Positions 1 through 52,528 of a stretch of 52,528 bases of DNA are shown in pieces (position 1 is the first letter of the stretch; the number at the start of each line of letters is the position of its first letter). The notes beneath the pieces are model-generated. The model saw nothing but the letters and a program-made list of their open reading frames with translations. It was not told where the DNA came from and searched no databases. The DNA is from Fibrobacterota bacterium (GTDB lineage: Bacteria > Fibrobacterota > Fibrobacteria > UBA11236): NCBI GenBank assembly GCA_019509785.1, contig JAEKLQ010000065.1, positions 1 to 52,528 on the forward strand. Reading direction: 5' to 3'. Made by a program: the position numbers and the translations under genes.

Positions 1-738
1 CAGGTGCGTCCCGGTCCAGGTCACGGAAGCCAGATCCCGCCTGGTATCCGCGGTTTGGGAAGTCCAGGTGACACCGTCGGGCGAAGTGAGGATGGTACCG
101 GGATAACCGGTGGTCACAAGTAGGGACCCTGTCCAGGCCACGGAGGCCAAATCATAGCCTTCATCCCCTCTTCGGGAAGTCCAGGTAATGCCATCGGGCG
201 AGGTCAGGATGGTTTCGAATCCGCCCACGGCGACGAGTTGCGTCCCCGTCCAGATTACCGAAGTCAGAATGTTGGCTGAGCCCGAGCTGCGGGAGGTCCA
301 AGTGACGCCATCGGGCGAGGTGAGGATGACGGCTCCGTTTAGGCCGCCTACGGCCACGAGCTGTGTTCCCGTCCATGCCACGGAGTAGAGATTGGGCTTG
401 GCCTCGATGTCCCGTGAAGTCCAAGCGATGCCATCGGGCGAAAGGAGGACGGTGCCGCCCTCCCCCACGGCCACGGCCTGGGTCCCCGTCCATATCACGG
501 AAGACAAATGGTTGGTTGTTCCGGTGGATCGAGGGGTCCAGACGATGCCGTCGGGCGAGGTGAGAAGGGCGCCGAAATCGCCCACGGCCACGTGCTGCGC
601 CCCGGTCCAGGCCGCGGAGAATAGCGTGCTAGCCGTCGGCAAGGAGTCTCCCACCGTCCAGGCGGATTGGGCGAATGCGACCGAGTTCAGGCCCAGAACG
701 AGCACCAGGAAAAGTATTCCGTGCTTGTATGGCGTCAT
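1..738 (-). CDS. Secreted Asp-box/BNR-like repeat protein (3' end beyond the window)
   Basis: Reading the minus strand from the ATG at 736-738 gives an uninterrupted frame of 246 codons that runs off the window edge, so the gene is partial. An AGGGGG ribosome site lies just upstream. Residues 1-23 form a signal peptide (MTPYKHG, a hydrophobic run, then AFA before QSAW). The rest is about six tandem units of roughly 40 residues with the core LxSVxWTGTQLVAVG and TSPDGxTWTS. The S-P-D-G-x-x-W element recalls Asp-box/BNR or YCF48-type beta-propeller blades. Export and a propeller-like fold are inferred; the specific function is unknown. The repeats are visible at DNA level but are coding, not a satellite. 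Confidence 0.85.
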   Translation of the reverse strand, partial: MTPYKHGILFLVLVLGLNSVAFAQSAWTVGDSLPTASTLFSAAWTGAQHVAVGDFGALLTSPDGIVWTPRSTGTTNHLSSVIWTGTQAVAVGEGGTVLLSPDGIAWTSRDIEAKPNLYSVAWTGTQLVAVGGLNGAVILTSPDGVTWTSRSSGSANILTSVIWTGTQLVAVGGFETILTSPDGITWTSRRGDEGYDLASVAWTGSLLVTTGYPGTILTSPDGVTWTSQTADTRRDLASVTWTGTHL

Positions 739-1031
739 GGTAATCCCCCTGCCAGGTAAAGATACCTAAAGAATGGCCGAGCCTATAGCAAGCCTTGGCC
801 CGGCCTTCTCCAAGGTGTCGCGCATAGGTAAATCTTTTCGTCATCATCACCGAGGCTAGCGTCCACAGGTATGCGAAGCTTGGCAGCTACCAGAAAAATA
901 GCCGCGAGACAAACCTGTTTTCCTAGGAGCTGGACGAACCGCGCCTTGCTTTTCATTGACGAAAATATGCCTCAACAACGTCTAGGGCGGGATCGCCGAA
1001 TCTTGGGGATGGGTTCGCGAGGTAAAGCGGA
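739..1031. other. Intergenic stretch, no gene supported
   Basis: This gap separates the upstream end of the Asp-box repeat gene from the stop of the small membrane protein gene. The short open frames on either strand have atypical composition and no ribosome site. The promoter of the minus-strand repeat gene should lie in the first ~100 bases, but I could not pick out a convincing -35/-10 pair. Confidence 0.5.
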
Positions 1032-1394
1032 TCAGCGTCCGAGGACGAAATGCGCGTAGCAGACGTAATAACCCTGAACCACCAGCACGCTTAAGGTGGT
1101 GAACCAGAGCAGCTTGATCTGCATCAGGATGCGGCGGCCGTAATGGTGCAGGAACATGCCCACGCCTACCAGGGGAAGGCCGCGCAGCAAGGTGGCCGGG
1201 AAGACGGGCGTAAGGGCGATGAGGACGGGGAAGAAGACGAAGACGGCGAGCAGGCCGAGCGCCAGATTACCCTGGTAGATCCATTTGCGCAGGGCGGCCA
1301 TGTAGGCGAAGGTGAAGATGACGATTCCCGACCATTGCAGCAGCATAAACCCTATCTTACCTCGCCCGGATGCGGGCAGATCCACAATAAACAT
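1032..1394 (-). CDS. Small integral membrane protein, unknown function
   Basis: A 120-residue frame, strongly hydrophobic, with three to four predicted membrane segments: around WSGIVIFTFAYMAAL, LALGLLAVFVFFPVL, LPLVGVGMFL, and KLLWFTTLSVLVVQGYY. Basic loops (ALRKW, HHYGRR) separate them. The first 16 residues are not hydrophobic and an internal ATG at 1346 could be the true start, giving 104 residues; neither start has a strong ribosome site. The gene is divergent from the DUF1015 gene. I do not recognise the family. Confidence 0.65.
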   Translation of the reverse strand: MFIVDLPASGRGKIGFMLLQWSGIVIFTFAYMAALRKWIYQGNLALGLLAVFVFFPVLIALTPVFPATLLRGLPLVGVGMFLHHYGRRILMQIKLLWFTTLSVLVVQGYYVCYAHFVLGR

Positions 1395-1506
1395 TTCTTT
1401 TTCGGGGTTCGCCGCCGCTTAAGGGGACCTGGCGGCGGGAATGATTTATTTTTGGGAACCCGGGTATCCGGGAACGCGCGGGATTCGCGCAGGAATGGGA
1501 TGGAAC

Positions 1507-2673
1507 ATGGCTGAGATCGCGGGACTGAAGGGATTAAGGGCGGCGAAGAACAAGGCGAATGCGGTGGCGACGCCGCCTTATGACGTCATCAAGGAGGGTT
1601 CGCCGCTGGAAAGCATCCTGGCCGCCAATCCCGATTCCTTTTTCCATGTCACCCTGGGACCCGACGCCCCCGGGGCCTTGAAGAAGCTGACCGATTCGGG
1701 GGCCCTGGTTCCCGATGCCGATCCCTGCTTCTATGTCTACGAGCAGAAGTGGAAGGGCCTGCAAGGGCCGGCGGAGCGCTTGGGGTTTTTCGGGGCCGTG
1801 GCGGTGAGCGCCTATGCCGAAGGCAATATCGTGCGCCATGAGAAGACCTTCGACGAGAAGGTGAAGGGCCGCCTCAAGGTGACCAACGAAACCGGCTACA
1901 CCCTGGAGCCGATCTTCCTTCTGACCAAGTCGCCCATCCAACCCATCCTGGAAAAGGTGCGGGCGGAGCAGGCGGCCGAATACGTCCTCAACAGCGACTT
2001 CGGCGGGTACAACGATTTGCATGGCATCGCCAGCCGCTTGTGGCGGGTGCCCGAGGCTTCGCCGGCGGGCCAGGCCCTGCGCCGCGCGGTCGCCGAGAAT
2101 CCCCTCTACATCGCCGATGGGCATCACCGTTATCATGCGGCTTTGCTCAACGGGCAAACCCATGCCATGGCTTACATCGTGGAGAAGGCGCGCATCCTCG
2201 CCTATAACCGGGTCATCAACGGGAAAGCGAAGTTCCAGGACATCAAGGCCAAGCTCGATCTGCAGCCCGCTGCGGCCTTTACGACCCCGGACAAGCACGC
2301 CTTCCGGTTGTACACGAAGGAAGGGGCCTTCACCCTCAAGGCCAAGCAGGTGCCGGGCGACGTGGTGGGCCGGTTGGATTGCAGCATCCTGGAGAGGGAA
2401 CTTTACCCGGCCCTGGGCGTGGACCATTCCATGATCCTGCAGAAGAAGCATTTCGATTACTATCCGGAATCGGATTTGGAGACGATGAAAGCGCTGGTCG
2501 ACAAGGGTGAATACGATTTGGCCGTGGCCCTTTGCCCGGTCTCCATCGATGAGCTGATGGACGTCGCCAATGCCGGCCTCAAGAATCCCGAGATCGTGAT
2601 GCCGGAGAAGTCCACCTTCTTCGCGCCCAAAATCCTGAGCGGCTTGGTCCTGTACAAGCACGCGAAAAAATGA
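1507..2673 (+). CDS. DUF1015 family protein
   Basis: A 388-residue cytoplasmic protein of the DUF1015 (COG4198) family, whose biochemical role is not established. The N-terminus reads MAEIAGLKGLRAAKNK then TPPYDVI, matching the family's usual opening. The hallmark IADGHHRYHAAL block lies near residues 204-215. Upstream in-frame ATGs at 1441 and 1495 exist, but the family alignment favours 1507, which follows GGGATGGAAC. Length is normal for the family (about 390-430). It stands alone, followed by a hairpin at 2679, so it is probably not part of the flagellar operon. Confidence 0.9.
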   Translation: MAEIAGLKGLRAAKNKANAVATPPYDVIKEGSPLESILAANPDSFFHVTLGPDAPGALKKLTDSGALVPDADPCFYVYEQKWKGLQGPAERLGFFGAVAVSAYAEGNIVRHEKTFDEKVKGRLKVTNETGYTLEPIFLLTKSPIQPILEKVRAEQAAEYVLNSDFGGYNDLHGIASRLWRVPEASPAGQALRRAVAENPLYIADGHHRYHAALLNGQTHAMAYIVEKARILAYNRVINGKAKFQDIKAKLDLQPAAAFTTPDKHAFRLYTKEGAFTLKAKQVPGDVVGRLDCSILERELYPALGVDHSMILQKKHFDYYPESDLETMKALVDKGEYDLAVALCPVSIDELMDVANAGLKNPEIVMPEKSTFFAPKILSGLVLYKHAKK

Positions 2674-2678
2674 TCGGT

Positions 2679-2700
2679 GAGGGGCCTTCGCGGCCCCTCT
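2679..2700 (+). terminator. Probable terminator after the DUF1015 gene
   Basis: A perfect 8-bp GC-rich stem (GAGGGGCC at 2679-2686 with GGCCCCTC at 2692-2699) and a 5-base loop sit 6 bases after the stop. The tail is only TCTTCC, so it is a weak intrinsic terminator at best. Confidence 0.5.
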
Positions 2701-2859
2701 TCCCTGCCTTCCCCGCCACTTCGAGTCGAAGTTAAAGCGTCGCTTCAGCCTGGCAATTCCTTCCCGGGCATCCTTGCCCCTCGGCAGCAATTCCTTTCCC
2801 GATCCCTCCTCCGGCGCCCGATTCCCCCGTAATCGGGCCCTTTCAGTCGGCTTTGCGCT

Positions 2860-2876
2860 TTGGCATACCGGTTGCG
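2860..2876 (+). promoter_or_regulatory. Sigma-54 (-24/-12) promoter for motE-fliK-flgD-flgE
   Basis: TTGGCATACCGGTTGCG matches the RpoN consensus TGGCAC-N5-TTGC closely: GG at 2862-2863, GC at 2874-2875, exactly 10 bases between. Transcription would start near 2887, about 24 bases before the ATG at 2911. A perfect 7-bp dyad (GCCCGAT/ATCGGGC, 2816-2838) lies upstream, where an enhancer-binding activator could dock, though it may equally be a terminator remnant. Sigma-54 control of hook genes is common in polarly flagellated bacteria. Confidence 0.7.
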
Positions 2877-2910
2877 ATAGCTTCCGCTTTGCCATGAAGC
2901 GGAACCGCAC

Positions 2911-3705
2911 ATGAAACTCAAAGATCTCCTGGGAATCTCCCTCGTATCGGTCTTCCTCTTCCCGGTCTTGCTGATCGGGATCATGCTCGCCGCGGGCGTG
3001 GTGCATCTGGAGACCGGGGACGGGAAGGATAAGGAGCGCCTGAAGCCCGTCTACACCGGCGAGGATCAGGCCAAGCAAGAAGAAGCCGAGGCCAAGCAGC
3101 TGAAGGCTTTCAAGGCGCTGGAGCAGAAGGAAAAGGAACTCAAGGATCGCGAAGCCGAAGTGAACCGCGAGACGGAGCGCCTGGAGAACCTGAAGCTGGA
3201 AACCGTGCAGGCCAAGGATCAGATCGCCGCGGAACGCCGCAAGATCGAGGAAGCCGTAGGCAAGAGCTCGGAAGCGCAGGACAAGCAAATCGCGTCGCTG
3301 GCGGAAGTGTATGGCGGGATGCGCCCGGACGAAGCGGCGCCTATCCTGTTGAGCCTGGACAATGCCATGGTGGTCCGCATCATGAAGAAGATCCCGGAAA
3401 CCCGGGCCACCTCCAAGCTGATGGCGGCATTGGCGGCCTTGGACGTGAAGCGCGCCGCGACGATTACGACCCTGATGGGCGGAAAATCCAAGACGCCTAA
3501 GTCGGCGGAAGAGGTTGAGCCTAAGACCAACGGGAAATCGAAACAGGACAACGGGGCGAAGCCCGGCAATGCGGCGATGAACGCCGGGGATGCGGCCGCG
3601 AAGCCGGTGGATGCGACGGCGAAAACGGACAATAGCGGCGCGAAGCCAAGCGATGCGGCCGCCAAACCCGAGAGCGTGGCGTCGGCCCCGACGGACAAGA
3701 AATAG
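2911..3705 (+). CDS. MotE/FlbB-like flagellar protein
   Basis: 264 residues. An N-terminal membrane segment (residues ~8-29, ISLVSVFLFPVLLIGIML) is followed by a long charged coiled coil (~50-125). Next comes a compact MgtE-N-like domain (~134-190, YGGMRPDEAAPILLSL). The tail (~190-264) is low-complexity, rich in Lys, Ala, Asn and Asp. Position directly before fliK matches ylxF/motE of Firmicutes and flbB of spirochaetes, which act as a stator chaperone or a periplasmic motor collar respectively. Which of the two roles applies here cannot be told from sequence. It is the first gene after the sigma-54 site and 18 bases from fliK. Confidence 0.75.
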   Translation: MKLKDLLGISLVSVFLFPVLLIGIMLAAGVVHLETGDGKDKERLKPVYTGEDQAKQEEAEAKQLKAFKALEQKEKELKDREAEVNRETERLENLKLETVQAKDQIAAERRKIEEAVGKSSEAQDKQIASLAEVYGGMRPDEAAPILLSLDNAMVVRIMKKIPETRATSKLMAALAALDVKRAATITTLMGGKSKTPKSAEEVEPKTNGKSKQDNGAKPGNAAMNAGDAAAKPVDATAKTDNSGAKPSDAAAKPESVASAPTDKK

Positions 3706-3723
3706 GAATCCAGCGGAGAAACC

Positions 3724-5724
3724 ATGGCCCAGGTCCAAAACCTTCTCGATCTCTTCCGGCAAAGCCGTCCCGATGCCCAAGCCTCGGCCGCCGCGGACGC
3801 GAAACCCGCGCCCCGGAAGGTTACGACCCAGGGCACGGCCGGCAAGTCGGGCCGCAACCAAGGCGATCTGTTGCCGATGGATGCGGGCGCCTCGCGCGGG
3901 GGTAACAAGGGCGTTGCTAATCCCGCTTCCTCCTTCCAGACCAATATGGAGAAAAGCGCGGCCAAGCTGGAGGCCAAGGAACGGACGCTCAAGGAGCGGG
4001 CGCAGAAGCCCTCTGATACAAAGGCCCATGGCCCGGCAACGGCGGAATCCCGCGCAACCAAGGCCAAAACGGAATCTTCGTCGGAAGCTTCGGCGAAATC
4101 TTCGGCGCCCCGCAACGACGGGACGAAGCGCGCCAACGACGCTCGCGAGGCGCGCGCCGCTCGGGCCCAAGCGCGGCATGCGGCTCCCCCGAAAAGCGAT
4201 CGCGATGCAGCGGCGAAGATCGAGGATCAGGATCAGGACAACACGGCCCAAGATGCTTCGGCGACGCTGCGGGACGATAACGGCAAAAACGATCAACCGA
4301 AGGGGCTCGACGAAAAGTCGCGGGCGGCCATCAAGAAAGGCTTGGCCAATCTCGGCATCAAGGTCGACGACAAGCAATTGCAGGATCCCGCTTTCCTGGC
4401 CGACATCCTCCGGATGCTCCAGGCCATGCCCGCCCAGGCCCTGCCCGCCGACGATAGCCAATCCGCGGTTGCCGCCGTGGATGGAACCGATGGATCGGAC
4501 GGGACGGATGGAACTAATGGGATGACGGAGGCCAACGAGATTCCGGCCGATGCCGGGCAAATCGCGGCCGCCGCGGCTACCCTCTCCACTGCGAACAAGG
4601 CCGCGCAGGCGGCACCGACGGGAACCGCGAATCCCGAAACCCAGGCTACGGCGCAAACCGCGGGACCGGCGCAAGCGGCCTCGCCCTCGGATACCAAGCC
4701 CCAGATCGAAGGTCCCAAACCCCTTTCGCGCCAAGACCTCGCCCGCATGCTGGAAGACCGCATCGGCGGATTGGAACGCGCGGCCCAGGGCCAAGCCAAC
4801 CGCATCCAGGTTTCGGCCCAGGCCCCGACGGTCACTCCCAAGGAATGGCAGGGCGTGCAAGCGCGGCCCCAAGCCGAGGGACCGAGCCCCGATCCGATGC
4901 CCATCGCCGATCTCGATCGCTTGCGCGTAATGCAGGCCTCGGCCCTCCAGGCCGCTCCCGCCAAGACCGATGCCACGGGCCCGCGCACCGACCTGGTGCT
5001 TGAATCCGATTCGGTCGAACCTACCTCCGGACCCGCGGGCACGGCCCACGTCGAAGCCGGGCACGACTCGACCGCCTCCCAAGATCAAGACGCGCAGTCG
5101 GACCTCTTCGGGCAAAAGGGCGATCAGGCCGGCGGCGCGCAGATGCTCGGGAAGGAATCGGCGCAATCCGTTAAGGACGGGTCGGCCGGAACCCAGTTCA
5201 ACCAGGTTTTGGATCAGGCCCGCGCCATCGACCATCGCGCCGCCCTGGCCGCCGACGTCGCGCCGCGCCTTCCGGTGCACGATGCCTCCGTGCTCGATCA
5301 AATCGCGCGCAAGATGACGCTCACGACCCATAAGACCGGCGACGAAATCAACATCCAGCTTTCGCCCGAGCATCTGGGAAAGGTGAACGTCTCCCTCGAG
5401 ATGAAGGAAGACGGCATGACCGCCCGCATCTCGGTGGAAAACGATTCGGTCCGCAAGCAAGTGGAGGAAAACATCTCCGTGCTGAAGGACGCGCTGAAGG
5501 ACCAAGGCATCCAATTGCAGGGCATGGAAGTCTCGGTGGATCAACGCCACGCTTCCCTCTTCAATCCCGACGGCAGCAATGCCGAATCGTTCTTCCGCCG
5601 CCAGGGCCGCGGGAACGGGCAAGGCAACGGCGGCCCGGGGACCGAAAACGCGGGCCTCGATTCCGCCCCCGAGTCCGATACCGGACGGCGCTGGGGCTAC
5701 AACACCATGGAATACATCGGGTAG
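3724..5724 (+). CDS. fliK: Flagellar hook-length control protein FliK
   Basis: 666 residues; secreted molecular ruler that also triggers the export-specificity switch through FlhB. Residues 1-~500 are Ala/Gln/Asp/Pro-rich and low in complexity, as is normal for the ruler region, with a short Asp-Gly-Thr repeat near 257-270 (DGTDGSDGTDGTNG). The conserved Flg_hook C-terminal domain is at ~539-615: INIQLSPEHLGKVNVSLEM then VRKQVEENISVLKDAL. An SD (GCGGAGAAACC) fixes the start. The protein is long, in keeping with the long hook protein encoded two genes downstream. Ten bases separate it from flgD. Confidence 0.93.
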   Translation: MAQVQNLLDLFRQSRPDAQASAAADAKPAPRKVTTQGTAGKSGRNQGDLLPMDAGASRGGNKGVANPASSFQTNMEKSAAKLEAKERTLKERAQKPSDTKAHGPATAESRATKAKTESSSEASAKSSAPRNDGTKRANDAREARAARAQARHAAPPKSDRDAAAKIEDQDQDNTAQDASATLRDDNGKNDQPKGLDEKSRAAIKKGLANLGIKVDDKQLQDPAFLADILRMLQAMPAQALPADDSQSAVAAVDGTDGSDGTDGTNGMTEANEIPADAGQIAAAAATLSTANKAAQAAPTGTANPETQATAQTAGPAQAASPSDTKPQIEGPKPLSRQDLARMLEDRIGGLERAAQGQANRIQVSAQAPTVTPKEWQGVQARPQAEGPSPDPMPIADLDRLRVMQASALQAAPAKTDATGPRTDLVLESDSVEPTSGPAGTAHVEAGHDSTASQDQDAQSDLFGQKGDQAGGAQMLGKESAQSVKDGSAGTQFNQVLDQARAIDHRAALAADVAPRLPVHDASVLDQIARKMTLTTHKTGDEINIQLSPEHLGKVNVSLEMKEDGMTARISVENDSVRKQVEENISVLKDALKDQGIQLQGMEVSVDQRHASLFNPDGSNAESFFRRQGRGNGQGNGGPGTENAGLDSAPESDTGRRWGYNTMEYIG

Positions 5725-5733
5725 GGGGAAACC

Positions 5734-6552
5734 ATGACAACCGCCGTTACCAATCCGACCGCCAAGAATCCCGGCGTCACCTCCGACGTCAATAACATCC
5801 TCAATCCCGCCAAGCCCGCTTCGCGTACGGTCACCGCCGACGTAAGCGGCGGCAACGTAAGCAGCGCGGTATCCTCCGCCGGGGATCAATCGGTTTTCGG
5901 CAACGCGACCAAGACGCTCGGCAAGCAGGACTTCCTCACCTTGCTGGTGACCCAGATGCGCTACCAGGATCCCTTGTCGCCCCAGGATAATACCGCGTAC
6001 GTGGCCCAGCTGGCGCAGTTCTCCCAACTGGAAGGCACGCAGAACATCAACACCTCCATCGACGATCTGAGCAAGAAGATCACCGACCTGGTGGGCAACC
6101 AGACGAACAACTCCTCGGCCATCACCAACGCTTCGGCGACCACTCTGATCGGCAAATACGCGCGCGTGAACGCGGAGGACATCGCCTACGTCTCGGGCCA
6201 GAACGGCGGGGTCACCCTCAACGTGCATACGGACGCGGGCACGGATCCGGTGCTCTCCATCCTGGATAAGGACGGGGCCATCGTGAACGTGGTGCCCCTG
6301 ACGCCCGGCAAAGAGGCCCAGGTCAACTGGGACGGTTCGAAAATGGACGGCACCAAGGCCGCGACGGGGAACTACACCTTGAAGGTGACCTCGCGCGACG
6401 GGGCCACCCAAGCGGGGTACGCTTATTTCGAGAATAAGGTCAACGGTATTTCGTACACCAAGGACGGGGTGCGGCTGGAGATCAACGGTCAGCAGATCGG
6501 CATGGATCAGGTGCTACACGTGGGCGACCAGGCCCTGGCGCCGCAGGAATGA
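5734..6552 (+). CDS. flgD: Flagellar hook assembly (capping) protein FlgD
   Basis: 272 residues. FlgD caps the growing hook and guides FlgE polymerisation. The diagnostic N-terminal block is at residues ~68-110 (DFLTLLVTQMRYQDP, QLAQFSQLEG). The C-terminal FlgD_ig domain follows around 185-235 (LTPGKEAQVNWDG, TGNYTLKVTS), then a short terminal strand. GTAGGGGGAAACC precedes the ATG. It lies between fliK and flgE, the canonical order. Confidence 0.96.
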   Translation: MTTAVTNPTAKNPGVTSDVNNILNPAKPASRTVTADVSGGNVSSAVSSAGDQSVFGNATKTLGKQDFLTLLVTQMRYQDPLSPQDNTAYVAQLAQFSQLEGTQNINTSIDDLSKKITDLVGNQTNNSSAITNASATTLIGKYARVNAEDIAYVSGQNGGVTLNVHTDAGTDPVLSILDKDGAIVNVVPLTPGKEAQVNWDGSKMDGTKAATGNYTLKVTSRDGATQAGYAYFENKVNGISYTKDGVRLEINGQQIGMDQVLHVGDQALAPQE

Positions 6553-6603
6553 TACGGAACGGCAGGGACGCCAGCGCATGAAAAGCATTCGGAGGATAAT
6601 GAT

Positions 6604-8745
6604 ATGTTAAGGTCCCTTTACGCGTCGATTTCGGGTTTGCGCAACAGCCAGATCCGCATGGACACAATCGGTAACAACATCGCCAACGTGAATACCGTCG
6701 GCTACAAGTCCTCCCGCGTTACTTTCGAAGAGTCGCTATCCCAGCTGCTCCAGGGGGCATCCCGCGGGGTGGACGGCGGGGGCGGCACCAATCCCATGCA
6801 AGTGGGACTGGGCATGAACGTCGGTTCCATAGATACCCGCTTGAGCCAGGGAAACCTGGAATCCACGGGCCTGATTACCGATCTCGCCATCGAGGGCAAG
6901 GCCTACTTCGCCGTCTCGGACGGGAACGGGACCTACTATACCCGCAATGGCGCCTTCCAGTTCGACTCGACCGGCCAGATGGTGCTACCCACCAACGGCA
7001 TGGTGCTGCAAGGCAAGATCGCCGATTCCAGCGGCGGCTTCGGTTCCACCTCCTTGATCGGCAACATCCGCGTGCCGTTCAACGACCAGGCCCCCGCCAA
7101 GGCTTCCACCGAAGTCAAGTATGCCCGCAACCTGGATTCCGATTCCATGGCCAAGGGATCGGTCCTGTATACGCAGAAGTTCCTCCATCACGCCCAGACC
7201 AACGATCTCGCGGTGGGATTGTCCGATCACGCGGGCAACAGCCTGGGCATGCAGGACGGGGACATCCTGACCTTTTCGGCCACCAACGCCGGCACGGCGG
7301 TCACGACCTTCGCCGTCACCGCCACCACCACCATGAAGAACATCACCGACGCGATGACGGCCTTTCTGCGCAGCAACGGAGTGGGCGCCACTACGGCAAC
7401 GGTGGACATGGTGGACGTGCCGGACGCGGCGCGCGGCGCCATAACCATCTACGGCAACAACGTCCCCATCAACAATTTCCAGGTGACCAGCAACCGCCCC
7501 GTCTCCGGCCCCGCGGTGACCAAGGCCTTCGCGGTTCCCACCACCATCGCCGCCGGCACCACGCGCCTCGCGGTGGTGACCGATACCATGCGGGAACCGG
7601 CCGTCGCGACCGATTCCTTGAGCCTGCTTTACGACGCCAACGGGAGCGACCTGGGCCTGGAGAACGGCGACCAGATCTCCTTCGGCGGATCCATCGGGGG
7701 CGATCCCGCGAACAACGTAACGGCCCTCTCCTACGTGGCCGGCGTGAACGGCGTGGGCGGAACCAAGATGTCCGAGGTACTCGACAAGATCAAGGACAAC
7801 TTCAAGCTCCCGGACCGCGACGGCACCATCCAGAACAACCTGTCCGTCTCCATGAACACGGCCGGCAGCGACGACAATATCCCGGACGGGTCCATCGTGA
7901 TCCGGGGCCAACCGGAAACGGCCTTCGCCATCCGCGACGTGTCCATCCGCGCCACGGACTCGAACAATACCAAACCCTCGCCCAACTTCTTCAACACCAA
8001 CATGAACTCGACGGCCTTGCGCGACGCGACGGACAGCCAAGTAGCCCAAAGCTCCATCACGGTGTACGACAACATCGGCAAGGAGCATGTCGCCACCATG
8101 GAATTCACGCCCACCAATACCCCCGGGCAATGGCTGTGGGACATTAAGCTCGCCGGCCAGGAAACCGTCATCAAGGGGCAAAAGGGCAAGCTCACCTTCG
8201 GGCAGGACGGCTCGGTCTCATCCTTCACCTTCGACGACGGCAGCTCGAGCATGGAATTCGATCCCCGCAACGGCGCCCCCGACGTGAACCTCCACTTGGG
8301 AGTCGGCGGACCGCGCGATTTCACCGGCCTCACCCAGTTCCGTTCCACGACCACGGCCACCGCGGTCTCCCAGGACGGCTATACCATGGGCCGCCTCCGC
8401 CAGATTTCCATCGGCGAGGACGGCATCATCTCGGGCTCGTTCACCAACGGCACGACCAAGAATCTCGCCCAGATCATGACCGCCGATTTCACCAATCCCG
8501 GCGGGTTGCAAAAGGTCAAGGACTCGGTGTACACCACCAGCTCCAACAGCGGCGACCCCATCTACGCCGCCGCCGGGCCTCAGAGTTCGAGCGTGATCAA
8601 GCCCGGCTCCCTGGAGCTATCCAACGTGGAGTTGGCCCAAGAGTTCACGGACATGATTACCACCCAGCGCGGCTACCAGGCCAACGCCCGCGTAATCACG
8701 GTCAGCGATAGCTTATTGGAAGAACTCGTGTCGCTGAAGAGGTAA
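6604..8745 (+). CDS. flgE: Flagellar hook protein FlgE (long form)
   Basis: 713 residues, against roughly 400-480 in most bacteria. The N-terminal rod/hook signature is intact (SLYASISGLRNSQI, NNIANVNTVGYK), as is the C-terminal one (LELSNVELAQEFTDMI, QRGYQANARVI). A FlaE-like domain lies at ~480-590. The extra length is two consecutive domains (~200-300 and ~340-460) that share a layout: GMQDGDILTFSATN against GLENGDQISFGGSI, and GAITIYG against GSIVIRG. An SD (GGAGG) sits 8 bases before the ATG. This gene ends the first hook operon; a 294-base gap follows. Confidence 0.96.
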   Translation: MLRSLYASISGLRNSQIRMDTIGNNIANVNTVGYKSSRVTFEESLSQLLQGASRGVDGGGGTNPMQVGLGMNVGSIDTRLSQGNLESTGLITDLAIEGKAYFAVSDGNGTYYTRNGAFQFDSTGQMVLPTNGMVLQGKIADSSGGFGSTSLIGNIRVPFNDQAPAKASTEVKYARNLDSDSMAKGSVLYTQKFLHHAQTNDLAVGLSDHAGNSLGMQDGDILTFSATNAGTAVTTFAVTATTTMKNITDAMTAFLRSNGVGATTATVDMVDVPDAARGAITIYGNNVPINNFQVTSNRPVSGPAVTKAFAVPTTIAAGTTRLAVVTDTMREPAVATDSLSLLYDANGSDLGLENGDQISFGGSIGGDPANNVTALSYVAGVNGVGGTKMSEVLDKIKDNFKLPDRDGTIQNNLSVSMNTAGSDDNIPDGSIVIRGQPETAFAIRDVSIRATDSNNTKPSPNFFNTNMNSTALRDATDSQVAQSSITVYDNIGKEHVATMEFTPTNTPGQWLWDIKLAGQETVIKGQKGKLTFGQDGSVSSFTFDDGSSSMEFDPRNGAPDVNLHLGVGGPRDFTGLTQFRSTTTATAVSQDGYTMGRLRQISIGEDGIISGSFTNGTTKNLAQIMTADFTNPGGLQKVKDSVYTTSSNSGDPIYAAAGPQSSSVIKPGSLELSNVELAQEFTDMITTQRGYQANARVITVSDSLLEELVSLKR

Positions 8746-8988
8746 TAGCAGGTGGACCCGCATACAGGCGAAGGGCCGGCGCCCGCGGGGAATCCCTCCG
8801 GCGCGTTTTCCCTTCCTTTTACCCCCCGCCCCGCCCCCGAGGGTTTTCCGCCCCTGGCGGACGCCCCGGCGCGCAGGCGGCCATCGCCCCGTTCCCCGGC
8901 TACCGGAGACTTCCCGCTTCCAGGGCTCGACGTTTGGTCGCTCGATTCCCGCCGGAAAACCTTGCGCGGGGCCTGGCGTTTCTGGTCA
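8746..8988. other. Non-coding GC-rich gap between hook and switch operons
   Basis: Pro/Arg-rich open frames occur here on both strands but none has a ribosome site or recognisable product. The stretch ends at the sigma-70-like promoter of flbD. motA and motB are absent from this neighbourhood, although they commonly accompany flbD and fliL. Confidence 0.5.
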
Positions 8989-9018
8989 TTGAAATCACGC
9001 GCCCTGCTAAGGTAGAAT
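8989..9018 (+). promoter_or_regulatory. Sigma-70-type promoter for the flbD-fliL-fliM operon
   Basis: TTGAAA at 8989-8994 and TAGAAT at 9013-9018 are separated by 18 bases. Each differs from consensus by a single base. The predicted start near 9025 leaves a 15-base leader before flbD. Unlike the flanking flagellar units, no -24/-12 element is visible here. Confidence 0.6.
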
Positions 9019-9039
9019 GGGAACCGGGAAACCGCGGCC

Positions 9040-9267
9040 ATGATCCAAGTAACGAAGCTCAACGGCGAAACCATCATGGTCAATGCGGACCATATTGAAA
9101 CCTTGGAGGCGCATCCCGACACCACCTTGGTGCTCCAGAACGAGAAACGGATCGTGATCAAGGATTCCGTGGCCGACGTGGTGCGCAAGATCATCGAGTA
9201 CCAGCGGAGCATCCGTACGGGACCGCGAATGGACGTGGGCGACGGCCCCGGCGAAGGGACGGTTTGA
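9040..9267 (+). CDS. flbD: FlbD family flagellar protein
   Basis: 75 residues. It matches the small FlbD family (PF06289; unrelated to the Caulobacter activator of the same name) in MIQVTKLNGETIMVNADHI and the IKDSVADVVRKIIEY segment, ending in a short acidic/Gly tail. FlbD sits beside flgE and the stator/switch genes in spirochaetes and clostridia. Its molecular role is not settled. Six bases separate it from fliL. Confidence 0.92.
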   Translation: MIQVTKLNGETIMVNADHIETLEAHPDTTLVLQNEKRIVIKDSVADVVRKIIEYQRSIRTGPRMDVGDGPGEGTV

Positions 9268-9273
9268 TCCGGC

Positions 9274-9954
9274 ATGGCTGAAGAGAAAACGAAGACGGAA
9301 GAGAAAGGCAAGGACGGGGCCGCCAAGGACGGGGCCGCCAAAGCCGCCAAGAAGCCGTTCAACAAGAAGATCCCCATCATCGCCGGCGTCATCGTGGCCG
9401 ATCTCCTCATCATGGGCGGATTGGGGATGTTCATCGTGGGCAAGCTCAAGAAGCCCGCCGAAGCCGATCCCGCCATCGAGGCGATCAAGAAGCAGGAAGA
9501 AGACGAGGCGGAAAAGAAACGGAGCCTCACCAAGATAGGCATGGTCCTGCCCAAGCCGCTGCCTTTCACGGTCAACGTACCGGGCGCTCCCGGCCAATCG
9601 CATTACCTGAAGTGCTCGATCCAGCTGGAGTGGGACGGCCTGGAACCGGCCGGCGGAGGCGGCGAAGGCAAAGGCCCCGGTCTCGACGAAACCGGCAAGG
9701 AAATCGAGAGGCGCATGCCCAAGATCACCGACATCATCATCAACATCCTGAGCGCCCAATCCTATGACGAACTGCTTAGGCCCGCGGGCAAGCAGAAGAT
9801 GAAAGAGGCCATCGTCACCGAGATCAACGCCATCCTGCCCGAGCCGCATATCGACCCCAAGGAGGAGGAGAAGCGGAAGAAGGATCCGCATGCCGAGCCG
9901 CCTCCATCGGGCAAGCTGCGTAACGCTTTTTTCACCGAGTTCATAGTCCAGTAG
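9274..9954 (+). CDS. fliL: Flagellar basal-body-associated protein FliL
   Basis: 226 residues. A Lys/Ala-rich cytoplasmic head (1-32) leads into one membrane segment (33-56, IPIIAGVIVADLLIMGGLG) and a periplasmic FliL domain. That domain includes PFTVNVPGAPGQSHYLKCSI and the helix region DIIINILSAQSYDELL, and ends in FFTEFIVQ. FliL rings stators and modulates torque. An insertion rich in Gly/Glu (~126-138) and a charged Lys/Glu segment (~192-215) lengthen it beyond the usual 150-180 residues. It precedes fliM by 17 bases. Confidence 0.93.
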   Translation: MAEEKTKTEEKGKDGAAKDGAAKAAKKPFNKKIPIIAGVIVADLLIMGGLGMFIVGKLKKPAEADPAIEAIKKQEEDEAEKKRSLTKIGMVLPKPLPFTVNVPGAPGQSHYLKCSIQLEWDGLEPAGGGGEGKGPGLDETGKEIERRMPKITDIIINILSAQSYDELLRPAGKQKMKEAIVTEINAILPEPHIDPKEEEKRKKDPHAEPPPSGKLRNAFFTEFIVQ

Positions 9955-9971
9955 CGGAACCTAAGGCCACC

Positions 9972-11003
9972 ATGAGCGACATCCTATCCCAGGAAGAGGT
10001 CGACGCCCTCCTCAACGCGGTTTCCACCGGGAGCCTGGTGCCGGACTCCGGTTCCGATAAGGCCTCCGGCGGCGATTCGTCCGGATCTTCGGATGACGAG
10101 CCGAGCGAGAAATCCGTCATCCTCTACGACTTCCGCCGCCCCGATCGCGTTTCCAAGGATCAGATGCGGACGCTGCAGAACCTGCACGACGGGTACGCGC
10201 GCCTGCTTTCCACCACGCTCAGCTCGTACCTGCGCACCCTGGTCGAGATCGACATCGTTTCGGTGGATCAGCTCACCTATTCCGAATTCATGATGTCCAT
10301 CAGCAACCCCAGCTGCATCTACGTCTTCCAGATGGAGCCGCTGGAAGGCGCCGCCATCTTCGAAGTCAATCCCAGCCTGGTGTTTTTCATCGTGGACCGC
10401 CTGTTCGGCGGGCAGGGCAAGCCCTCGGAACACAACCGCGAGCTTACCGATATCGAGAAGAACGTGCTCACCAAGATCGTGGAACGGGCGCTCCTCAACC
10501 TGAAAGAGGTCTGGGAGCACGTCGGCATCTTCACCCCCAAGATCGAGAGCTACGAGACCAATTCCCAGTTCGTGCAGATCGCCCCGCCCAACGAGACCGT
10601 CATCCTGATCTCGCTGGAAGTGCGGATGAAGCACGGCTCGGGACTGATCTCCCTTTGCTTCCCTTACATGCTGTTGGAATCGGTGATCACCAAGCTTTCG
10701 GGCGAATCGTGGATCTCGGGCCAACGCACCACCACCCAGGAAACGCGCCGGCTCATCGAAACCGAACTGGGAACCACGGAGCTAGGGGTTACGGCGGTGA
10801 TCGGCGACACCAGCCTTTCCATCCGCGATCTATTGCAATTGCAGAACGGCGACGTGGTGGTGCTCGACAAACTGGCGCAAACCGACCTGGCCGTGAAGGT
10901 CGGGGACAAACCGAAATTCCTGGGGAAGGTGGGGATCGTGGGCCGCAACAAGTGCATCCAGATCAACGCCCTCATCGACCGGGAGGTAGGGGAAGATGGC
11001 TGA
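9972..11003 (+). CDS. fliM: Flagellar motor switch protein FliM
   Basis: 343 residues. FliM forms the middle C-ring and receives CheY-P. The N-terminal CheY-binding motif is present (DILSQEEVDALLNAV). A Ser/Gly/Asp-rich linker runs to residue ~45. The CheC-like middle domain follows (YARLLSTTLSSYLR, LFFIVDRLFGGQG-type sequence). The C-terminal SpoA domain is at ~265-335 (TELGVTAVIGDTSL, LLQLQNGDVVVLDK). The gene overlaps the next one by 8 bases, implying translational coupling of the two switch proteins. Confidence 0.97.
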   Translation: MSDILSQEEVDALLNAVSTGSLVPDSGSDKASGGDSSGSSDDEPSEKSVILYDFRRPDRVSKDQMRTLQNLHDGYARLLSTTLSSYLRTLVEIDIVSVDQLTYSEFMMSISNPSCIYVFQMEPLEGAAIFEVNPSLVFFIVDRLFGGQGKPSEHNRELTDIEKNVLTKIVERALLNLKEVWEHVGIFTPKIESYETNSQFVQIAPPNETVILISLEVRMKHGSGLISLCFPYMLLESVITKLSGESWISGQRTTTQETRRLIETELGTTELGVTAVIGDTSLSIRDLLQLQNGDVVVLDKLAQTDLAVKVGDKPKFLGKVGIVGRNKCIQINALIDREVGEDG

Positions 11004-11958
11004 AGAAGGACCGCTGAGCCAGGCCGATATCGACGCGCTCACGGCGGGCCTGCTGGGCGACGCCGGCGGCTCCGCGTTCAATCCCGACGCCCTCCGGCCC
11101 GAGGCCGAGGTCATCCTGGAGCAGGCCGCGGCGGTGCTCGGGACCCTGCTCAACCGGCATGCCAGCATCGCCGTGCGCGATATCCGCGAGGCGGAAGCCC
11201 GCGCCCTCGCCGAAGGCTTGGACGAAGAGGGGCTTATCGTGCGGCTCGCCTTCGAACACGGCTTGCCGGGAGAACTTTGCCTGCTGGTGCGGAAGGAAAC
11301 CGCCGCGCGCCTTTCCGGGCTGATGATGGGCGGCGACGGGAACGCAGCGTACAAGGACGAAGACTCCGACGCGCTTAACGAATTCGGCAACCAGTTCATG
11401 GGGGCCCTTTGCACCGCCCTGGGCGCGCGCCACGGGACCACGGTTTCGAGCAAGCAGGCCCAGACCGCGCCCTTCGTTCCCGAAAACCCTCCCTTCGATT
11501 TGACCGGCGGCGCCATCGTGGATGCGGACTTGTCCCTGGAAGGCGCCCCGGACGCCCTTTTCCGGCTGCTGGTATCCTCCGATTTGGCCGCCAAACTGGG
11601 AGGCAACGGATCCTCGGGCTCGTCAGCGGCCGAGGAAAACCCGCTGGCCAGCCTGAGCGGCTTCGATACATCCTTGGCGCGGACCATGGAGGACAGCCCT
11701 CCCAACATCCAGATGCTCCTGGATATCAACCTCAACGTCACCATCGAACTGGGCCGCACCCGGCTTTCCATCCGCAAGATCCTGGAGTTGGGCCCGGGCT
11801 CCATCATCGAGCTCGATCGGCTGGCCGGCGAACCGGTGGATTTGCTGGTGAACGACAAGGTGGTAGCCAAGGGCGAAGTGGTGGTGGTGGACGAGTATTT
11901 CGGCATCCGCATCATCTCCCTGGTTTCCCCCGAGGAGAGGATTAAGCAGCTCAAATGA
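10996..11958 (+). CDS. fliN: Flagellar motor switch protein FliN/FliY type
   Basis: 320 residues, far longer than enteric FliN (~137). An N-terminal CheY-binding-like motif (LSQADIDALTAGLL) is followed by a CheC/FliY-like domain (~30-150, with LNEFGNQFMGALCTAL). The C-terminal FliN SpoA domain is at ~235-315 (LLDINLNVTIELGRT, ILELGPGSIIELDRLA, VVVDEYFGIRI). This architecture matches FliY of Bacillus and spirochaetes. CheC-type D/S-EXXXN-type phosphatase residues are partly visible (ALNEFGN), so CheY-P hydrolysis is possible but unproven. It overlaps both fliM and fliO. Confidence 0.93.
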   Translation: MAEEGPLSQADIDALTAGLLGDAGGSAFNPDALRPEAEVILEQAAAVLGTLLNRHASIAVRDIREAEARALAEGLDEEGLIVRLAFEHGLPGELCLLVRKETAARLSGLMMGGDGNAAYKDEDSDALNEFGNQFMGALCTALGARHGTTVSSKQAQTAPFVPENPPFDLTGGAIVDADLSLEGAPDALFRLLVSSDLAAKLGGNGSSGSSAAEENPLASLSGFDTSLARTMEDSPPNIQMLLDINLNVTIELGRTRLSIRKILELGPGSIIELDRLAGEPVDLLVNDKVVAKGEVVVVDEYFGIRIISLVSPEERIKQLK

Positions 11959-12617
11959 CGCGCGCCCGGGCCGTATTCGCCTTCGCCCTTCTCGGCGCAT
12001 CCCTATCCGTTCTCGCCGGCCAGCCCAGATCCTTGTACGCGGCGCCCGCGCGGGCCTCCGCGGCCAACGAGGCCGCCGAAGCTCCCGCGTCTTCCGCCTC
12101 CGAACCCTCTGCGCCGACTCCGGCCATGGAGGAGAAATTCCGCAAGCTCCAGCAGGAAATGCAGTCCAATCCCGCGGCGGCCCCCCCTACGTCCGGGGCC
12201 CAGGCGCCTGCCGCGGACGATGGCAGATCCGTAGGCGGGATCGCCCTGCAGATCCTCTTCGGCCTGGCCTTCGTGCTGCTTCTGGCGGTGGTTTCCATCC
12301 GCGTCCTCAAGCGTTTGCAGGGCCGCCTGCTCACGCGGCCGGGTCCCGGCGGGGACCTGCTGGAAGTGCTGGAAACCTGCCACCTAGGTCCACAACAAAA
12401 AGTGGTCGCCATACGCATGCATGACGAGATAAGCGTGCTGGGGGTGTCCAAGGAAGGCATCCGCCTGTTGACCGTTCTCAAGCATCCCGCGGAGGAAATC
12501 CGCCAGGCCCGCCAGGGGGGGAATCCCGCGGCCTTCTCGGACAACCTGAACAAGCTGCTGGAACGTTTCAAGAAACCGAAAAAGGTTTCCGACTTGCTCG
12601 ACGAGGCGCAGGCATGA
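11955..12617 (+). CDS. fliO: Flagellar biosynthesis protein FliO
   Basis: 220 residues. FliO is a chaperone for assembly of the FliP ring in the export gate. It has a signal-like N-terminus (1-~30), an Ala/Pro-rich periplasmic stretch, one membrane segment at 93-118 (GGIALQILFGLAFVLLLAVV) and a small cytoplasmic beta domain (LLEVLETCHLGPQQKVVAI, ISVLGVSKEGI). The last ~45 residues are helical and charged. It overlaps fliN by ATGA and fliP by ATGA. Divergent in sequence, so the call rests mainly on topology and context. Confidence 0.88.
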   Translation: MTRARAVFAFALLGASLSVLAGQPRSLYAAPARASAANEAAEAPASSASEPSAPTPAMEEKFRKLQQEMQSNPAAAPPTSGAQAPAADDGRSVGGIALQILFGLAFVLLLAVVSIRVLKRLQGRLLTRPGPGGDLLEVLETCHLGPQQKVVAIRMHDEISVLGVSKEGIRLLTVLKHPAEEIRQARQGGNPAAFSDNLNKLLERFKKPKKVSDLLDEAQA

Positions 12618-13477
12618 GGCCGGGCCTATCGGGATTATCGGAGCGAACCGCAGGGAACTTGAAGGAAATTTCCGGAACCGAAGCGGCCGCGAGCGGGAAC
12701 GATCGCGCAGCGATCGGAAAGGAGAGTGGTACGACCGAGAGCCAGCGCGGCGCCGCGCCGGTGAAGTCCGCGCGCTCATGGTGCCTGTCCGCCCAGGCCC
12801 AGGTCCTTCCCAAGCTTTCGGTCGGCTTCGACAAGGCCGCCGGGCCCCAGGACGTGGCCGTCACCCTCGAGTTGGTGGCGATGCTCACCGTTCTCAGCCT
12901 GGCGCCCTCCATCCTCATCATGATGACCTGCTTTACGCGCATCGTGGTGGTGCTGACGTTCCTCAAGCAGGCCTTGGGCACCCAGAACGCGCCGCCCAAC
13001 CAGATGCTGATGGGCCTTTCGCTGTTCCTGACCTTCTTCATCATGGGCCCCACCTTCAACCGGGTCAACGATGAGGCCTTGCAGCCCTACCTGGCCAAGA
13101 AGATCGATTACAAGGTGGCCATCGATAAGGGCATGGCGCCCATGCGCGAGTTCATGCTCAAGCAGGTGAACGAGAAGGACCTGGCCCTGATGGTTCGCAT
13201 CAGCCGCTCCCCCACCCCCAAGAACGTGGAGGAGCTGAGCAACACGACCCTCATTCCCGCCTTTTGCATCAGCGAGCTCCGCTCGTCCTTCATCATAGGG
13301 TTCCTCATCTACATCCCGTTTCTGGTCATCGACATGGTGGTTTCCTCCGTGCTCATGTCCATGGGCATGATGATGTTGCCTCCCGTGATGATCTCCACCC
13401 CTTTCAAACTCATCCTTTTCGTGCTGGTCGATGGTTGGAACCTGGTCATCCAGCAGTTGGTGACGAGCTTCCGCTGA
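12614..13477 (+). CDS. fliP: Flagellar export gate protein FliP
   Basis: 287 residues. FliP forms the core channel of the export gate with FliQ and FliR. Conserved blocks are clear: LTVLSLAPSILIMMTCFTRI, ALGTQNAPPNQMLMGLSLF, IPAFCISELRSSFIIGF, and MGMMMLPPVMISTPFK. The N-terminal ~70 residues are unusual: long, polar and charged (many Glu, Arg, Ser, Gly) instead of a cleavable signal peptide. The ATG overlaps the fliO stop. A GTG at 12761 is an alternative start but does not create a good signal sequence either. Confidence 0.95.
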   Translation: MRPGLSGLSERTAGNLKEISGTEAAASGNDRAAIGKESGTTESQRGAAPVKSARSWCLSAQAQVLPKLSVGFDKAAGPQDVAVTLELVAMLTVLSLAPSILIMMTCFTRIVVVLTFLKQALGTQNAPPNQMLMGLSLFLTFFIMGPTFNRVNDEALQPYLAKKIDYKVAIDKGMAPMREFMLKQVNEKDLALMVRISRSPTPKNVEELSNTTLIPAFCISELRSSFIIGFLIYIPFLVIDMVVSSVLMSMGMMMLPPVMISTPFKLILFVLVDGWNLVIQQLVTSFR

Positions 13478-13484
13478 GGTCCCG

Positions 13485-13754
13485 ATGAACGAAATCATGA
13501 TCATCGATCTGGGGCGCAAGACCCTGATGATGGTGCTGCTGCTGAGCGGCCCCATGCTGATCCTGTCCCTGGTGGTCGGCCTTGCCGTCAGCGTATTCCA
13601 GGCGGCCACGCAAATCTCGGAAATGACCCTGACCTTCATACCCAAGCTGGTGGCCATGGGGGCGGCCCTGCTTATCTTCCTGCCCTGGATGCTTCAGCTC
13701 TTCAAGGGGTTTTTCGTCGAGCTCCTGGACATGATCCCGACCCTGTTGCGATGA
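13485..13754 (+). CDS. fliQ: Flagellar export gate protein FliQ
   Basis: 89 residues, the standard length, with two membrane helices. Typical sequence includes LVVGLAVSVFQAATQISEMTL (first 20 shown elsewhere as the loop VFQAATQISE) and FIPKLVAMGAALLIFLPWML. It follows fliP by 7 bases with GAGG before the ATG. A peculiar heptamer-repeat hairpin separates it from fliR. Confidence 0.95.
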   Translation: MNEIMIIDLGRKTLMMVLLLSGPMLILSLVVGLAVSVFQAATQISEMTLTFIPKLVAMGAALLIFLPWMLQLFKGFFVELLDMIPTLLR

Positions 13755-13760
13755 GAAAAA

Positions 13761-13852
13761 AGGGTAAAGGGTAAAGGGTACAGGGTAAAGAGAGTGCAGA
13801 TTACACCTACTTCCGAAACCCTTAACCCTTTACCCTGTACCCTTAACCCTAA
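13761..13852. repeat. Telomere-like heptamer array forming a long inverted repeat
   Basis: Between fliQ and fliR lie four GGGTAAA/GGGTACA-type heptamers (13761-13790) and, after a 31-base spacer, five complementary ones (ACCCTTA, ACCCTTT, ACCCTGT, ACCCTTA, ACCCTAA; from ~13818 to 13852). The two arrays pair as a stem: 13774-13790 with 13828-13844 is a perfect 17 bp. It extends to 13768/13850 with one mismatch, and the loop is 37 bases. Composition differs sharply from the surrounding coding DNA. It resembles a dispersed REP/MITE-like element more than a terminator. Confidence 0.8.
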
Positions 13853-13858
13853 CAACGA

Positions 13859-14686
13859 ATGACCACCCCCATCCCTCCGAGTCCCTTCGACGGCATCCCC
13901 GCCCTCCAGGACTTCACCACCGGCCAAATCGAAATCTGGCTGCTGGTCCTCCTGCGGGTCAGCGTGCTGGTTTTCCTCATGCCCATCCTCATCACCGACG
14001 ACGTGCCGACGCGTTTCAAGGCGGCGCTTTCCTTCTTCCTCAGCATCATCCTCTTCCCCGCCCTTCCGCAAACCGCCATCGCCATTCCCGGCAACCTGGC
14101 GGCCTACATCTTCCTGGCCCTGAAGGAGATCTACATCGGGGCGGTGATGGGATTCGCCGGGACCTTCATCTTCGCGGGGCTGCGCTTCGCGGGCTCGTGG
14201 ATCGATTCCGAGACGGGGTTCAACATGACCCAGATCTTCAATCCCATGGCGGGGGAAGAAGATACCCCGCTGGCCCACCTGATCTTCATCTTGTTCATCC
14301 TGATGCTGTTGGCCGGCGGCGGGCACGCCTTCTACCTGCAAGCCATGGCGGAGTCCTTCCGGCTCATCCCGCTTACGAGCGCGCATATGGCCTCGGGGAA
14401 CATGGTCGCCGCCTTCGCCGCCATGACCGCCGAATCCTTCCTATTGGGGATGAAAACGGCGGCTCCCGTGATCGCCACCTTGTTCGTATCGTCCATCGCG
14501 TTGGCCATGATCGCGCGCATCATGCCGCAAATGAACGTTTGGATGGTCGGCATGCCCATGAAGATCGCCCTGGGGATGCTGACCCTCATGTTCGCCCTGC
14601 CCATGATGTGGCAGGCCTTCGCCAAGCAGCAAGCCGGGCTGCAAGCCTATTGGATCGGGCTCATGCGCCTGATGGGAGGCGCCTAA
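13859..14686 (+). CDS. fliR: Flagellar export gate protein FliR
   Basis: 275 residues with about five or six membrane segments. Conserved family features include LVLLRVSVLVFLMPIL, the LKEIYIGAVMGFAG helix, FAGSWIDSETGFNM and the loop FNPMAGEEDTPLAHL. It joins FliP and FliQ in the export gate. The start ATG lies just 6 bases after the heptamer repeat and has no strong ribosome site, so the repeat hairpin may influence its translation. The stop is immediately followed by the flhB start. Confidence 0.95.
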   Translation: MTTPIPPSPFDGIPALQDFTTGQIEIWLLVLLRVSVLVFLMPILITDDVPTRFKAALSFFLSIILFPALPQTAIAIPGNLAAYIFLALKEIYIGAVMGFAGTFIFAGLRFAGSWIDSETGFNMTQIFNPMAGEEDTPLAHLIFILFILMLLAGGGHAFYLQAMAESFRLIPLTSAHMASGNMVAAFAAMTAESFLLGMKTAAPVIATLFVSSIALAMIARIMPQMNVWMVGMPMKIALGMLTLMFALPMMWQAFAKQQAGLQAYWIGLMRLMGGA

Positions 14687-15754
14687 GTGGCCGCCGAAGA
14701 CGACGGGAAAACAGAAGACCCGACAGGCAAAAAGGTTTCCGAAGCGCGCAACAAGGGCATGATCGGCAGAAGCTCGGACTTCCAGTCCGCGCTGATCATG
14801 CTGGCGGGGACCTGCATGATCTGGATGTATTCGGATCGATTGGTCGCCGGCATGCGCAATACCATGGTGGAAAGCTTTATGGCCATCGGGAATTTCGAAT
14901 CCATCCCGGGGCGCTTCTTCTCCCTCGGCCAACAGGCCTTCATCGGGATCCTCAAGCTTCTTATCCCCGTGGTCGCGGGTATCACCCTGGTTTCGCTCAC
15001 CTCTAGCGTCGCGCAGGTGGGCCTCCTGTGGTCGTGGGAGCCGCTGGGGCCCCACTTCGGGAAGATCTTTTCCCTGAGCGGCCTGGGGAAGCTGTTCTCG
15101 CCCTCCTCCTTCGTGGAAATCCTCAAGAGCGTGGCCAAGATGCTCGTCATCGGATTGGTCGCCTACAAGGTGGTGGCCTCGCATTACGGGAAATACCTGA
15201 TGCTGGCGGACATGTCCTTGGGGCAATTCTGCCAGATGCTCTTCTCCGTAAGCGTGGAGATCATCATCAAGTCCGCGCTCGTGCTGCTGGCCATCGGCGT
15301 CGCCGACCTGGTTTACCAGAAGCGGAAGGTCCATAGCGAACTGAAGATGTCCAAATCCGAAGTGAAGGACGAGGCCAAGCAGTCCGAAGGCGATCCCCAC
15401 ATCAAGGGAAAGATCAAGACCCTGCGCCTGCAGATGCACCGCAATTTCATGATGAAGGAGTTGCCCAAGGCGACGGTGGTGATCACCAACCCCACCTTCA
15501 TCGCCATCGCCATCCGTTACCGCCAAGGCGAGGATCAGGCCCCGGTGGTGGTGGCCAAGGGTAAGCGCCTGATCGCCGAGCGCATCCGCGACATGGCCAG
15601 GAAGAACGATATCCCCATCGTGGAGGATAAGCCTTTGGCGCGCGGCATGTACGATCTGGCGGAGCCGGGCGAGCAGATTCCCGAGGAATTCTTTGCCGCG
15701 GTAGCGGAAATTTTGGCCTACGTGTACAGCCTGAAAGGGACTTCCGTGGGTTGA
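14687..15754 (+). CDS. flhB: Flagellar export switch protein FlhB
   Basis: 355 residues, GTG start preceded by GGGAGGCGCC. The N-terminus (KTEDPTGKKVSEARNKG), four membrane helices and the cytoplasmic FlhB-C domain are all present. The autocleavage site reads N268-P-T-F rather than the usual N-P-T-H, inside VVITNPTFIAIAIRY. Asn and Pro, which carry out the cleavage chemistry, are kept. Downstream DIPIVEDKPLARGMYD and EEFFAAVAEILAYVY are typical. The gene ends this transcription unit; flhA has its own promoter. Confidence 0.95.
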   Translation: MAAEDDGKTEDPTGKKVSEARNKGMIGRSSDFQSALIMLAGTCMIWMYSDRLVAGMRNTMVESFMAIGNFESIPGRFFSLGQQAFIGILKLLIPVVAGITLVSLTSSVAQVGLLWSWEPLGPHFGKIFSLSGLGKLFSPSSFVEILKSVAKMLVIGLVAYKVVASHYGKYLMLADMSLGQFCQMLFSVSVEIIIKSALVLLAIGVADLVYQKRKVHSELKMSKSEVKDEAKQSEGDPHIKGKIKTLRLQMHRNFMMKELPKATVVITNPTFIAIAIRYRQGEDQAPVVVAKGKRLIAERIRDMARKNDIPIVEDKPLARGMYDLAEPGEQIPEEFFAAVAEILAYVYSLKGTSVG

Positions 15755-15870
15755 CCGCGGCTTTACCGCTGAGGGCGGGATCGCCCAAAACAAACCGGTT
15801 GAAGGATCGCGTGAACCTTACCGGGGCTCCCGGCCTCCCCTCCCGCCCCAAATACCCCCAAGCCCCAAGT

Positions 15871-15887
15871 CCGGCATCGGGTTTGCT
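15871..15887 (+). promoter_or_regulatory. Sigma-54 (-24/-12) promoter for flhA-flhF-fliA
   Basis: CCGGCATCGGGTTTGCT has GG at 15873-15874 and GC at 15885-15886, 10 bases apart, with a consensus TTTGCT -12 half and a one-base-off -24 half. The expected start (~15898) gives a leader of about 48 bases before the flhA ATG at 15947. It lies in the only real gap (183 bases) in this part of the cluster. Confidence 0.6.
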
Positions 15888-15946
15888 CAACGGGCAGTAG
15901 GTCGATCTTCCGATCATCGGCAGTTAGCCACGGGAACTTGAGGGAT

Positions 15947-18040
15947 ATGTCCGCAGCGACGCAAACGAAGAAGGTAGGCGGGGTCCTGGTAGCCAACAAG
16001 GACCTGATCATCGCCATGATCCTCATCGCCGTCATCGCGATGATGATCATCCCCTTGCCGCCCATCATCCTCGACGTGCTCCTGACGGTGATGATTTCCC
16101 TGGCCATCATCATCATGCTCATCTCGATGTACATCGACAACGTGCTCGATTTCTCGGTGTTCCCGGGCATGCTGCTCATCATCACCCTGTTCCGCCTGGG
16201 GCTCAACGTGGCCACCACCCGGCTGATCCTGACCGAAGGCGAGGCGGGCAGCGTCATCCATACCTTCGGGACCTTCGTGACCAAGGGCAACATGGTGGTC
16301 GGGACCATCATCTTCATCATCCTGGTCATCATCCAGTTCGTGGTCATCACCAAAGGCGCGGGACGTATCGCCGAAGTGGCCGCCCGCTTCACCTTGGACG
16401 CCATGCCCGGTAAGCAGATGGCCGTTGACGCCGACCTGAACGCCGGCATCATCACCGAAGCCGAGGCCAAGGAACGGCGGCGCAACATCGGCCGCGAAGC
16501 CGACTTCTACGGCGCGATGGACGGCGCCAGCAAGTTCGTGCGCGGCGACGCCGTCGCCGGCATCATCATCACGGTGGTCAACATCATCGGCGGCTTCATC
16601 GTGGGCATGACCATCCAGGATCTATCCTTCCAGGATTCCCTCAAGCGCTTTACCATCCTGACCATCGGCGACGGCCTGGTGACCCAGATGCCGGCGCTGA
16701 TGATCTCGACGGCCTCGGGCATCATCGTGGCGCGCGCGGCCAGCAAGCAGAACCTGGGCGAAGAAGTGATCGCGCAGCTTTCCCAAAGCACCAAGGCCAT
16801 GTATACCGGAGCCGGCTTCATGGGCGTCACCGCCCTCATCCCCGGCATGCCCACCTTCCCCTTCCTGCTGCTGGCCGTCGCCGTGGGAGGCGCCGCCTTC
16901 CTGGTCTCCAAGAAGAAGACGGTGACCAAGGCGGCTGAAGAAACCGCCAAGGAAAAGAAAGCGGAAGAGAAGGAGGCGTCCGCGTCGGACAAGATCGAAT
17001 CGTACCTGCAAGTGGATCAGATGGAGCTGGAAATCGGCTACGGCCTCATCTCCCTGGTGGACGTGCACCAAGGCGGCGACCTGCTGGAGCGCATCACCAT
17101 GCTGCGGCGCCAGTGCGCCACCGAGATCGGCGTCATCGTCCCGCCCATCCGCATCCGCGACAACATCCAGCTCAAGGCCAACCAATACGTGGTCAAGATC
17201 AAGGGCATCGAAGTCGGGGGCGGCGAGCTGATGACGGGATGCTTCCTGGCCATGGACCCGGGCGGCACCAGCCAGAAGATCCAAGGCATCCCTACGGTTG
17301 AGCCCGCCTTCGGCCTGCCGGCCATCTGGATCACCAGTTCGCAGAAGGAAGCCGCCGACATCGCGGGCTACACCGTGGTGGAGCTGCCCGCGGTGATCGC
17401 CACCCACCTGACCGAGATCATCCGCAACCATGCCGGCGAGATCCTCACCCGCCAGGACGTGAAGTCGCTGGTCGAGAACACCAAGGCGACCAACGCAACC
17501 GTAGTGGAAGAACTCATCCCGGGCCTCCTGGGCATCGGCGAATTGCAGCGCGTGCTCATCAACCTGCTCAACGAAAAGGTTTCCATCCGCGACCTGGGCA
17601 CCATCCTGGAAGCCATGGCCAACGCCGCCAAGATATCGAAGTCGGAAGCCTTCCTCACCGAACAATGCCGCCAGGCGTTGGCGCGCCAGCTTTGCACGGT
17701 CTATAAGGATGCTACCGATTGCATCCACGTGATCAGCCTGGAGCCGAAGCTGGAGCAAATGCTCGAAGCCTCGGTGCAGAATACCGAGCGCGGGCCCCGC
17801 CTGGTGATACGGCCCGAGCTGGTGGGCCGCATGGTGGGCCGCCTTACCGCTCTGGTGGAGCGCATGGTGGCCCAGAACATGCAGCCCGTGCTGCTCTGCT
17901 CCCCGGGCATCCGCTTCCAGTTGCGCAAGATCCTGGAAGGCTCTTTCCCCAACCTGGCGGTGATCAGCTACAGCGAAATCGCCAGCGGGGTAAACGTGAA
18001 AGCGACCGGGACCGTGATCCTGGGCGATAACGAAGGATAA
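15947..18040 (+). CDS. flhA: Flagellar export apparatus protein FlhA
   Basis: 697 residues from ATG 15947; a TTG at 15938 would add three. FlhA forms the nonameric ring that takes substrates into the export gate using the proton motive force. The N-terminal membrane domain (~17-310) contains the family signature FRLGLNVATTRLIL and AVDADLNAGIITEAEAKERR. A Lys/Glu-rich linker (~325-350) leads to the cytoplasmic domain (GYGLISLVDVHQGGDLLERI, LVIRPELVGRMVGRL). The normal length is about 690-700. Six to fifteen bases separate it from flhF. Confidence 0.97.
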   Translation: MSAATQTKKVGGVLVANKDLIIAMILIAVIAMMIIPLPPIILDVLLTVMISLAIIIMLISMYIDNVLDFSVFPGMLLIITLFRLGLNVATTRLILTEGEAGSVIHTFGTFVTKGNMVVGTIIFIILVIIQFVVITKGAGRIAEVAARFTLDAMPGKQMAVDADLNAGIITEAEAKERRRNIGREADFYGAMDGASKFVRGDAVAGIIITVVNIIGGFIVGMTIQDLSFQDSLKRFTILTIGDGLVTQMPALMISTASGIIVARAASKQNLGEEVIAQLSQSTKAMYTGAGFMGVTALIPGMPTFPFLLLAVAVGGAAFLVSKKKTVTKAAEETAKEKKAEEKEASASDKIESYLQVDQMELEIGYGLISLVDVHQGGDLLERITMLRRQCATEIGVIVPPIRIRDNIQLKANQYVVKIKGIEVGGGELMTGCFLAMDPGGTSQKIQGIPTVEPAFGLPAIWITSSQKEAADIAGYTVVELPAVIATHLTEIIRNHAGEILTRQDVKSLVENTKATNATVVEELIPGLLGIGELQRVLINLLNEKVSIRDLGTILEAMANAAKISKSEAFLTEQCRQALARQLCTVYKDATDCIHVISLEPKLEQMLEASVQNTERGPRLVIRPELVGRMVGRLTALVERMVAQNMQPVLLCSPGIRFQLRKILEGSFPNLAVISYSEIASGVNVKATGTVILGDNEG

Positions 18041-18055
18041 CGAAGGTTGAATGCC

Positions 18056-19684
18056 ATGAAGATGAAGACGTTCCAAGCCGACACCATGCAAGAGGCCCTC
18101 AACCTCGTGAAGGACGAGATGGGGCCCGATGCCGTGATCCTGAAATCGCGGCGTACGACCCGCAGGGTGGGCGTCAAGCTGCAAGCCTGCTTCGAGGTGA
18201 CCGCCGCGCTGGAAGAACCCTTGACCAACCGCGCCCCGGCCCAGCCCGCGCGTCCCGAACCCCAGCCCGCCCGTCCTTCGCCTAGGCCCATGCAGGGCCG
18301 CATTCCTCCCGCTTCCCAATACGATTGGCGCGGCAGCCTGCGCCGCGTCGAAAACGATTCCGCCGCGGAAACCGCTACTCCCGCCGAGGCAATCCGCGCC
18401 GCCCGGGCCGGCGCCCGTTCCGGCGAATCCGATCGCCGCGTCACCCCCATATCCGCCCCTCCCGGTTCGGAACGCCGCGCTCCCTCCGCGCCCGTCCGCT
18501 CGGCCGCGCGCGGCAACGATATCGCATCCCGGAACGAAGCCGATGCCGAGGCCGATCGCAAGGTGATCGAGATGCTGCGGGGCGAGTTGAAGGCCCTGCA
18601 GGAAAAATCCGAGATGCCGGCGCGGGAACTGAAGGACCTCAAGAACGAAATCAAGGCCATGATGGAATCGGCCGCGGCCCGCGTGGCCGCTTCCCATTCC
18701 CAACCCACCCCCGCCCCGCGCCAATTCGGGCGCGCCATCTCGCCGGCGGCGACTTGGATCACCAGCGCCGAAATGCAGGCCCTGCAGGACGGCCTGGTGG
18801 AATTGGAGATGGAACCCTCCCTGGCCGCCGAGGCCGCCGGTACCGCCTTCGCGGCCATGCGCGCGGCTACGCCAGTCGAACTGGCCGGAGCGCCCGCGGG
18901 CGAACGCGAAATCGAATTCCTCACGCGGGCCCTCACCGAACGCATCCGCGTCTCCGGCGGCATCCGCCTGCATGCCGGGCGCCCCACCACGGTGGCGTTG
19001 GTAGGCCCCACCGGCGTGGGCAAGACCACCACTTTGGCCAAGCTGGCCGCGCTCGCCAAGATCCAGCAAGGCAAAAAGGTCGGCATCATTTCCGCCGACA
19101 GCTTCCGCATGGGCGCCAACGAGCAGTTGGAAATCTTCGGCCGTACCGCCGGTATCCCGGTGAAATCGGTTTTCTCCCCGGAGGACGTGGCCAAGGCCCA
19201 GCGCGAATTCGCCGATCGCGATCTGATCCTGGTGGACACCGCCGGCCGCAGCCATGGCCATAAGGAGATGTGGCGCGAACTCCAGGGCCTGTTGCACTGC
19301 CTCGCCCCCGACGAAATCCATCTGGTATTGTCCGGGCCCACGCGCATGCGCGAACTGTGGCACCAATACGGGCTGTACCGCGATCTCGGCGCCTCCAGCC
19401 TCATCTTCACCAAACTGGACGAATGCCTTTCCCTCGGGTGCATGTATAACCTGGCGCGCCGGGCCGAGACGCCGGTCGCGTACCTCTGCAACGGCCAGGT
19501 CATTCCCGATCATATCCTGTTGGCGCGGCCGGATTTGCTGGCCGGCGCCCTCGCAGAAGCCGCCCGCGCCGCCTTGCCGACCGCGGTACCGGCCCGTTCC
19601 GCCGCATCCATGGCCTCTTCAGGGTCTGGCACGGCCACCTTGGTCGCGGGCGCGACGCGCTTCGCCGCCGGCGCGCATGCATGA
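18056..19684 (+). CDS. flhF: Flagellar biosynthesis GTPase FlhF
   Basis: 542 residues from ATG 18056 (an in-frame TTG at 18047 is less likely; GAAGG lies 9 bases before the ATG). FlhF is an SRP-type GTPase that sets flagellar position. It has the B domain (MKMKTFQADTMQEALNLV), a Pro/Ala/Arg-rich linker, an N domain, and the G domain from ~312: P-loop GPTGVGKTT at 317-325, SADSFRMGANEQL, LVDTAGRSHGHKE, and TKLDECLSLG. The C-terminal Ala-rich tail (~515-542) is extra. Its usual partner flhG does not follow. Confidence 0.95.
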   Translation: MKMKTFQADTMQEALNLVKDEMGPDAVILKSRRTTRRVGVKLQACFEVTAALEEPLTNRAPAQPARPEPQPARPSPRPMQGRIPPASQYDWRGSLRRVENDSAAETATPAEAIRAARAGARSGESDRRVTPISAPPGSERRAPSAPVRSAARGNDIASRNEADAEADRKVIEMLRGELKALQEKSEMPARELKDLKNEIKAMMESAAARVAASHSQPTPAPRQFGRAISPAATWITSAEMQALQDGLVELEMEPSLAAEAAGTAFAAMRAATPVELAGAPAGEREIEFLTRALTERIRVSGGIRLHAGRPTTVALVGPTGVGKTTTLAKLAALAKIQQGKKVGIISADSFRMGANEQLEIFGRTAGIPVKSVFSPEDVAKAQREFADRDLILVDTAGRSHGHKEMWRELQGLLHCLAPDEIHLVLSGPTRMRELWHQYGLYRDLGASSLIFTKLDECLSLGCMYNLARRAETPVAYLCNGQVIPDHILLARPDLLAGALAEAARAALPTAVPARSAASMASSGSGTATLVAGATRFAAGAHA

Positions 19685-19766
19685 AAAAACGCAAACCCCT
19701 GCCTACCCAGGATGCCTCGCAATGGCCGGGCTCAGTGCAACGGCCGCGGGTCGCATCGCGAACCCG

Positions 19767-19786
19767 GGGGTTGCGAAGGCAACCCC
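19767..19786 (+). terminator. Hairpin in the flhF - membrane protein gap
   Basis: A perfect 8-bp stem (GGGGTTGC/GCAACCCC) closes a GAAG tetraloop, followed by only TTGTC. It is 83 bases after the flhF stop and could attenuate rather than stop transcription towards fliA. Confidence 0.4.
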
Positions 19787-19845
19787 TTGTCAAAGCGGGC
19801 GGGCGGGGTCCATAATCAACCGTAAGCGGATTTGGAGGAACTTGA

Positions 19846-20205
19846 ATGGACGCCTTGTCCATCGCCAAAGCGATAACGCGAACCGTCCTGATGGCCCTGG
19901 TGCTGGCCGTGGTCGGTTTCTCCCTGTTGCTGGCCCCCCAGATCGACGTATCCCAGATCGTATTCGCCCTGGCTAAAGGCCTCCTGACCTTCCTGTTCGG
20001 CTGGATCTTCATCCTGATCCTGACGGACACCCTCGTCAAATCGATCGTATCCTCGGCCCTGGAGGCCCGGGCCACCCGCAAGGACGGGGGGATGCTGTTC
20101 TACTTCCTTAAGCCCGATCCGGGCGAACTGCTGGAGGCCGACGGTAGGACGCCGGCCAAGGCGGATACACATAAAGCGGTTCCCGCCTCCGAAGGCCAGG
20201 CATGA
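19846..20205 (+). CDS. Two-TM membrane protein in the flhG position, unknown function
   Basis: 119 residues with a strong SD (TTGGAGGAACTTGA). Two membrane helices (residues ~9-32, TVLMALVLAVVGFSLLLAP, and ~36-63, FALAKGLLTFLFGWIFILIL) are followed by a cytoplasmic-looking tail (KSIVSSALEARATRKDGG, then LFYFLKPDPGELLEADG). I do not recognise the family. It lies between flhF and fliA, exactly where flhG is normally found. Co-transcription with fliA (40-base gap) suggests a flagellar or chemosensory role, but that is inference. Confidence 0.8.
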   Translation: MDALSIAKAITRTVLMALVLAVVGFSLLLAPQIDVSQIVFALAKGLLTFLFGWIFILILTDTLVKSIVSSALEARATRKDGGMLFYFLKPDPGELLEADGRTPAKADTHKAVPASEGQA

Positions 20206-20245
20206 CCTTCGGCGCTGATCAGAACCCGAAAGACGAAGCCGCCTG

Positions 20246-21010
20246 ATGCCCGACTTGAACGGATTGTGGACCGAATTCCGGGCCACGGGTAGCAAGGCCG
20301 CGAAGGATAAGCTCCTGGTGGAGTACGCCGGCCTGGTCAAGTACATCGCCCAACGCGTTTCCATGAACCTGCCCGCCTCGGTCGAATTCGACGATCTCGT
20401 GGGCGCGGGCATCATGGGCCTGGTGAAGGCCGTGGAGATGTTCGAGCCGGAACGCGGCCTCAAGTTCGAGACCTTCGCCACCCATAAGATCCGCGGGGCC
20501 ATCCTGGACGAATTGCGCGCGCTGGACTGGGTGCCGCGCTCGGTGCGCCAGAAGAACAAACTGCTGCAGAAGGCCTATGCCAAGCTCGAGAACGTTCTGG
20601 GCCGCATGCCTTACGACGACGAGGTGGCCGCGCACCTGAACCTTTCCCCCACCGAATTCGAGGAGATGCTCAGCGACGTGGCCCCGGCCACCATCCTCTC
20701 CCTGGAAGAGGCCCTGCCCGATCGCGGCGACGAGAACAAATCCCTCAGCCTTATCGACACCATCGAGGATCCCCAAGGAACCAATCCCCTCAAGGAAATC
20801 GGCTACCAGGAAGTGAAGCGGATCCTCAAGGAGACCATCGCGCAGTTGCCCGAGAAGGAAAAGCTGGTGGTGGCCCTTTACCATTACGAGGAACTGACCC
20901 TGAAGGAAATCGGCGAGGTGCTGAACCTCACGGAATCGCGCGTCTCCCAGATCCACTCCAAAGCCATGCTCAAGCTCAAGGCCAAGCTCCTCCAGAAGAT
21001 CAACGCCTGA
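20246..21010 (+). CDS. fliA: Flagellar sigma factor sigma-28 (FliA)
   Basis: 254 residues. Regions 2, 3 and 4 are all visible: KYIAQRVSMNLPASVEFDDL and the FETFATHKIRGAILDELRAL segment (the FliA/WhiG-specific region), GRMPYDDEVAAHLNLS in region 3, and LTLKEIGEVLNLTESRVSQI as the region-4 helix-turn-helix. It should drive late genes such as flagellin and motility regulators, none of which are in the window. No anti-sigma gene flgM is adjacent. It is followed 12 bases later by the HDOD gene. Confidence 0.96.
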   Translation: MPDLNGLWTEFRATGSKAAKDKLLVEYAGLVKYIAQRVSMNLPASVEFDDLVGAGIMGLVKAVEMFEPERGLKFETFATHKIRGAILDELRALDWVPRSVRQKNKLLQKAYAKLENVLGRMPYDDEVAAHLNLSPTEFEEMLSDVAPATILSLEEALPDRGDENKSLSLIDTIEDPQGTNPLKEIGYQEVKRILKETIAQLPEKEKLVVALYHYEELTLKEIGEVLNLTESRVSQIHSKAMLKLKAKLLQKINA

Positions 21011-21022
21011 GGCGCTTAAGCC

Positions 21023-21907
21023 ATGTCCGCCCTGCCTGTAGAGCAAGCCAAACGCGTCAAGCGGATCACCGACTCCCTCATCTCCCTTCCCACCTTGCCC
21101 ACCGTGGTGGCCAAGATGCTGGAGCTGGTGGACAATCCCAAGACCTCGGCTTCGTCACTGGCGATGCTGATCAGCCGCGATCAGGTGCTCACCGCGAAGA
21201 TCCTGAAGCTGGCCAACTCCAGCTTCTACGCCTTCCCCCGGCAGATCGCCACGGTGAAGTTGGCCCTGGTGGTATTGGGTTTCGAGGCCGTTAAGGAAAT
21301 GGCGCTTTCCTTCTCCGTATTGAGTTCCTTCAAGGGCGAGAACAACAAGCATTTCGACCTCAGCCTGTTCTGGCAGCACTCCGTGTCGGTCGGAGCCAGC
21401 ACCCGCATGTTGGCGCGCGAGACCTGCTATCGACTGGCCGGGGAAGCCTTCGTGGCCGGGCTGTTGCATGATATCGGCAAGATCGTGCTCAACCAATACC
21501 TCCCCAAGGAATTCGCCGAGATCCAGGCCCGCGTATTCGAAGGCGGGGAAAACTGCGCGCAGGCCGAGAAGGCGGTGATCGGGGCGACCCACGCCGAAGT
21601 GGGCGCGTGGTTGGCGGAGCGCTGGAACCTACCCGTGGCCCTGGTGGAGGGCATCCGTTGGCACCAGAATCCCGAGCAATGCCCGCGCAATCCGGAACTC
21701 CCCTTGCTGGTCTACCTGGGCGATTACCTGTCGGCCAAGTGCGGCTTGGGAAAGAGCGGATCGCCCGGGCTCGACGCCCTTCCGGAAGCGGTCGCGGAGA
21801 TGGCCCGCAGGATCTTAGGGCTGACCCCCGAAAGCCTGGAGCTTTTCCAGGCGAACCTCTACGCCGAGTACGATAAGGCCAGCAGCTTCATGGCGGAGGC
21901 CGCGTGA
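21023..21907 (+). CDS. HDOD domain protein
   Basis: 294 residues. The HDOD domain covers ~12-210: PTLPTVVAKMLELVDNPKTS, SRDQVLTAKILKLANSSFY, LVVLGFEAVKEMALSF, and a retained HD-like AGLLHDIGKIVLNQYLP. HDOD proteins act in signalling, often with chemotaxis, c-di-GMP or motility outputs, and usually lack full phosphodiesterase chemistry. Here an HD pair is present but the other metal ligands cannot be judged by eye. Overlap of 4 bases (GTGA) with the histidine kinase gene suggests the two are made together. Confidence 0.9.
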   Translation: MSALPVEQAKRVKRITDSLISLPTLPTVVAKMLELVDNPKTSASSLAMLISRDQVLTAKILKLANSSFYAFPRQIATVKLALVVLGFEAVKEMALSFSVLSSFKGENNKHFDLSLFWQHSVSVGASTRMLARETCYRLAGEAFVAGLLHDIGKIVLNQYLPKEFAEIQARVFEGGENCAQAEKAVIGATHAEVGAWLAERWNLPVALVEGIRWHQNPEQCPRNPELPLLVYLGDYLSAKCGLGKSGSPGLDALPEAVAEMARRILGLTPESLELFQANLYAEYDKASSFMAEAA

Positions 21908-23874
21908 GCGATCTGCTCAAGGACATCGATAGCCTCAAGGCGGGACTGGTCGAGGGGCGGGATCTCGCCGAGCTGAACTTCGATTCGCCGGAGGTCTCGG
22001 CGTTGGCCGGCGCCTTGGCCAAACGCGATTCCCGCGAACGCCGCCGCATCCGCGCCGCGGGCGCTTCGCTGAACAAGGTCCGCATCGAGAAGGACCAATA
22101 CAAGTCATCGCTTTCCGAGCTCCAAAAAATCCTGGACCTGTGCCGGGTCATCGCCAGCTCGCAGGACCTGAAGGACATCCTCCATCATCTGGTTTTCCTC
22201 TTGAGCGAAATCCTGCCATCGCGGGGATGCGCCGTCTTCGTGGGGGACGGCGGTTTCGCTTCCCCTGGAACCGCGCCCCTGTTCGCCAGCAATTTCACGC
22301 CCCAACTGCAACAGATACTGGCGCAGCACTACGAGGAAGGCATCATCCGCTGGATCCTGCAAGAGAAGCGCGTCTGCCTCATCCCCAGCTTCGAGGATCG
22401 GCCCGGCGAAGGCGGCGGCGATTTCGCCGTCATCCCCCTCCACGATAACGATCGTAACCACGGCTTCGTTTGGATCGCCTGCACCCTCAAGCAGGAAGAG
22501 GTGACCGCGGAGACCGTCAACCTCATCTGGGTGCTCTCCTCCCAGGCTTCCATCGCCATCATGAATTGCCTGCACCGGGAGCGCATGGAAGAGAAGCTGA
22601 ACGAACTCAAGCTTCTCACCTCCATCAACGCCCTGGGCCACGGGCGCGAAGACGGCATGGAAGCGGCCGGCGCCCTGCGCGCCTTCTTCCGTGAATTCCA
22701 AAAGCTCATCGCCCGCGAGCTCCGGCTGGACCAAGGATTCCTGCTCTTCCCCGACGACGCGGCCTCCGCCGATAACGATCCCCGGCCGCCGCCCATCGAC
22801 GGAGCGCCTTTCCTGGAGCATGCCGAAACGCGCAAGCTACTGCGCCTGGCCGAAGGAGAACATTTGCGTTTGGAGGCGGGGGATTTCTTCCTGACCGCTT
22901 ACCCGCGCATGGCCAAGGCCCTGGCCTCCCACGGTTTGGCAATCCTTTCCCTTTCCCCCGACGCGGGACGCGGCGCCTTCCTCCTCATCCGCTTGTCCGC
23001 CGAGGAAACGCAACGCATGCCGGCCCTGCAAAACCTGCTCCAGGCGGTCGCCTCGCAGGCGCGCGTGGTGGCCGAGAACATCGACCTGTACGATTCGCTC
23101 CTGGCGGCCAACCGCAATCTCACCGCCATGCAATGGCAACTGGTCCATTCCGGCAAGATGGCAGCGGTGGGCCAACTCGCCGGCGGCGTGGCCCACGAGA
23201 TCAATAACCCGCTCCAGATCATGCTGGGCCGCATCCAGATGATCCAGATCATGGCAGGGGACGACAAGACAGCGGCCGATCCAGGGAAAATCAAGGAAGA
23301 GCTCCGCCTGGTCACCGATGAAGTGCTGCGCATCCGCGATATCGTACGCAACCTGCTCGACTTCTCCCGGCAAGGCAAGCGCGAGGCCGCCCTCACCCCG
23401 CTCAGCCTGGACGACGCCATCAAGGACGTGCTGGCCTTGCTTCGCCACCAACTGATCTCGAACCAGGTGGAAGTGCGCCTATCCCTGGGCGGGACGCAAG
23501 GGTCGTACGTGCTGGGCAACCGCAATCAATTGAAGCAGGTATTCATCAACCTGATGATGAATGCCATCCACGCCATGGAGAAGGAACCGCGGGTCCTGGA
23601 AATCGCCACCGCGGAGCGGGACGGCATGGTGGTGGCGACGGTGCGCGACAGCGGCGTGGGCATCGCCCGCGAGGATCAGGAACGGATCTTCGAACCCTTC
23701 TTCAGCACCAAGCCGATGGGAACCGGGCTGGGTTTATCCATCAGCTACGGGCTGATCAAGGATCATAAGGGGACCATCGAAGTGGAGAGCCAACAGGGCC
23801 GGGGCACGTGCTTCACCATCCGCATCCCGCGGGTGTCGGACCAAGCCCGCGGATACAATCTGTTGGTCGGTTGA
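21904..23874 (+). CDS. Soluble sensor histidine kinase with GAF-like domains
   Basis: 656 residues, GTG start after GGAGGCCGC. A coiled coil (~40-75) is followed by a GAF-like domain (~80-225) and a second degenerate sensor region (~240-395). Next come the dimerisation helix with H431 (LAGGVAHEINNPLQ) and a HATPase_c domain: N-box NLMMNAIHAME near 549-559, DSGVGIAREDQERIFEPFF, and GTGLGLSISYG. No membrane segment, so it senses a cytoplasmic signal. At the end of the sigma-54-controlled flhA-fliA unit it could be the kinase of a flagellar NtrC-type activator, like FlgS or FleS. No such activator is in the window. Confidence 0.92.
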   Translation: MSDLLKDIDSLKAGLVEGRDLAELNFDSPEVSALAGALAKRDSRERRRIRAAGASLNKVRIEKDQYKSSLSELQKILDLCRVIASSQDLKDILHHLVFLLSEILPSRGCAVFVGDGGFASPGTAPLFASNFTPQLQQILAQHYEEGIIRWILQEKRVCLIPSFEDRPGEGGGDFAVIPLHDNDRNHGFVWIACTLKQEEVTAETVNLIWVLSSQASIAIMNCLHRERMEEKLNELKLLTSINALGHGREDGMEAAGALRAFFREFQKLIARELRLDQGFLLFPDDAASADNDPRPPPIDGAPFLEHAETRKLLRLAEGEHLRLEAGDFFLTAYPRMAKALASHGLAILSLSPDAGRGAFLLIRLSAEETQRMPALQNLLQAVASQARVVAENIDLYDSLLAANRNLTAMQWQLVHSGKMAAVGQLAGGVAHEINNPLQIMLGRIQMIQIMAGDDKTAADPGKIKEELRLVTDEVLRIRDIVRNLLDFSRQGKREAALTPLSLDDAIKDVLALLRHQLISNQVEVRLSLGGTQGSYVLGNRNQLKQVFINLMMNAIHAMEKEPRVLEIATAERDGMVVATVRDSGVGIAREDQERIFEPFFSTKPMGTGLGLSISYGLIKDHKGTIEVESQQGRGTCFTIRIPRVSDQARGYNLLVG

Positions 23875-23892
23875 GGGCGAAGCTAGGGGCGC

Positions 23893-24306
23893 TTAGAGGT
23901 CGGACCCGATCGACCAGTCCTCGAGGGCCCGCTGCACGTTTTCCGTAAGGATCGATGGCGTAAACGGCTTTTGCAGGAAGCCCGCCATCATCTCCTGCAC
24001 TTCCTTTTGGATCTTCGCCCCGCCGCGTTCCTCACAATATTCCAGCGGGTAGCCCGAGGTATAGAGGACGCGCATATGCGGCCGGTCGTGGCGCAGGCGC
24101 TTCGCGAGGTCATGGCCGTTCATGCGATCTTCCAGCTCCACGTCGGCCAGCAAGAGATCGATGTCGCCGGCGTGGGCGGCGCTCATTTTCAGGGCTTGGG
24201 CCCCCGATTCGGCGGCCAGCACCGAGTAACCGCCCATTTCCAGGACCTTGGCCATCAAACGCATGACCTGGTCTTCGTCTTCCACCAGCAATACGGTTCC
24301 GATCAT
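23893..24306 (-). CDS. Single-domain response regulator (receiver)
   Basis: 137 residues, essentially a lone receiver domain. Acidic pocket E9-D10, phosphoacceptor D55 (LLLADVELED), T83 (VLYTSGY) and K113 (FLQKPFTP) are all present. The short insert around residues 88-106 (YCEERGGAKIQKEVQEMM) is like receivers that pair with hybrid kinases. The ATG at 24304-24306 has no clear SD, and longer upstream extension lacks receiver sequence. It ends 18 bases from the histidine kinase on the opposite strand and is divergent from the next receiver gene. Confidence 0.88.
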   Translation of the reverse strand: MIGTVLLVEDEDQVMRLMAKVLEMGGYSVLAAESGAQALKMSAAHAGDIDLLLADVELEDRMNGHDLAKRLRHDRPHMRVLYTSGYPLEYCEERGGAKIQKEVQEMMAGFLQKPFTPSILTENVQRALEDWSIGSDL

Positions 24307-24421
24307 GGGGAAAGCATAGCATAGAGGGGATCCGGGATCCAGCAGAAGGAAGGCCCCACAAAATCCGCATCCGCCCGCCGCAAAGTTTATCTTCGCAGTT
24401 AGAATCCCGAAGGGAAATCCA

Positions 24422-24871
24422 ATGGAAGCAGCCAAGCCTTCTGGAATGCACAAGCCTTCCGAAACCGTCATCCTGGTGGTTGAGGATGACGAATCCCTGC
24501 TCAGGCTTTCCACCCACGTGCTGGAAATGGCCGGATACCGGGTCATTCCGATGCCGGAAAGCGAATCCGCATTGCATCGGGCCAAGAGCCGGCGCGACGA
24601 AACCATCCATATCCTGCTTACCGACGTGCGCATGGATCCGCATATGAGCGGCGCCCGTCTGGCCCATTTGCTGCGCCAGGAGCGCCCTGACCTCAAAATC
24701 ATCTATATGACCGGGTTCCCGGCCAGCGAAATCGTTCTCAAAGAGGCCACGGGGGGCCAGGCCGCGCTCCTGCGCAAACCATTCACCCCCACCGTGCTGC
24801 TGGATGCGGTCCGCAAATGCCTTGACCCTACCCCCGCCCCGATCGCAACCACGCATCCTCCCGCCTCATAA
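24422..24871 (+). CDS. Single-domain response regulator (receiver)
   Basis: 149 residues. The receiver motifs are complete: E21-D22-D23, D68 (ILLTDVRMD), T97 (IIYMTGFP) and K119 (LLRKPFTPTVLLDAV). No output domain follows; the tail is Pro/Ala-rich. GAAGGGAAATCC precedes the ATG; an internal ATG (24446) is possible. It and the divergent receiver share 115 bases of upstream DNA. The two are similar but not recent duplicates. Neither has a kinase next to it other than the one at 21904-23874. Confidence 0.9.
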   Translation: MEAAKPSGMHKPSETVILVVEDDESLLRLSTHVLEMAGYRVIPMPESESALHRAKSRRDETIHILLTDVRMDPHMSGARLAHLLRQERPDLKIIYMTGFPASEIVLKEATGGQAALLRKPFTPTVLLDAVRKCLDPTPAPIATTHPPAS

Positions 24872-24918
24872 GGGCCCCACCCCTCCAAGGCCCAAGCTGA
24901 CGTCTTTTCGGGCCCGGA

Positions 24919-24949
24919 GGTTCCGCTCCCGGGCGGAGCCCCTTTTTTT
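24919..24949 (+). terminator. Intrinsic terminator after the response regulator
   Basis: An 8-bp stem (GGTTCCGC 24919-24926 with GCGGAGCC 24933-24940, one G-U pair) with a 6-base loop is followed by CC and seven Ts (24943-24949). This is the clearest Rho-independent terminator in the window. Confidence 0.88.
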
Positions 24950-25033
24950 CGACGCTCCCAGCCTATTGCCCCTTCCGCCGTGCCGGCCCTATGATGGAGA
25001 TGAAAGCGATTCACCTCGGCCGCGAAATACATC

Positions 25034-26596
25034 ATGCTGAAACCGTTCAAAAAAGAAGGCAAGTGGGGCTTTTGCGACGAGCATAATCATGCCGTCATCC
25101 CGCCCCGCTATGCCTTGGCTTCGCGCTTTTCCCAAGGCCTCGCCGCCGTGGCCGTTCCGGGCCCCACCGCCAAGTCCTGGGGCTACATCGGCGAAAGCGG
25201 CGAGATCGCCATCGCCCCGCGGTTCCAGGAAGCGATGGATTTCCATGAAGACTTGGCCGCGGTACGGCCCGACCCGGCCGAGTCCAGCGGCCATTCGGGA
25301 TGGGGTTACATCGATCGCAACGGATCGTTGGTCATCGCGCCCCGCTTCGACAAGGTGGGCGAATTCTCCGAAGGCCTGGCCGTGGTCTGGAAGGACGGCA
25401 AGGCCGGCTACCTCGATCACGACGGAAGCACCGCCATCGAACCGCAGTACGCCCATGCCGATCCTTTCCATGAAGGCTTGGCCCGCGTGCGCCTCTCCGA
25501 CGGCTCCTGGACGCATATCGATAGGCACGGCCGCCCGCGCCATCCCGGTTGCCCCGCGGCCGAGTCCTACTCCGGCGGCCTGGCCGCCGTAAAGCTTTCC
25601 GCCGAAGGGCCCTGGGGCTACATGGACGCGGACGGCATCCCCGTCATCCCTCCCGCTTTCGCCAAGGCGCATCCTTTCCAGGAAGGCCGCGCCCGCGTGC
25701 TGGTGGGAGTCTATCCCCACGGCAAATACGGTTTCATCGACAAAAAAGGATCCCTGGTGATCCCGCCGCGCTGGCACGAGGCCGAGGATTTCCAGCAAGG
25801 CATGGCCCGCGTGAAATTCCTGGGCGGCGATTGGCGCCATCTGGACGTGTCCGGAGGCATGCTCATCCATCCCGGGCATCGCGACCATCTGCTTTTCTCC
25901 GAGGGCCGCGCGCGCACCTTGGTGGACGGCAAATGGGGTTTCGTGGACAGGAGCTACGGCTTCGTGATCCCCCCGCGCTACGACGAGGCCGGGCATTTCT
26001 ACCAAGGCCTGGCTTCGGTCAAGATGGACGCGGCGCGTCCCACCGATGATCCGGATCTGGACATGCCCCGCACCGAGCTCCCGGCCAAACCGCGTTGGGG
26101 CTACATCAATGCCGATGGCGCCATCGCCATCGCGCCGCGCTTCCTGATGGCGGGATCCTTCAGCGAGAAATTGGCGGCGGTGAAGGTGAACGGGTTCTTA
26201 GGGCTGTCCATCAAATGGGGATATATCGATGCCGGCGGGGCCATGGTCATCAAACCCGCTTTCGATTTCGCCTATCCCTTCGCCGAGGGGTTGGCCCGCG
26301 TGAACATGGGCGGCAAGGCATCGACGGCGGGAATCCGCGGAGGGCGCTGGGGCTTCGTGGACAAAACCGGACAATACGTCATCAAGCCCCAATTCGAATA
26401 CGTCTCCTGGTTCGCCGAGAACCATGCCGTGGTCCGCGTCGGGGCCAAGTGGGGATATATCGACTCCCGCGGGAAGATCGCCATCGCTCCCGAATTCGAT
26501 GAAGCCTATAACTTTTTCAAAGGCCTGGCGCGCGTCCGCATCGGGGAGCGCTGGTTCTATATCGACCCCGCCGGGCATAAGAAACCCCTCGAGTAA
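25034..26596 (+). CDS. WG-repeat protein
   Basis: 520 residues made almost wholly of WG (KWG) beta repeats. I count 13 full units and a partial fourteenth, each of the form KWGYIDxxGxxVIxPxFxxAxxFxEGLAxV, e.g. KYGFIDKKGSLVIPPRW and KWGYIDSRGKIAIAPEF. Units 5 and 8 are degenerate (WTHIDRHG, WRHLDVSG). No signal peptide or membrane helix is seen, so it is probably cytoplasmic. WG repeats are thought to be protein-binding scaffolds; the partner is unknown. The gene is monocistronic, behind an intrinsic terminator. Confidence 0.93.
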   Translation: MLKPFKKEGKWGFCDEHNHAVIPPRYALASRFSQGLAAVAVPGPTAKSWGYIGESGEIAIAPRFQEAMDFHEDLAAVRPDPAESSGHSGWGYIDRNGSLVIAPRFDKVGEFSEGLAVVWKDGKAGYLDHDGSTAIEPQYAHADPFHEGLARVRLSDGSWTHIDRHGRPRHPGCPAAESYSGGLAAVKLSAEGPWGYMDADGIPVIPPAFAKAHPFQEGRARVLVGVYPHGKYGFIDKKGSLVIPPRWHEAEDFQQGMARVKFLGGDWRHLDVSGGMLIHPGHRDHLLFSEGRARTLVDGKWGFVDRSYGFVIPPRYDEAGHFYQGLASVKMDAARPTDDPDLDMPRTELPAKPRWGYINADGAIAIAPRFLMAGSFSEKLAAVKVNGFLGLSIKWGYIDAGGAMVIKPAFDFAYPFAEGLARVNMGGKASTAGIRGGRWGFVDKTGQYVIKPQFEYVSWFAENHAVVRVGAKWGYIDSRGKIAIAPEFDEAYNFFKGLARVRIGERWFYIDPAGHKKPLE

Positions 26597-26691
26597 TCCC
26601 GCTGGCTCGGGTCCCCGTAGGGTGACCTGGCTTCCATTCCCGACCGCAATCTCTTGTCGGGGCAGGGGGGCTTCAACTACTTTAAACGCCC

Positions 26692-26925
26692 ATGCAACCC
26701 GCGGCGAAAGGGACCCATACCGGCTTGGAAGCGGCGCGGCCCATCGGCAAAGCGAAAACCGCTTTGGTGGCGTTCCGCCGCCGGGTCTACCCCGTCTCCA
26801 CCGACGGGCTCTGGGCCTTCATGGAATTGACACGGGGACCCGTGGACCGGGACGAGGCCATCGGTTTCGTACTCAGGCAAGAGGGGTATGAAATCTCGGC
26901 GGATGAAAAGCCTTCGGCTCCCTGA
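26692..26925 (+). CDS. Small hypothetical protein
   Basis: 77 residues: a basic, Ala-rich start (AAKGTHTGLEAARPIGKAK), then a more ordered part (LVAFRRRVYPVSTDGLWAF, DRDEAIGFVLRQEGYEI). It fills the space between the WG gene and the convergent MDR gene. No strong SD is visible and no family is recognised, so it may be spurious; the globular-looking C-terminal half is the argument for it. Confidence 0.4.
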   Translation: MQPAAKGTHTGLEAARPIGKAKTALVAFRRRVYPVSTDGLWAFMELTRGPVDRDEAIGFVLRQEGYEISADEKPSAP

Positions 26926-26943
26926 CGCAACCTAAGCGACGGC

Positions 26944-27960
26944 TCATCCTTCCGTGATCCGGATCACCAGCTTTCCGAATTGACCGCCCGCCTCCATCCG
27001 CCGTAGGGCCTCGTCGGCTTGCTCGAAGGCGTAAACCCCGTCGATGACGGGGCGGATGCCCTTCTCCGCCACGAAGCGGGCCATGGCCGCGAAATCGTCC
27101 GGCGATCCCATGGTGGTCCCCAGCAGATTGAGCTGGCGCCAGAAAACCTTGCGCAAGGGAAGCTCGGAAGGATTGCCGGCGGTGGCCCCGAAGAAGACCA
27201 ACCGGCCGCCCGGGCGGGTGAGATCGCAAAGCTTCGGAAAGCCGGGCCCGCCCGCCGAGTCGATCACGCAATCGAAAAGGCCCGCTTGGGCTTGCAGACT
27301 TTCGGCCCAATCCGGCCGCGTATATTCGACACCGCCCGTGGCCCCGAGCCCGGTCGCGCGCCGCAGCTTTTCCGGCGAACCGCTGGTTACGTAAACGCGC
27401 GCGCCGGCCGCCAGGGCGAAGCGCAAGAGGAACAGGGCCACGCCACCGCCGATGCCCGTGAGGAGCACCTTCTCGCCCGCGCGGACCTGGCCGCGCGCGA
27501 ACAAGGCCCGGTAGGCGGTGACGCCGGCCAAGGGCAAGGCGGCCGCCTCTTCGAAGGACAGATGCTCGGGCATGGCCGCAAGATTGGCCGCGGGCACGCG
27601 CACGAATTCGGCCAAGGTACCGGCATCGGGCAGCCCCAGGATGCGGAAGTCCTTCCCTTGGGCCTCCGGTAGCTGGCCCCAGTCCAAGCTCGGATTGATG
27701 ATGACCTTGCGCCCCAGCCACGACGCGTCGGCGCCGGCGCCTAGCTTCTCTACCGTCCCGGCCCCGTCCGAACCGGGGACCAACGGGAATTTCAGGCCGG
27801 CGTATTGGCCCTTTTGGATCCAGAGGTCCCGGTGGTTCAATGCCGCCGCGCGCAATCGCACCAAGGCCTCCCCCGGTTTGGGAGCCGACAGGTTTTCCTT
27901 GGAGACGCGCAGCGCAACGCCGACGGAATCCAGGACCAAAGCTCGATAGGTATTTGCCAT
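26944..27960 (-). CDS. Zinc-free MDR oxidoreductase (quinone reductase-like)
   Basis: 338 residues of the medium-chain dehydrogenase/reductase superfamily. The GroES-like half has AALNHRDLWIQKGQYAG and PLVPGSDGAGTVEKLG. The Rossmann half has KVLLTGIGGGVALFLLRFAL followed by VYVTSGSPEKL for NADP(H). The usual catalytic-zinc cysteine is replaced (NHRDLW), as in quinone oxidoreductase-type members. A GGGGGGAAT ribosome site precedes the ATG. The substrate cannot be predicted. It stands between convergent and divergent neighbours, so it is probably transcribed alone. Confidence 0.9.
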   Translation of the reverse strand: MANTYRALVLDSVGVALRVSKENLSAPKPGEALVRLRAAALNHRDLWIQKGQYAGLKFPLVPGSDGAGTVEKLGAGADASWLGRKVIINPSLDWGQLPEAQGKDFRILGLPDAGTLAEFVRVPAANLAAMPEHLSFEEAAALPLAGVTAYRALFARGQVRAGEKVLLTGIGGGVALFLLRFALAAGARVYVTSGSPEKLRRATGLGATGGVEYTRPDWAESLQAQAGLFDCVIDSAGGPGFPKLCDLTRPGGRLVFFGATAGNPSELPLRKVFWRQLNLLGTTMGSPDDFAAMARFVAEKGIRPVIDGVYAFEQADEALRRMEAGGQFGKLVIRITEG

Positions 27961-28076
27961 ATTCCCCCCGGCGGATGGCGGTCAAAATAAATAATCGGGA
28001 ATGCCCGGGCGCGCTTTTCCTTGGAGCCCCGCGCGCGGGATCGTATCATAAACCTTATGAATCCGGGTAATCCGCC

Positions 28077-29054
28077 ATGGAAATGACCGGCCCCAACGAG
28101 GAAGGCGGCCATCGCTGGGACGAAGGCGCCGCGCCTCTCCTGACCCAATTGCGCGGGGGCGAGCCCGATCTTTCCCATCGCGGCTTCGCCTGCCTGGTGG
28201 ATGCCGCCGGCAAATGCCTATGGTCCCTTGGCGATCCCCATGTACGCGCCTTCTTCCGTTCCTCGGCCAAGCCGTTTCAGGCCCTCGCCATGGTCGAATC
28301 CGGCGCCGCCGACGCGGCGGGCCTCGATGACGCCGACCTGGCCATCGTATGCGGTTCCCATGCCGGCGGGCCCGATCAGGTGGAACGGGTCCGTTCCCTT
28401 TTGTCCAAAAGCGGACTGGGGCCGGATGCCTTGGGGTGCGGGGACGGCCTGGCCGATCAATGCTCCGGCAAGCACGCGGGCATGCTTACGGCCTGCCGGC
28501 ATCTGAAGCTTCCCTTGGATACCTATCTGCATCGCGATCATCCCTGGCAGCGGCGCATGTTGGCCGTGACCTGCGAGTGGTGCGCCGCCGACGCCGAGGC
28601 CGTTCCCTTGGCGGTGGATGGCTGCTCGGCCCCGACCTTTTCCCTGCCCGTTTACAACATGGCCCTGGGCTTCGCCCGCCTGGCCCGCGCCGCGGCCGAT
28701 CCCGGTCCAGTAGCACGCCTGTTACGGGCGATGGCCGCGCACCCGGCCCATACCGGCGAACCGGACATGGGCGGATTCGCCTTGCGGGGAAGGGCGGCTC
28801 CGCTGCCGGCCGCCTTCGTGACCAAGCTCGGCGCGAACGGGGTCCATTGCGCGGCGGTGCCCGGCCTGGGGCTGGGCTTCGCGATGAAGGTGGCGGACGG
28901 CGCCTCGGCCCCGCGTTGGCCGGTGCTGACGCGGGCCTTCGAACTGGCCGGGCTCATCGACGCGAAGACGGCGGCCGCCATGCGGGAGCGACTTTGGCCG
29001 CGCGTCGAAACCCGGCGCGGGGAACCGGCGGGGCAATTACGTTTGGAGTTTTAA
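28077..29054 (+). CDS. Asparaginase II family protein (PF06089)
   Basis: 325 residues. Diagnostic blocks are FFRSSAKPFQALAMVESGA (~60-78), AIVCGSHAGGPDQVERV (~89-105), CSGKHAGMLTACRH (~128-141) and HPWQRRMLAV. The family is annotated as L-asparaginase II, of Rhizobium type, unrelated in sequence to E. coli AnsB. A metal-binding His/Cys set seems retained. It has no signal peptide and so should work in the cytoplasm on asparagine. Nothing in the neighbourhood suggests an operon. Confidence 0.9.
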   Translation: MEMTGPNEEGGHRWDEGAAPLLTQLRGGEPDLSHRGFACLVDAAGKCLWSLGDPHVRAFFRSSAKPFQALAMVESGAADAAGLDDADLAIVCGSHAGGPDQVERVRSLLSKSGLGPDALGCGDGLADQCSGKHAGMLTACRHLKLPLDTYLHRDHPWQRRMLAVTCEWCAADAEAVPLAVDGCSAPTFSLPVYNMALGFARLARAAADPGPVARLLRAMAAHPAHTGEPDMGGFALRGRAAPLPAAFVTKLGANGVHCAAVPGLGLGFAMKVADGASAPRWPVLTRAFELAGLIDAKTAAAMRERLWPRVETRRGEPAGQLRLEF

Positions 29055-29076
29055 CAGGGGCGTTGGGAGTTCTATC

Positions 29077-29094
29077 AGGGCTTGCAAAAGCCCT
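29077..29094. terminator. GNRA-tetraloop hairpin between convergent genes
   Basis: A perfect 7-bp stem (AGGGCTT/AAGCCCT) closes a GCAA tetraloop between the asparaginase stop and the end of the minus-strand gene at 29122. No T-run on either side, so termination is only a suggestion. Confidence 0.45.
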
Positions 29095-29121
29095 CGCAAG
29101 ACCGTAGGCCCTGCTCAGGAC

Positions 29122-29559
29122 TTACAAGCTTCCCGCTTCGAGGCGAGAGCGGACCTTGGCTTCGAATTCCTCCGCCGTCACCGGACCCATCCACAGCGGT
29201 TTCTTGATCAGGATGCGCCGGCCATCCTTCAATTCGATGCGCGCCCGCGGAGGGCGCGAGCGATCATCGCTTAGGAGGGCCGCGATAGCCGTCCCCCGGA
29301 ATTCGATCGGCTTGCCCAACAAAGGTTTTCCGCGGAAGATCCCGTTGCGATAGGTCAAGGCGTGGATACGCAGGGACAACCCTAAGGACAGTGCGTACAA
29401 TCCGCCGATACCTGCCAACCAATATCCGTACCCGCGCACGCGCATATAAGCGATCAGGATCGCCATCGCGCCCGAGGCCAAGGTCGCCAATACCGTCTCG
29501 GTCATCCCGTTCGCGCTAACCTTGGATTCCGCCACCGCGGAGACCTCTGCCCTATCCAT
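29122..29559 (-). CDS. Two-TM membrane protein, unknown function
   Basis: 145 residues from the ATG at 29557-29559 (AAGG six bases upstream). The longer frame upstream is Arg/Pro-rich and not protein-like. Two membrane segments (~22-40, VLATLASGAMAILIAYM, and ~47-66, YWLAGIGGLYALSLGLSL) precede a soluble PH-like beta domain of ~75 residues (YRNGIFRGKPLLGKPIEF, RARIELKDGRRILIKKP). The layout recalls bacterial PH/YdbT-type membrane proteins. That comparison is tentative. Confidence 0.75.
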   Translation of the reverse strand: MDRAEVSAVAESKVSANGMTETVLATLASGAMAILIAYMRVRGYGYWLAGIGGLYALSLGLSLRIHALTYRNGIFRGKPLLGKPIEFRGTAIAALLSDDRSRPPRARIELKDGRRILIKKPLWMGPVTAEEFEAKVRSRLEAGSL

Positions 29560-29701
29560 CCGAAGCCTTGCCCCTTCCGGCTTTCCCGCCGGGGGTCCCG
29601 GCGGCCAGCCGCGGAAAAGATAATCCCGCGGCGCGGGAGAGTCTTCCGCGAACGTGGGATCAGAGCGCGATGCCGGAGCGCTGAGCGAAGACGGGAACCG
29701 C

Positions 29702-30865
29702 TCAGGGGACGAAATAAAGACCCGCCGCGGGCCGGGAATTATCTTCCGCGGGGATCGAGCGTCCCGAAAGGGAAAACGCGGGGACGGCCAAGGGATGCCC
29801 CGGATCCGCCGCCAGCATGACTGGGCCGCGCCCGGCGCCCCATCCCCGGGCCGAAGGCATACGTAAGGCCGTGCCCGGCTTAAAGGTCGCGGATACGGAG
29901 ATGTTTCCCGCGAGCATCGAAAGGCGCGCGTCTTCCGAGTAGGCATCGGAAATTTCCGCCGCGCCGGAGGTCACCACCCAGCGATCGAAGATCCGGCCCG
30001 CAGGCGCCGGGCCGGCCGTAAGGGAAGCCTGCGCGCCTTCGACATAGGTCCCGCCGCCTGCCCCGCCGGAAACCGTGAGCAGATAGGCCGGGCCCGGGGT
30101 CCAAGCATGCACGCGGATCCAAGCGATGCGAAACTCCACCGGAAAGGCGGTGCCGGATGGATCGCCCCCTGCCGTCCCCCCGATGGCCTGGTTCAGGATC
30201 AGATATCCGGCGTGGCGGAAAGGGTTGCTCCCGCCCGGGCCCGTCCCGTCGGCATTGGCGACCGGATAGTGGTTCATCAGAGCCCCATCAAGGGAAAGAT
30301 CGATGCGCGCGCTGTCCCATTCCATGGCCCAGGTGTGGTAGGCCGCCGCCCAATCCGCGCCGCCCAATGCCGCCACGGTTTTCGTAGGCGATGACCATTT
30401 TCCTTGGCCGTCCATCACGTTGAACAGGCATTTGCCCTGATAGGATTCCATCATATCGATTTCGCCGCCGATGGGCCAACTGGAGGAATCCGGAAGCCAC
30501 CACCAGGCGGGCCAACTCCCGGCGCGCGGATCGATGCGCGCCCGCATCTCGAAGCGGCCGTATTTCCAGGATCGCTTGCCGCGGGTGATGCGGCTGGCCG
30601 AGGTGTAGGCATGCCCGTTCCAGCCGTCGCGCAAGGCTTGGATCAATAAAGCCCCGCCCTCGATGCGGGAGTTCTCAGGGCGATTGGTATAGTACTGGTC
30701 TTCCTGATTGCGGAGGTAGCCGGACTCGAACCCCCAGGTGGCGGCGTCCACCGCCGGCCCTTCGAACTCGTCGCTCCAAGCCAGTTTCCAACCCCCTTCC
30801 AGCCCGAAGGCGGCCGAGGCGGCGAAGCCGATTCCCGCCCACAATTTCCGGTTCGCGCGGCGCAT
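29702..30865 (-). CDS. Secreted glycoside hydrolase family 16 (beta-glucanase) with C-terminal tail
   Basis: 387 residues. A signal peptide (~1-22, ending AAFG) is followed by a standard, non-permuted GH16 domain (~25-256): KLAWSDEFEG, YTSASRITRGKRSWKYGRFE, and the catalytic signature GGEIDMMES with nucleophile E135, D137 and acid/base E140. A ~75-residue repeat-type domain follows (LLTVSGGAGGGTYVEGAQ, GRIFDRWVVTSG). A final ~25 residues (FSLSGRSIPAED, then AAGLYFVP) resemble the LSGRxV...GxYxV tails that sort cargo in FCB bacteria. Likely hydrolyses beta-1,3- or mixed-linked glucans outside the cell. Confidence 0.92.
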   Translation of the reverse strand: MRRANRKLWAGIGFAASAAFGLEGGWKLAWSDEFEGPAVDAATWGFESGYLRNQEDQYYTNRPENSRIEGGALLIQALRDGWNGHAYTSASRITRGKRSWKYGRFEMRARIDPRAGSWPAWWWLPDSSSWPIGGEIDMMESYQGKCLFNVMDGQGKWSSPTKTVAALGGADWAAAYHTWAMEWDSARIDLSLDGALMNHYPVANADGTGPGGSNPFRHAGYLILNQAIGGTAGGDPSGTAFPVEFRIAWIRVHAWTPGPAYLLTVSGGAGGGTYVEGAQASLTAGPAPAGRIFDRWVVTSGAAEISDAYSEDARLSMLAGNISVSATFKPGTALRMPSARGWGAGRGPVMLAADPGHPLAVPAFSLSGRSIPAEDNSRPAAGLYFVP

Positions 30866-30955
30866 AGCTTCTTATCGCGAATGTACCCGGGAAACGCGTG
30901 CGGCACCGGCGGCCATTCGAGCCGAAAACGGGGCCTTCCGGGAGGGGGCCTTCCG

Positions 30956-32215
30956 CTAACCGACGACAGCCGGCGCGGTCCGATCGAGCAGGCCCTTTTC
31001 CTTGCTGATCAGGAACTCCTTCCCGCCGTCGTGGGAATCGAGCAGGCGGCGGAAATGCAGGAGATCCAGGTGGACGTTCCCCTCGATGCTCCCGGCCGCG
31101 CTGAAGGTCTGTTTCCGATCGCCTAACCCGGCCAATTGCCCGTCGACCATGGCCCGTTCCGAACTGAAGTTCGTCAGCTTGCGCCGGCATTGGGTGAAGG
31201 CCTCCGCGGCGGCTTTCATTTCCGCGGCGGTCTTAGGCGGGATGACGGCATTACCCGCCTTGGTTATCCAGGCCTTGAACGTCCGCAGCTTTCGATCGAG
31301 CTCCCCGGCGAGGTCTTTTTCCTTCGCCTCGAGGGCTTCGAGACTGGCCTTTTCCGCGCGCAGCGCTTCTTCTTCCTCGTCGCGGAAGACGAGTTCCGTG
31401 CGGCTTCCGTCCGCTCCCACATGCGCGAGCCGGGCGCTGCCGAAGCACATGAGCTTGCCGCCGAATATGCGGCAATCCGCCTTGGAGGCCGAAATCCCAT
31501 GGGCGGTCACTTGGCAATCCTGCATGGACTTTTCCACCACCAGGCTCCCGCAGCGGATTTCCGCTTGCCTGGCGGAAGAGATCTTCACCTCGCCTTTCGC
31601 CTGGATCGAACCCTTGCTTTGGCCGAAAAATCCCCCCGTGACTTGCACGTTACCCCGGGCGCTGATCAAAACCGCGCCTTCGGCGTCGCCTTCGACCCGG
31701 ATGTTTCCGCCCGCCTCGATCCGGAAGCCTTCCGCCACGTTGCCCTTGACCCGCACTTCCCCGTCGAAACGGATGTTCCCGGTATGGAAATCCACCCCTT
31801 TGCCCAATTCCAGCAATGCGGAAACGGAGATCGCCCCGTTCCTCACCGCCACCGCGCCATCGCATTCCGCGAGCAGGTTTTGCCCATCCGGGGAAACCTT
31901 GGTTCCCGGGCCGGGGATTAATTGCGCGGGCTTTCCCGGCGCCGCAGGCAGGCTATTGCCATGGGCATCGCGACCCGGGCTCCCCAGTCCGGGAGGCTGC
32001 AAGCGGGCCAGAGGCGTACCCGCCTTGACCTGCACCACCGCTTCCACCTCTCGGAAATCCGCGGTCCCGTCGCCGCGCAGTTTCGGCCCGGATTCGCCCT
32101 GGGATCGGAACAGCATCACGACCTTACCGTCCTCGCCGGGCACGGGAGGGAAAGCCGCTCCCTGGGCTCCGGGCGCGTCCATCGTGACAGGGGTTTTTCC
32201 CTCGTCTCCGGTCAT
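30956..32215 (-). CDS. FapA/DUF342 family protein
   Basis: 419 residues. The DUF342 beta-helical domain occupies ~55-290: AGTPLARLQPPGLGSPGRD, ISVSALLELGKGVDFHTGNI, and repeated strands such as VRVKGNVAEGFRIEAGG and ISARGNVQVTGGFFGQSKG. A charged coiled coil (~295-350) and a short C-terminal part follow. FapA proteins bind and polymerise at the cell surface or membrane and turn up near motility and polar genes, but no fixed role is known. GGAGGGAAC precedes the ATG. It has its own sigma-70-like promoter. Confidence 0.88.
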   Translation of the reverse strand: MTGDEGKTPVTMDAPGAQGAAFPPVPGEDGKVVMLFRSQGESGPKLRGDGTADFREVEAVVQVKAGTPLARLQPPGLGSPGRDAHGNSLPAAPGKPAQLIPGPGTKVSPDGQNLLAECDGAVAVRNGAISVSALLELGKGVDFHTGNIRFDGEVRVKGNVAEGFRIEAGGNIRVEGDAEGAVLISARGNVQVTGGFFGQSKGSIQAKGEVKISSARQAEIRCGSLVVEKSMQDCQVTAHGISASKADCRIFGGKLMCFGSARLAHVGADGSRTELVFRDEEEEALRAEKASLEALEAKEKDLAGELDRKLRTFKAWITKAGNAVIPPKTAAEMKAAAEAFTQCRRKLTNFSSERAMVDGQLAGLGDRKQTFSAAGSIEGNVHLDLLHFRRLLDSHDGGKEFLISKEKGLLDRTAPAVVG

Positions 32216-32252
32216 GTTCCCTCCGTAGGTGGAAATACCATCTATTCATCGG

Positions 32253-32283
32253 ATTATAACGCGGATCACATAAATAGTTGCAA
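32253..32283 (-). promoter_or_regulatory. Sigma-70-type promoter of the FapA-like gene
   Basis: On the minus strand TTGCAA (32278-32283) and a perfect TATAAT (32253-32258) are 19 bases apart. The long spacer may weaken it or signal activator dependence. The predicted start near 32246 is ~30 bases from the ATG. Confidence 0.5.
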
Positions 32284-32336
32284 TGATGGGCGCGGAAAAA
32301 AGGAACGGACCGCTCCGTCACGCTCCCTAGGGGAGG

Positions 32337-32534
32337 TTATGCTTGCGGATCGAACTTCGATTCCAGCTCGAAATAGGCCTTGGCGGCCCCGCACTGGGGG
32401 CAAACCCAATCATCGGGAATGTCTTCCCAGAGGGTGCCGGGGGCGATCCCGGAATCGGGATCGCCTTGCGCTTCATCGAATACGTACATGCAAAGCATGC
32501 AGACGAAACGTCGGTGGCCGGGGGCCTGGGGCAT
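32337..32534 (-). CDS. Rubredoxin
   Basis: 65 residues from the ATG at 32532-32534; the upstream frame is not protein-like. Four iron ligands C12-x-x-C15 ([10 protein letters not shown]) and C45-x-x-C48 (DDWVCPQCG) surround the family core [11 protein letters not shown] and WEDIPDDW. It transfers single electrons in the cytoplasm, often to peroxide- or superoxide-reducing enzymes. Its redox partner is not evident here. The first knuckle has Met where Gly is usual (C15-M16), a mild oddity. Confidence 0.95.
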
Positions 32535-32560
32535 GGGAAAACTCGCTTTCTCGGAAGGCC

Positions 32561-33049
32561 TCAGGGGGCCGGGACGCGCCAGCAATCCGCCGTACCGAGT
32601 TGGGCGCTGCCCGCTGCCTTGAGGTAGAGGAAAAGCTGCATGCGGTACCCGATCATCCAGCGCATCGGGGTGAGTAAAGCCTCGGCCCGCTTCACGGTTT
32701 CGCCCCAAGGGAAGGTCATGTCCTTATTGAGCAGATCGCTTAGGGGCGCGGCGCGCAGTTCCCGTTCCACGGCATCGGCCTGCCAGGCCATGCGCGCCTT
32801 GAAATCGGAGGCCGCCATCATGGCCATCATCTCGGCGGTGGGCCGCCCGGCGGCCCAGTCCCCCGCGAGCACGCGATGGACCCCGTTATACGGGCCGTAG
32901 CTCAGGTAACGCATCAGCTCCAGGGTGGTGCGCTGGCCGGCGGAGGGCCGGTAATCGAGCCCACCCGCAGGGATCTTGCCGGCCAGGTTGATGCAGATGG
33001 CGCTTTCCTTGCGCCAGGTGGAGATATAGGACTCTACGGTGAACAACAT
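32561..33049 (-). CDS. DinB-like four-helix protein
   Basis: 162 residues, mostly helical, with a GGAAGGTATCC ribosome site. The segment [20 protein letters not shown] followed by [19 protein letters not shown] is reminiscent of the DinB/DUF1569 superfamily. Members use three His ligands to hold a metal and some are thiol-dependent transferases. Only one His (in GVHRV) is obvious, so metal binding is uncertain. Function is unknown. It lies between the GGDEF gene and rubredoxin, same strand, gaps of 24-27 bases. Confidence 0.65.
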
Positions 33050-33073
33050 GGATACCTTCCCGGCCTTGCGGCC

Positions 33074-34099
33074 CTATTTGACGATCACGAGTTCGGACTC
33101 GAGGTAATATTGGCCATTATAGGTGGCGATGCAATTCTTGCCGTTCTTCTTGGCGAAGTTCTTGGCCCGATTGGCCCGGTCTTCGATTTCCCGTTCGGTG
33201 AGGAAGCAATCGGAGGAGATCCAGACCGCGCCGATGGAGACGGTGGTCTTCTCGGCGATGCCGCGATAGGCGATCATGCGCAGCTTGGCCTGGAACTCCT
33301 TGATGAACGCCACGCCCATCGCCAGGCTGAAGTTGGGCAATAGCTGGATGTATTCGTCCCCGCCGTAACGGTAGCCGAAACCGTGGGAATACAAGTGCGA
33401 CTCCATCAGCTCCATGAAGCGGGGCAAGAGGTCGCGATCGATCTTGGTCTCGGTATAGCGGGTATTGAAGGACTTGAAATCGTCCACATCCAGGTACGCC
33501 ACCATCAGACCGTTGGAGCGCAACTCGCACTTCTCGCGGAAGTAGCGCAAATCCTTGACGAAAAGGGAAGGCGCCTGCAGGATGTGGAACTTCTCGTCGT
33601 AATCCCGCGGCTCCAGTTTCAGATCGGACTTGTGCATGTCTTCGACGAATTTGATGGAGAGGAATTCGGTCAGGTGCGGCACGCGCAGGGCCGGGACGGC
33701 CAGGAACCAGGGCGCGGACATGACGGCCTTGATCGGTTCGAGTTCCTTCTCGAGGTTGTCTATCAACTCGGGATGGAAGGTCTTACCCAGCGGCTCCTCG
33801 AGCTTGCTGGCCACGATGCGACGTTGGTGGATGATAAGACGCTTGAGCAAGGGCGTGAACTCGTCCGGGATTTCGTGCTGCTCTTTGATGCCCGTGTCCC
33901 CGCGCCCGGGGCCGGCGTTCCGCTTCTTCAGCAGATTGCCAAGAGTTGACAATTTCGCCAGGATGGAATCGACCTCCGAGGGGAGCTTGTATCCGATCTG
34001 GGCCTGGAGCTTCACCACGAGATTCTTTTTCAGCCAATCCGCGAAGGCATCGGAATGCTTCTCGAGCATATCGCACTGGTCATTGGAAAGAATTGGCAT
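33074..34099 (-). CDS. GGDEF-domain protein (probable diguanylate cyclase)
   Basis: 341 residues from ATG 34099, preceded by AGGAAC; an upstream GTG (34132) lacks a ribosome site. The helical N-terminal ~180 residues are unrecognised. The GGDEF domain begins near 200 (LMVAYLDVDDFKSFNTRYTE). Its active-site loop is GYRYGGDEYIQLLPN, a catalytic-type GGDE(F/Y) motif. FAKKNGKNCIATYNGQYY closes it. An RxxD inhibitory site is not obvious. It probably makes c-di-GMP, which would suit the nearby motility and HDOD genes. Confidence 0.88.
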   Translation of the reverse strand: MPILSNDQCDMLEKHSDAFADWLKKNLVVKLQAQIGYKLPSEVDSILAKLSTLGNLLKKRNAGPGRGDTGIKEQHEIPDEFTPLLKRLIIHQRRIVASKLEEPLGKTFHPELIDNLEKELEPIKAVMSAPWFLAVPALRVPHLTEFLSIKFVEDMHKSDLKLEPRDYDEKFHILQAPSLFVKDLRYFREKCELRSNGLMVAYLDVDDFKSFNTRYTETKIDRDLLPRFMELMESHLYSHGFGYRYGGDEYIQLLPNFSLAMGVAFIKEFQAKLRMIAYRGIAEKTTVSIGAVWISSDCFLTEREIEDRANRAKNFAKKNGKNCIATYNGQYYLESELVIVK

Positions 34100-34219
34100 G
34101 TTCCTATCGACCCCCGACGGAAAAGTATTCACTCACGACGCGTTTGGAACGTCTAATGCGGAAAAGGAAACGGGATCGGAATGCTTGCGCCGCGAAAACC
34201 GAAATTGTTTAATGGAAAC

Positions 34220-34435
34220 ATGGAATCCAAACCTTCCCTCTCCGTCTCCCCATCCAGCCGCGGCGATACGTCCCGGCCCGGACTACCCGCCGACTGGCAA
34301 CCCTCTTCCGGCATCGTGGACCGCATGCTCGCGTATCGCGAATGGTGGAACATCCCCGAAGGCGTCGCCGGGCGCGGCGCGGCCCGAACGGGCGCGTCGA
34401 AGAACCGGATTCGCCCCCAAGACCGCGCCGGCTAA
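34220..34435 (+). CDS. Possible small hypothetical protein
   Basis: 71 residues from ATG 34220, or 84 from 34181. A Ser/Pro/Arg-rich half is followed by IVDRMLAYREWWNIPEG, which looks protein-like, then a basic tail. There is no good SD and no known family. It is divergent from the GGDEF gene. Low confidence that it is translated. Confidence 0.3.
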   Translation: MESKPSLSVSPSSRGDTSRPGLPADWQPSSGIVDRMLAYREWWNIPEGVAGRGAARTGASKNRIRPQDRAG

Positions 34436-34479
34436 GAGCCGGGGCGTGGAATCGGATCCGGCCCGCCGGATCCCCGACC

Positions 34480-34824
34480 TTACGCCGCCGAGCGCATCGG
34501 CCCCAGGATCCCCATCAGCTTCTTGGACCAGATGAACATCTCGGTCCAAACCGATATGCAGGCATCGCGATAGAATGCCTCCCCGATGCTTTGCTTGAAA
34601 TTCCCGTACCTCACCTCCTGGGTTTCCTTGGCCAGCCACCTGACGACGGCGTCCCGATCCACCGCGGCGCGATAGCGATAATCGCTTTCCGGCGTTTCCC
34701 GCACTAGGGCGCCGGGGAAGGCCGCATCGATATGGCCGGGAAAGCGAGCCCGCGCCCAGAGCATCCCCGTATCCCCCGGATATTCCACGATGGACAAAAA
34801 GGCCTTATTGGTAAACACCCACAT
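34480..34824 (-). CDS. Hypothetical protein, 114 residues
   Basis: The ATG at 34822-34824 follows a strong GGGAGGATAGG site; the ~58 residues of open frame upstream are Arg-rich and non-coding in character. Recognisable pieces are MWVFTNKAFLSIVEY, LWARARFPGHIDAAFPG, a DYRYRAAVDRDAVVRWLAK segment and a Trp-rich C-terminus (VWTEMFIWSKKLMGIL). The start resembles small proteins of unknown function described in diverse bacteria with a FxSIVE core. No operon partner. Confidence 0.75.
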   Translation of the reverse strand: MWVFTNKAFLSIVEYPGDTGMLWARARFPGHIDAAFPGALVRETPESDYRYRAAVDRDAVVRWLAKETQEVRYGNFKQSIGEAFYRDACISVWTEMFIWSKKLMGILGPMRSAA

Positions 34825-35011
34825 CCTATCCTCCCGCGTTCCATTCTGTTTCCGGCTCCCATGCTTGCGGCGTCGCCGCGCCCGGGACCGATGCAAAGAT
34901 ACCCCTCTCCGCGGGTCAGGTTTTGTCCCACGGCAAGGTAACTTGCGCGTTACCCACGGGGAAGAAAGACGATTAAAACGCGGGCGACCGCAGCGCAACG
35001 GGGGGCGTTAA

Positions 35012-35035
35012 ATGACAATCGCACCGAATTGTCAT
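35012..35035. promoter_or_regulatory. Perfect dyad upstream of the amt promoter (candidate operator)
   Basis: ATGACAAT and ATTGTCAT are exact 8-base reverse complements separated by 8 bases. The centre lies ~70 bases upstream of the predicted transcription start, a usual place for an activator. The AT-rich arms do not look like a terminator stem and no T-run follows. Confidence 0.55.
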
Positions 35036-35057
35036 CTTATTGAAGCGCGTTCGGGAA

Positions 35058-35087
35058 TTGCCAAACCAATCCGGAAAAAATTATTAT
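35058..35087 (+). promoter_or_regulatory. Sigma-70-type promoter of the amt-kinase operon
   Basis: TTGCCA (35058-35063) and TATTAT (35082-35087), each one base from consensus, are 18 bases apart. Transcription would begin near 35094, leaving a ~68-base leader that includes the second dyad. No -24/-12 site is seen, so NtrC/sigma-54 control, common for amt genes, is not supported. Confidence 0.6.
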
Positions 35088-35097
35088 CTGCGCGAGC

Positions 35098-35131
35098 TGC
35101 GATCGTAAAGCCAAGGTAGGCGGCGATCGCA
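35098..35131. promoter_or_regulatory. Second dyad in the amt leader
   Basis: TGCGATCG (35098-35105) and CGATCGCA (35124-35131) are perfect inverted copies around an 18-base centre that includes AAAGCC and GGTAGG. Falling just downstream of the predicted transcription start, it could be a repressor site or an RNA hairpin in the leader. Confidence 0.45.
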
Positions 35132-35161
35132 TCCATGGCGATTTTCAACACGTGAGGGACG

Positions 35162-36853
35162 ATGGATCTTCAGACCCAAATCGGATATCTTTGGCTGTCC
35201 ATCTGCACCGGCTTGGTGTTCTTCATGCAAGCCGGGTTCGCCTGCCTGGAGGCCGGATCGGTCCGCTCCAAGAATAGCGTCAACGTGGCCTTGAAGAACG
35301 TGGTCACCTTCATCGTCGCGGCGGCCGGCTATTACGTGATCGGATACGCCTTGCATTTCGGGAAGCCCTGGATCGCCGGTTTCGCGGGCATGCCCGTGCC
35401 CATGCTCCGTAACGTTTCCGACGAAGGGTACTTCACCTTCCTTTATCAACTCGTCTTCTGCACCACCGCCGCCACCATCGTTTCCGGCGCGGTCGCCGAG
35501 CGCATGCGCTTCCTCCCCTACATCATCGGCACCTTGGTGGTCGGCGTCTTCATCTATCCCGTTTTCGGACATTGGGCCTGGAATGATGCGGGATGGCTGC
35601 ATACCCTGGGCTACCACGATTTCGCCGGCTCTTCTGTGGTGCACATGTGCGGCGGCTTCATCGCCCTTTCCGGCATCGTCAAGATCGGGACCCGCAAGGG
35701 CCGCTTCGGCGCGGACGGCCAGGTGAACGAGATCCACGCTTCAGACGTGCCCATGGTGGCCTTGGGCGTATTCATCCTTTATTTCGGTTGGATCGGTTTC
35801 AACGGCGGATCGGCGCCCTTCGGCCCCAAAACTGCGTCCATCGTCCTCAACACCTTCCTGGGCGGCATCTTCGGAGGCATTACCTGCTTGCTGGTCGGCT
35901 GGGCCCTCAAGGGGATTTCCGGCGCCGCCACCCAGATGAACGGCATCCTGGCCGGGTTGGTGGCCATCACCGCTTCGGCGGATATCGTGACCGCGCCTTC
36001 GGCCTGCATCATCGGTTGCATCGGCGGCCTGGCGTATCTTCTCGCCGATGAGCTGCTGGTCCGCATGCGCCTGGACGATGCCGTAAGCGCGGTGCCCGTG
36101 CACGGAGCGGCCGGCCTTTCCGGCATCCTCAGCGCGGGGATCTTCTCGACCCATGCGCACCTGGAATCGGTATCCGCCCTGGTGGGACATCCCGTCACCC
36201 GCGGCGGCCTGATCCGGATCCAGACCCTCGGCGCCCTGGTCTGCGCCCTGTGGGCCTTCCTGGTCGGCTTCATCATCTGGTCCATCATCGATCGTATCTC
36301 CCGGCTCCGCGTCACCGAGGACGAAGAGTTGGTGGGTCTCAATTATTCCGAGCACAAGGTGCGCAGCCCCAGCGACGAAGTGGTGGCTTACGTGCTGGCC
36401 CGCGCGGCGGGACGCGAAGTCGAACGCCCTTACGATTTGGAAGGGGGCGAATTCGCGCGCATCGTGGCCGCCGCGCAGGGATGGGCCGATGGCTTGGCGA
36501 AAGAACGGGACGAATTGGAAAGGGCGCGCGCCAGCCTGGGCCAGGACGCCGATCGCCTCTATGAGATCATCCGCCGTTGCGAAGAGGAGAATCGCCTGCA
36601 ATCCAAGCGGCTGGAAGCCATCGCGCACAAGGTCCAGATGGTGGACGGCGAATTGCGCCGACGCGAGGGCACGCCGGGCGCCATCACCCCGTTGGCCGCG
36701 GAAGTCATGACGGGCGTGCGCGAGAAGCTGGCCGAGATGCAGGCCGGGGGCCGAAACGTCTCCTTCTATTGGGAGCAATTGCGCGGGTTGGGATCGGCCC
36801 TGTTCTCGAATACGCGCTCCCTGGAGCGGCCCACCGCGGAGGCAAGGGCATGA
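35162..36853 (+). CDS. amt: Ammonium transporter with long cytoplasmic coiled-coil extension
   Basis: 563 residues. The Amt core (~1-380) has about eleven membrane helices and both pore histidines: H161 (SSVVHMCGGFIAL) and H314 (AVPVHGAAGLSGIL). It ends with the family's RVTEDEELVGLNYSEH segment near 383-398. After that come ~165 extra residues: a helical part (DEVVAYVLARAAGREVE), a coiled coil (~445-500, ERDELERARASLGQDADRL) and a terminal helix pair. No known enzymatic output domain is visible. The gene overlaps the Ser/Thr kinase by ATGA, which suggests that the tail senses or relays ammonium status to the kinase. Confidence 0.92.
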   Translation: MDLQTQIGYLWLSICTGLVFFMQAGFACLEAGSVRSKNSVNVALKNVVTFIVAAAGYYVIGYALHFGKPWIAGFAGMPVPMLRNVSDEGYFTFLYQLVFCTTAATIVSGAVAERMRFLPYIIGTLVVGVFIYPVFGHWAWNDAGWLHTLGYHDFAGSSVVHMCGGFIALSGIVKIGTRKGRFGADGQVNEIHASDVPMVALGVFILYFGWIGFNGGSAPFGPKTASIVLNTFLGGIFGGITCLLVGWALKGISGAATQMNGILAGLVAITASADIVTAPSACIIGCIGGLAYLLADELLVRMRLDDAVSAVPVHGAAGLSGILSAGIFSTHAHLESVSALVGHPVTRGGLIRIQTLGALVCALWAFLVGFIIWSIIDRISRLRVTEDEELVGLNYSEHKVRSPSDEVVAYVLARAAGREVERPYDLEGGEFARIVAAAQGWADGLAKERDELERARASLGQDADRLYEIIRRCEEENRLQSKRLEAIAHKVQMVDGELRRREGTPGAITPLAAEVMTGVREKLAEMQAGGRNVSFYWEQLRGLGSALFSNTRSLERPTAEARA

Positions 36854-37935
36854 TCTTCGCCACCGGCAAGGTCCTGGGGCATTGCCATATCGAATCCCTC
36901 ATCGGCGAAGGCTCGTCGGCCTGGGTGTATAAAGCTTCCCACCAGACCTTGGGGATCCCGGTGGCGGTGAAGGTGCTCAAGCCCGCCCCCCAGGATTCCC
37001 TGGCTTCCCACCTGACCACCTATCGCGATCGGTTCCGCCGCGAGGCGCAACTGGCCGCTCGCATCAACCACGAAGGCATCGTGCGCGTGCTCGACTTCGG
37101 CGAGGAAATGGGCAACCTTTACCTCGTCATGGAATTCGTGAACGGCCATACCCTGTCGGAATACCTGCGTAAGGGCGGGCCGATGACGGAGGAGATGGCC
37201 CTCAGGGTCACGGCCTGGTTGGCCACGGCCTTGCACGCGGCGCATACCCAAAACATCGTCCATCGGGACGTGAAGCCCGGCAATATCCTCATCACCAAGG
37301 ACGGCTGGCTCAAGCTTTCGGACCTGGGGCTGGCCAAGGACATGGGGGTGCGCGAGCTGACCAACCTGGATACCGTGCTGGGGACGCCGTATTACATGGC
37401 TCCGGAGTCCCTAAAGCCCGGCCACGAGGTAGGCCCCCCTGCCGATCTCTATTCCCTCGGGATCATCCTGTTCGAAATGCTTACCGGCCGGCCGCCCTTT
37501 TCCGGCACCCTCAGCCAGGTCATCTCCGGCCATCTGCATGCCGAGCCATCCTATGTGGCCATGGTGGGCAGCGCCCGGGCCCCTCTCCCCGAAGGAACGG
37601 TCAAGCTGCTGAAGGCCCTTCTGGCCAAGGATCCCGCCATAAGGCCGCGTACCGGGCGGGAGGTGTCCGAACTCTGCCAAGTGCGTTTGCAGGGGGTGCA
37701 ATCCGGCTCGGCTTTCAACGCGGGCACCGAAGCGCCCCGGGAAGCGCGGCATCTGGCCGACTCCAGCACCTTCCAGCGCCTGGGGCAATTCATGGAACGC
37801 AACCTGGGCTCCAGCGTCAGCGAATACCAAGGGCGCCAGGTCATGCACACCACCGGGCGCGAGCGGATCTTGATCTGGATCCTGGCGGCCGTATTCCTGG
37901 GAGGGGCCCTTGCGGCCTACGTGGCCTCGCGGTGA
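36850..37935 (+). CDS. Tail-anchored Hanks-type Ser/Thr protein kinase
   Basis: 361 residues. The kinase domain (~10-270) has IGEGSSAWVYKA, K41 (VAVKVLK), E65 region (RREAQLA), HRD with D140, K142 and N145 (VHRDVKPGNILI), DLG at 158-160 instead of DFG, GTPYYMAPE and DLYSLGIILFEMLTGRPPF. All catalytic residues are present, so it should be active. A ~60-residue linker follows, then one C-terminal membrane helix (~341-359, LIWILAAVFLGGALAAYVA) with only two residues outside. No PASTA or other sensor is present, so any input must come from a partner, plausibly the transporter encoded upstream. Confidence 0.93.
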   Translation: MIFATGKVLGHCHIESLIGEGSSAWVYKASHQTLGIPVAVKVLKPAPQDSLASHLTTYRDRFRREAQLAARINHEGIVRVLDFGEEMGNLYLVMEFVNGHTLSEYLRKGGPMTEEMALRVTAWLATALHAAHTQNIVHRDVKPGNILITKDGWLKLSDLGLAKDMGVRELTNLDTVLGTPYYMAPESLKPGHEVGPPADLYSLGIILFEMLTGRPPFSGTLSQVISGHLHAEPSYVAMVGSARAPLPEGTVKLLKALLAKDPAIRPRTGREVSELCQVRLQGVQSGSAFNAGTEAPREARHLADSSTFQRLGQFMERNLGSSVSEYQGRQVMHTTGRERILIWILAAVFLGGALAAYVASR

Positions 37936-37984
37936 AGCGGACCGCTTCCCGCGCTGATGCCGCGTAGGAAAGGGCGGCGCTTTC

Positions 37985-38971
37985 TCACGCGGCGGCGGCC
38001 AGGCCCTGTACGGCCTGCAACGCCCCGTCGAGGACTTCCAAGCCCGCTCCCGGCTTGCAGGCGTTTTCGCTGAGATACCTCCGCCAAGCCCGTCCGCCGC
38101 GCACCCCTTGGAATAGCCCCAGGATATGCCGGGTCACGGAGTGCAGCCTTTGCCCCCGGGAGAGCTCGGAGGCGACGTAGGGCCGGAACGCCTCCACGAT
38201 ATCCACCCGCGAAGGAATCGCCCCGGTCTCGCCGAACCAGCGGCCATCCGCTTGCGCCAGCAGGTAGGGATTTTCGTACGCGGCCCGTCCCAACATGACG
38301 CCGGGGAATTCGGCCAGATGCCCGTCCACCTGCTCCGCCGTCACGATGCCGCCGTTGAGGACGAATTCCAAGGCGGGGAAGTCGGACTGGAGCTGGCGTA
38401 CCACATCGTAGCGCAAGGGCGGGACTTCGCGATTTTCCTTCGGGCTCAAGCCTTGCAGCCAGGCCTTGCGCGCATGCATGATGAAGGTCGAGCATCCGGC
38501 CTCGGCTACCGTACCGATGAAATGGACCAACTCGGCATAGGAATCCTTCTCGTCTATGCCGATGCGCGTCTTGACCGTGACCGGCACCGCGACCGCGTCG
38601 CGCATGGCCCGCACGCCTTGCGCGACCAGGGCGGGCTCGGCCATCAGGCATGCCCCGAAGCGGCCCTCTTGGACCTTGTCGCTCGGGCAGCCCACGTTCA
38701 AATTGATCTCATCGTAGCCGAAGCGTTCCCCGATGCGCGCGCAGGCCGCCAGATCCTTCGGGTCGCTGCCGCCCAATTGCAGGGCCACGGGATGCTCGGC
38801 CGGATCGAAAACCAAAAGGCGTTCCGCCTTCCCGTGCATGATGGCCGCGCTGGTGACCATCTCGGTATAGAGCCGCGCATGCCGCGTGATGAGGCGCAGG
38901 AAGAACCGGCAATGCCGATCCGTCCACTCCATCATGGGGGCGATGCACAGGCGGTGAGGGGAAGGCTGCAT
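37985..38971 (-). CDS. dusA: tRNA-dihydrouridine(20/20a) synthase DusA
   Basis: 328 residues from the ATG at 38969-38971. The FMN-dependent Dus motifs are clear: CIAPMMEWTDRHCRFFLR at the N-terminus, LNVGCPSDKVQEGRFGACLM with the catalytic Cys, TVKTRIGIDEKDSY, FIMHARKAWLQGLSPKENRE (DusA-type), and FVLNGGIVTAEQV then VMLGRAAYENP. The C-terminal helical tRNA-binding domain is complete. It reduces specific uridines in the tRNA D-loop. The MFS gene ends 19 bases upstream on the same strand, so they may be co-transcribed. Confidence 0.93.
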   Translation of the reverse strand: MQPSPHRLCIAPMMEWTDRHCRFFLRLITRHARLYTEMVTSAAIMHGKAERLLVFDPAEHPVALQLGGSDPKDLAACARIGERFGYDEINLNVGCPSDKVQEGRFGACLMAEPALVAQGVRAMRDAVAVPVTVKTRIGIDEKDSYAELVHFIGTVAEAGCSTFIMHARKAWLQGLSPKENREVPPLRYDVVRQLQSDFPALEFVLNGGIVTAEQVDGHLAEFPGVMLGRAAYENPYLLAQADGRWFGETGAIPSRVDIVEAFRPYVASELSRGQRLHSVTRHILGLFQGVRGGRAWRRYLSENACKPGAGLEVLDGALQAVQGLAAAA

Positions 38972-38990
38972 GTCTAAGGATCTAAGAATT

Positions 38991-40226
38991 TTAAACGGCG
39001 GAGCGCAGCCGCCAGGCCAAGGCGAGGCTCGCCAGCACGCATCCCGCCCCAATCAATCCAACCGTCCCATAATGCTCTAAACGATGTTCGGCGCCTTCCA
39101 CGATAATGGCGCCCCCCAGCAAGGAGGCCAGTCCCGAAGCGAATTGCTGGATCGCCGAATTGAGGCTCATGAAGCCGCCACGGTAACGCCCCGCCACGCT
39201 GTTGGTGATCATGGCCATCCCAGGGATGAAACGGCCCGAAGAGAAGACCATAAAACACGTGGTGACGATAAGGGCGGCCCAGACCGGAACCCGGGGCAAG
39301 CGAGTCAGGACCAGGATAGGCGCCATGCAAAGCAGGCTCACGACGAGGAATACGCGCAGCAGCCCAATCCGATCGGAGACGCGGCCCAGCCACCGCGAGG
39401 AGAAGAAGGTCGCCAATCCGCCGAACAGGTAGATGAGCGGCAATTGCTCGTTGGTAAGGCCGACGTTGTCCACCAGGGATGGGCTGATGTACGGGATGAC
39501 CATGAATCCCGCCATGGTCATGGTGATGGTGAGGCCGAAGGCCAGCCAATGATTGCCGCCCCGCAAGATGGCCTTCATCTCCGTCCAAGGGCTGTCCTTT
39601 TCCCGCGAGAGATGATCGCGCACCGGCGGCAGTACCTTCGCCGCCAATATCAGGATGACCGCGCTCAATCCGGCCAGCATGAAGAAGGGCGCATGCCAAC
39701 CCAGGCGGTTGGCCAGGAACAGGCCCAGCGGAACGCCGGCGATGGAAGCCAGGGAAAAGGCCGAGAAGAGCGTGCCCATCGCAGCCCCGCGCCGATTGGG
39801 CGGAATCGCATCGCCGATCACCGCCAGGATGGTGGCGCCGGATATCCCGCCGAAACCCCCGGCCAGGAAGCGCGCGGCCACCATGGCGTAATAGTTCGGT
39901 GCCACCGCGCACAACAAGGTGCCGATGGCGAAGCCGCCGTAGAGCCAGAGCAATGCCCGCTTGCGATCGAAGCGATCGAGGAACCAGGCGGCGATGAGGC
40001 CGAACAAGGCCGCGCTGAAGGTGTAGGTGGATACGATGAACCCGAACTGCGCCGGCGTAATGGCGAAGATGCCCATCAACCGGGGCCCCATGGGCATCAC
40101 GATCATGAAATCCAGGATATGCGTGAATTGGATCGCGGCAAGTACGTAAAGGAGGAACCTTTCCTCTCGGGCGGGCAAGGGAAACGCCCGTCCGGCGGCC
40201 CTTTTCTCGGCTTGGGCTTGAATCAA
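38991..40226 (-). CDS. MFS transporter (drug/sugar efflux type)
   Basis: 411 residues starting at a TTG that follows AGGAGGATTT, which decides the start. About twelve membrane helices are predicted. Motif A-like loops are AAWFLDRFDRKRALLW after helix 2 and SSRWLGRVSDRIGLLRVF after helix 8. IPPNRRGAAMGTLFSAFS fits the loop before helix 5. It belongs with arabinose-efflux/AraJ-like MFS exporters; the substrate is unknown. It is divergent from the PorT-like gene, with a 9-bp hairpin in the shared upstream region. Confidence 0.9.
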   Translation of the reverse strand: MIQAQAEKRAAGRAFPLPAREERFLLYVLAAIQFTHILDFMIVMPMGPRLMGIFAITPAQFGFIVSTYTFSAALFGLIAAWFLDRFDRKRALLWLYGGFAIGTLLCAVAPNYYAMVAARFLAGGFGGISGATILAVIGDAIPPNRRGAAMGTLFSAFSLASIAGVPLGLFLANRLGWHAPFFMLAGLSAVILILAAKVLPPVRDHLSREKDSPWTEMKAILRGGNHWLAFGLTITMTMAGFMVIPYISPSLVDNVGLTNEQLPLIYLFGGLATFFSSRWLGRVSDRIGLLRVFLVVSLLCMAPILVLTRLPRVPVWAALIVTTCFMVFSSGRFIPGMAMITNSVAGRYRGGFMSLNSAIQQFASGLASLLGGAIIVEGAEHRLEHYGTVGLIGAGCVLASLALAWRLRSAV

Positions 40227-40273
40227 AAATCCTCCTGGCGTCCGGACCCATACTAACTATTTTCGGGGCAGGG

Positions 40274-40296
40274 TTCATCCCGACGCGCGGGATGAA
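40274..40296. promoter_or_regulatory. Perfect dyad between divergent MFS and porin-like genes
   Basis: TTCATCCCG (40274-40282) and CGGGATGAA (40288-40296) are exact inverted repeats around a 5-base centre. It lies 48 bases from the MFS start and 59 from the barrel gene start, so it could be an operator serving both, or a leader hairpin. Confidence 0.5.
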
Positions 40297-40354
40297 ATCC
40301 CTTCCCGGCCCCGTTCCATAGGGACCGGAACAAGATCGAAATGAAGGAGAATGA

Positions 40355-40987
40355 ATGCTTTCCAACCGGATACCGTACTCTCTGCTGTTGTCCGCCGCCT
40401 GCTTGGCCGCGCCCGTTGCCGTGCACGCCCTGTCTTTCGGGGCGGGCCCCATCGCCGGCGTCGAATTCGCGAATGCCAGCGTCGATAACCACAGCAAGAC
40501 CGACGGGCTTACGGGCCTGGCCATCGGCCTGCGCACCGAATTCGGCGTGACCAAGCCCTTCAGCCTTCTGGTCGAGCCTACCTACGTCCAGAAAGGGGCC
40601 AGCTTCGGCGCCTTCGGCAACATCACCAGCGCCGAGGGGGACTTGGACTATCTGGAAATCCCCGTGCTGGTGAAAGCCAAATTCGGCGCCTTAAAGGCCC
40701 ATGCCTACGCCATCGCCGGCCCCAGCTTCGGGATCAACCTGAAGACGAAAGGCAGCCTGGGCGACTTCACCAGCGATTTCAAGGACCAGGCGGCCAACCT
40801 CGCCATTTCCGGGGATATCGGCGTGGGAGCCGGCTTTCAGCTGCAACACTACGTTTACCTCACCGGCGATGTCCGCTATTCCCACGGCTTCACCAACGCC
40901 CTGGATAAATCGGTGGGCGACATCAGCTCCTGGTATTCCCGGGACATCCGCCTGGTCGCGGGCATCCTCATCCATCTAACCGAGTAG
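40355..40987 (+). CDS. PorT-like outer-membrane beta-barrel protein
   Basis: 210 residues, AAGGAG seven bases before ATG. A signal peptide (~1-25, LLLSAACLAAPVAVHA) is followed by alternating amphipathic strands typical of the OMP_b-brl_2 (PorT) family: GPIAGVEFANASVD, GLAIGLRTEFGVTKPFSLLV, LDYLEIPVLVKAKFG, HAYAIAGPSFGINLK, YVYLTGDVRYSHGF, and a final RLVAGILIHLTE strand. Such small barrels are common in FCB bacteria. The role here is unknown. The stop codon lies inside a 10-bp hairpin. Confidence 0.88.
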   Translation: MLSNRIPYSLLLSAACLAAPVAVHALSFGAGPIAGVEFANASVDNHSKTDGLTGLAIGLRTEFGVTKPFSLLVEPTYVQKGASFGAFGNITSAEGDLDYLEIPVLVKAKFGALKAHAYAIAGPSFGINLKTKGSLGDFTSDFKDQAANLAISGDIGVGAGFQLQHYVYLTGDVRYSHGFTNALDKSVGDISSWYSRDIRLVAGILIHLTE

Positions 40988-41003
40988 ATAATCATCTACT
41001 CGG
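40980..41003. terminator. Hairpin between convergent barrel and YceI genes
   Basis: A perfect 10-bp stem (CCGAGTAGAT/ATCTACTCGG) with an AATC loop contains the barrel gene's stop and lies 10 bases from the YceI stop. It probably serves both genes, although neither side has a strong T-run. Confidence 0.6.
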
Positions 41004-41012
41004 TCGGATAAT

Positions 41013-41672
41013 TCACTTGGCCGGGGCTTTCGCGGGCTTCGCTTCCATCTTGCCCGCCTTCTGCGCGTCGGGGGCGAGCTTGCGGACGCCTTCGAAGGCC
41101 AGGTTCAATTCCACCTCGGGGCCGACCACCAGGCCGCCCGCCTCCACGGTCTTACTCCACTTCAGGCCGTAGTCGAAGCGGTTGATCTTGCCGTTGGCGG
41201 CGAATGCCGCGCGTTCATTGCCCCAGCCATCATTGATGATCCCGCCGCCCTTGATCTTGAGCGCAACGTCCTTCGTTGTCCCGCGGATGGTCAGGTCCCC
41301 GATGAGCGTGCAGGTGGAGTCCTTCTCGTTGATGTCGCGCACTTCCTTGGATACGAATTTCATTTCCGGAAAATGCGCTGCGTCGAAGAACTCGTCGCTC
41401 TTGAGATGCGCGTCGCGCTTGGGGTTGCCGGTGCTGATGCTGTTCACGTCGATGGTCAGGGTTCCGGTGGTCGCCTTCACGTTCTTGGGATCGATGGTAA
41501 ACGAGCCGCCGAACTTCTCGAACTTGCCCGTGACGTTGCTGATTCCCATGTGGCGCACCTTGAAGGTGATATCCGTGTGGGCCGTATCCACGTTATAGGT
41601 CTCGGCCGCGGCCGCGGCCAATCCCATGCACGCTACGATTGCGAAAGCGGGAACTCTGAGCATCTTGAACAT
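41013..41672 (-). CDS. YceI family periplasmic protein
   Basis: 219 residues. A signal peptide (~1-23, cut near AAAA before ETYNVD) is followed by the lipocalin-like YceI domain: YNVDTAHTDITFKVRHMG, FEKFGGSFTIDP, RDAHLKSDEFFDAAHFPEM, and LTIRGTTKDVALKI. Members bind isoprenoid or other amphiphilic ligands in the periplasm. The last ~25 residues (Lys/Ala/Pro-rich) extend beyond the usual domain. GGAGGTTTC precedes the ATG. It has a strong promoter with an overlapping dyad. Confidence 0.93.
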   Translation of the reverse strand: MFKMLRVPAFAIVACMGLAAAAAETYNVDTAHTDITFKVRHMGISNVTGKFEKFGGSFTIDPKNVKATTGTLTIDVNSISTGNPKRDAHLKSDEFFDAAHFPEMKFVSKEVRDINEKDSTCTLIGDLTIRGTTKDVALKIKGGGIINDGWGNERAAFAANGKINRFDYGLKWSKTVEAGGLVVGPEVELNLAFEGVRKLAPDAQKAGKMEAKPAKAPAK

Positions 41673-41699
41673 GAAACCTCCAGGTTAATTGTGGGCATC

Positions 41700-41728
41700 A
41701 AACTATCCGTTACAACGACCGTTGTCAA
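41700..41728 (-). promoter_or_regulatory. YceI promoter with overlapping operator-like dyad
   Basis: On the minus strand a perfect TTGACA (41723-41728) is 17 bases from TAGTTT (41700-41705). A dyad ACAACG-N2-CGTTGT (41712-41725) overlaps the -35 box and spacer. A protein bound there would block RNA polymerase, so repression with release by a signal is the simplest reading. Confidence 0.65.
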
Positions 41729-41751
41729 GACAATTTAAAACCAATATATGG

Positions 41752-41790
41752 CAAAAAAAGCCAGAAACACCGGTTTTTACCGATGTTTCT
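41752..41790 (-). terminator. Intrinsic terminator after the 61-residue protein gene
   Basis: On the minus strand the stem AGAAACA-x-CGGT/ACCG-x-TGTTTCT (7+4 bp around one mismatch, loop of four) is followed by GGC and seven Ts (41753-41759). It isolates the yceI promoter from the upstream gene. Confidence 0.8.
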
Positions 41791-41838
41791 GACCGGAACT
41801 TCGGATTTAAGAGAACCTAGGTCGGGTTCCGGCCCAGC

Positions 41839-42024
41839 TCAAGCCCGGCCAAAGCGCATGGCCTGCTTAACGCCGTAATAGAATCCCTTTCCCATCCCCT
41901 TCACGTAGCCGATAAAGCCGCCGCCACGCGCGGCGAGTTCTTCCGAAGACATTTGTTTGCGTCCGAAGTAGGAGATGCCGGCCACGAGGCCCAAGCCGGT
42001 CAGGATCTTGGCTGTTTTGCCCAT
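41839..42024 (-). CDS. Small protein with one hydrophobic segment, unknown function
   Basis: 61 residues from the ATG at 42022-42024, which has an excellent GGAGGATAT site; a further ATG at 42039 is less likely. One short hydrophobic stretch (ILTGLGLVAGISYFG) is followed by a polar middle and a Gly/aromatic/basic end (GYVKGMGKGFYYGVKQ). It has its own intrinsic terminator. No family recognised. Confidence 0.7.
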   Translation of the reverse strand: MGKTAKILTGLGLVAGISYFGRKQMSSEELAARGGGFIGYVKGMGKGFYYGVKQAMRFGRA

Positions 42025-42104
42025 ATATCCTCCATGCATAGCGCCTGATGAAGGGGCCGCTGGAGACGGACCGGCATGGATTGGCTTGAAGATCCGCTTC
42101 CATC

Positions 42105-42121
42105 GGCGCCCTGAAGGCGCC
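42105..42121. terminator. Hairpin downstream of the TPR gene
   Basis: GGCGCC repeated around a 5-base CTGAA loop forms a 6-bp stem ~42 bases past the TPR gene stop (minus strand). No T-run, so weak evidence. Confidence 0.3.
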
Positions 42122-42162
42122 TACACATAATTAAAAGCTTGGAGACAGGGGGTACAAGCCCT

Positions 42163-42705
42163 TCAGCCCATGCGGAGTTCGTTGCGCTCGACGATCTTAG
42201 AGTAAAGATCCTCGGCAAGGGGCGAGGGCATCCCCACCAAAAGCTCGTACTGGCGATAGGCGGATTTGAGATCGCCTGAGGAGACGAACAGGATGCCCAA
42301 GCCGAAGAGGGCTTCCTCATCCCGGGGATTGAGGTTCAAGGCTATTTGGTAGGATTGGAAGCTCGCTTGCTTCCGGCCCAACGCGAAGGCGGCGAGCCCC
42401 AGGCTCTTGATGCATTGGATATCGTCGGGCCTTAGCGAGAGCGCGCGCTTGAGGGGATCGACGGCCTCGGCATAGCGTCCCAGGTGGATGAAAGCCCATC
42501 CCAGGCTGCTCCATAATTCCGGATCCGCGTTATCGTACCGCAGGGCTTCCCTGAGAACGTCGATGGCCTCGCCCACGCGACCCGTTTCAAAATAGTTTTG
42601 AGCCATCTTGCGCAAGTGGACGGTGTCGTAGATTTCCATCTCGGCGATGCCGGGAAACGACCCGGCGGCTTGTCCGCCCCATCCGAAGTCCGGAAAATTC
42701 CCCAT
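42163..42705 (-). CDS. Tetratricopeptide repeat (TPR) protein
   Basis: 180 residues from ATG 42705, which AGGAGG precedes by 8 bases. Three to four TPR units are visible: AQNYFETGRVGEAIDVLREA (~35-54), WSSLGWAFIHLGRYAEAVD (~65-83), SLGLAAFALGRKQASFQSYQ (~101-120) and FGLGILFVSSGDLKSAYRQY. No signal peptide or membrane segment. TPRs bind partner proteins; the partner is not known. The first ~25 residues are Gly/Phe-rich and look disordered. Same strand as xthA, 162 bases downstream of it. Confidence 0.88.
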   Translation of the reverse strand: MGNFPDFGWGGQAAGSFPGIAEMEIYDTVHLRKMAQNYFETGRVGEAIDVLREALRYDNADPELWSSLGWAFIHLGRYAEAVDPLKRALSLRPDDIQCIKSLGLAAFALGRKQASFQSYQIALNLNPRDEEALFGLGILFVSSGDLKSAYRQYELLVGMPSPLAEDLYSKIVERNELRMG

Positions 42706-42867
42706 CAAGAATTCCTCCTGCCGCCTTCCAACGGTCGGAAGGGGCCAGCGAATAATCGGAGGGAAAATATAGATCCGCTTTCGCCCAGACCCATTCCGGT
42801 TCCAAGTTATCTAGGATGGTTTGACCCTTCCTTGACCGCGATTTCGATCAATGAACCTCGGGGTCTT

Positions 42868-43647
42868 TTATTCCAACGCCAATTCCAGGCCCACCGGGCA
42901 ATGGTCGGAACCCATCACCTCGGGGCTGATCCAGGCGTTCTTCACCTTCGCCTTCAGATCCTCGCTCACGTAGAAGTAATCGATGCGCCAGCCCACGTTG
43001 CGCGCGCGCGCCCCGGATTTCATATCCCACCAGGAATATTGGTTCGGCTTCTGGTTGAACATGCGCAAGGAGTCGATGAACCCGCTCGCGAGGAAACCGT
43101 CTATCCACGCCCTTTCTTCGGGGAGGAATCCGGAAATGCCGGAGTTCTCCTTGGGCCGGGCGATGTCGATCTCCTTATGCGCCGTGTTCACGTCGCCGCA
43201 GACGATCACGCTCTTCCCCTTTTTCCGCAGTCCCGTGGTGAAATCCTGGAAATGCCGGTAAAAGTCCATCTTGTATTGCTGGCGCACGTCGCCGGTCTTC
43301 CCGTTCGGGAAATACACGTTGCAGAGCACGAAGCCCGGGTATTCGGCCACCAGGGTACGGCCCTCGATGTCGAACGCGTCCTTGCCGAAGCCTTCGGTCA
43401 CCCGGAGCGGCTTCTCCTTCGTGAACAAGGCGACGCCGCTGTAGCCCTTCTTCGCCTTCGATGAGCAGAAGTTCCAGTGGTAGCCCTCCACTTCCTTGAG
43501 CTCCTTTTGGATCTGGATCTCTTCGGCCTTGGTCTCTTGGAGGCAGAGGATATCCGGCGACTCCTTGTGCAGCCAGTCGATGAAGCCTTTCTTGTATGCG
43601 GCGCGGAAGCCGTTCACGTTCCATGAAAGCAGCCTGATGGTCTTCAC
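42868..43647 (-). CDS. xthA: Exodeoxyribonuclease III / AP endonuclease
   Basis: 259 residues, GTG start (CAC at 43645-43647) preceded by CGGAG 8 bases upstream. Exo III family motifs: LLSWNVNGFRAAYKKGF, LCLQETKAEE (metal-binding Glu), GYSGVALFTK, VCGDVNTAHKEID, and SDHCPVGLELALE with the catalytic His. It repairs abasic sites and 3'-blocked ends. An 8-bp AT-rich hairpin immediately upstream contains the ribosome site in its loop, which could tune translation. Confidence 0.95.
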   Translation of the reverse strand: MKTIRLLSWNVNGFRAAYKKGFIDWLHKESPDILCLQETKAEEIQIQKELKEVEGYHWNFCSSKAKKGYSGVALFTKEKPLRVTEGFGKDAFDIEGRTLVAEYPGFVLCNVYFPNGKTGDVRQQYKMDFYRHFQDFTTGLRKKGKSVIVCGDVNTAHKEIDIARPKENSGISGFLPEERAWIDGFLASGFIDSLRMFNQKPNQYSWWDMKSGARARNVGWRIDYFYVSEDLKAKVKNAWISPEVMGSDHCPVGLELALE

Positions 43648-43648
43648 G

Positions 43649-43668
43649 TTTTAATCTCCGGATTAAAA
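43649..43668. promoter_or_regulatory. AT-rich hairpin holding the xthA ribosome site
   Basis: TTTTAATC (43649-43656) and GATTAAAA (43661-43668) are perfect inverted repeats around TCCG. Read on the minus strand the loop and following bases form CGGAGA, the SD of xthA, one base before the GTG region. It could equally be a DNA operator. Confidence 0.5.
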
Positions 43669-43821
43669 TGGGGAGCCAGAAATTTACGTTTTGGTACGGA
43701 GCCGTAAACGATTTGGTGCGTTGGGCGCGCGCCGATGCGCCATACGGGGCCGATTCGGGATCGCGCGGGCGAGAGGTCGCTGGCATCCTCTTTGCCCTGT
43801 GTCGGGCGGGAGATCCTCCGC

Positions 43822-44655
43822 ATGGCGAAAGATACCGTTAGGCCTCTGGCCGGCCTCGGCTCCGACGCATCGCTGAAGCGATACCTCGAAGACATCCGGA
43901 AGGCCCCGCAATTGCGGGCCGAAGACGAATCCGAGCTCTTCCATCTCTTCCGCAAGGGGAGCCGCGCGGCGCGCGAACGCCTGATCGCCGCGAATATGCG
44001 TTTCGTGGTGAAGGTGGCGCTGGAATACCGCGCCTGCCCCATGCCCATGTCCGACCTCATTTCCGAAGGCGCGCTTGGCCTCATACACGCGGTAGAGACC
44101 TTCGATCCCGGACGCGGCGTCAAATTCATCTCCTACGCGGTATGGTGGATCCGGTCGCATATCACCAAGTCCCTGAACGAGAAGGGCTATCTCATCCGCT
44201 TGCCGGCGAACCAGTACTTCCGGCTGCGAAAGGCCCTGCAGGCCGAACGCAACGGACGTTTCGAAGAAGAGGATTTGCGGGTCATACGCCAATTGAGCCA
44301 AGGCTGCGCGTCCCTGCACTCGCCCCATCCCGGCACCGGCCGCTCATGGTCCGACCTGCTGCCCGATCCCGCCGCCCCCGATCCCGAAGTCCAGGCCGAG
44401 CTCGCCGTAGGGTCGGGGCTAACCGAACGCATGCTCGCCGCCATGCCCGAGCGGGAACGGCGGATATTGCAGCGCACTTACGGCCTGGGGAACGAGAACC
44501 CGGTCACCTTGAAGGAAGTCGGCCGGGACCTGAGCCTTTCCGCGGAACGGGTACGCCAACTCCGGGCCATGGCCCTCCGGCGCATGCGATCCGATCCGGA
44601 GTATGCGCCTTTGCGGGAACGCTATGCGTGCCTCTCCGATGCCCGGACGGCCTGA
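43822..44655 (+). CDS. RpoD-family sigma factor (group 2/3, RpoH-like size)
   Basis: 277 residues from ATG 43822; an upstream frame from 43735 is less likely because GGGAG lies 9 bases before 43822. Region 1.2 (SLKRYLEDIRKAPQL), region 2 (NMRFVVKVALEYRACPMPM, EGALGLIHAVETFDPGRG, ISYAVWWIRSHITKSL) and region 4 (VTLKEVGRDLSLSAERVRQL) are all clear. Region 3 is short. It lacks the long N-terminal region of housekeeping RpoD, so it is an alternative sigma factor. Its regulon is unknown; no anti-sigma factor is adjacent. Divergent from xthA. Confidence 0.9.
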   Translation: MAKDTVRPLAGLGSDASLKRYLEDIRKAPQLRAEDESELFHLFRKGSRAARERLIAANMRFVVKVALEYRACPMPMSDLISEGALGLIHAVETFDPGRGVKFISYAVWWIRSHITKSLNEKGYLIRLPANQYFRLRKALQAERNGRFEEEDLRVIRQLSQGCASLHSPHPGTGRSWSDLLPDPAAPDPEVQAELAVGSGLTERMLAAMPERERRILQRTYGLGNENPVTLKEVGRDLSLSAERVRQLRAMALRRMRSDPEYAPLRERYACLSDARTA

Positions 44656-44679
44656 AAAGCGGACTTAGAAGTGGGTTCT

Positions 44680-44701
44680 GCTCCGGCCGGCCGGCCGGAG
44701 C
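44680..44701. terminator. 22-base perfect GC palindrome after the sigma factor gene
   Basis: The arms (GCTCCGGCCGG on the left, its exact complement on the right) meet without a loop, 25 bases after the stop. It will fold into a very stable hairpin in RNA but lacks a T-run. Confidence 0.5.
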
Positions 44702-44924
44702 GACGGTTACCGGCGCGTTACGTAGAGCGAAGCCGAAGCACCCGCCATCCTCGCGTCAAGTCCATCCTGCCCATCAGGAATGGGCAAGGAACCAACGGAG
44801 AGGAAACTCCCGGGGGGGTGGGGTTGGGGTAGGAGTCTCAGGACCCTTTCGGGTATCCCGATGACGGAATGCTTCGGCAGGGACATCATTGAACCCCTAA
44901 ATTTACATTAGATTTTACCCTACT
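44702..44924. other. Structured non-coding stretch with G-quadruplex motif
   Basis: No credible gene. In order: a 7-bp hairpin TGCCCAT/ATGGGCA (44768-44786), a run of Gs fitting G3-N-G3-N-G4-N2-G4 (44812-44829), a small hairpin ACCC-TTTC-GGGT (44843-44854), a TGC-TTCG-GCA hairpin (44872-44881 region), and an AT-rich end (44895-44924) that could hold a promoter. The spacing and number of small hairpins suggest a structured RNA or a dispersed repeat element rather than ordinary spacer. I do not recognise it as a known riboswitch. Confidence 0.5.
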
Positions 44925-45084
44925 TTGATAGGCTCGCGCATCGACTCCAAGGCCAGTCCCGCCGTTTGGCGATTTTGGATGGATCAAGGCGGAACCTTCA
45001 CGGATTGCCTCGGCGTGTCCCCTTCCGGGGAGGTCCGCATGGCCAAATTGCTTTCCGGCCCCATGGCACCGGTCGCCTGCATCA
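44925..45084 (+). pseudogene. N-terminal remnant of a 5-oxoprolinase, out of frame with the rest
   Basis: A TTG-started frame encodes WRFWMDQGGTFTDCLG and GEVRMAKLLSG (residues ~15-45), the opening of hydantoinase A/5-oxoprolinase with its nucleotide-binding GGTFTD motif. After KLLSG the homology stops. The next recognisable family sequence ([13 protein letters not shown]) begins at 45085 in the +1 frame. In intact homologues I recall, these two blocks are about 90 residues apart, including the GTTVATNALLER-type motif. Here only about 10 codons lie between them. So roughly 250-290 bases appear deleted, with a frameshift. Confidence 0.75.
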
Positions 45085-48000
45085 GTGGTGGAAGCCCGGG
45101 GCAGGCTCGACGCCAGGGGCGGGGAAATCGAACCCTTGCATCCGGAAACGCTTGCCGGGGATTTACGCGGCCTGCTGGAAAAAGGTTATGCCGATTTGGC
45201 CATCGTCTTCCTGCATGGTTACGCCTTCCCCCGGCACGAACGCCAGGCCGCCGAGCTCGCGCGCAAGCTGGGATTCGCCAGGGTGACCTGCTCGCATGAG
45301 GCCGATCCTTCCATCGGCTTCGTCGCGCGCGGAGACACCACCACGGTGGACGCTTACCTCACCCCGCTGCTGGCGGAGTATCTCGCGGGGCTTCGGGAGC
45401 ATTTGCCGGGCTCATCCCTGCTGCTGATGCAATCGGGAGGCGGCCTGTGCGAACCGGAGCTTCTGCGCGGCCAGAACGCCATCTTGTCCGGCCCCGCGGG
45501 CGGCGTGGTGGCTTGCGCCCGTCTCGCGCAACGCGCGGGTTACCCCCGGGCGATCGGGTTCGACATGGGAGGCACTTCTACCGACGTCTCGCGGCATGCG
45601 GGAGGCGAATGGGGCAAGGCTTACGCCGCCACCACCGGCGGAATGCGCATTCGCGCGCCTTCGCTGGACATCCATACCGTGGCGGCGGGCGGAGGCTCGC
45701 TCTGCCGCCTGGCGCCGGGGCGCCTGACCGTCGGGCCGGAAAGCGCCGGATCCGATCCGGGCCCCTTGTGCTACGGGAAAAAGCGCGGCCATCGCGACGG
45801 CATGGGCGACGAAACAAGCGAGAGCGAAGGCAATGGGTCGGCCTCCGGAAGCGCCGACCTGACCGTAACGGACGTGAATCTTTTCCTTGGCCGGTTGGCG
45901 GAGGACTATTTTCCCTTTCCTTTGCATCGCGCGCCGGTGGAGCGGAAGCTGGAAGAGCTTAAGCGAAGCTGGGAGTCGGAGGGCGGTGGCGCCGTGACGG
46001 CGGCTGAATTGGCTATGGGCTTCCTGGAGATCGTGGATCGCCAGATGGCCCAGGCCATCAAGGAGATCTCCCTTTCGCGGGGGCACGAACCGGCTGAACA
46101 CGCTTTAGTCGTCTTCGGCGGGGCGGGAGGGCAACATGCCTGCGCGGTGGCCCGCTTGTTGGGAATCCGCGCGATCCTGATCCACCCCCTGGCAGGCGTG
46201 CTTTCGGCGCTGGGGATGGGGCTGGCCGAGACCCTCTGGGAGAGTTCGGCGCCGGTGGACCGCCTGCCCCTGGATGCGGATTCCCTGCATGCCTTGGAAA
46301 CGGTTTTCGCCGATTTGGAATCCCGCGGGTTCGCCGCCCTGTTAGCACAGGGTAACCCTCCCGCTACGGTAACTCATAAGAGACGGTTGGATCTCCGCTA
46401 CGCCGGGACCGAACACGCCCTTTCCATCGTGAGGCCGACCGGGGACGATTGGCGGACCGCCTTCGAAGCGGAGCACCGGGACTTGTACGGGTATGAGCGT
46501 CCGGGAAGAAAGGTGGAGATCCTCCAGGCCCGGGTGGAAAGCCTGGGCGCAGCGGAGGCGGAATGGCCCGTACCGGCTGCCCAACCGCAAGGCCAGGCCG
46601 GCTCCGGGCAGGCCCGCCAAGGCGGATCCGCATCAGCCGGCCCGCTTCCCCGCCCCGTGCGCCATACGGTCCTGTACGGCCGTCAGGGCCGGACGGAAGC
46701 GCCCGTCTTCCGTCGCGAGGATCTGGCTGCGGGCGTCCCGATCGCCGGGCCGGCCTTGATCCTGGATCGCGTCTCCACGGTCGTACTCGAAGATGACTTC
46801 CAGGCCATCGCGGGCCCGGAAGGCTTGCTGAGATTGGAACCTATCGAAGGCGCCGGTAAGCGCGTGGATCCCGCCGGAACCGCCCTGCTGGAATTGTTCA
46901 ACCACGCGTTCATGTCTATCGCCGGGCAAATGGGAACGGTTTTGCAGCGCACCGCGATCTCGACCAACGTAAAGGAGCGCCTGGACTTCTCCTGCGCCGT
47001 CTTCGATGCCGGCGGGAATCTGATCGCCAACGCCCCGCATATCCCCGTGCATCTGGGCGCGATGGGCGAGAGCGTACGCCACGTGCTGCGCCGGCATCCC
47101 CGGCCGCGCCCCGGCGATGCCTACGTCACCAATAACCCCTACCGGGGCGGATCGCATTTGCCGGACATCACCGTGGTTACGCCGGTTTTCCTCGACCCGG
47201 CCGATGCGGAGCCCGCATTCTTCACGGCGAACCGCGCCCATCACGCCGATGTCGGCGGGACCACGCCGGGATCGATGCCCGCCTTTTCCTCCCGTCTCGA
47301 AGAAGAAGGCGTACTATTGGACGCCGAACTCCTCGTCGAAGGCGATCGCATCCGCGCGGACGGCATCCGGAAGCTGTTCGAGCAGGGGCCGCTGCCGGCC
47401 CGCAATCCTAGCGAAAACCTGGCCGATCTCGAAGCCCAGGTCGCGTCCAACCGCGCGGGCGCGCGCTTGTTGCTGGACTTGATCGCCGAACATGGTCGGA
47501 AGCGGGTGCGCAAGCAAATGGGTTTGTTGCGCGAGAACGCCGCTTACCAGGTGCGCCGGGCGCTGGCGCGCCTGCCGCAAGGGGTTCGCTCCTTCGCGGA
47601 CGCCATGGACGATGGTACTCCTATCCGCGTGGCCGTGACCCTGGACGGGGACGGGGCCGTGGTGGACTTCGCGAGCACGGGACCGGAAAGCGAGGGCAAC
47701 CTCAACGCGCCGCCGGCGGTGGTGCGTTCGGCGGTGATGTACGTGCTCCGCTGCCTGGTGGCGGAACGCATCCCCATGAACGAAGGCTGCCTGGATCCGG
47801 TGCGCATCCTGATCCCGGAAGGCAGCATCCTGAATCCTTCCCCGGACCGCGCGGTGGCGGGCGGGAACGTGGAGACCTCGCAACGCGTGGTGGACGTGCT
47901 GCTAGGGGCCCTGGGATTGGCGGCGGCCAGCCAAGGGACGATGAACAACGTCAGCTTCGGGGACGGTTCCTTCGGGTATTACGAGACCTTGGCGGGCGGC

Positions 48001-48474
48001 GCGGGGGCGGTGGGCCCGCAGGGTAACCCGGGCGATACGGGATATCGGCCAGGCGGGGACGGGCCGAGCGCCGTGCACACCCATATGACGAATACCCGCA
48101 TCACCGATCCGGAGGTGTTAGAGACGCGTTATCCCGTGAGGTTGGAGCGTTTCGCGATCCGGAAGGGATCGGGAGGCAAGGGGCAATGGCGGGGCGGAGA
48201 CGGAGTGATCCGGGAATATCGGTTTCTGAAGCCGGTGGAAGTTTCTTTGCTCACCCAGCGGCGTGGGTTGGCGCCCTTCGGCCTCGCGGGCGGGGAAGCC
48301 GGGGCCATGGGCCGGAACCTGCGTTTGATGACGGACGGGTCGGCGGTGGAATCGCCGGGGGCGGCGGCCTATCGGGCTGCGGCCGGCGAGAGGTTGCTCA
48401 TCGAGACGCCGGGAGGCGGCGGCTGGGGCGCTCCGGACCGGTCCGGGCCGGGCCCGGCATCCTCAACCCCCTGA
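45085..48474 (+). CDS. 5-oxoprolinase/hydantoinase A+B fusion, N-terminally disrupted
   Basis: 1129 residues in the frame that opens at the GTG at 45085. It carries the rest of the HyuA half (~1-590): [55 protein letters not shown], and [20 protein letters not shown]. The entire HyuB half (~600-1115) follows: [96 protein letters not shown]. Intact enzymes (~1,250 residues) hydrolyse 5-oxoproline to glutamate with ATP. The first ATP-site part is out of frame upstream, so activity is doubtful. No SD precedes 45085. The rest has no stops, so the damage looks recent or is an assembly error. Confidence 0.85.
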
Positions 48475-48738
48475 CAATGCCTGCAAGATGAATATTTCCT
48501 GGCTCGGCGAAAGCGCGTCGCTCAGGGCCTCGCGATCGCAGATGGGCTCATCGCCCACGAAGACGTGCACGTGCCTGCGCAGGCGCCCGGTCTCGTCGCC
48601 CACGTACAAGGCGAAGCCCGGATAACGCTTCTCCAATTCGGCTATCACCTCGCGTACGGTCGCGCCCGGCACCTCCTCCCCCATCTTCAGCGCCGGGAAG
48701 AAGGTCTGCAGGTGCCGGGTGAAACTGACTCGCGGCAT
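48463..48738 (-). CDS. MoaD/ThiS-like ubiquitin-fold protein
   Basis: 91 residues with a beta-grasp layout ([53 protein letters not shown]) and the C-terminal Gly-Gly needed for adenylation and thiocarboxylate formation. The ATG overlaps the stop of the propeller gene (TGATG), so the two are translationally coupled. No moaE, thiG, thiF/moeB or other sulfur-transfer genes are nearby, which argues against a simple role in molybdopterin or thiamin synthesis. The 3' end overlaps the convergent hydantoinase gene by 12 bases. Confidence 0.88.
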   Translation of the reverse strand: MPRVSFTRHLQTFFPALKMGEEVPGATVREVIAELEKRYPGFALYVGDETGRLRRHVHVFVGDEPICDREALSDALSPSQEIFILQALSGG

Positions 48739-49919
48739 CAGGCGAAGCGCACCGAATGGATCGGGGGCAGATTGTTACCGATGCAACGCCAGGTTTCACC
48801 GCGGTCTTCGGAGATGTAGAGGTTTCCGGTGGTGGTCCCGAAACAGACCCGATCCCCGCTGGCATCGAGCGCGTGGCGATAGATCACGTCGTAGCAATTC
48901 TCCTGCGGAAGCCCCTCGCGGAAGCTCTGCCAACTGGCGCCGCCATCGCTGGTACGGGCGACGGACAGCCCGTCGCCTAGATTCATGCGCTCCTGATCGC
49001 TGCGCAGCGGCACCACCCAGGCGGTCCCGGGATCCTTGTCGTCGGCGGCGATGGGGAAACCGAAGTGCGCGCCCACGTCCTTTTGGCTCACCCGCTTCCA
49101 ACTCCGCGCGCCATCTTCGCTGGTGAAGATACCGGTATGGTTCTGCTGCCAGAGCCGGTCCGGCCGCGACGGGCACAGGGTAACCAGGTGCGGGTCGTGC
49201 CCCCACTCCGCTTCCGGGTTGGGCAAGTAATCGTTCAGCATGCCGCGATTGCACCCCGCCCAGCTCTTACCGCCATCGCGCGTCTCCAGCACCCCGGCGC
49301 AGCTGATAGCCACGTAAAAGTGGTCCGAGTCGCGTGGATCGACGACCACCGAGTGGATGCCGGGCGCGAACTCGCCGTACGCCATCGCCGCGGGCGTGCC
49401 GCCCCACTGGTTCTTGCTGGTCGCCCCGCCGGCAAACAGATCGCCGCCGCGGCTCTCGTGGTTCCACAGCGGTCGATTGAGCTCCCAGCTCTCGCCGCCG
49501 TCGCGGGTGGTAAATAGGCCGCCGGGCAAGGTGCCGGCGTGGATCACCCCCGGCTGGTCCTTGCCGGCGAAGCCGAGCGACCAGATCTTCATGAGCGCGG
49601 CCTGCTTGTAAGCGATCGGCTTGCCCGCATCCTCCATCGCCTTGGGGTCCGGGATGAGCTGTTCGATGTAGCGCGCGCCCTTGGGGTAGACCACGCGGCT
49701 GGCGTCCTGCCAAGTGGCGCCGCCATCGCGGGAGCGCATCAGCGCCGGTCCCCAGTGGGCGTTGTCCATGCAGGCCCAGAGCGTTCCGTCGCGCGGATCA
49801 CGGGCGGCGTAACTGACCGCCATGCCGGGTTGGGCGATCGGGCGTAACGTCCAGCGGCCGCTCTTGCGGTCGATGATGAGGGTGCCCTTCTTCGTGGCGA
49901 GGAGGAGTTGGTCTGACAT
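48738..49919 (-). CDS. Asp-box (BNR/sialidase-like) beta-propeller protein
   Basis: 393 residues without a signal peptide. At least six Asp-box motifs (S/T-x-D-G-G-x-x-W) are spaced along it: SRDGGATW, TRDGGESW, TRDGGKSW, SEDGARSW, TSDGGASW, SEDRGETW. Start and end (LLLATKKGTLII, GNLYISEDRGETW) close the propeller. Though such proteins are annotated as exo-alpha-sialidase or glycosyl hydrolase, the sialidase Arg triad and Tyr/Glu pair are not evident and it seems cytoplasmic, so catalysis is doubtful. The pairing with a MoaD-like protein occurs, from memory, in other bacteria. Confidence 0.9.
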   Translation of the reverse strand: MSDQLLLATKKGTLIIDRKSGRWTLRPIAQPGMAVSYAARDPRDGTLWACMDNAHWGPALMRSRDGGATWQDASRVVYPKGARYIEQLIPDPKAMEDAGKPIAYKQAALMKIWSLGFAGKDQPGVIHAGTLPGGLFTTRDGGESWELNRPLWNHESRGGDLFAGGATSKNQWGGTPAAMAYGEFAPGIHSVVVDPRDSDHFYVAISCAGVLETRDGGKSWAGCNRGMLNDYLPNPEAEWGHDPHLVTLCPSRPDRLWQQNHTGIFTSEDGARSWKRVSQKDVGAHFGFPIAADDKDPGTAWVVPLRSDQERMNLGDGLSVARTSDGGASWQSFREGLPQENCYDVIYRHALDASGDRVCFGTTTGNLYISEDRGETWRCIGNNLPPIHSVRFA

Positions 49920-50217
49920 GGGTGAGAGGATAAATAAAAGAAAGCCCTTTTTCTATTCCTACCCTTATTAGCGGCGATTTCTCGCAATAAATCGGAATAT
50001 GCTGTCCGGGTAAATACGTGTGCCGCAGGAAGAACGGCCGCCACTCCAGGAACTCCAAGCACCGAAAAAACTCGGGCGTGCGCGTTTTAGGGTTTGTGAA
50101 ATTGGTGCCGGAAATCAGACCCGGTATCCGCCGCCGCGGATTACGATAACTAGTGCCGGGTGGATCGCCCGGAAGCGATGAACGCGCAAGCGTCGGATGT
50201 GAACCCAGAAGCCCGTG
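49920..50217. other. Divergent intergenic region, no gene supported
   Basis: The 298 bases between the propeller gene (minus) and the PP2C gene (plus) contain an AT-rich patch (49931-50000) and GC-rich flanks. Short open frames exist but lack ribosome sites. Promoters for both neighbours should be here; I see no sigma-54 element and no convincing -35/-10 pair. Confidence 0.5.
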
Positions 50218-51897
50218 ATGGAATTGCCCGACAACATTTTCGAGAATGCGTTCAACCTCATCGGCGATCCCATTTTCGTCAAGGACCGCCGGCACCGGCT
50301 CGTGATGCTGAACGATGCCAGCTGCCGGGCCATCGGCAAATCCAGGGAGAAGATGCTCGGCTGCACGGACCATGATTTCTTCCCCAAGGAGGAAGCCGAC
50401 GTCTTCTGGGCCCGCGACGAGCAGGTTTTCCACACCGGGATAGAAGATATCAACGAAGAGTCCCTCACGCCCCCCGGAGGCACTCATCGAACCCTTCTAA
50501 CCCGCAAGCAGTTATACGTCGACCCGCGCGGGAACCCCTTCATCGTCGGTATCTTCAAGGATATCACGCCCCTCAAGAAAGCGGAGACAGTCCTGCAGCG
50601 GACTAACATGGTCCTGGAAGGGATGGTCCGGGAGCGCACCGCCGAGCTTCAGCGCGCCAACGCCGAAATGCAGGTCCGCATCAACCAACTGGACTTCCTG
50701 AACGAGAAAAGCCGCTCTTTCGCGCACCTCTTGAACCGCGAGGAGGTCCTGGAGGCGATCCTGGCCACGTTCTCGGGCCTTTTTCCGGGATCACCCATTA
50801 ACCTGGTCATCAGGGACGGGAAGGGCATCCGGTACGCTCGGCAAGCCGGGGTCCCGCTCAAGGTCCTGAAAGCCATCGGGGTCTTACTGGCCCCGAACCT
50901 AGCGGAGGACAGCCGTAGCATCGCATTCGGCGCCCTGGATCCCGTACTCATGAAGGCGTTCCCGAAATTTTCCGGATATCTTTGGATTCCCTTCCGCAAC
51001 GGCGCAGGCCTCCTGGGCGGCGTCCAGATTCTGCTGCCCGTCGGATGGGAGCCGGGCATAGCCGCCGATTTGCCTTTGCTCGGGGCGTTATCCGTTCATG
51101 CCGCCACGGCCTTGGACAACGCCGAGCTCCATGAATCCCAGGGAGAGCGCGCCCGGATCGAGATCGAGCTGCAGATGGCCCGTAAGATCCAAGGGAATTA
51201 TATTCCGGACCCGCCCGTTATTCCCGGAATCGCCCTTGCCGGGGTATGCCTGCCGGCCCGGGAGATCGGCGGCGACTACCTGGATTACTTCCGCAACGAG
51301 AACGGTGATTGGATCATCGTCGTCGCCGACGTGTGCGGTAAAGGCATCCCCGCCGCCCTGGTCATGACGACCTTGCGCAGTTGCGTAAGGGCCGAGGGTA
51401 GGCGTCAGGAGTCCAGCAAGGAATTGCTCGCGGCCGTGAACAGCCTGATGGGGCCCGAACTGCAGCGCGAAAAATCCTTTATCACCTGCCTTTGCCTGGT
51501 GGTTTCGGCGCGAGGCGACGCCCTCAACTTCACCCGCGCGGGCCATCCCTGGTTGGTGGCTTCCGGTCCCGGCATGCCCGGGTCCCGCGGCATCGCTTCC
51601 CAGGGCATTGCCTTGGGGCTGGTTCCCGACGGGGAATTCCGGAGCCAGGCGGAGGAAGTACGAATAACCCTGAATCCTGGTGATCGATTCGTCGCGTATA
51701 CGGACGGGGTGGACGAGGCCAAGGACGCCGAAGGACGGCCCTACGGTAAGGAACGGCTGTACTCCATATTGCAGGCGAGCCGTGATCTGGCGCCGTCCCG
51801 GCTCATCGACGCGGTACTGGCGGACGTTCGCATCCATACCCAGGCTAATCCGCAATACGATGACATGACCCTGTTCTGCCTGGAAAAGCTGGGATAA
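50218..51897 (+). CDS. PAS-GAF-PP2C (RsbU/SpoIIE-type) phosphatase
   Basis: 559 residues from ATG 50218 (a GTG lies at 50215). A PAS domain (~5-120: NAFNLIGDPIFVKDRRHRL, GIFKDITPLKKAE), a coiled coil (~125-165) and a GAF-like domain (~170-310) lead to a PP2C domain (~335-558). The metal-binding motifs are intact: ARKIQGNYIP, REIGGDYLDYF, VVADVCGKGIPAALVM, FTRAGHPWLV, VAYTDGVDEAKD and YDDMTLFCL. Such proteins dephosphorylate anti-sigma-factor antagonists. No STAS or anti-sigma gene is adjacent, so the target lies elsewhere. Confidence 0.93.
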   Translation: MELPDNIFENAFNLIGDPIFVKDRRHRLVMLNDASCRAIGKSREKMLGCTDHDFFPKEEADVFWARDEQVFHTGIEDINEESLTPPGGTHRTLLTRKQLYVDPRGNPFIVGIFKDITPLKKAETVLQRTNMVLEGMVRERTAELQRANAEMQVRINQLDFLNEKSRSFAHLLNREEVLEAILATFSGLFPGSPINLVIRDGKGIRYARQAGVPLKVLKAIGVLLAPNLAEDSRSIAFGALDPVLMKAFPKFSGYLWIPFRNGAGLLGGVQILLPVGWEPGIAADLPLLGALSVHAATALDNAELHESQGERARIEIELQMARKIQGNYIPDPPVIPGIALAGVCLPAREIGGDYLDYFRNENGDWIIVVADVCGKGIPAALVMTTLRSCVRAEGRRQESSKELLAAVNSLMGPELQREKSFITCLCLVVSARGDALNFTRAGHPWLVASGPGMPGSRGIASQGIALGLVPDGEFRSQAEEVRITLNPGDRFVAYTDGVDEAKDAEGRPYGKERLYSILQASRDLAPSRLIDAVLADVRIHTQANPQYDDMTLFCLEKLG

Positions 51898-51907
51898 GCG
51901 TTCCCGC

Positions 51908-51927
51908 GCGCCACGCGAGGCGCTTTT
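51908..51927 (+). terminator. Terminator after the PP2C gene
   Basis: A 5-bp GC stem (GCGCC 51908-51912, GGCGC 51919-51923) with a 6-base loop is followed directly by TTTTC, 10 bases after the stop. Short but well placed. Confidence 0.5.
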
Positions 51928-51971
51928 CATCGAAACTCCGGGCGCCGGAGAAATGGGGCCGAATCGGAACT

Positions 51972-52436
51972 ATGTTTCAGGCGATGCCGCCCGACAGATC
52001 CCACGCCCTGGCCCAGTGCCGCGCGATGCTTCTCTCCCGCCAAGCGGGCTACCGCCGCGAAATGTCGAACCTGGACGAGGCTTCCGCCCGGGAAACCAAA
52101 AGCAGCGCCGGGGACAAGTATGAAACCGCCCGGGAGATGATCGCCCAATCCCGCCGCCTAATGGAAGTCAACCTGGCCGAGGCGGACGCCGCGTTGGCGA
52201 ACCTGGAACGAGTAGCGGTGGCGCCAACGAAGGCTAGCTGCGGCTTTGGAAGCCTGGTGGAAACCTCCCAGGGCTGGCTGTTGGTGGGGATCAGCCTGGG
52301 CGACGTGGAAGCGGATGGGGCGATCATCCGGACCCTATCGCTGGCGAGCCCTTTGGGGCAGGCCTTGAAAGGCCGCGTCGCCGGGGATCGGCTTCCCTGG
52401 CGGGGCGAAGAGATTTTGATCCTTTCCGTCGCTTAG
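51972..52436 (+). CDS. GreA/GreB C-terminal-domain protein (FCB type)
   Basis: 154 residues. A helical N-terminus (~10-85) contains ETKSSAGDKYETAREMIAQ, which is the signature of small proteins common in Bacteroidetes and often mis-annotated as 3-oxoacyl-ACP synthase. A C-terminal GreA/GreB-type domain follows (LVETSQGWLLVGISLGDVE, LASPLGQALKGRVAGDRL, WRGEEILILSV). A role in modulating RNA polymerase is likely but has not been shown for this subgroup. The acidic tip of true Gre factors is not evident. No strong SD is visible. Confidence 0.85.
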   Translation: MFQAMPPDRSHALAQCRAMLLSRQAGYRREMSNLDEASARETKSSAGDKYETAREMIAQSRRLMEVNLAEADAALANLERVAVAPTKASCGFGSLVETSQGWLLVGISLGDVEADGAIIRTLSLASPLGQALKGRVAGDRLPWRGEEILILSVA

Positions 52437-52481
52437 CCGGGAAGCAAGCAGGGGAGCTACCGGTCCATTCCGGTTTCCCGG
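52437..52481. terminator. Nested hairpin after the GreA-C-like gene
   Basis: An outer 7-bp stem (CCGGGAA 52437-52443, TTCCCGG 52475-52481) encloses an inner 5-bp stem (ACCGG/CCGGT, 52459-52474) that abuts it on the 3' side. It starts at the base after the stop codon. No T-run follows, so termination may be Rho-assisted. Confidence 0.45.
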
Positions 52482-52528
52482 GAATCAAGGCAAGATATGC
52501 GCAAACACATGATGATTTGTATACCCTT

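Follow-up and report, generated by a model that had tools for sequence, protein, structure and literature searches.

Two elements relevant to the present locus are already known, namely, Amt sensors with fused outputs, and Ser/Thr kinases that operate under a separate, nitrogen-reporting membrane protein. The first is exemplified by Ks-Amt5, in which ammonium controls phosphorylation by the fused kinase; the response is to the binding of ammonium, and the protein keeps all the pore motifs and yet translocates ammonium inefficiently (PMC5764959). Retained pore motifs, therefore, do not prove transport. The second is represented by the GlnH-GlnX-PknG system of actinobacteria, in which, as proposed, a Ser/Thr kinase is informed of an external nitrogen compound by a separate membrane protein (PMC6069109, PMC9769921). 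Here we describe a locus in which an Amt-family protein is paired with a separate, membrane-anchored Ser/Thr kinase. It was found in a 52,528-nucleotide stretch of a Fibrobacterota genome (GCA_019509785.1, contig JAEKLQ010000065.1), which is referred to as the window; the two genes of the pair and their parts are on its forward (+) strand.

The first gene of the pair (35162-36853) encodes an Amt protein of 563 amino acids. Its core, an 11-helix ammonium transporter domain (residues 1-400; 35162..36361), was recognised by Pfam (PF00909, residues 10-399, E 3.5e-102), by NCBIfam (TIGR00836, 372 bits vs a cut-off of 343) and by PDB matches, the fold scoring Z 42-50 against Amt and Mep2 structures. 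The alignment revealed that the twin histidines, the Phe gate and the selectivity-filter Trp/Ser of the pore are all retained. In agreement with the preliminary description of this DNA, which had noted both pore histidines, H161 (35642..35644) and H314 (36101..36103) are invariant in the family (alignment A4), and they align with H171 and H326 of Ks-Amt5, respectively. A sigma-70-like hexamer pair, seen as a pattern match alone, is located upstream of the gene at 35058-35087. The same genome encodes two other Amts of the AmtB type, directly downstream of urtABCDE; judging from these neighbours, this would be the natural place for assimilation, and these two proteins would be available for uptake.

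The core is followed by a cytoplasmic tail comprising residues 401-563 (about 162-163 amino acids; 36362..36850), in which no Pfam family was matched. The original estimate of some 165 extra cytoplasmic residues, with a coiled coil but no output domain, was thus close to the 163 found here; Pfam also detected no output domain in the tails of nine Amt homologues, and the tail measured 157-164 amino acids across the nine. The AlphaFold model, of moderate confidence, is helical in this region and predicts a helix at residues 403-415, a connector, a 72-residue helix at 430-501 (36449..36664; pLDDT about 60-74) that is probably a coiled coil, and a further helix at 510-551. The succession of short helix, connector and long helix at residues 403-450 (36368..36511) may represent a degenerate HAMP-like segment. 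The HAMP family (PF00672) matched two of ten homologous tails, weakly (best E 0.0017), and did not match the tail of the window Amt itself; in the fused relatives of this Amt, HAMP occurs at the corresponding place (best E 1.3e-6), and a profile comparison of the tail with that region was not significant (E 0.27). It is therefore possible that the modelled tail resembles, in architecture, a HAMP segment running into a coiled coil. The sequence of the tail is less conserved (mean divergence 0.66) than those of the core (0.41) and the kinase (0.50), and its invariant residues after position 402 are four leucines, L466, L498, L523 and L547 (A4, nine complete Amts).

The second gene (36850..37935) encodes a Hanks-type Ser/Thr kinase of 361 amino acids (PF00069, E 2.7e-55) with a PknB fold, and its model superimposes on Mycobacterium tuberculosis PknB with Z 33. 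The catalytic domain (residues 13-267 by the Pfam range; 36886..37650) gives way to a linker, then to a juxtamembrane module that is conserved, and finally to a hydrophobic helix at the C-terminus. All 11 aligned kinase homologues retain K41, E65, HRD 138-140, N145, D158 and P185-E186. The transmembrane anchor occupies about residues 340-361 (37867..37932), the helix being predicted at 336-360, and its hydrophobicity is kept in all homologues. The chain continues for few residues beyond the membrane helix and has no extracytoplasmic sensor, PASTA or other; the NCBIfam PASTA-kinase model gave 248.8 bits vs a cut-off of 450. The kinase was earlier read as complete, held by a C-terminal membrane helix and devoid of a sensor of its own, and these results bear that reading out. 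If the C-terminal helix spans the membrane once, the catalytic domain is predicted to be cytoplasmic.

The juxtamembrane module (residues 305-342; 37762..37875) was delineated from alignments A1 and A2, in which H333, E338 and R339 are invariant. The model predicts a helix and a beta hairpin, in part with low confidence, and the paired kinases share the motif F..L...SE..G..v.HTT..ER...W. A profile of the module, built from A1 and then from A2, yielded strong matches confined to Amt-paired kinases among about 1,300 genomes; weak partial matches (E 0.0002-0.007) covered just the second half of the profile and were set aside. One of the kinases (that of G426) was weak with the first profile and strong with the fuller one. 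The module, which matched strongly only in kinases paired with an Amt, is the best candidate for a docking or switching element.

The two genes overlap at ATGA (36850..36853), as first reported, the kinase start ATG occupying 36850-36852 and the Amt stop TGA 36851-36853, and a stop/start overlap was found in 12 of 12 loci of this kind. The junction is ATGA in seven of them (window, L126, L153, L154, L155, L156 and L157), GTGA in two (L152 and L195, the latter deduced from its two reading frames), TTGA in one (L129), and TGATG in the remaining two (L127 and L128), where the overlap is of one base, provided that the ATG is the start. These 12 loci come from 11 genomes and two phyla, and the order is always amt and then the kinase gene. 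Because the arrangement recurs in this manner, with the overlap present each time, it is beyond chance, and the pairing is confirmed not to be an accident of one genome. A single-chain fusion of Amt and Ser/Thr kinase was not seen; a 756-residue frame in G436 opens from upstream and has the kinase ATG inside it.

The pair was detected in four of the six genomes searched in the genus, at five loci (the window genome, G002, G003, and G005 with two). The identities of the two partners run parallel in these relatives (Amt 79, 71, 71 and 56%; kinase 80, 72, 73 and 58%), and the two members of the genus that lack the kinase (G001 and G004) also lack the tailed Amt. The juxtamembrane profile had no strong match in the rest of the phylum of the window, of which 168 genomes in all were covered. 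The first match in Planctomycetota was obtained by an Amt scan of genome contigs, in a metagenome-assembled genome named ‘bacterium isolate Bin_7_3’ (L034); there, too, a homologous kinase gene follows amt and overlaps it by ATGA. Searching with the juxtamembrane profile placed the pair, at about 40% identity, in 7 of 23 genomes from one class of Planctomycetota. The phylum was assigned from a phylum-wide search around L048, the record of a Phycisphaerae bacterium, by which these genomes were recovered again. The preliminary description had made its reading depend on conservation of the pair beyond very close relatives and on presence of the tail wherever the kinase adjoins amt, and both were found. 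In the 23-genome class, the Amt match extends through the tail in G168, G436, G318, G426 and G485, and does so in two pieces in G333, where the Amt reading frame is broken; in G303 only the end of the tail is visible because the contig starts within it. These seven are exactly the kinase-bearing genomes of the class, and in its other Amts the match ends at about residue 400-412. Overall, the twelve kinases are matched by ten complete tailed Amts, one with a broken frame and one truncated at the edge of its contig; within the genomes covered by the search, no kinase of this type lacks a tailed Amt in front of it, and no complete tailed Amt lacks the kinase. A conserved third gene was rejected, since the genes flanking the pair are not the same in the two phyla, nor around the two copies in G005. 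Co-inheritance of the partners shows in their pairwise divergences, which are correlated (tail-kinase r = 0.98, core-kinase r = 0.96), the pairs not being independent of each other. The distribution is narrow. The pair was not found in 326 genomes of a Spirochaetota sample (the phylum of a Spirochaetales record), a result of little weight since there was no positive control there, nor in 400 genomes of a Chloroflexota sample (the phylum of an Anaerolineae record) and five genomes from the phylum of a Myxococcales record, likewise with no positive control in either.

The placement of the window Amt within its family was examined in a tree of 123 rows and in a careful tree of 59 rows. It is to be noted that the sample was picked by similarity to the query, so the trees are informative about placement but not about the composition of the family as a whole. 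All nine paired Amts included fall into a single clade (support 100/100), and a branch with support 98/93 separates 25 sensor and paired rows from plain Amts. This signalling clade includes Ks-Amt5, Sd-Amt1, and fusions with MCP, histidine kinase, SpoIIE-type PP2C, GGDEF-EAL and CheA-like outputs; Amt-PII fusions form a separate clade. By sequence, the window Amt is a member of the signalling branch, and the earlier remark on Amt fusions with histidine kinases or GGDEF proteins is confirmed and can be extended to MCP, PP2C and CheA-like outputs. The best matches of the Amt in the PDB, both in sequence and in fold, are likewise the receptor Sd-Amt1 and the sensor Ks-Amt5. Individual residues proved to be less telling. 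Of the Ks-Amt5 ion site, Q24, E31, N47 and T109 are kept in the window Amt, and D50, T51 and T112 are replaced by Thr, Phe and Ser, respectively; most of these ion-site residues are also present in plain Amts of the branch. The site and a long loop 5 were rejected as sensor markers, since many plain Amts of the branch have them too and they cannot separate a sensor from a transporter. The positions of the Ks-Amt5 pore plug, Y30 and F34, are Leu and Ser in the window Amt; with the plug residues absent, transport may persist.

We consider it likely that the pair constitutes a split ammonium receptor-kinase: an occupied Amt would change its tail, and the tail would in turn switch the adjacent kinase. 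The Amt would be the ammonium-binding input, wholly or partly, and its cytoplasmic tail, with the short helix, the connector and the coiled coil, would serve as transmitter. The kinase would be made in step with the Amt through the overlapping genes and would be anchored beside it by the single C-terminal helix. In the Amt family the C-terminus is on the cytoplasmic side, and the tail and the kinase would thus come together at the membrane's inner surface. We infer that the tail contacts the kinase there and acts on the juxtamembrane module or on the catalytic domain, so that ammonium would switch the kinase, which would then phosphorylate cytoplasmic proteins on Ser/Thr. Most likely, the pair lets the cell report outside ammonium through protein phosphorylation. 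The locus had been named a candidate ammonium-sensing kinase system at the outset; as an inference this is well supported, because of the conservation of the pair and of the tail, the signalling-Amt phylogeny and the juxtamembrane motif specific to Amt-paired kinases. The additional suggestion that control follows ammonium flux found no support, the best-studied relative in the clade, Ks-Amt5, being responsive to binding (PMC5764959).

The main rival to the split receptor-kinase reverses the direction of the signal, such that the tethered kinase would phosphorylate the Amt tail to gate an ordinary transporter, as in fungal Npr1-Mep2. The intact pore residues and the missing plug residues of Ks-Amt5 would suit such a transporter, a dedicated regulator would explain the exclusive pairing equally well, and the activity of fungal Mep2 is under phosphorylation control (PMC4852598). 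However, the tails of the nine complete Amts contain no invariant Ser or Thr (A4), which makes this direction less probable; moreover, the Amt is placed among sensors and not among plain Amts, and no input to the kinase other than the Amt could be recognised. On balance, reversal is unlikely. Rather less probable is a transceptor, in which, in line with the flux suggestion, the Amt would both take up ammonium and signal via the kinase, by transport or by channel occupancy. The fully retained pore residues and the absence of plug residues would permit it, and filamentation signalling by fungal Mep2 has been linked to the translocation mechanism (PMC7048316); nonetheless, Ks-Amt5 of the same clade translocates poorly despite all its pore motifs (PMC5764959), and the genome has its two other Amts for uptake.

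Two further explanations dispense with signalling between the partners. Two-gene operons of unrelated function exist, and the kinase could have another target, being co-transcribed with amt and making no functional contact with its product. Given that the pairing is exclusive at 12 loci from two phyla, that their outer neighbours differ and that the divergences match (r 0.96-0.98, for pairs that are not independent), mere co-transcription is very unlikely, and the juxtamembrane motif specific to these kinases and the conserved tail length also argue against it. Lastly, the PADLOC models for the phage-defence kinase PD-T4-6 match this kinase (best E 1.3e-75), which could then be a PD-T4-6-like kinase adjoining a membrane protein. 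These models, however, seem to score Hanks kinases generally, the NCBIfam PASTA-kinase model giving a similar value (1.4e-73) at a score far below its cut-off; the flanking genes that were inspected included none recognisable as a defence gene, and the kinase is partnered by an Amt. A role in defence is most improbable.

To our knowledge, most bacterial Ser/Thr kinases still await the identification of their stimuli, and an obvious input is often missing. If the split receptor-kinase is true, a bacterial Ser/Thr kinase would gain a defined external ligand, ammonium, and Ser/Thr phosphorylation would join the known outputs of Amt sensors. It would also mean that sensor Amts can work via a separate protein, whose coupling could be dissected more readily than that of a fusion. 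Because the ligand class of the input partner is known, the question of what switches the kinase is directly testable with ammonium.

Comparison with the known systems brings out the distinctive features of the pair. The closest solved relative of the window Amt, Sd-Amt1 of Shewanella denitrificans (43% identity, Z 50), has been deposited as ‘Receptor Sd-Amt1’ in both OFF and ON states (PDB 8qj3, 8qj4, 8qpf); unlike the pair, it is a single polypeptide of some 650 residues that includes a C-terminal part of its own, and the titles of the entries name no Ser/Thr kinase partner. Ks-Amt5 of Kuenenia stuttgartiensis (PDB 6eu6, ‘Sensor Amt Protein’; 36% identity across the aligned core) shares the clade, the use of an Amt module as an ammonium sensor and a kinase as output, but its histidine kinase is fused in the chain whereas the window system has a separate, membrane-anchored Ser/Thr kinase; in addition, its Asp50 is Thr in the window Amt, where its plug residues are also missing. 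The fused signalling Amts in general belong to the same clade, and their output is attached to the C-terminal, cytoplasmic end of the Amt, in several cases via a HAMP segment; it is in the chain, and there was no Ser/Thr kinase among the fusions found. The output domain of Sd-Amt1 itself we take to be a diguanylate cyclase. In the window system, the output of the Amt would be a separate kinase and not a domain of the same chain as in sensor Amts. The kinase, for its part, shares with PknB-type receptor Ser/Thr kinases the catalytic fold (Z 33) and a single C-terminal membrane helix, but it has no extracytoplasmic sensor and its chain stops at or shortly after the helix. The GlnH-GlnX-PknG system is similar in the proposal that a distinct membrane protein informs a Ser/Thr kinase of an external nitrogen compound; the signal there is an amino acid on a periplasmic protein, PknG is another kinase, and no Amt is involved. 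Among the open-licence papers searched, none was found to describe an Amt receptor in combination with a Hanks-type kinase on a chain of its own. Set against all of these, it is fairly likely that the pair represents a previously undescribed design, in which an Amt-family receptor would control a separate, tail-anchored Hanks-type kinase via a coiled-coil tail and a juxtamembrane module.

The Amt-kinase pair was found to be accompanied by a nearby gene for a GGDEF-domain protein in the window and in two further genomes of the genus. In the window, this gene occupies positions 33074-34132 on the reverse strand, and its product matched PF00990 with an E-value of 4e-11 and carries a GGDEY motif; the counterparts lie at 9806-10819 of locus L127, where the domain was likewise assigned by a Pfam run on that copy, and at 9868-10926 of locus L128, where it was assigned by similarity. 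The GGDEF-domain protein is possibly a further output, or its proximity may simply reflect shared synteny. Also on the reverse strand of the window, a 123-aa frame at 32337-32708 has a rubredoxin domain (PF00301, E-value 2.5e-22) in its C-terminal half.

One genome of the genus, G005, contains two copies of the pair with different neighbours, namely a closer one and a second, diverged one (56% and 58% identity) at 6302-9072 of locus L129 on contig C319. In the planctomycetotal locus L152 (G333, contig C75), the Amt gene is split over two frames at about 6130-6400, which may represent a sequencing error or real breakage.

The window's own genome has additional Amt genes in locus L130 (contig C28, 5000-20000), where a reverse-strand stretch at 5323-14853 holds urtABCDE urea ABC transporter genes followed by two tandem AmtB-type genes, in both of which the Amt domain is preceded by long open frames.

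In the trees, the Crenothrix and Sphaerotilus Amts (L059, L092, L102; about 4900-7100) branch beside the signalling clade; each is followed by a further gene, and the three proteins encoded by these following genes share a common C-terminal end, ELVHLxY.GLCE.LGPI.AD... Lastly, methyl-accepting chemotaxis (MCP) signalling domains fused to Amt domains were found in three phyla, in Bacillaceae (L036, L038, L040), Gammaproteobacteria (L042, L050, L060) and Spirochaetaceae (L039), the MCP domain being confirmed by Pfam in L036, L039, L042 and L050 and assigned by similarity in L038, L040 and L060.
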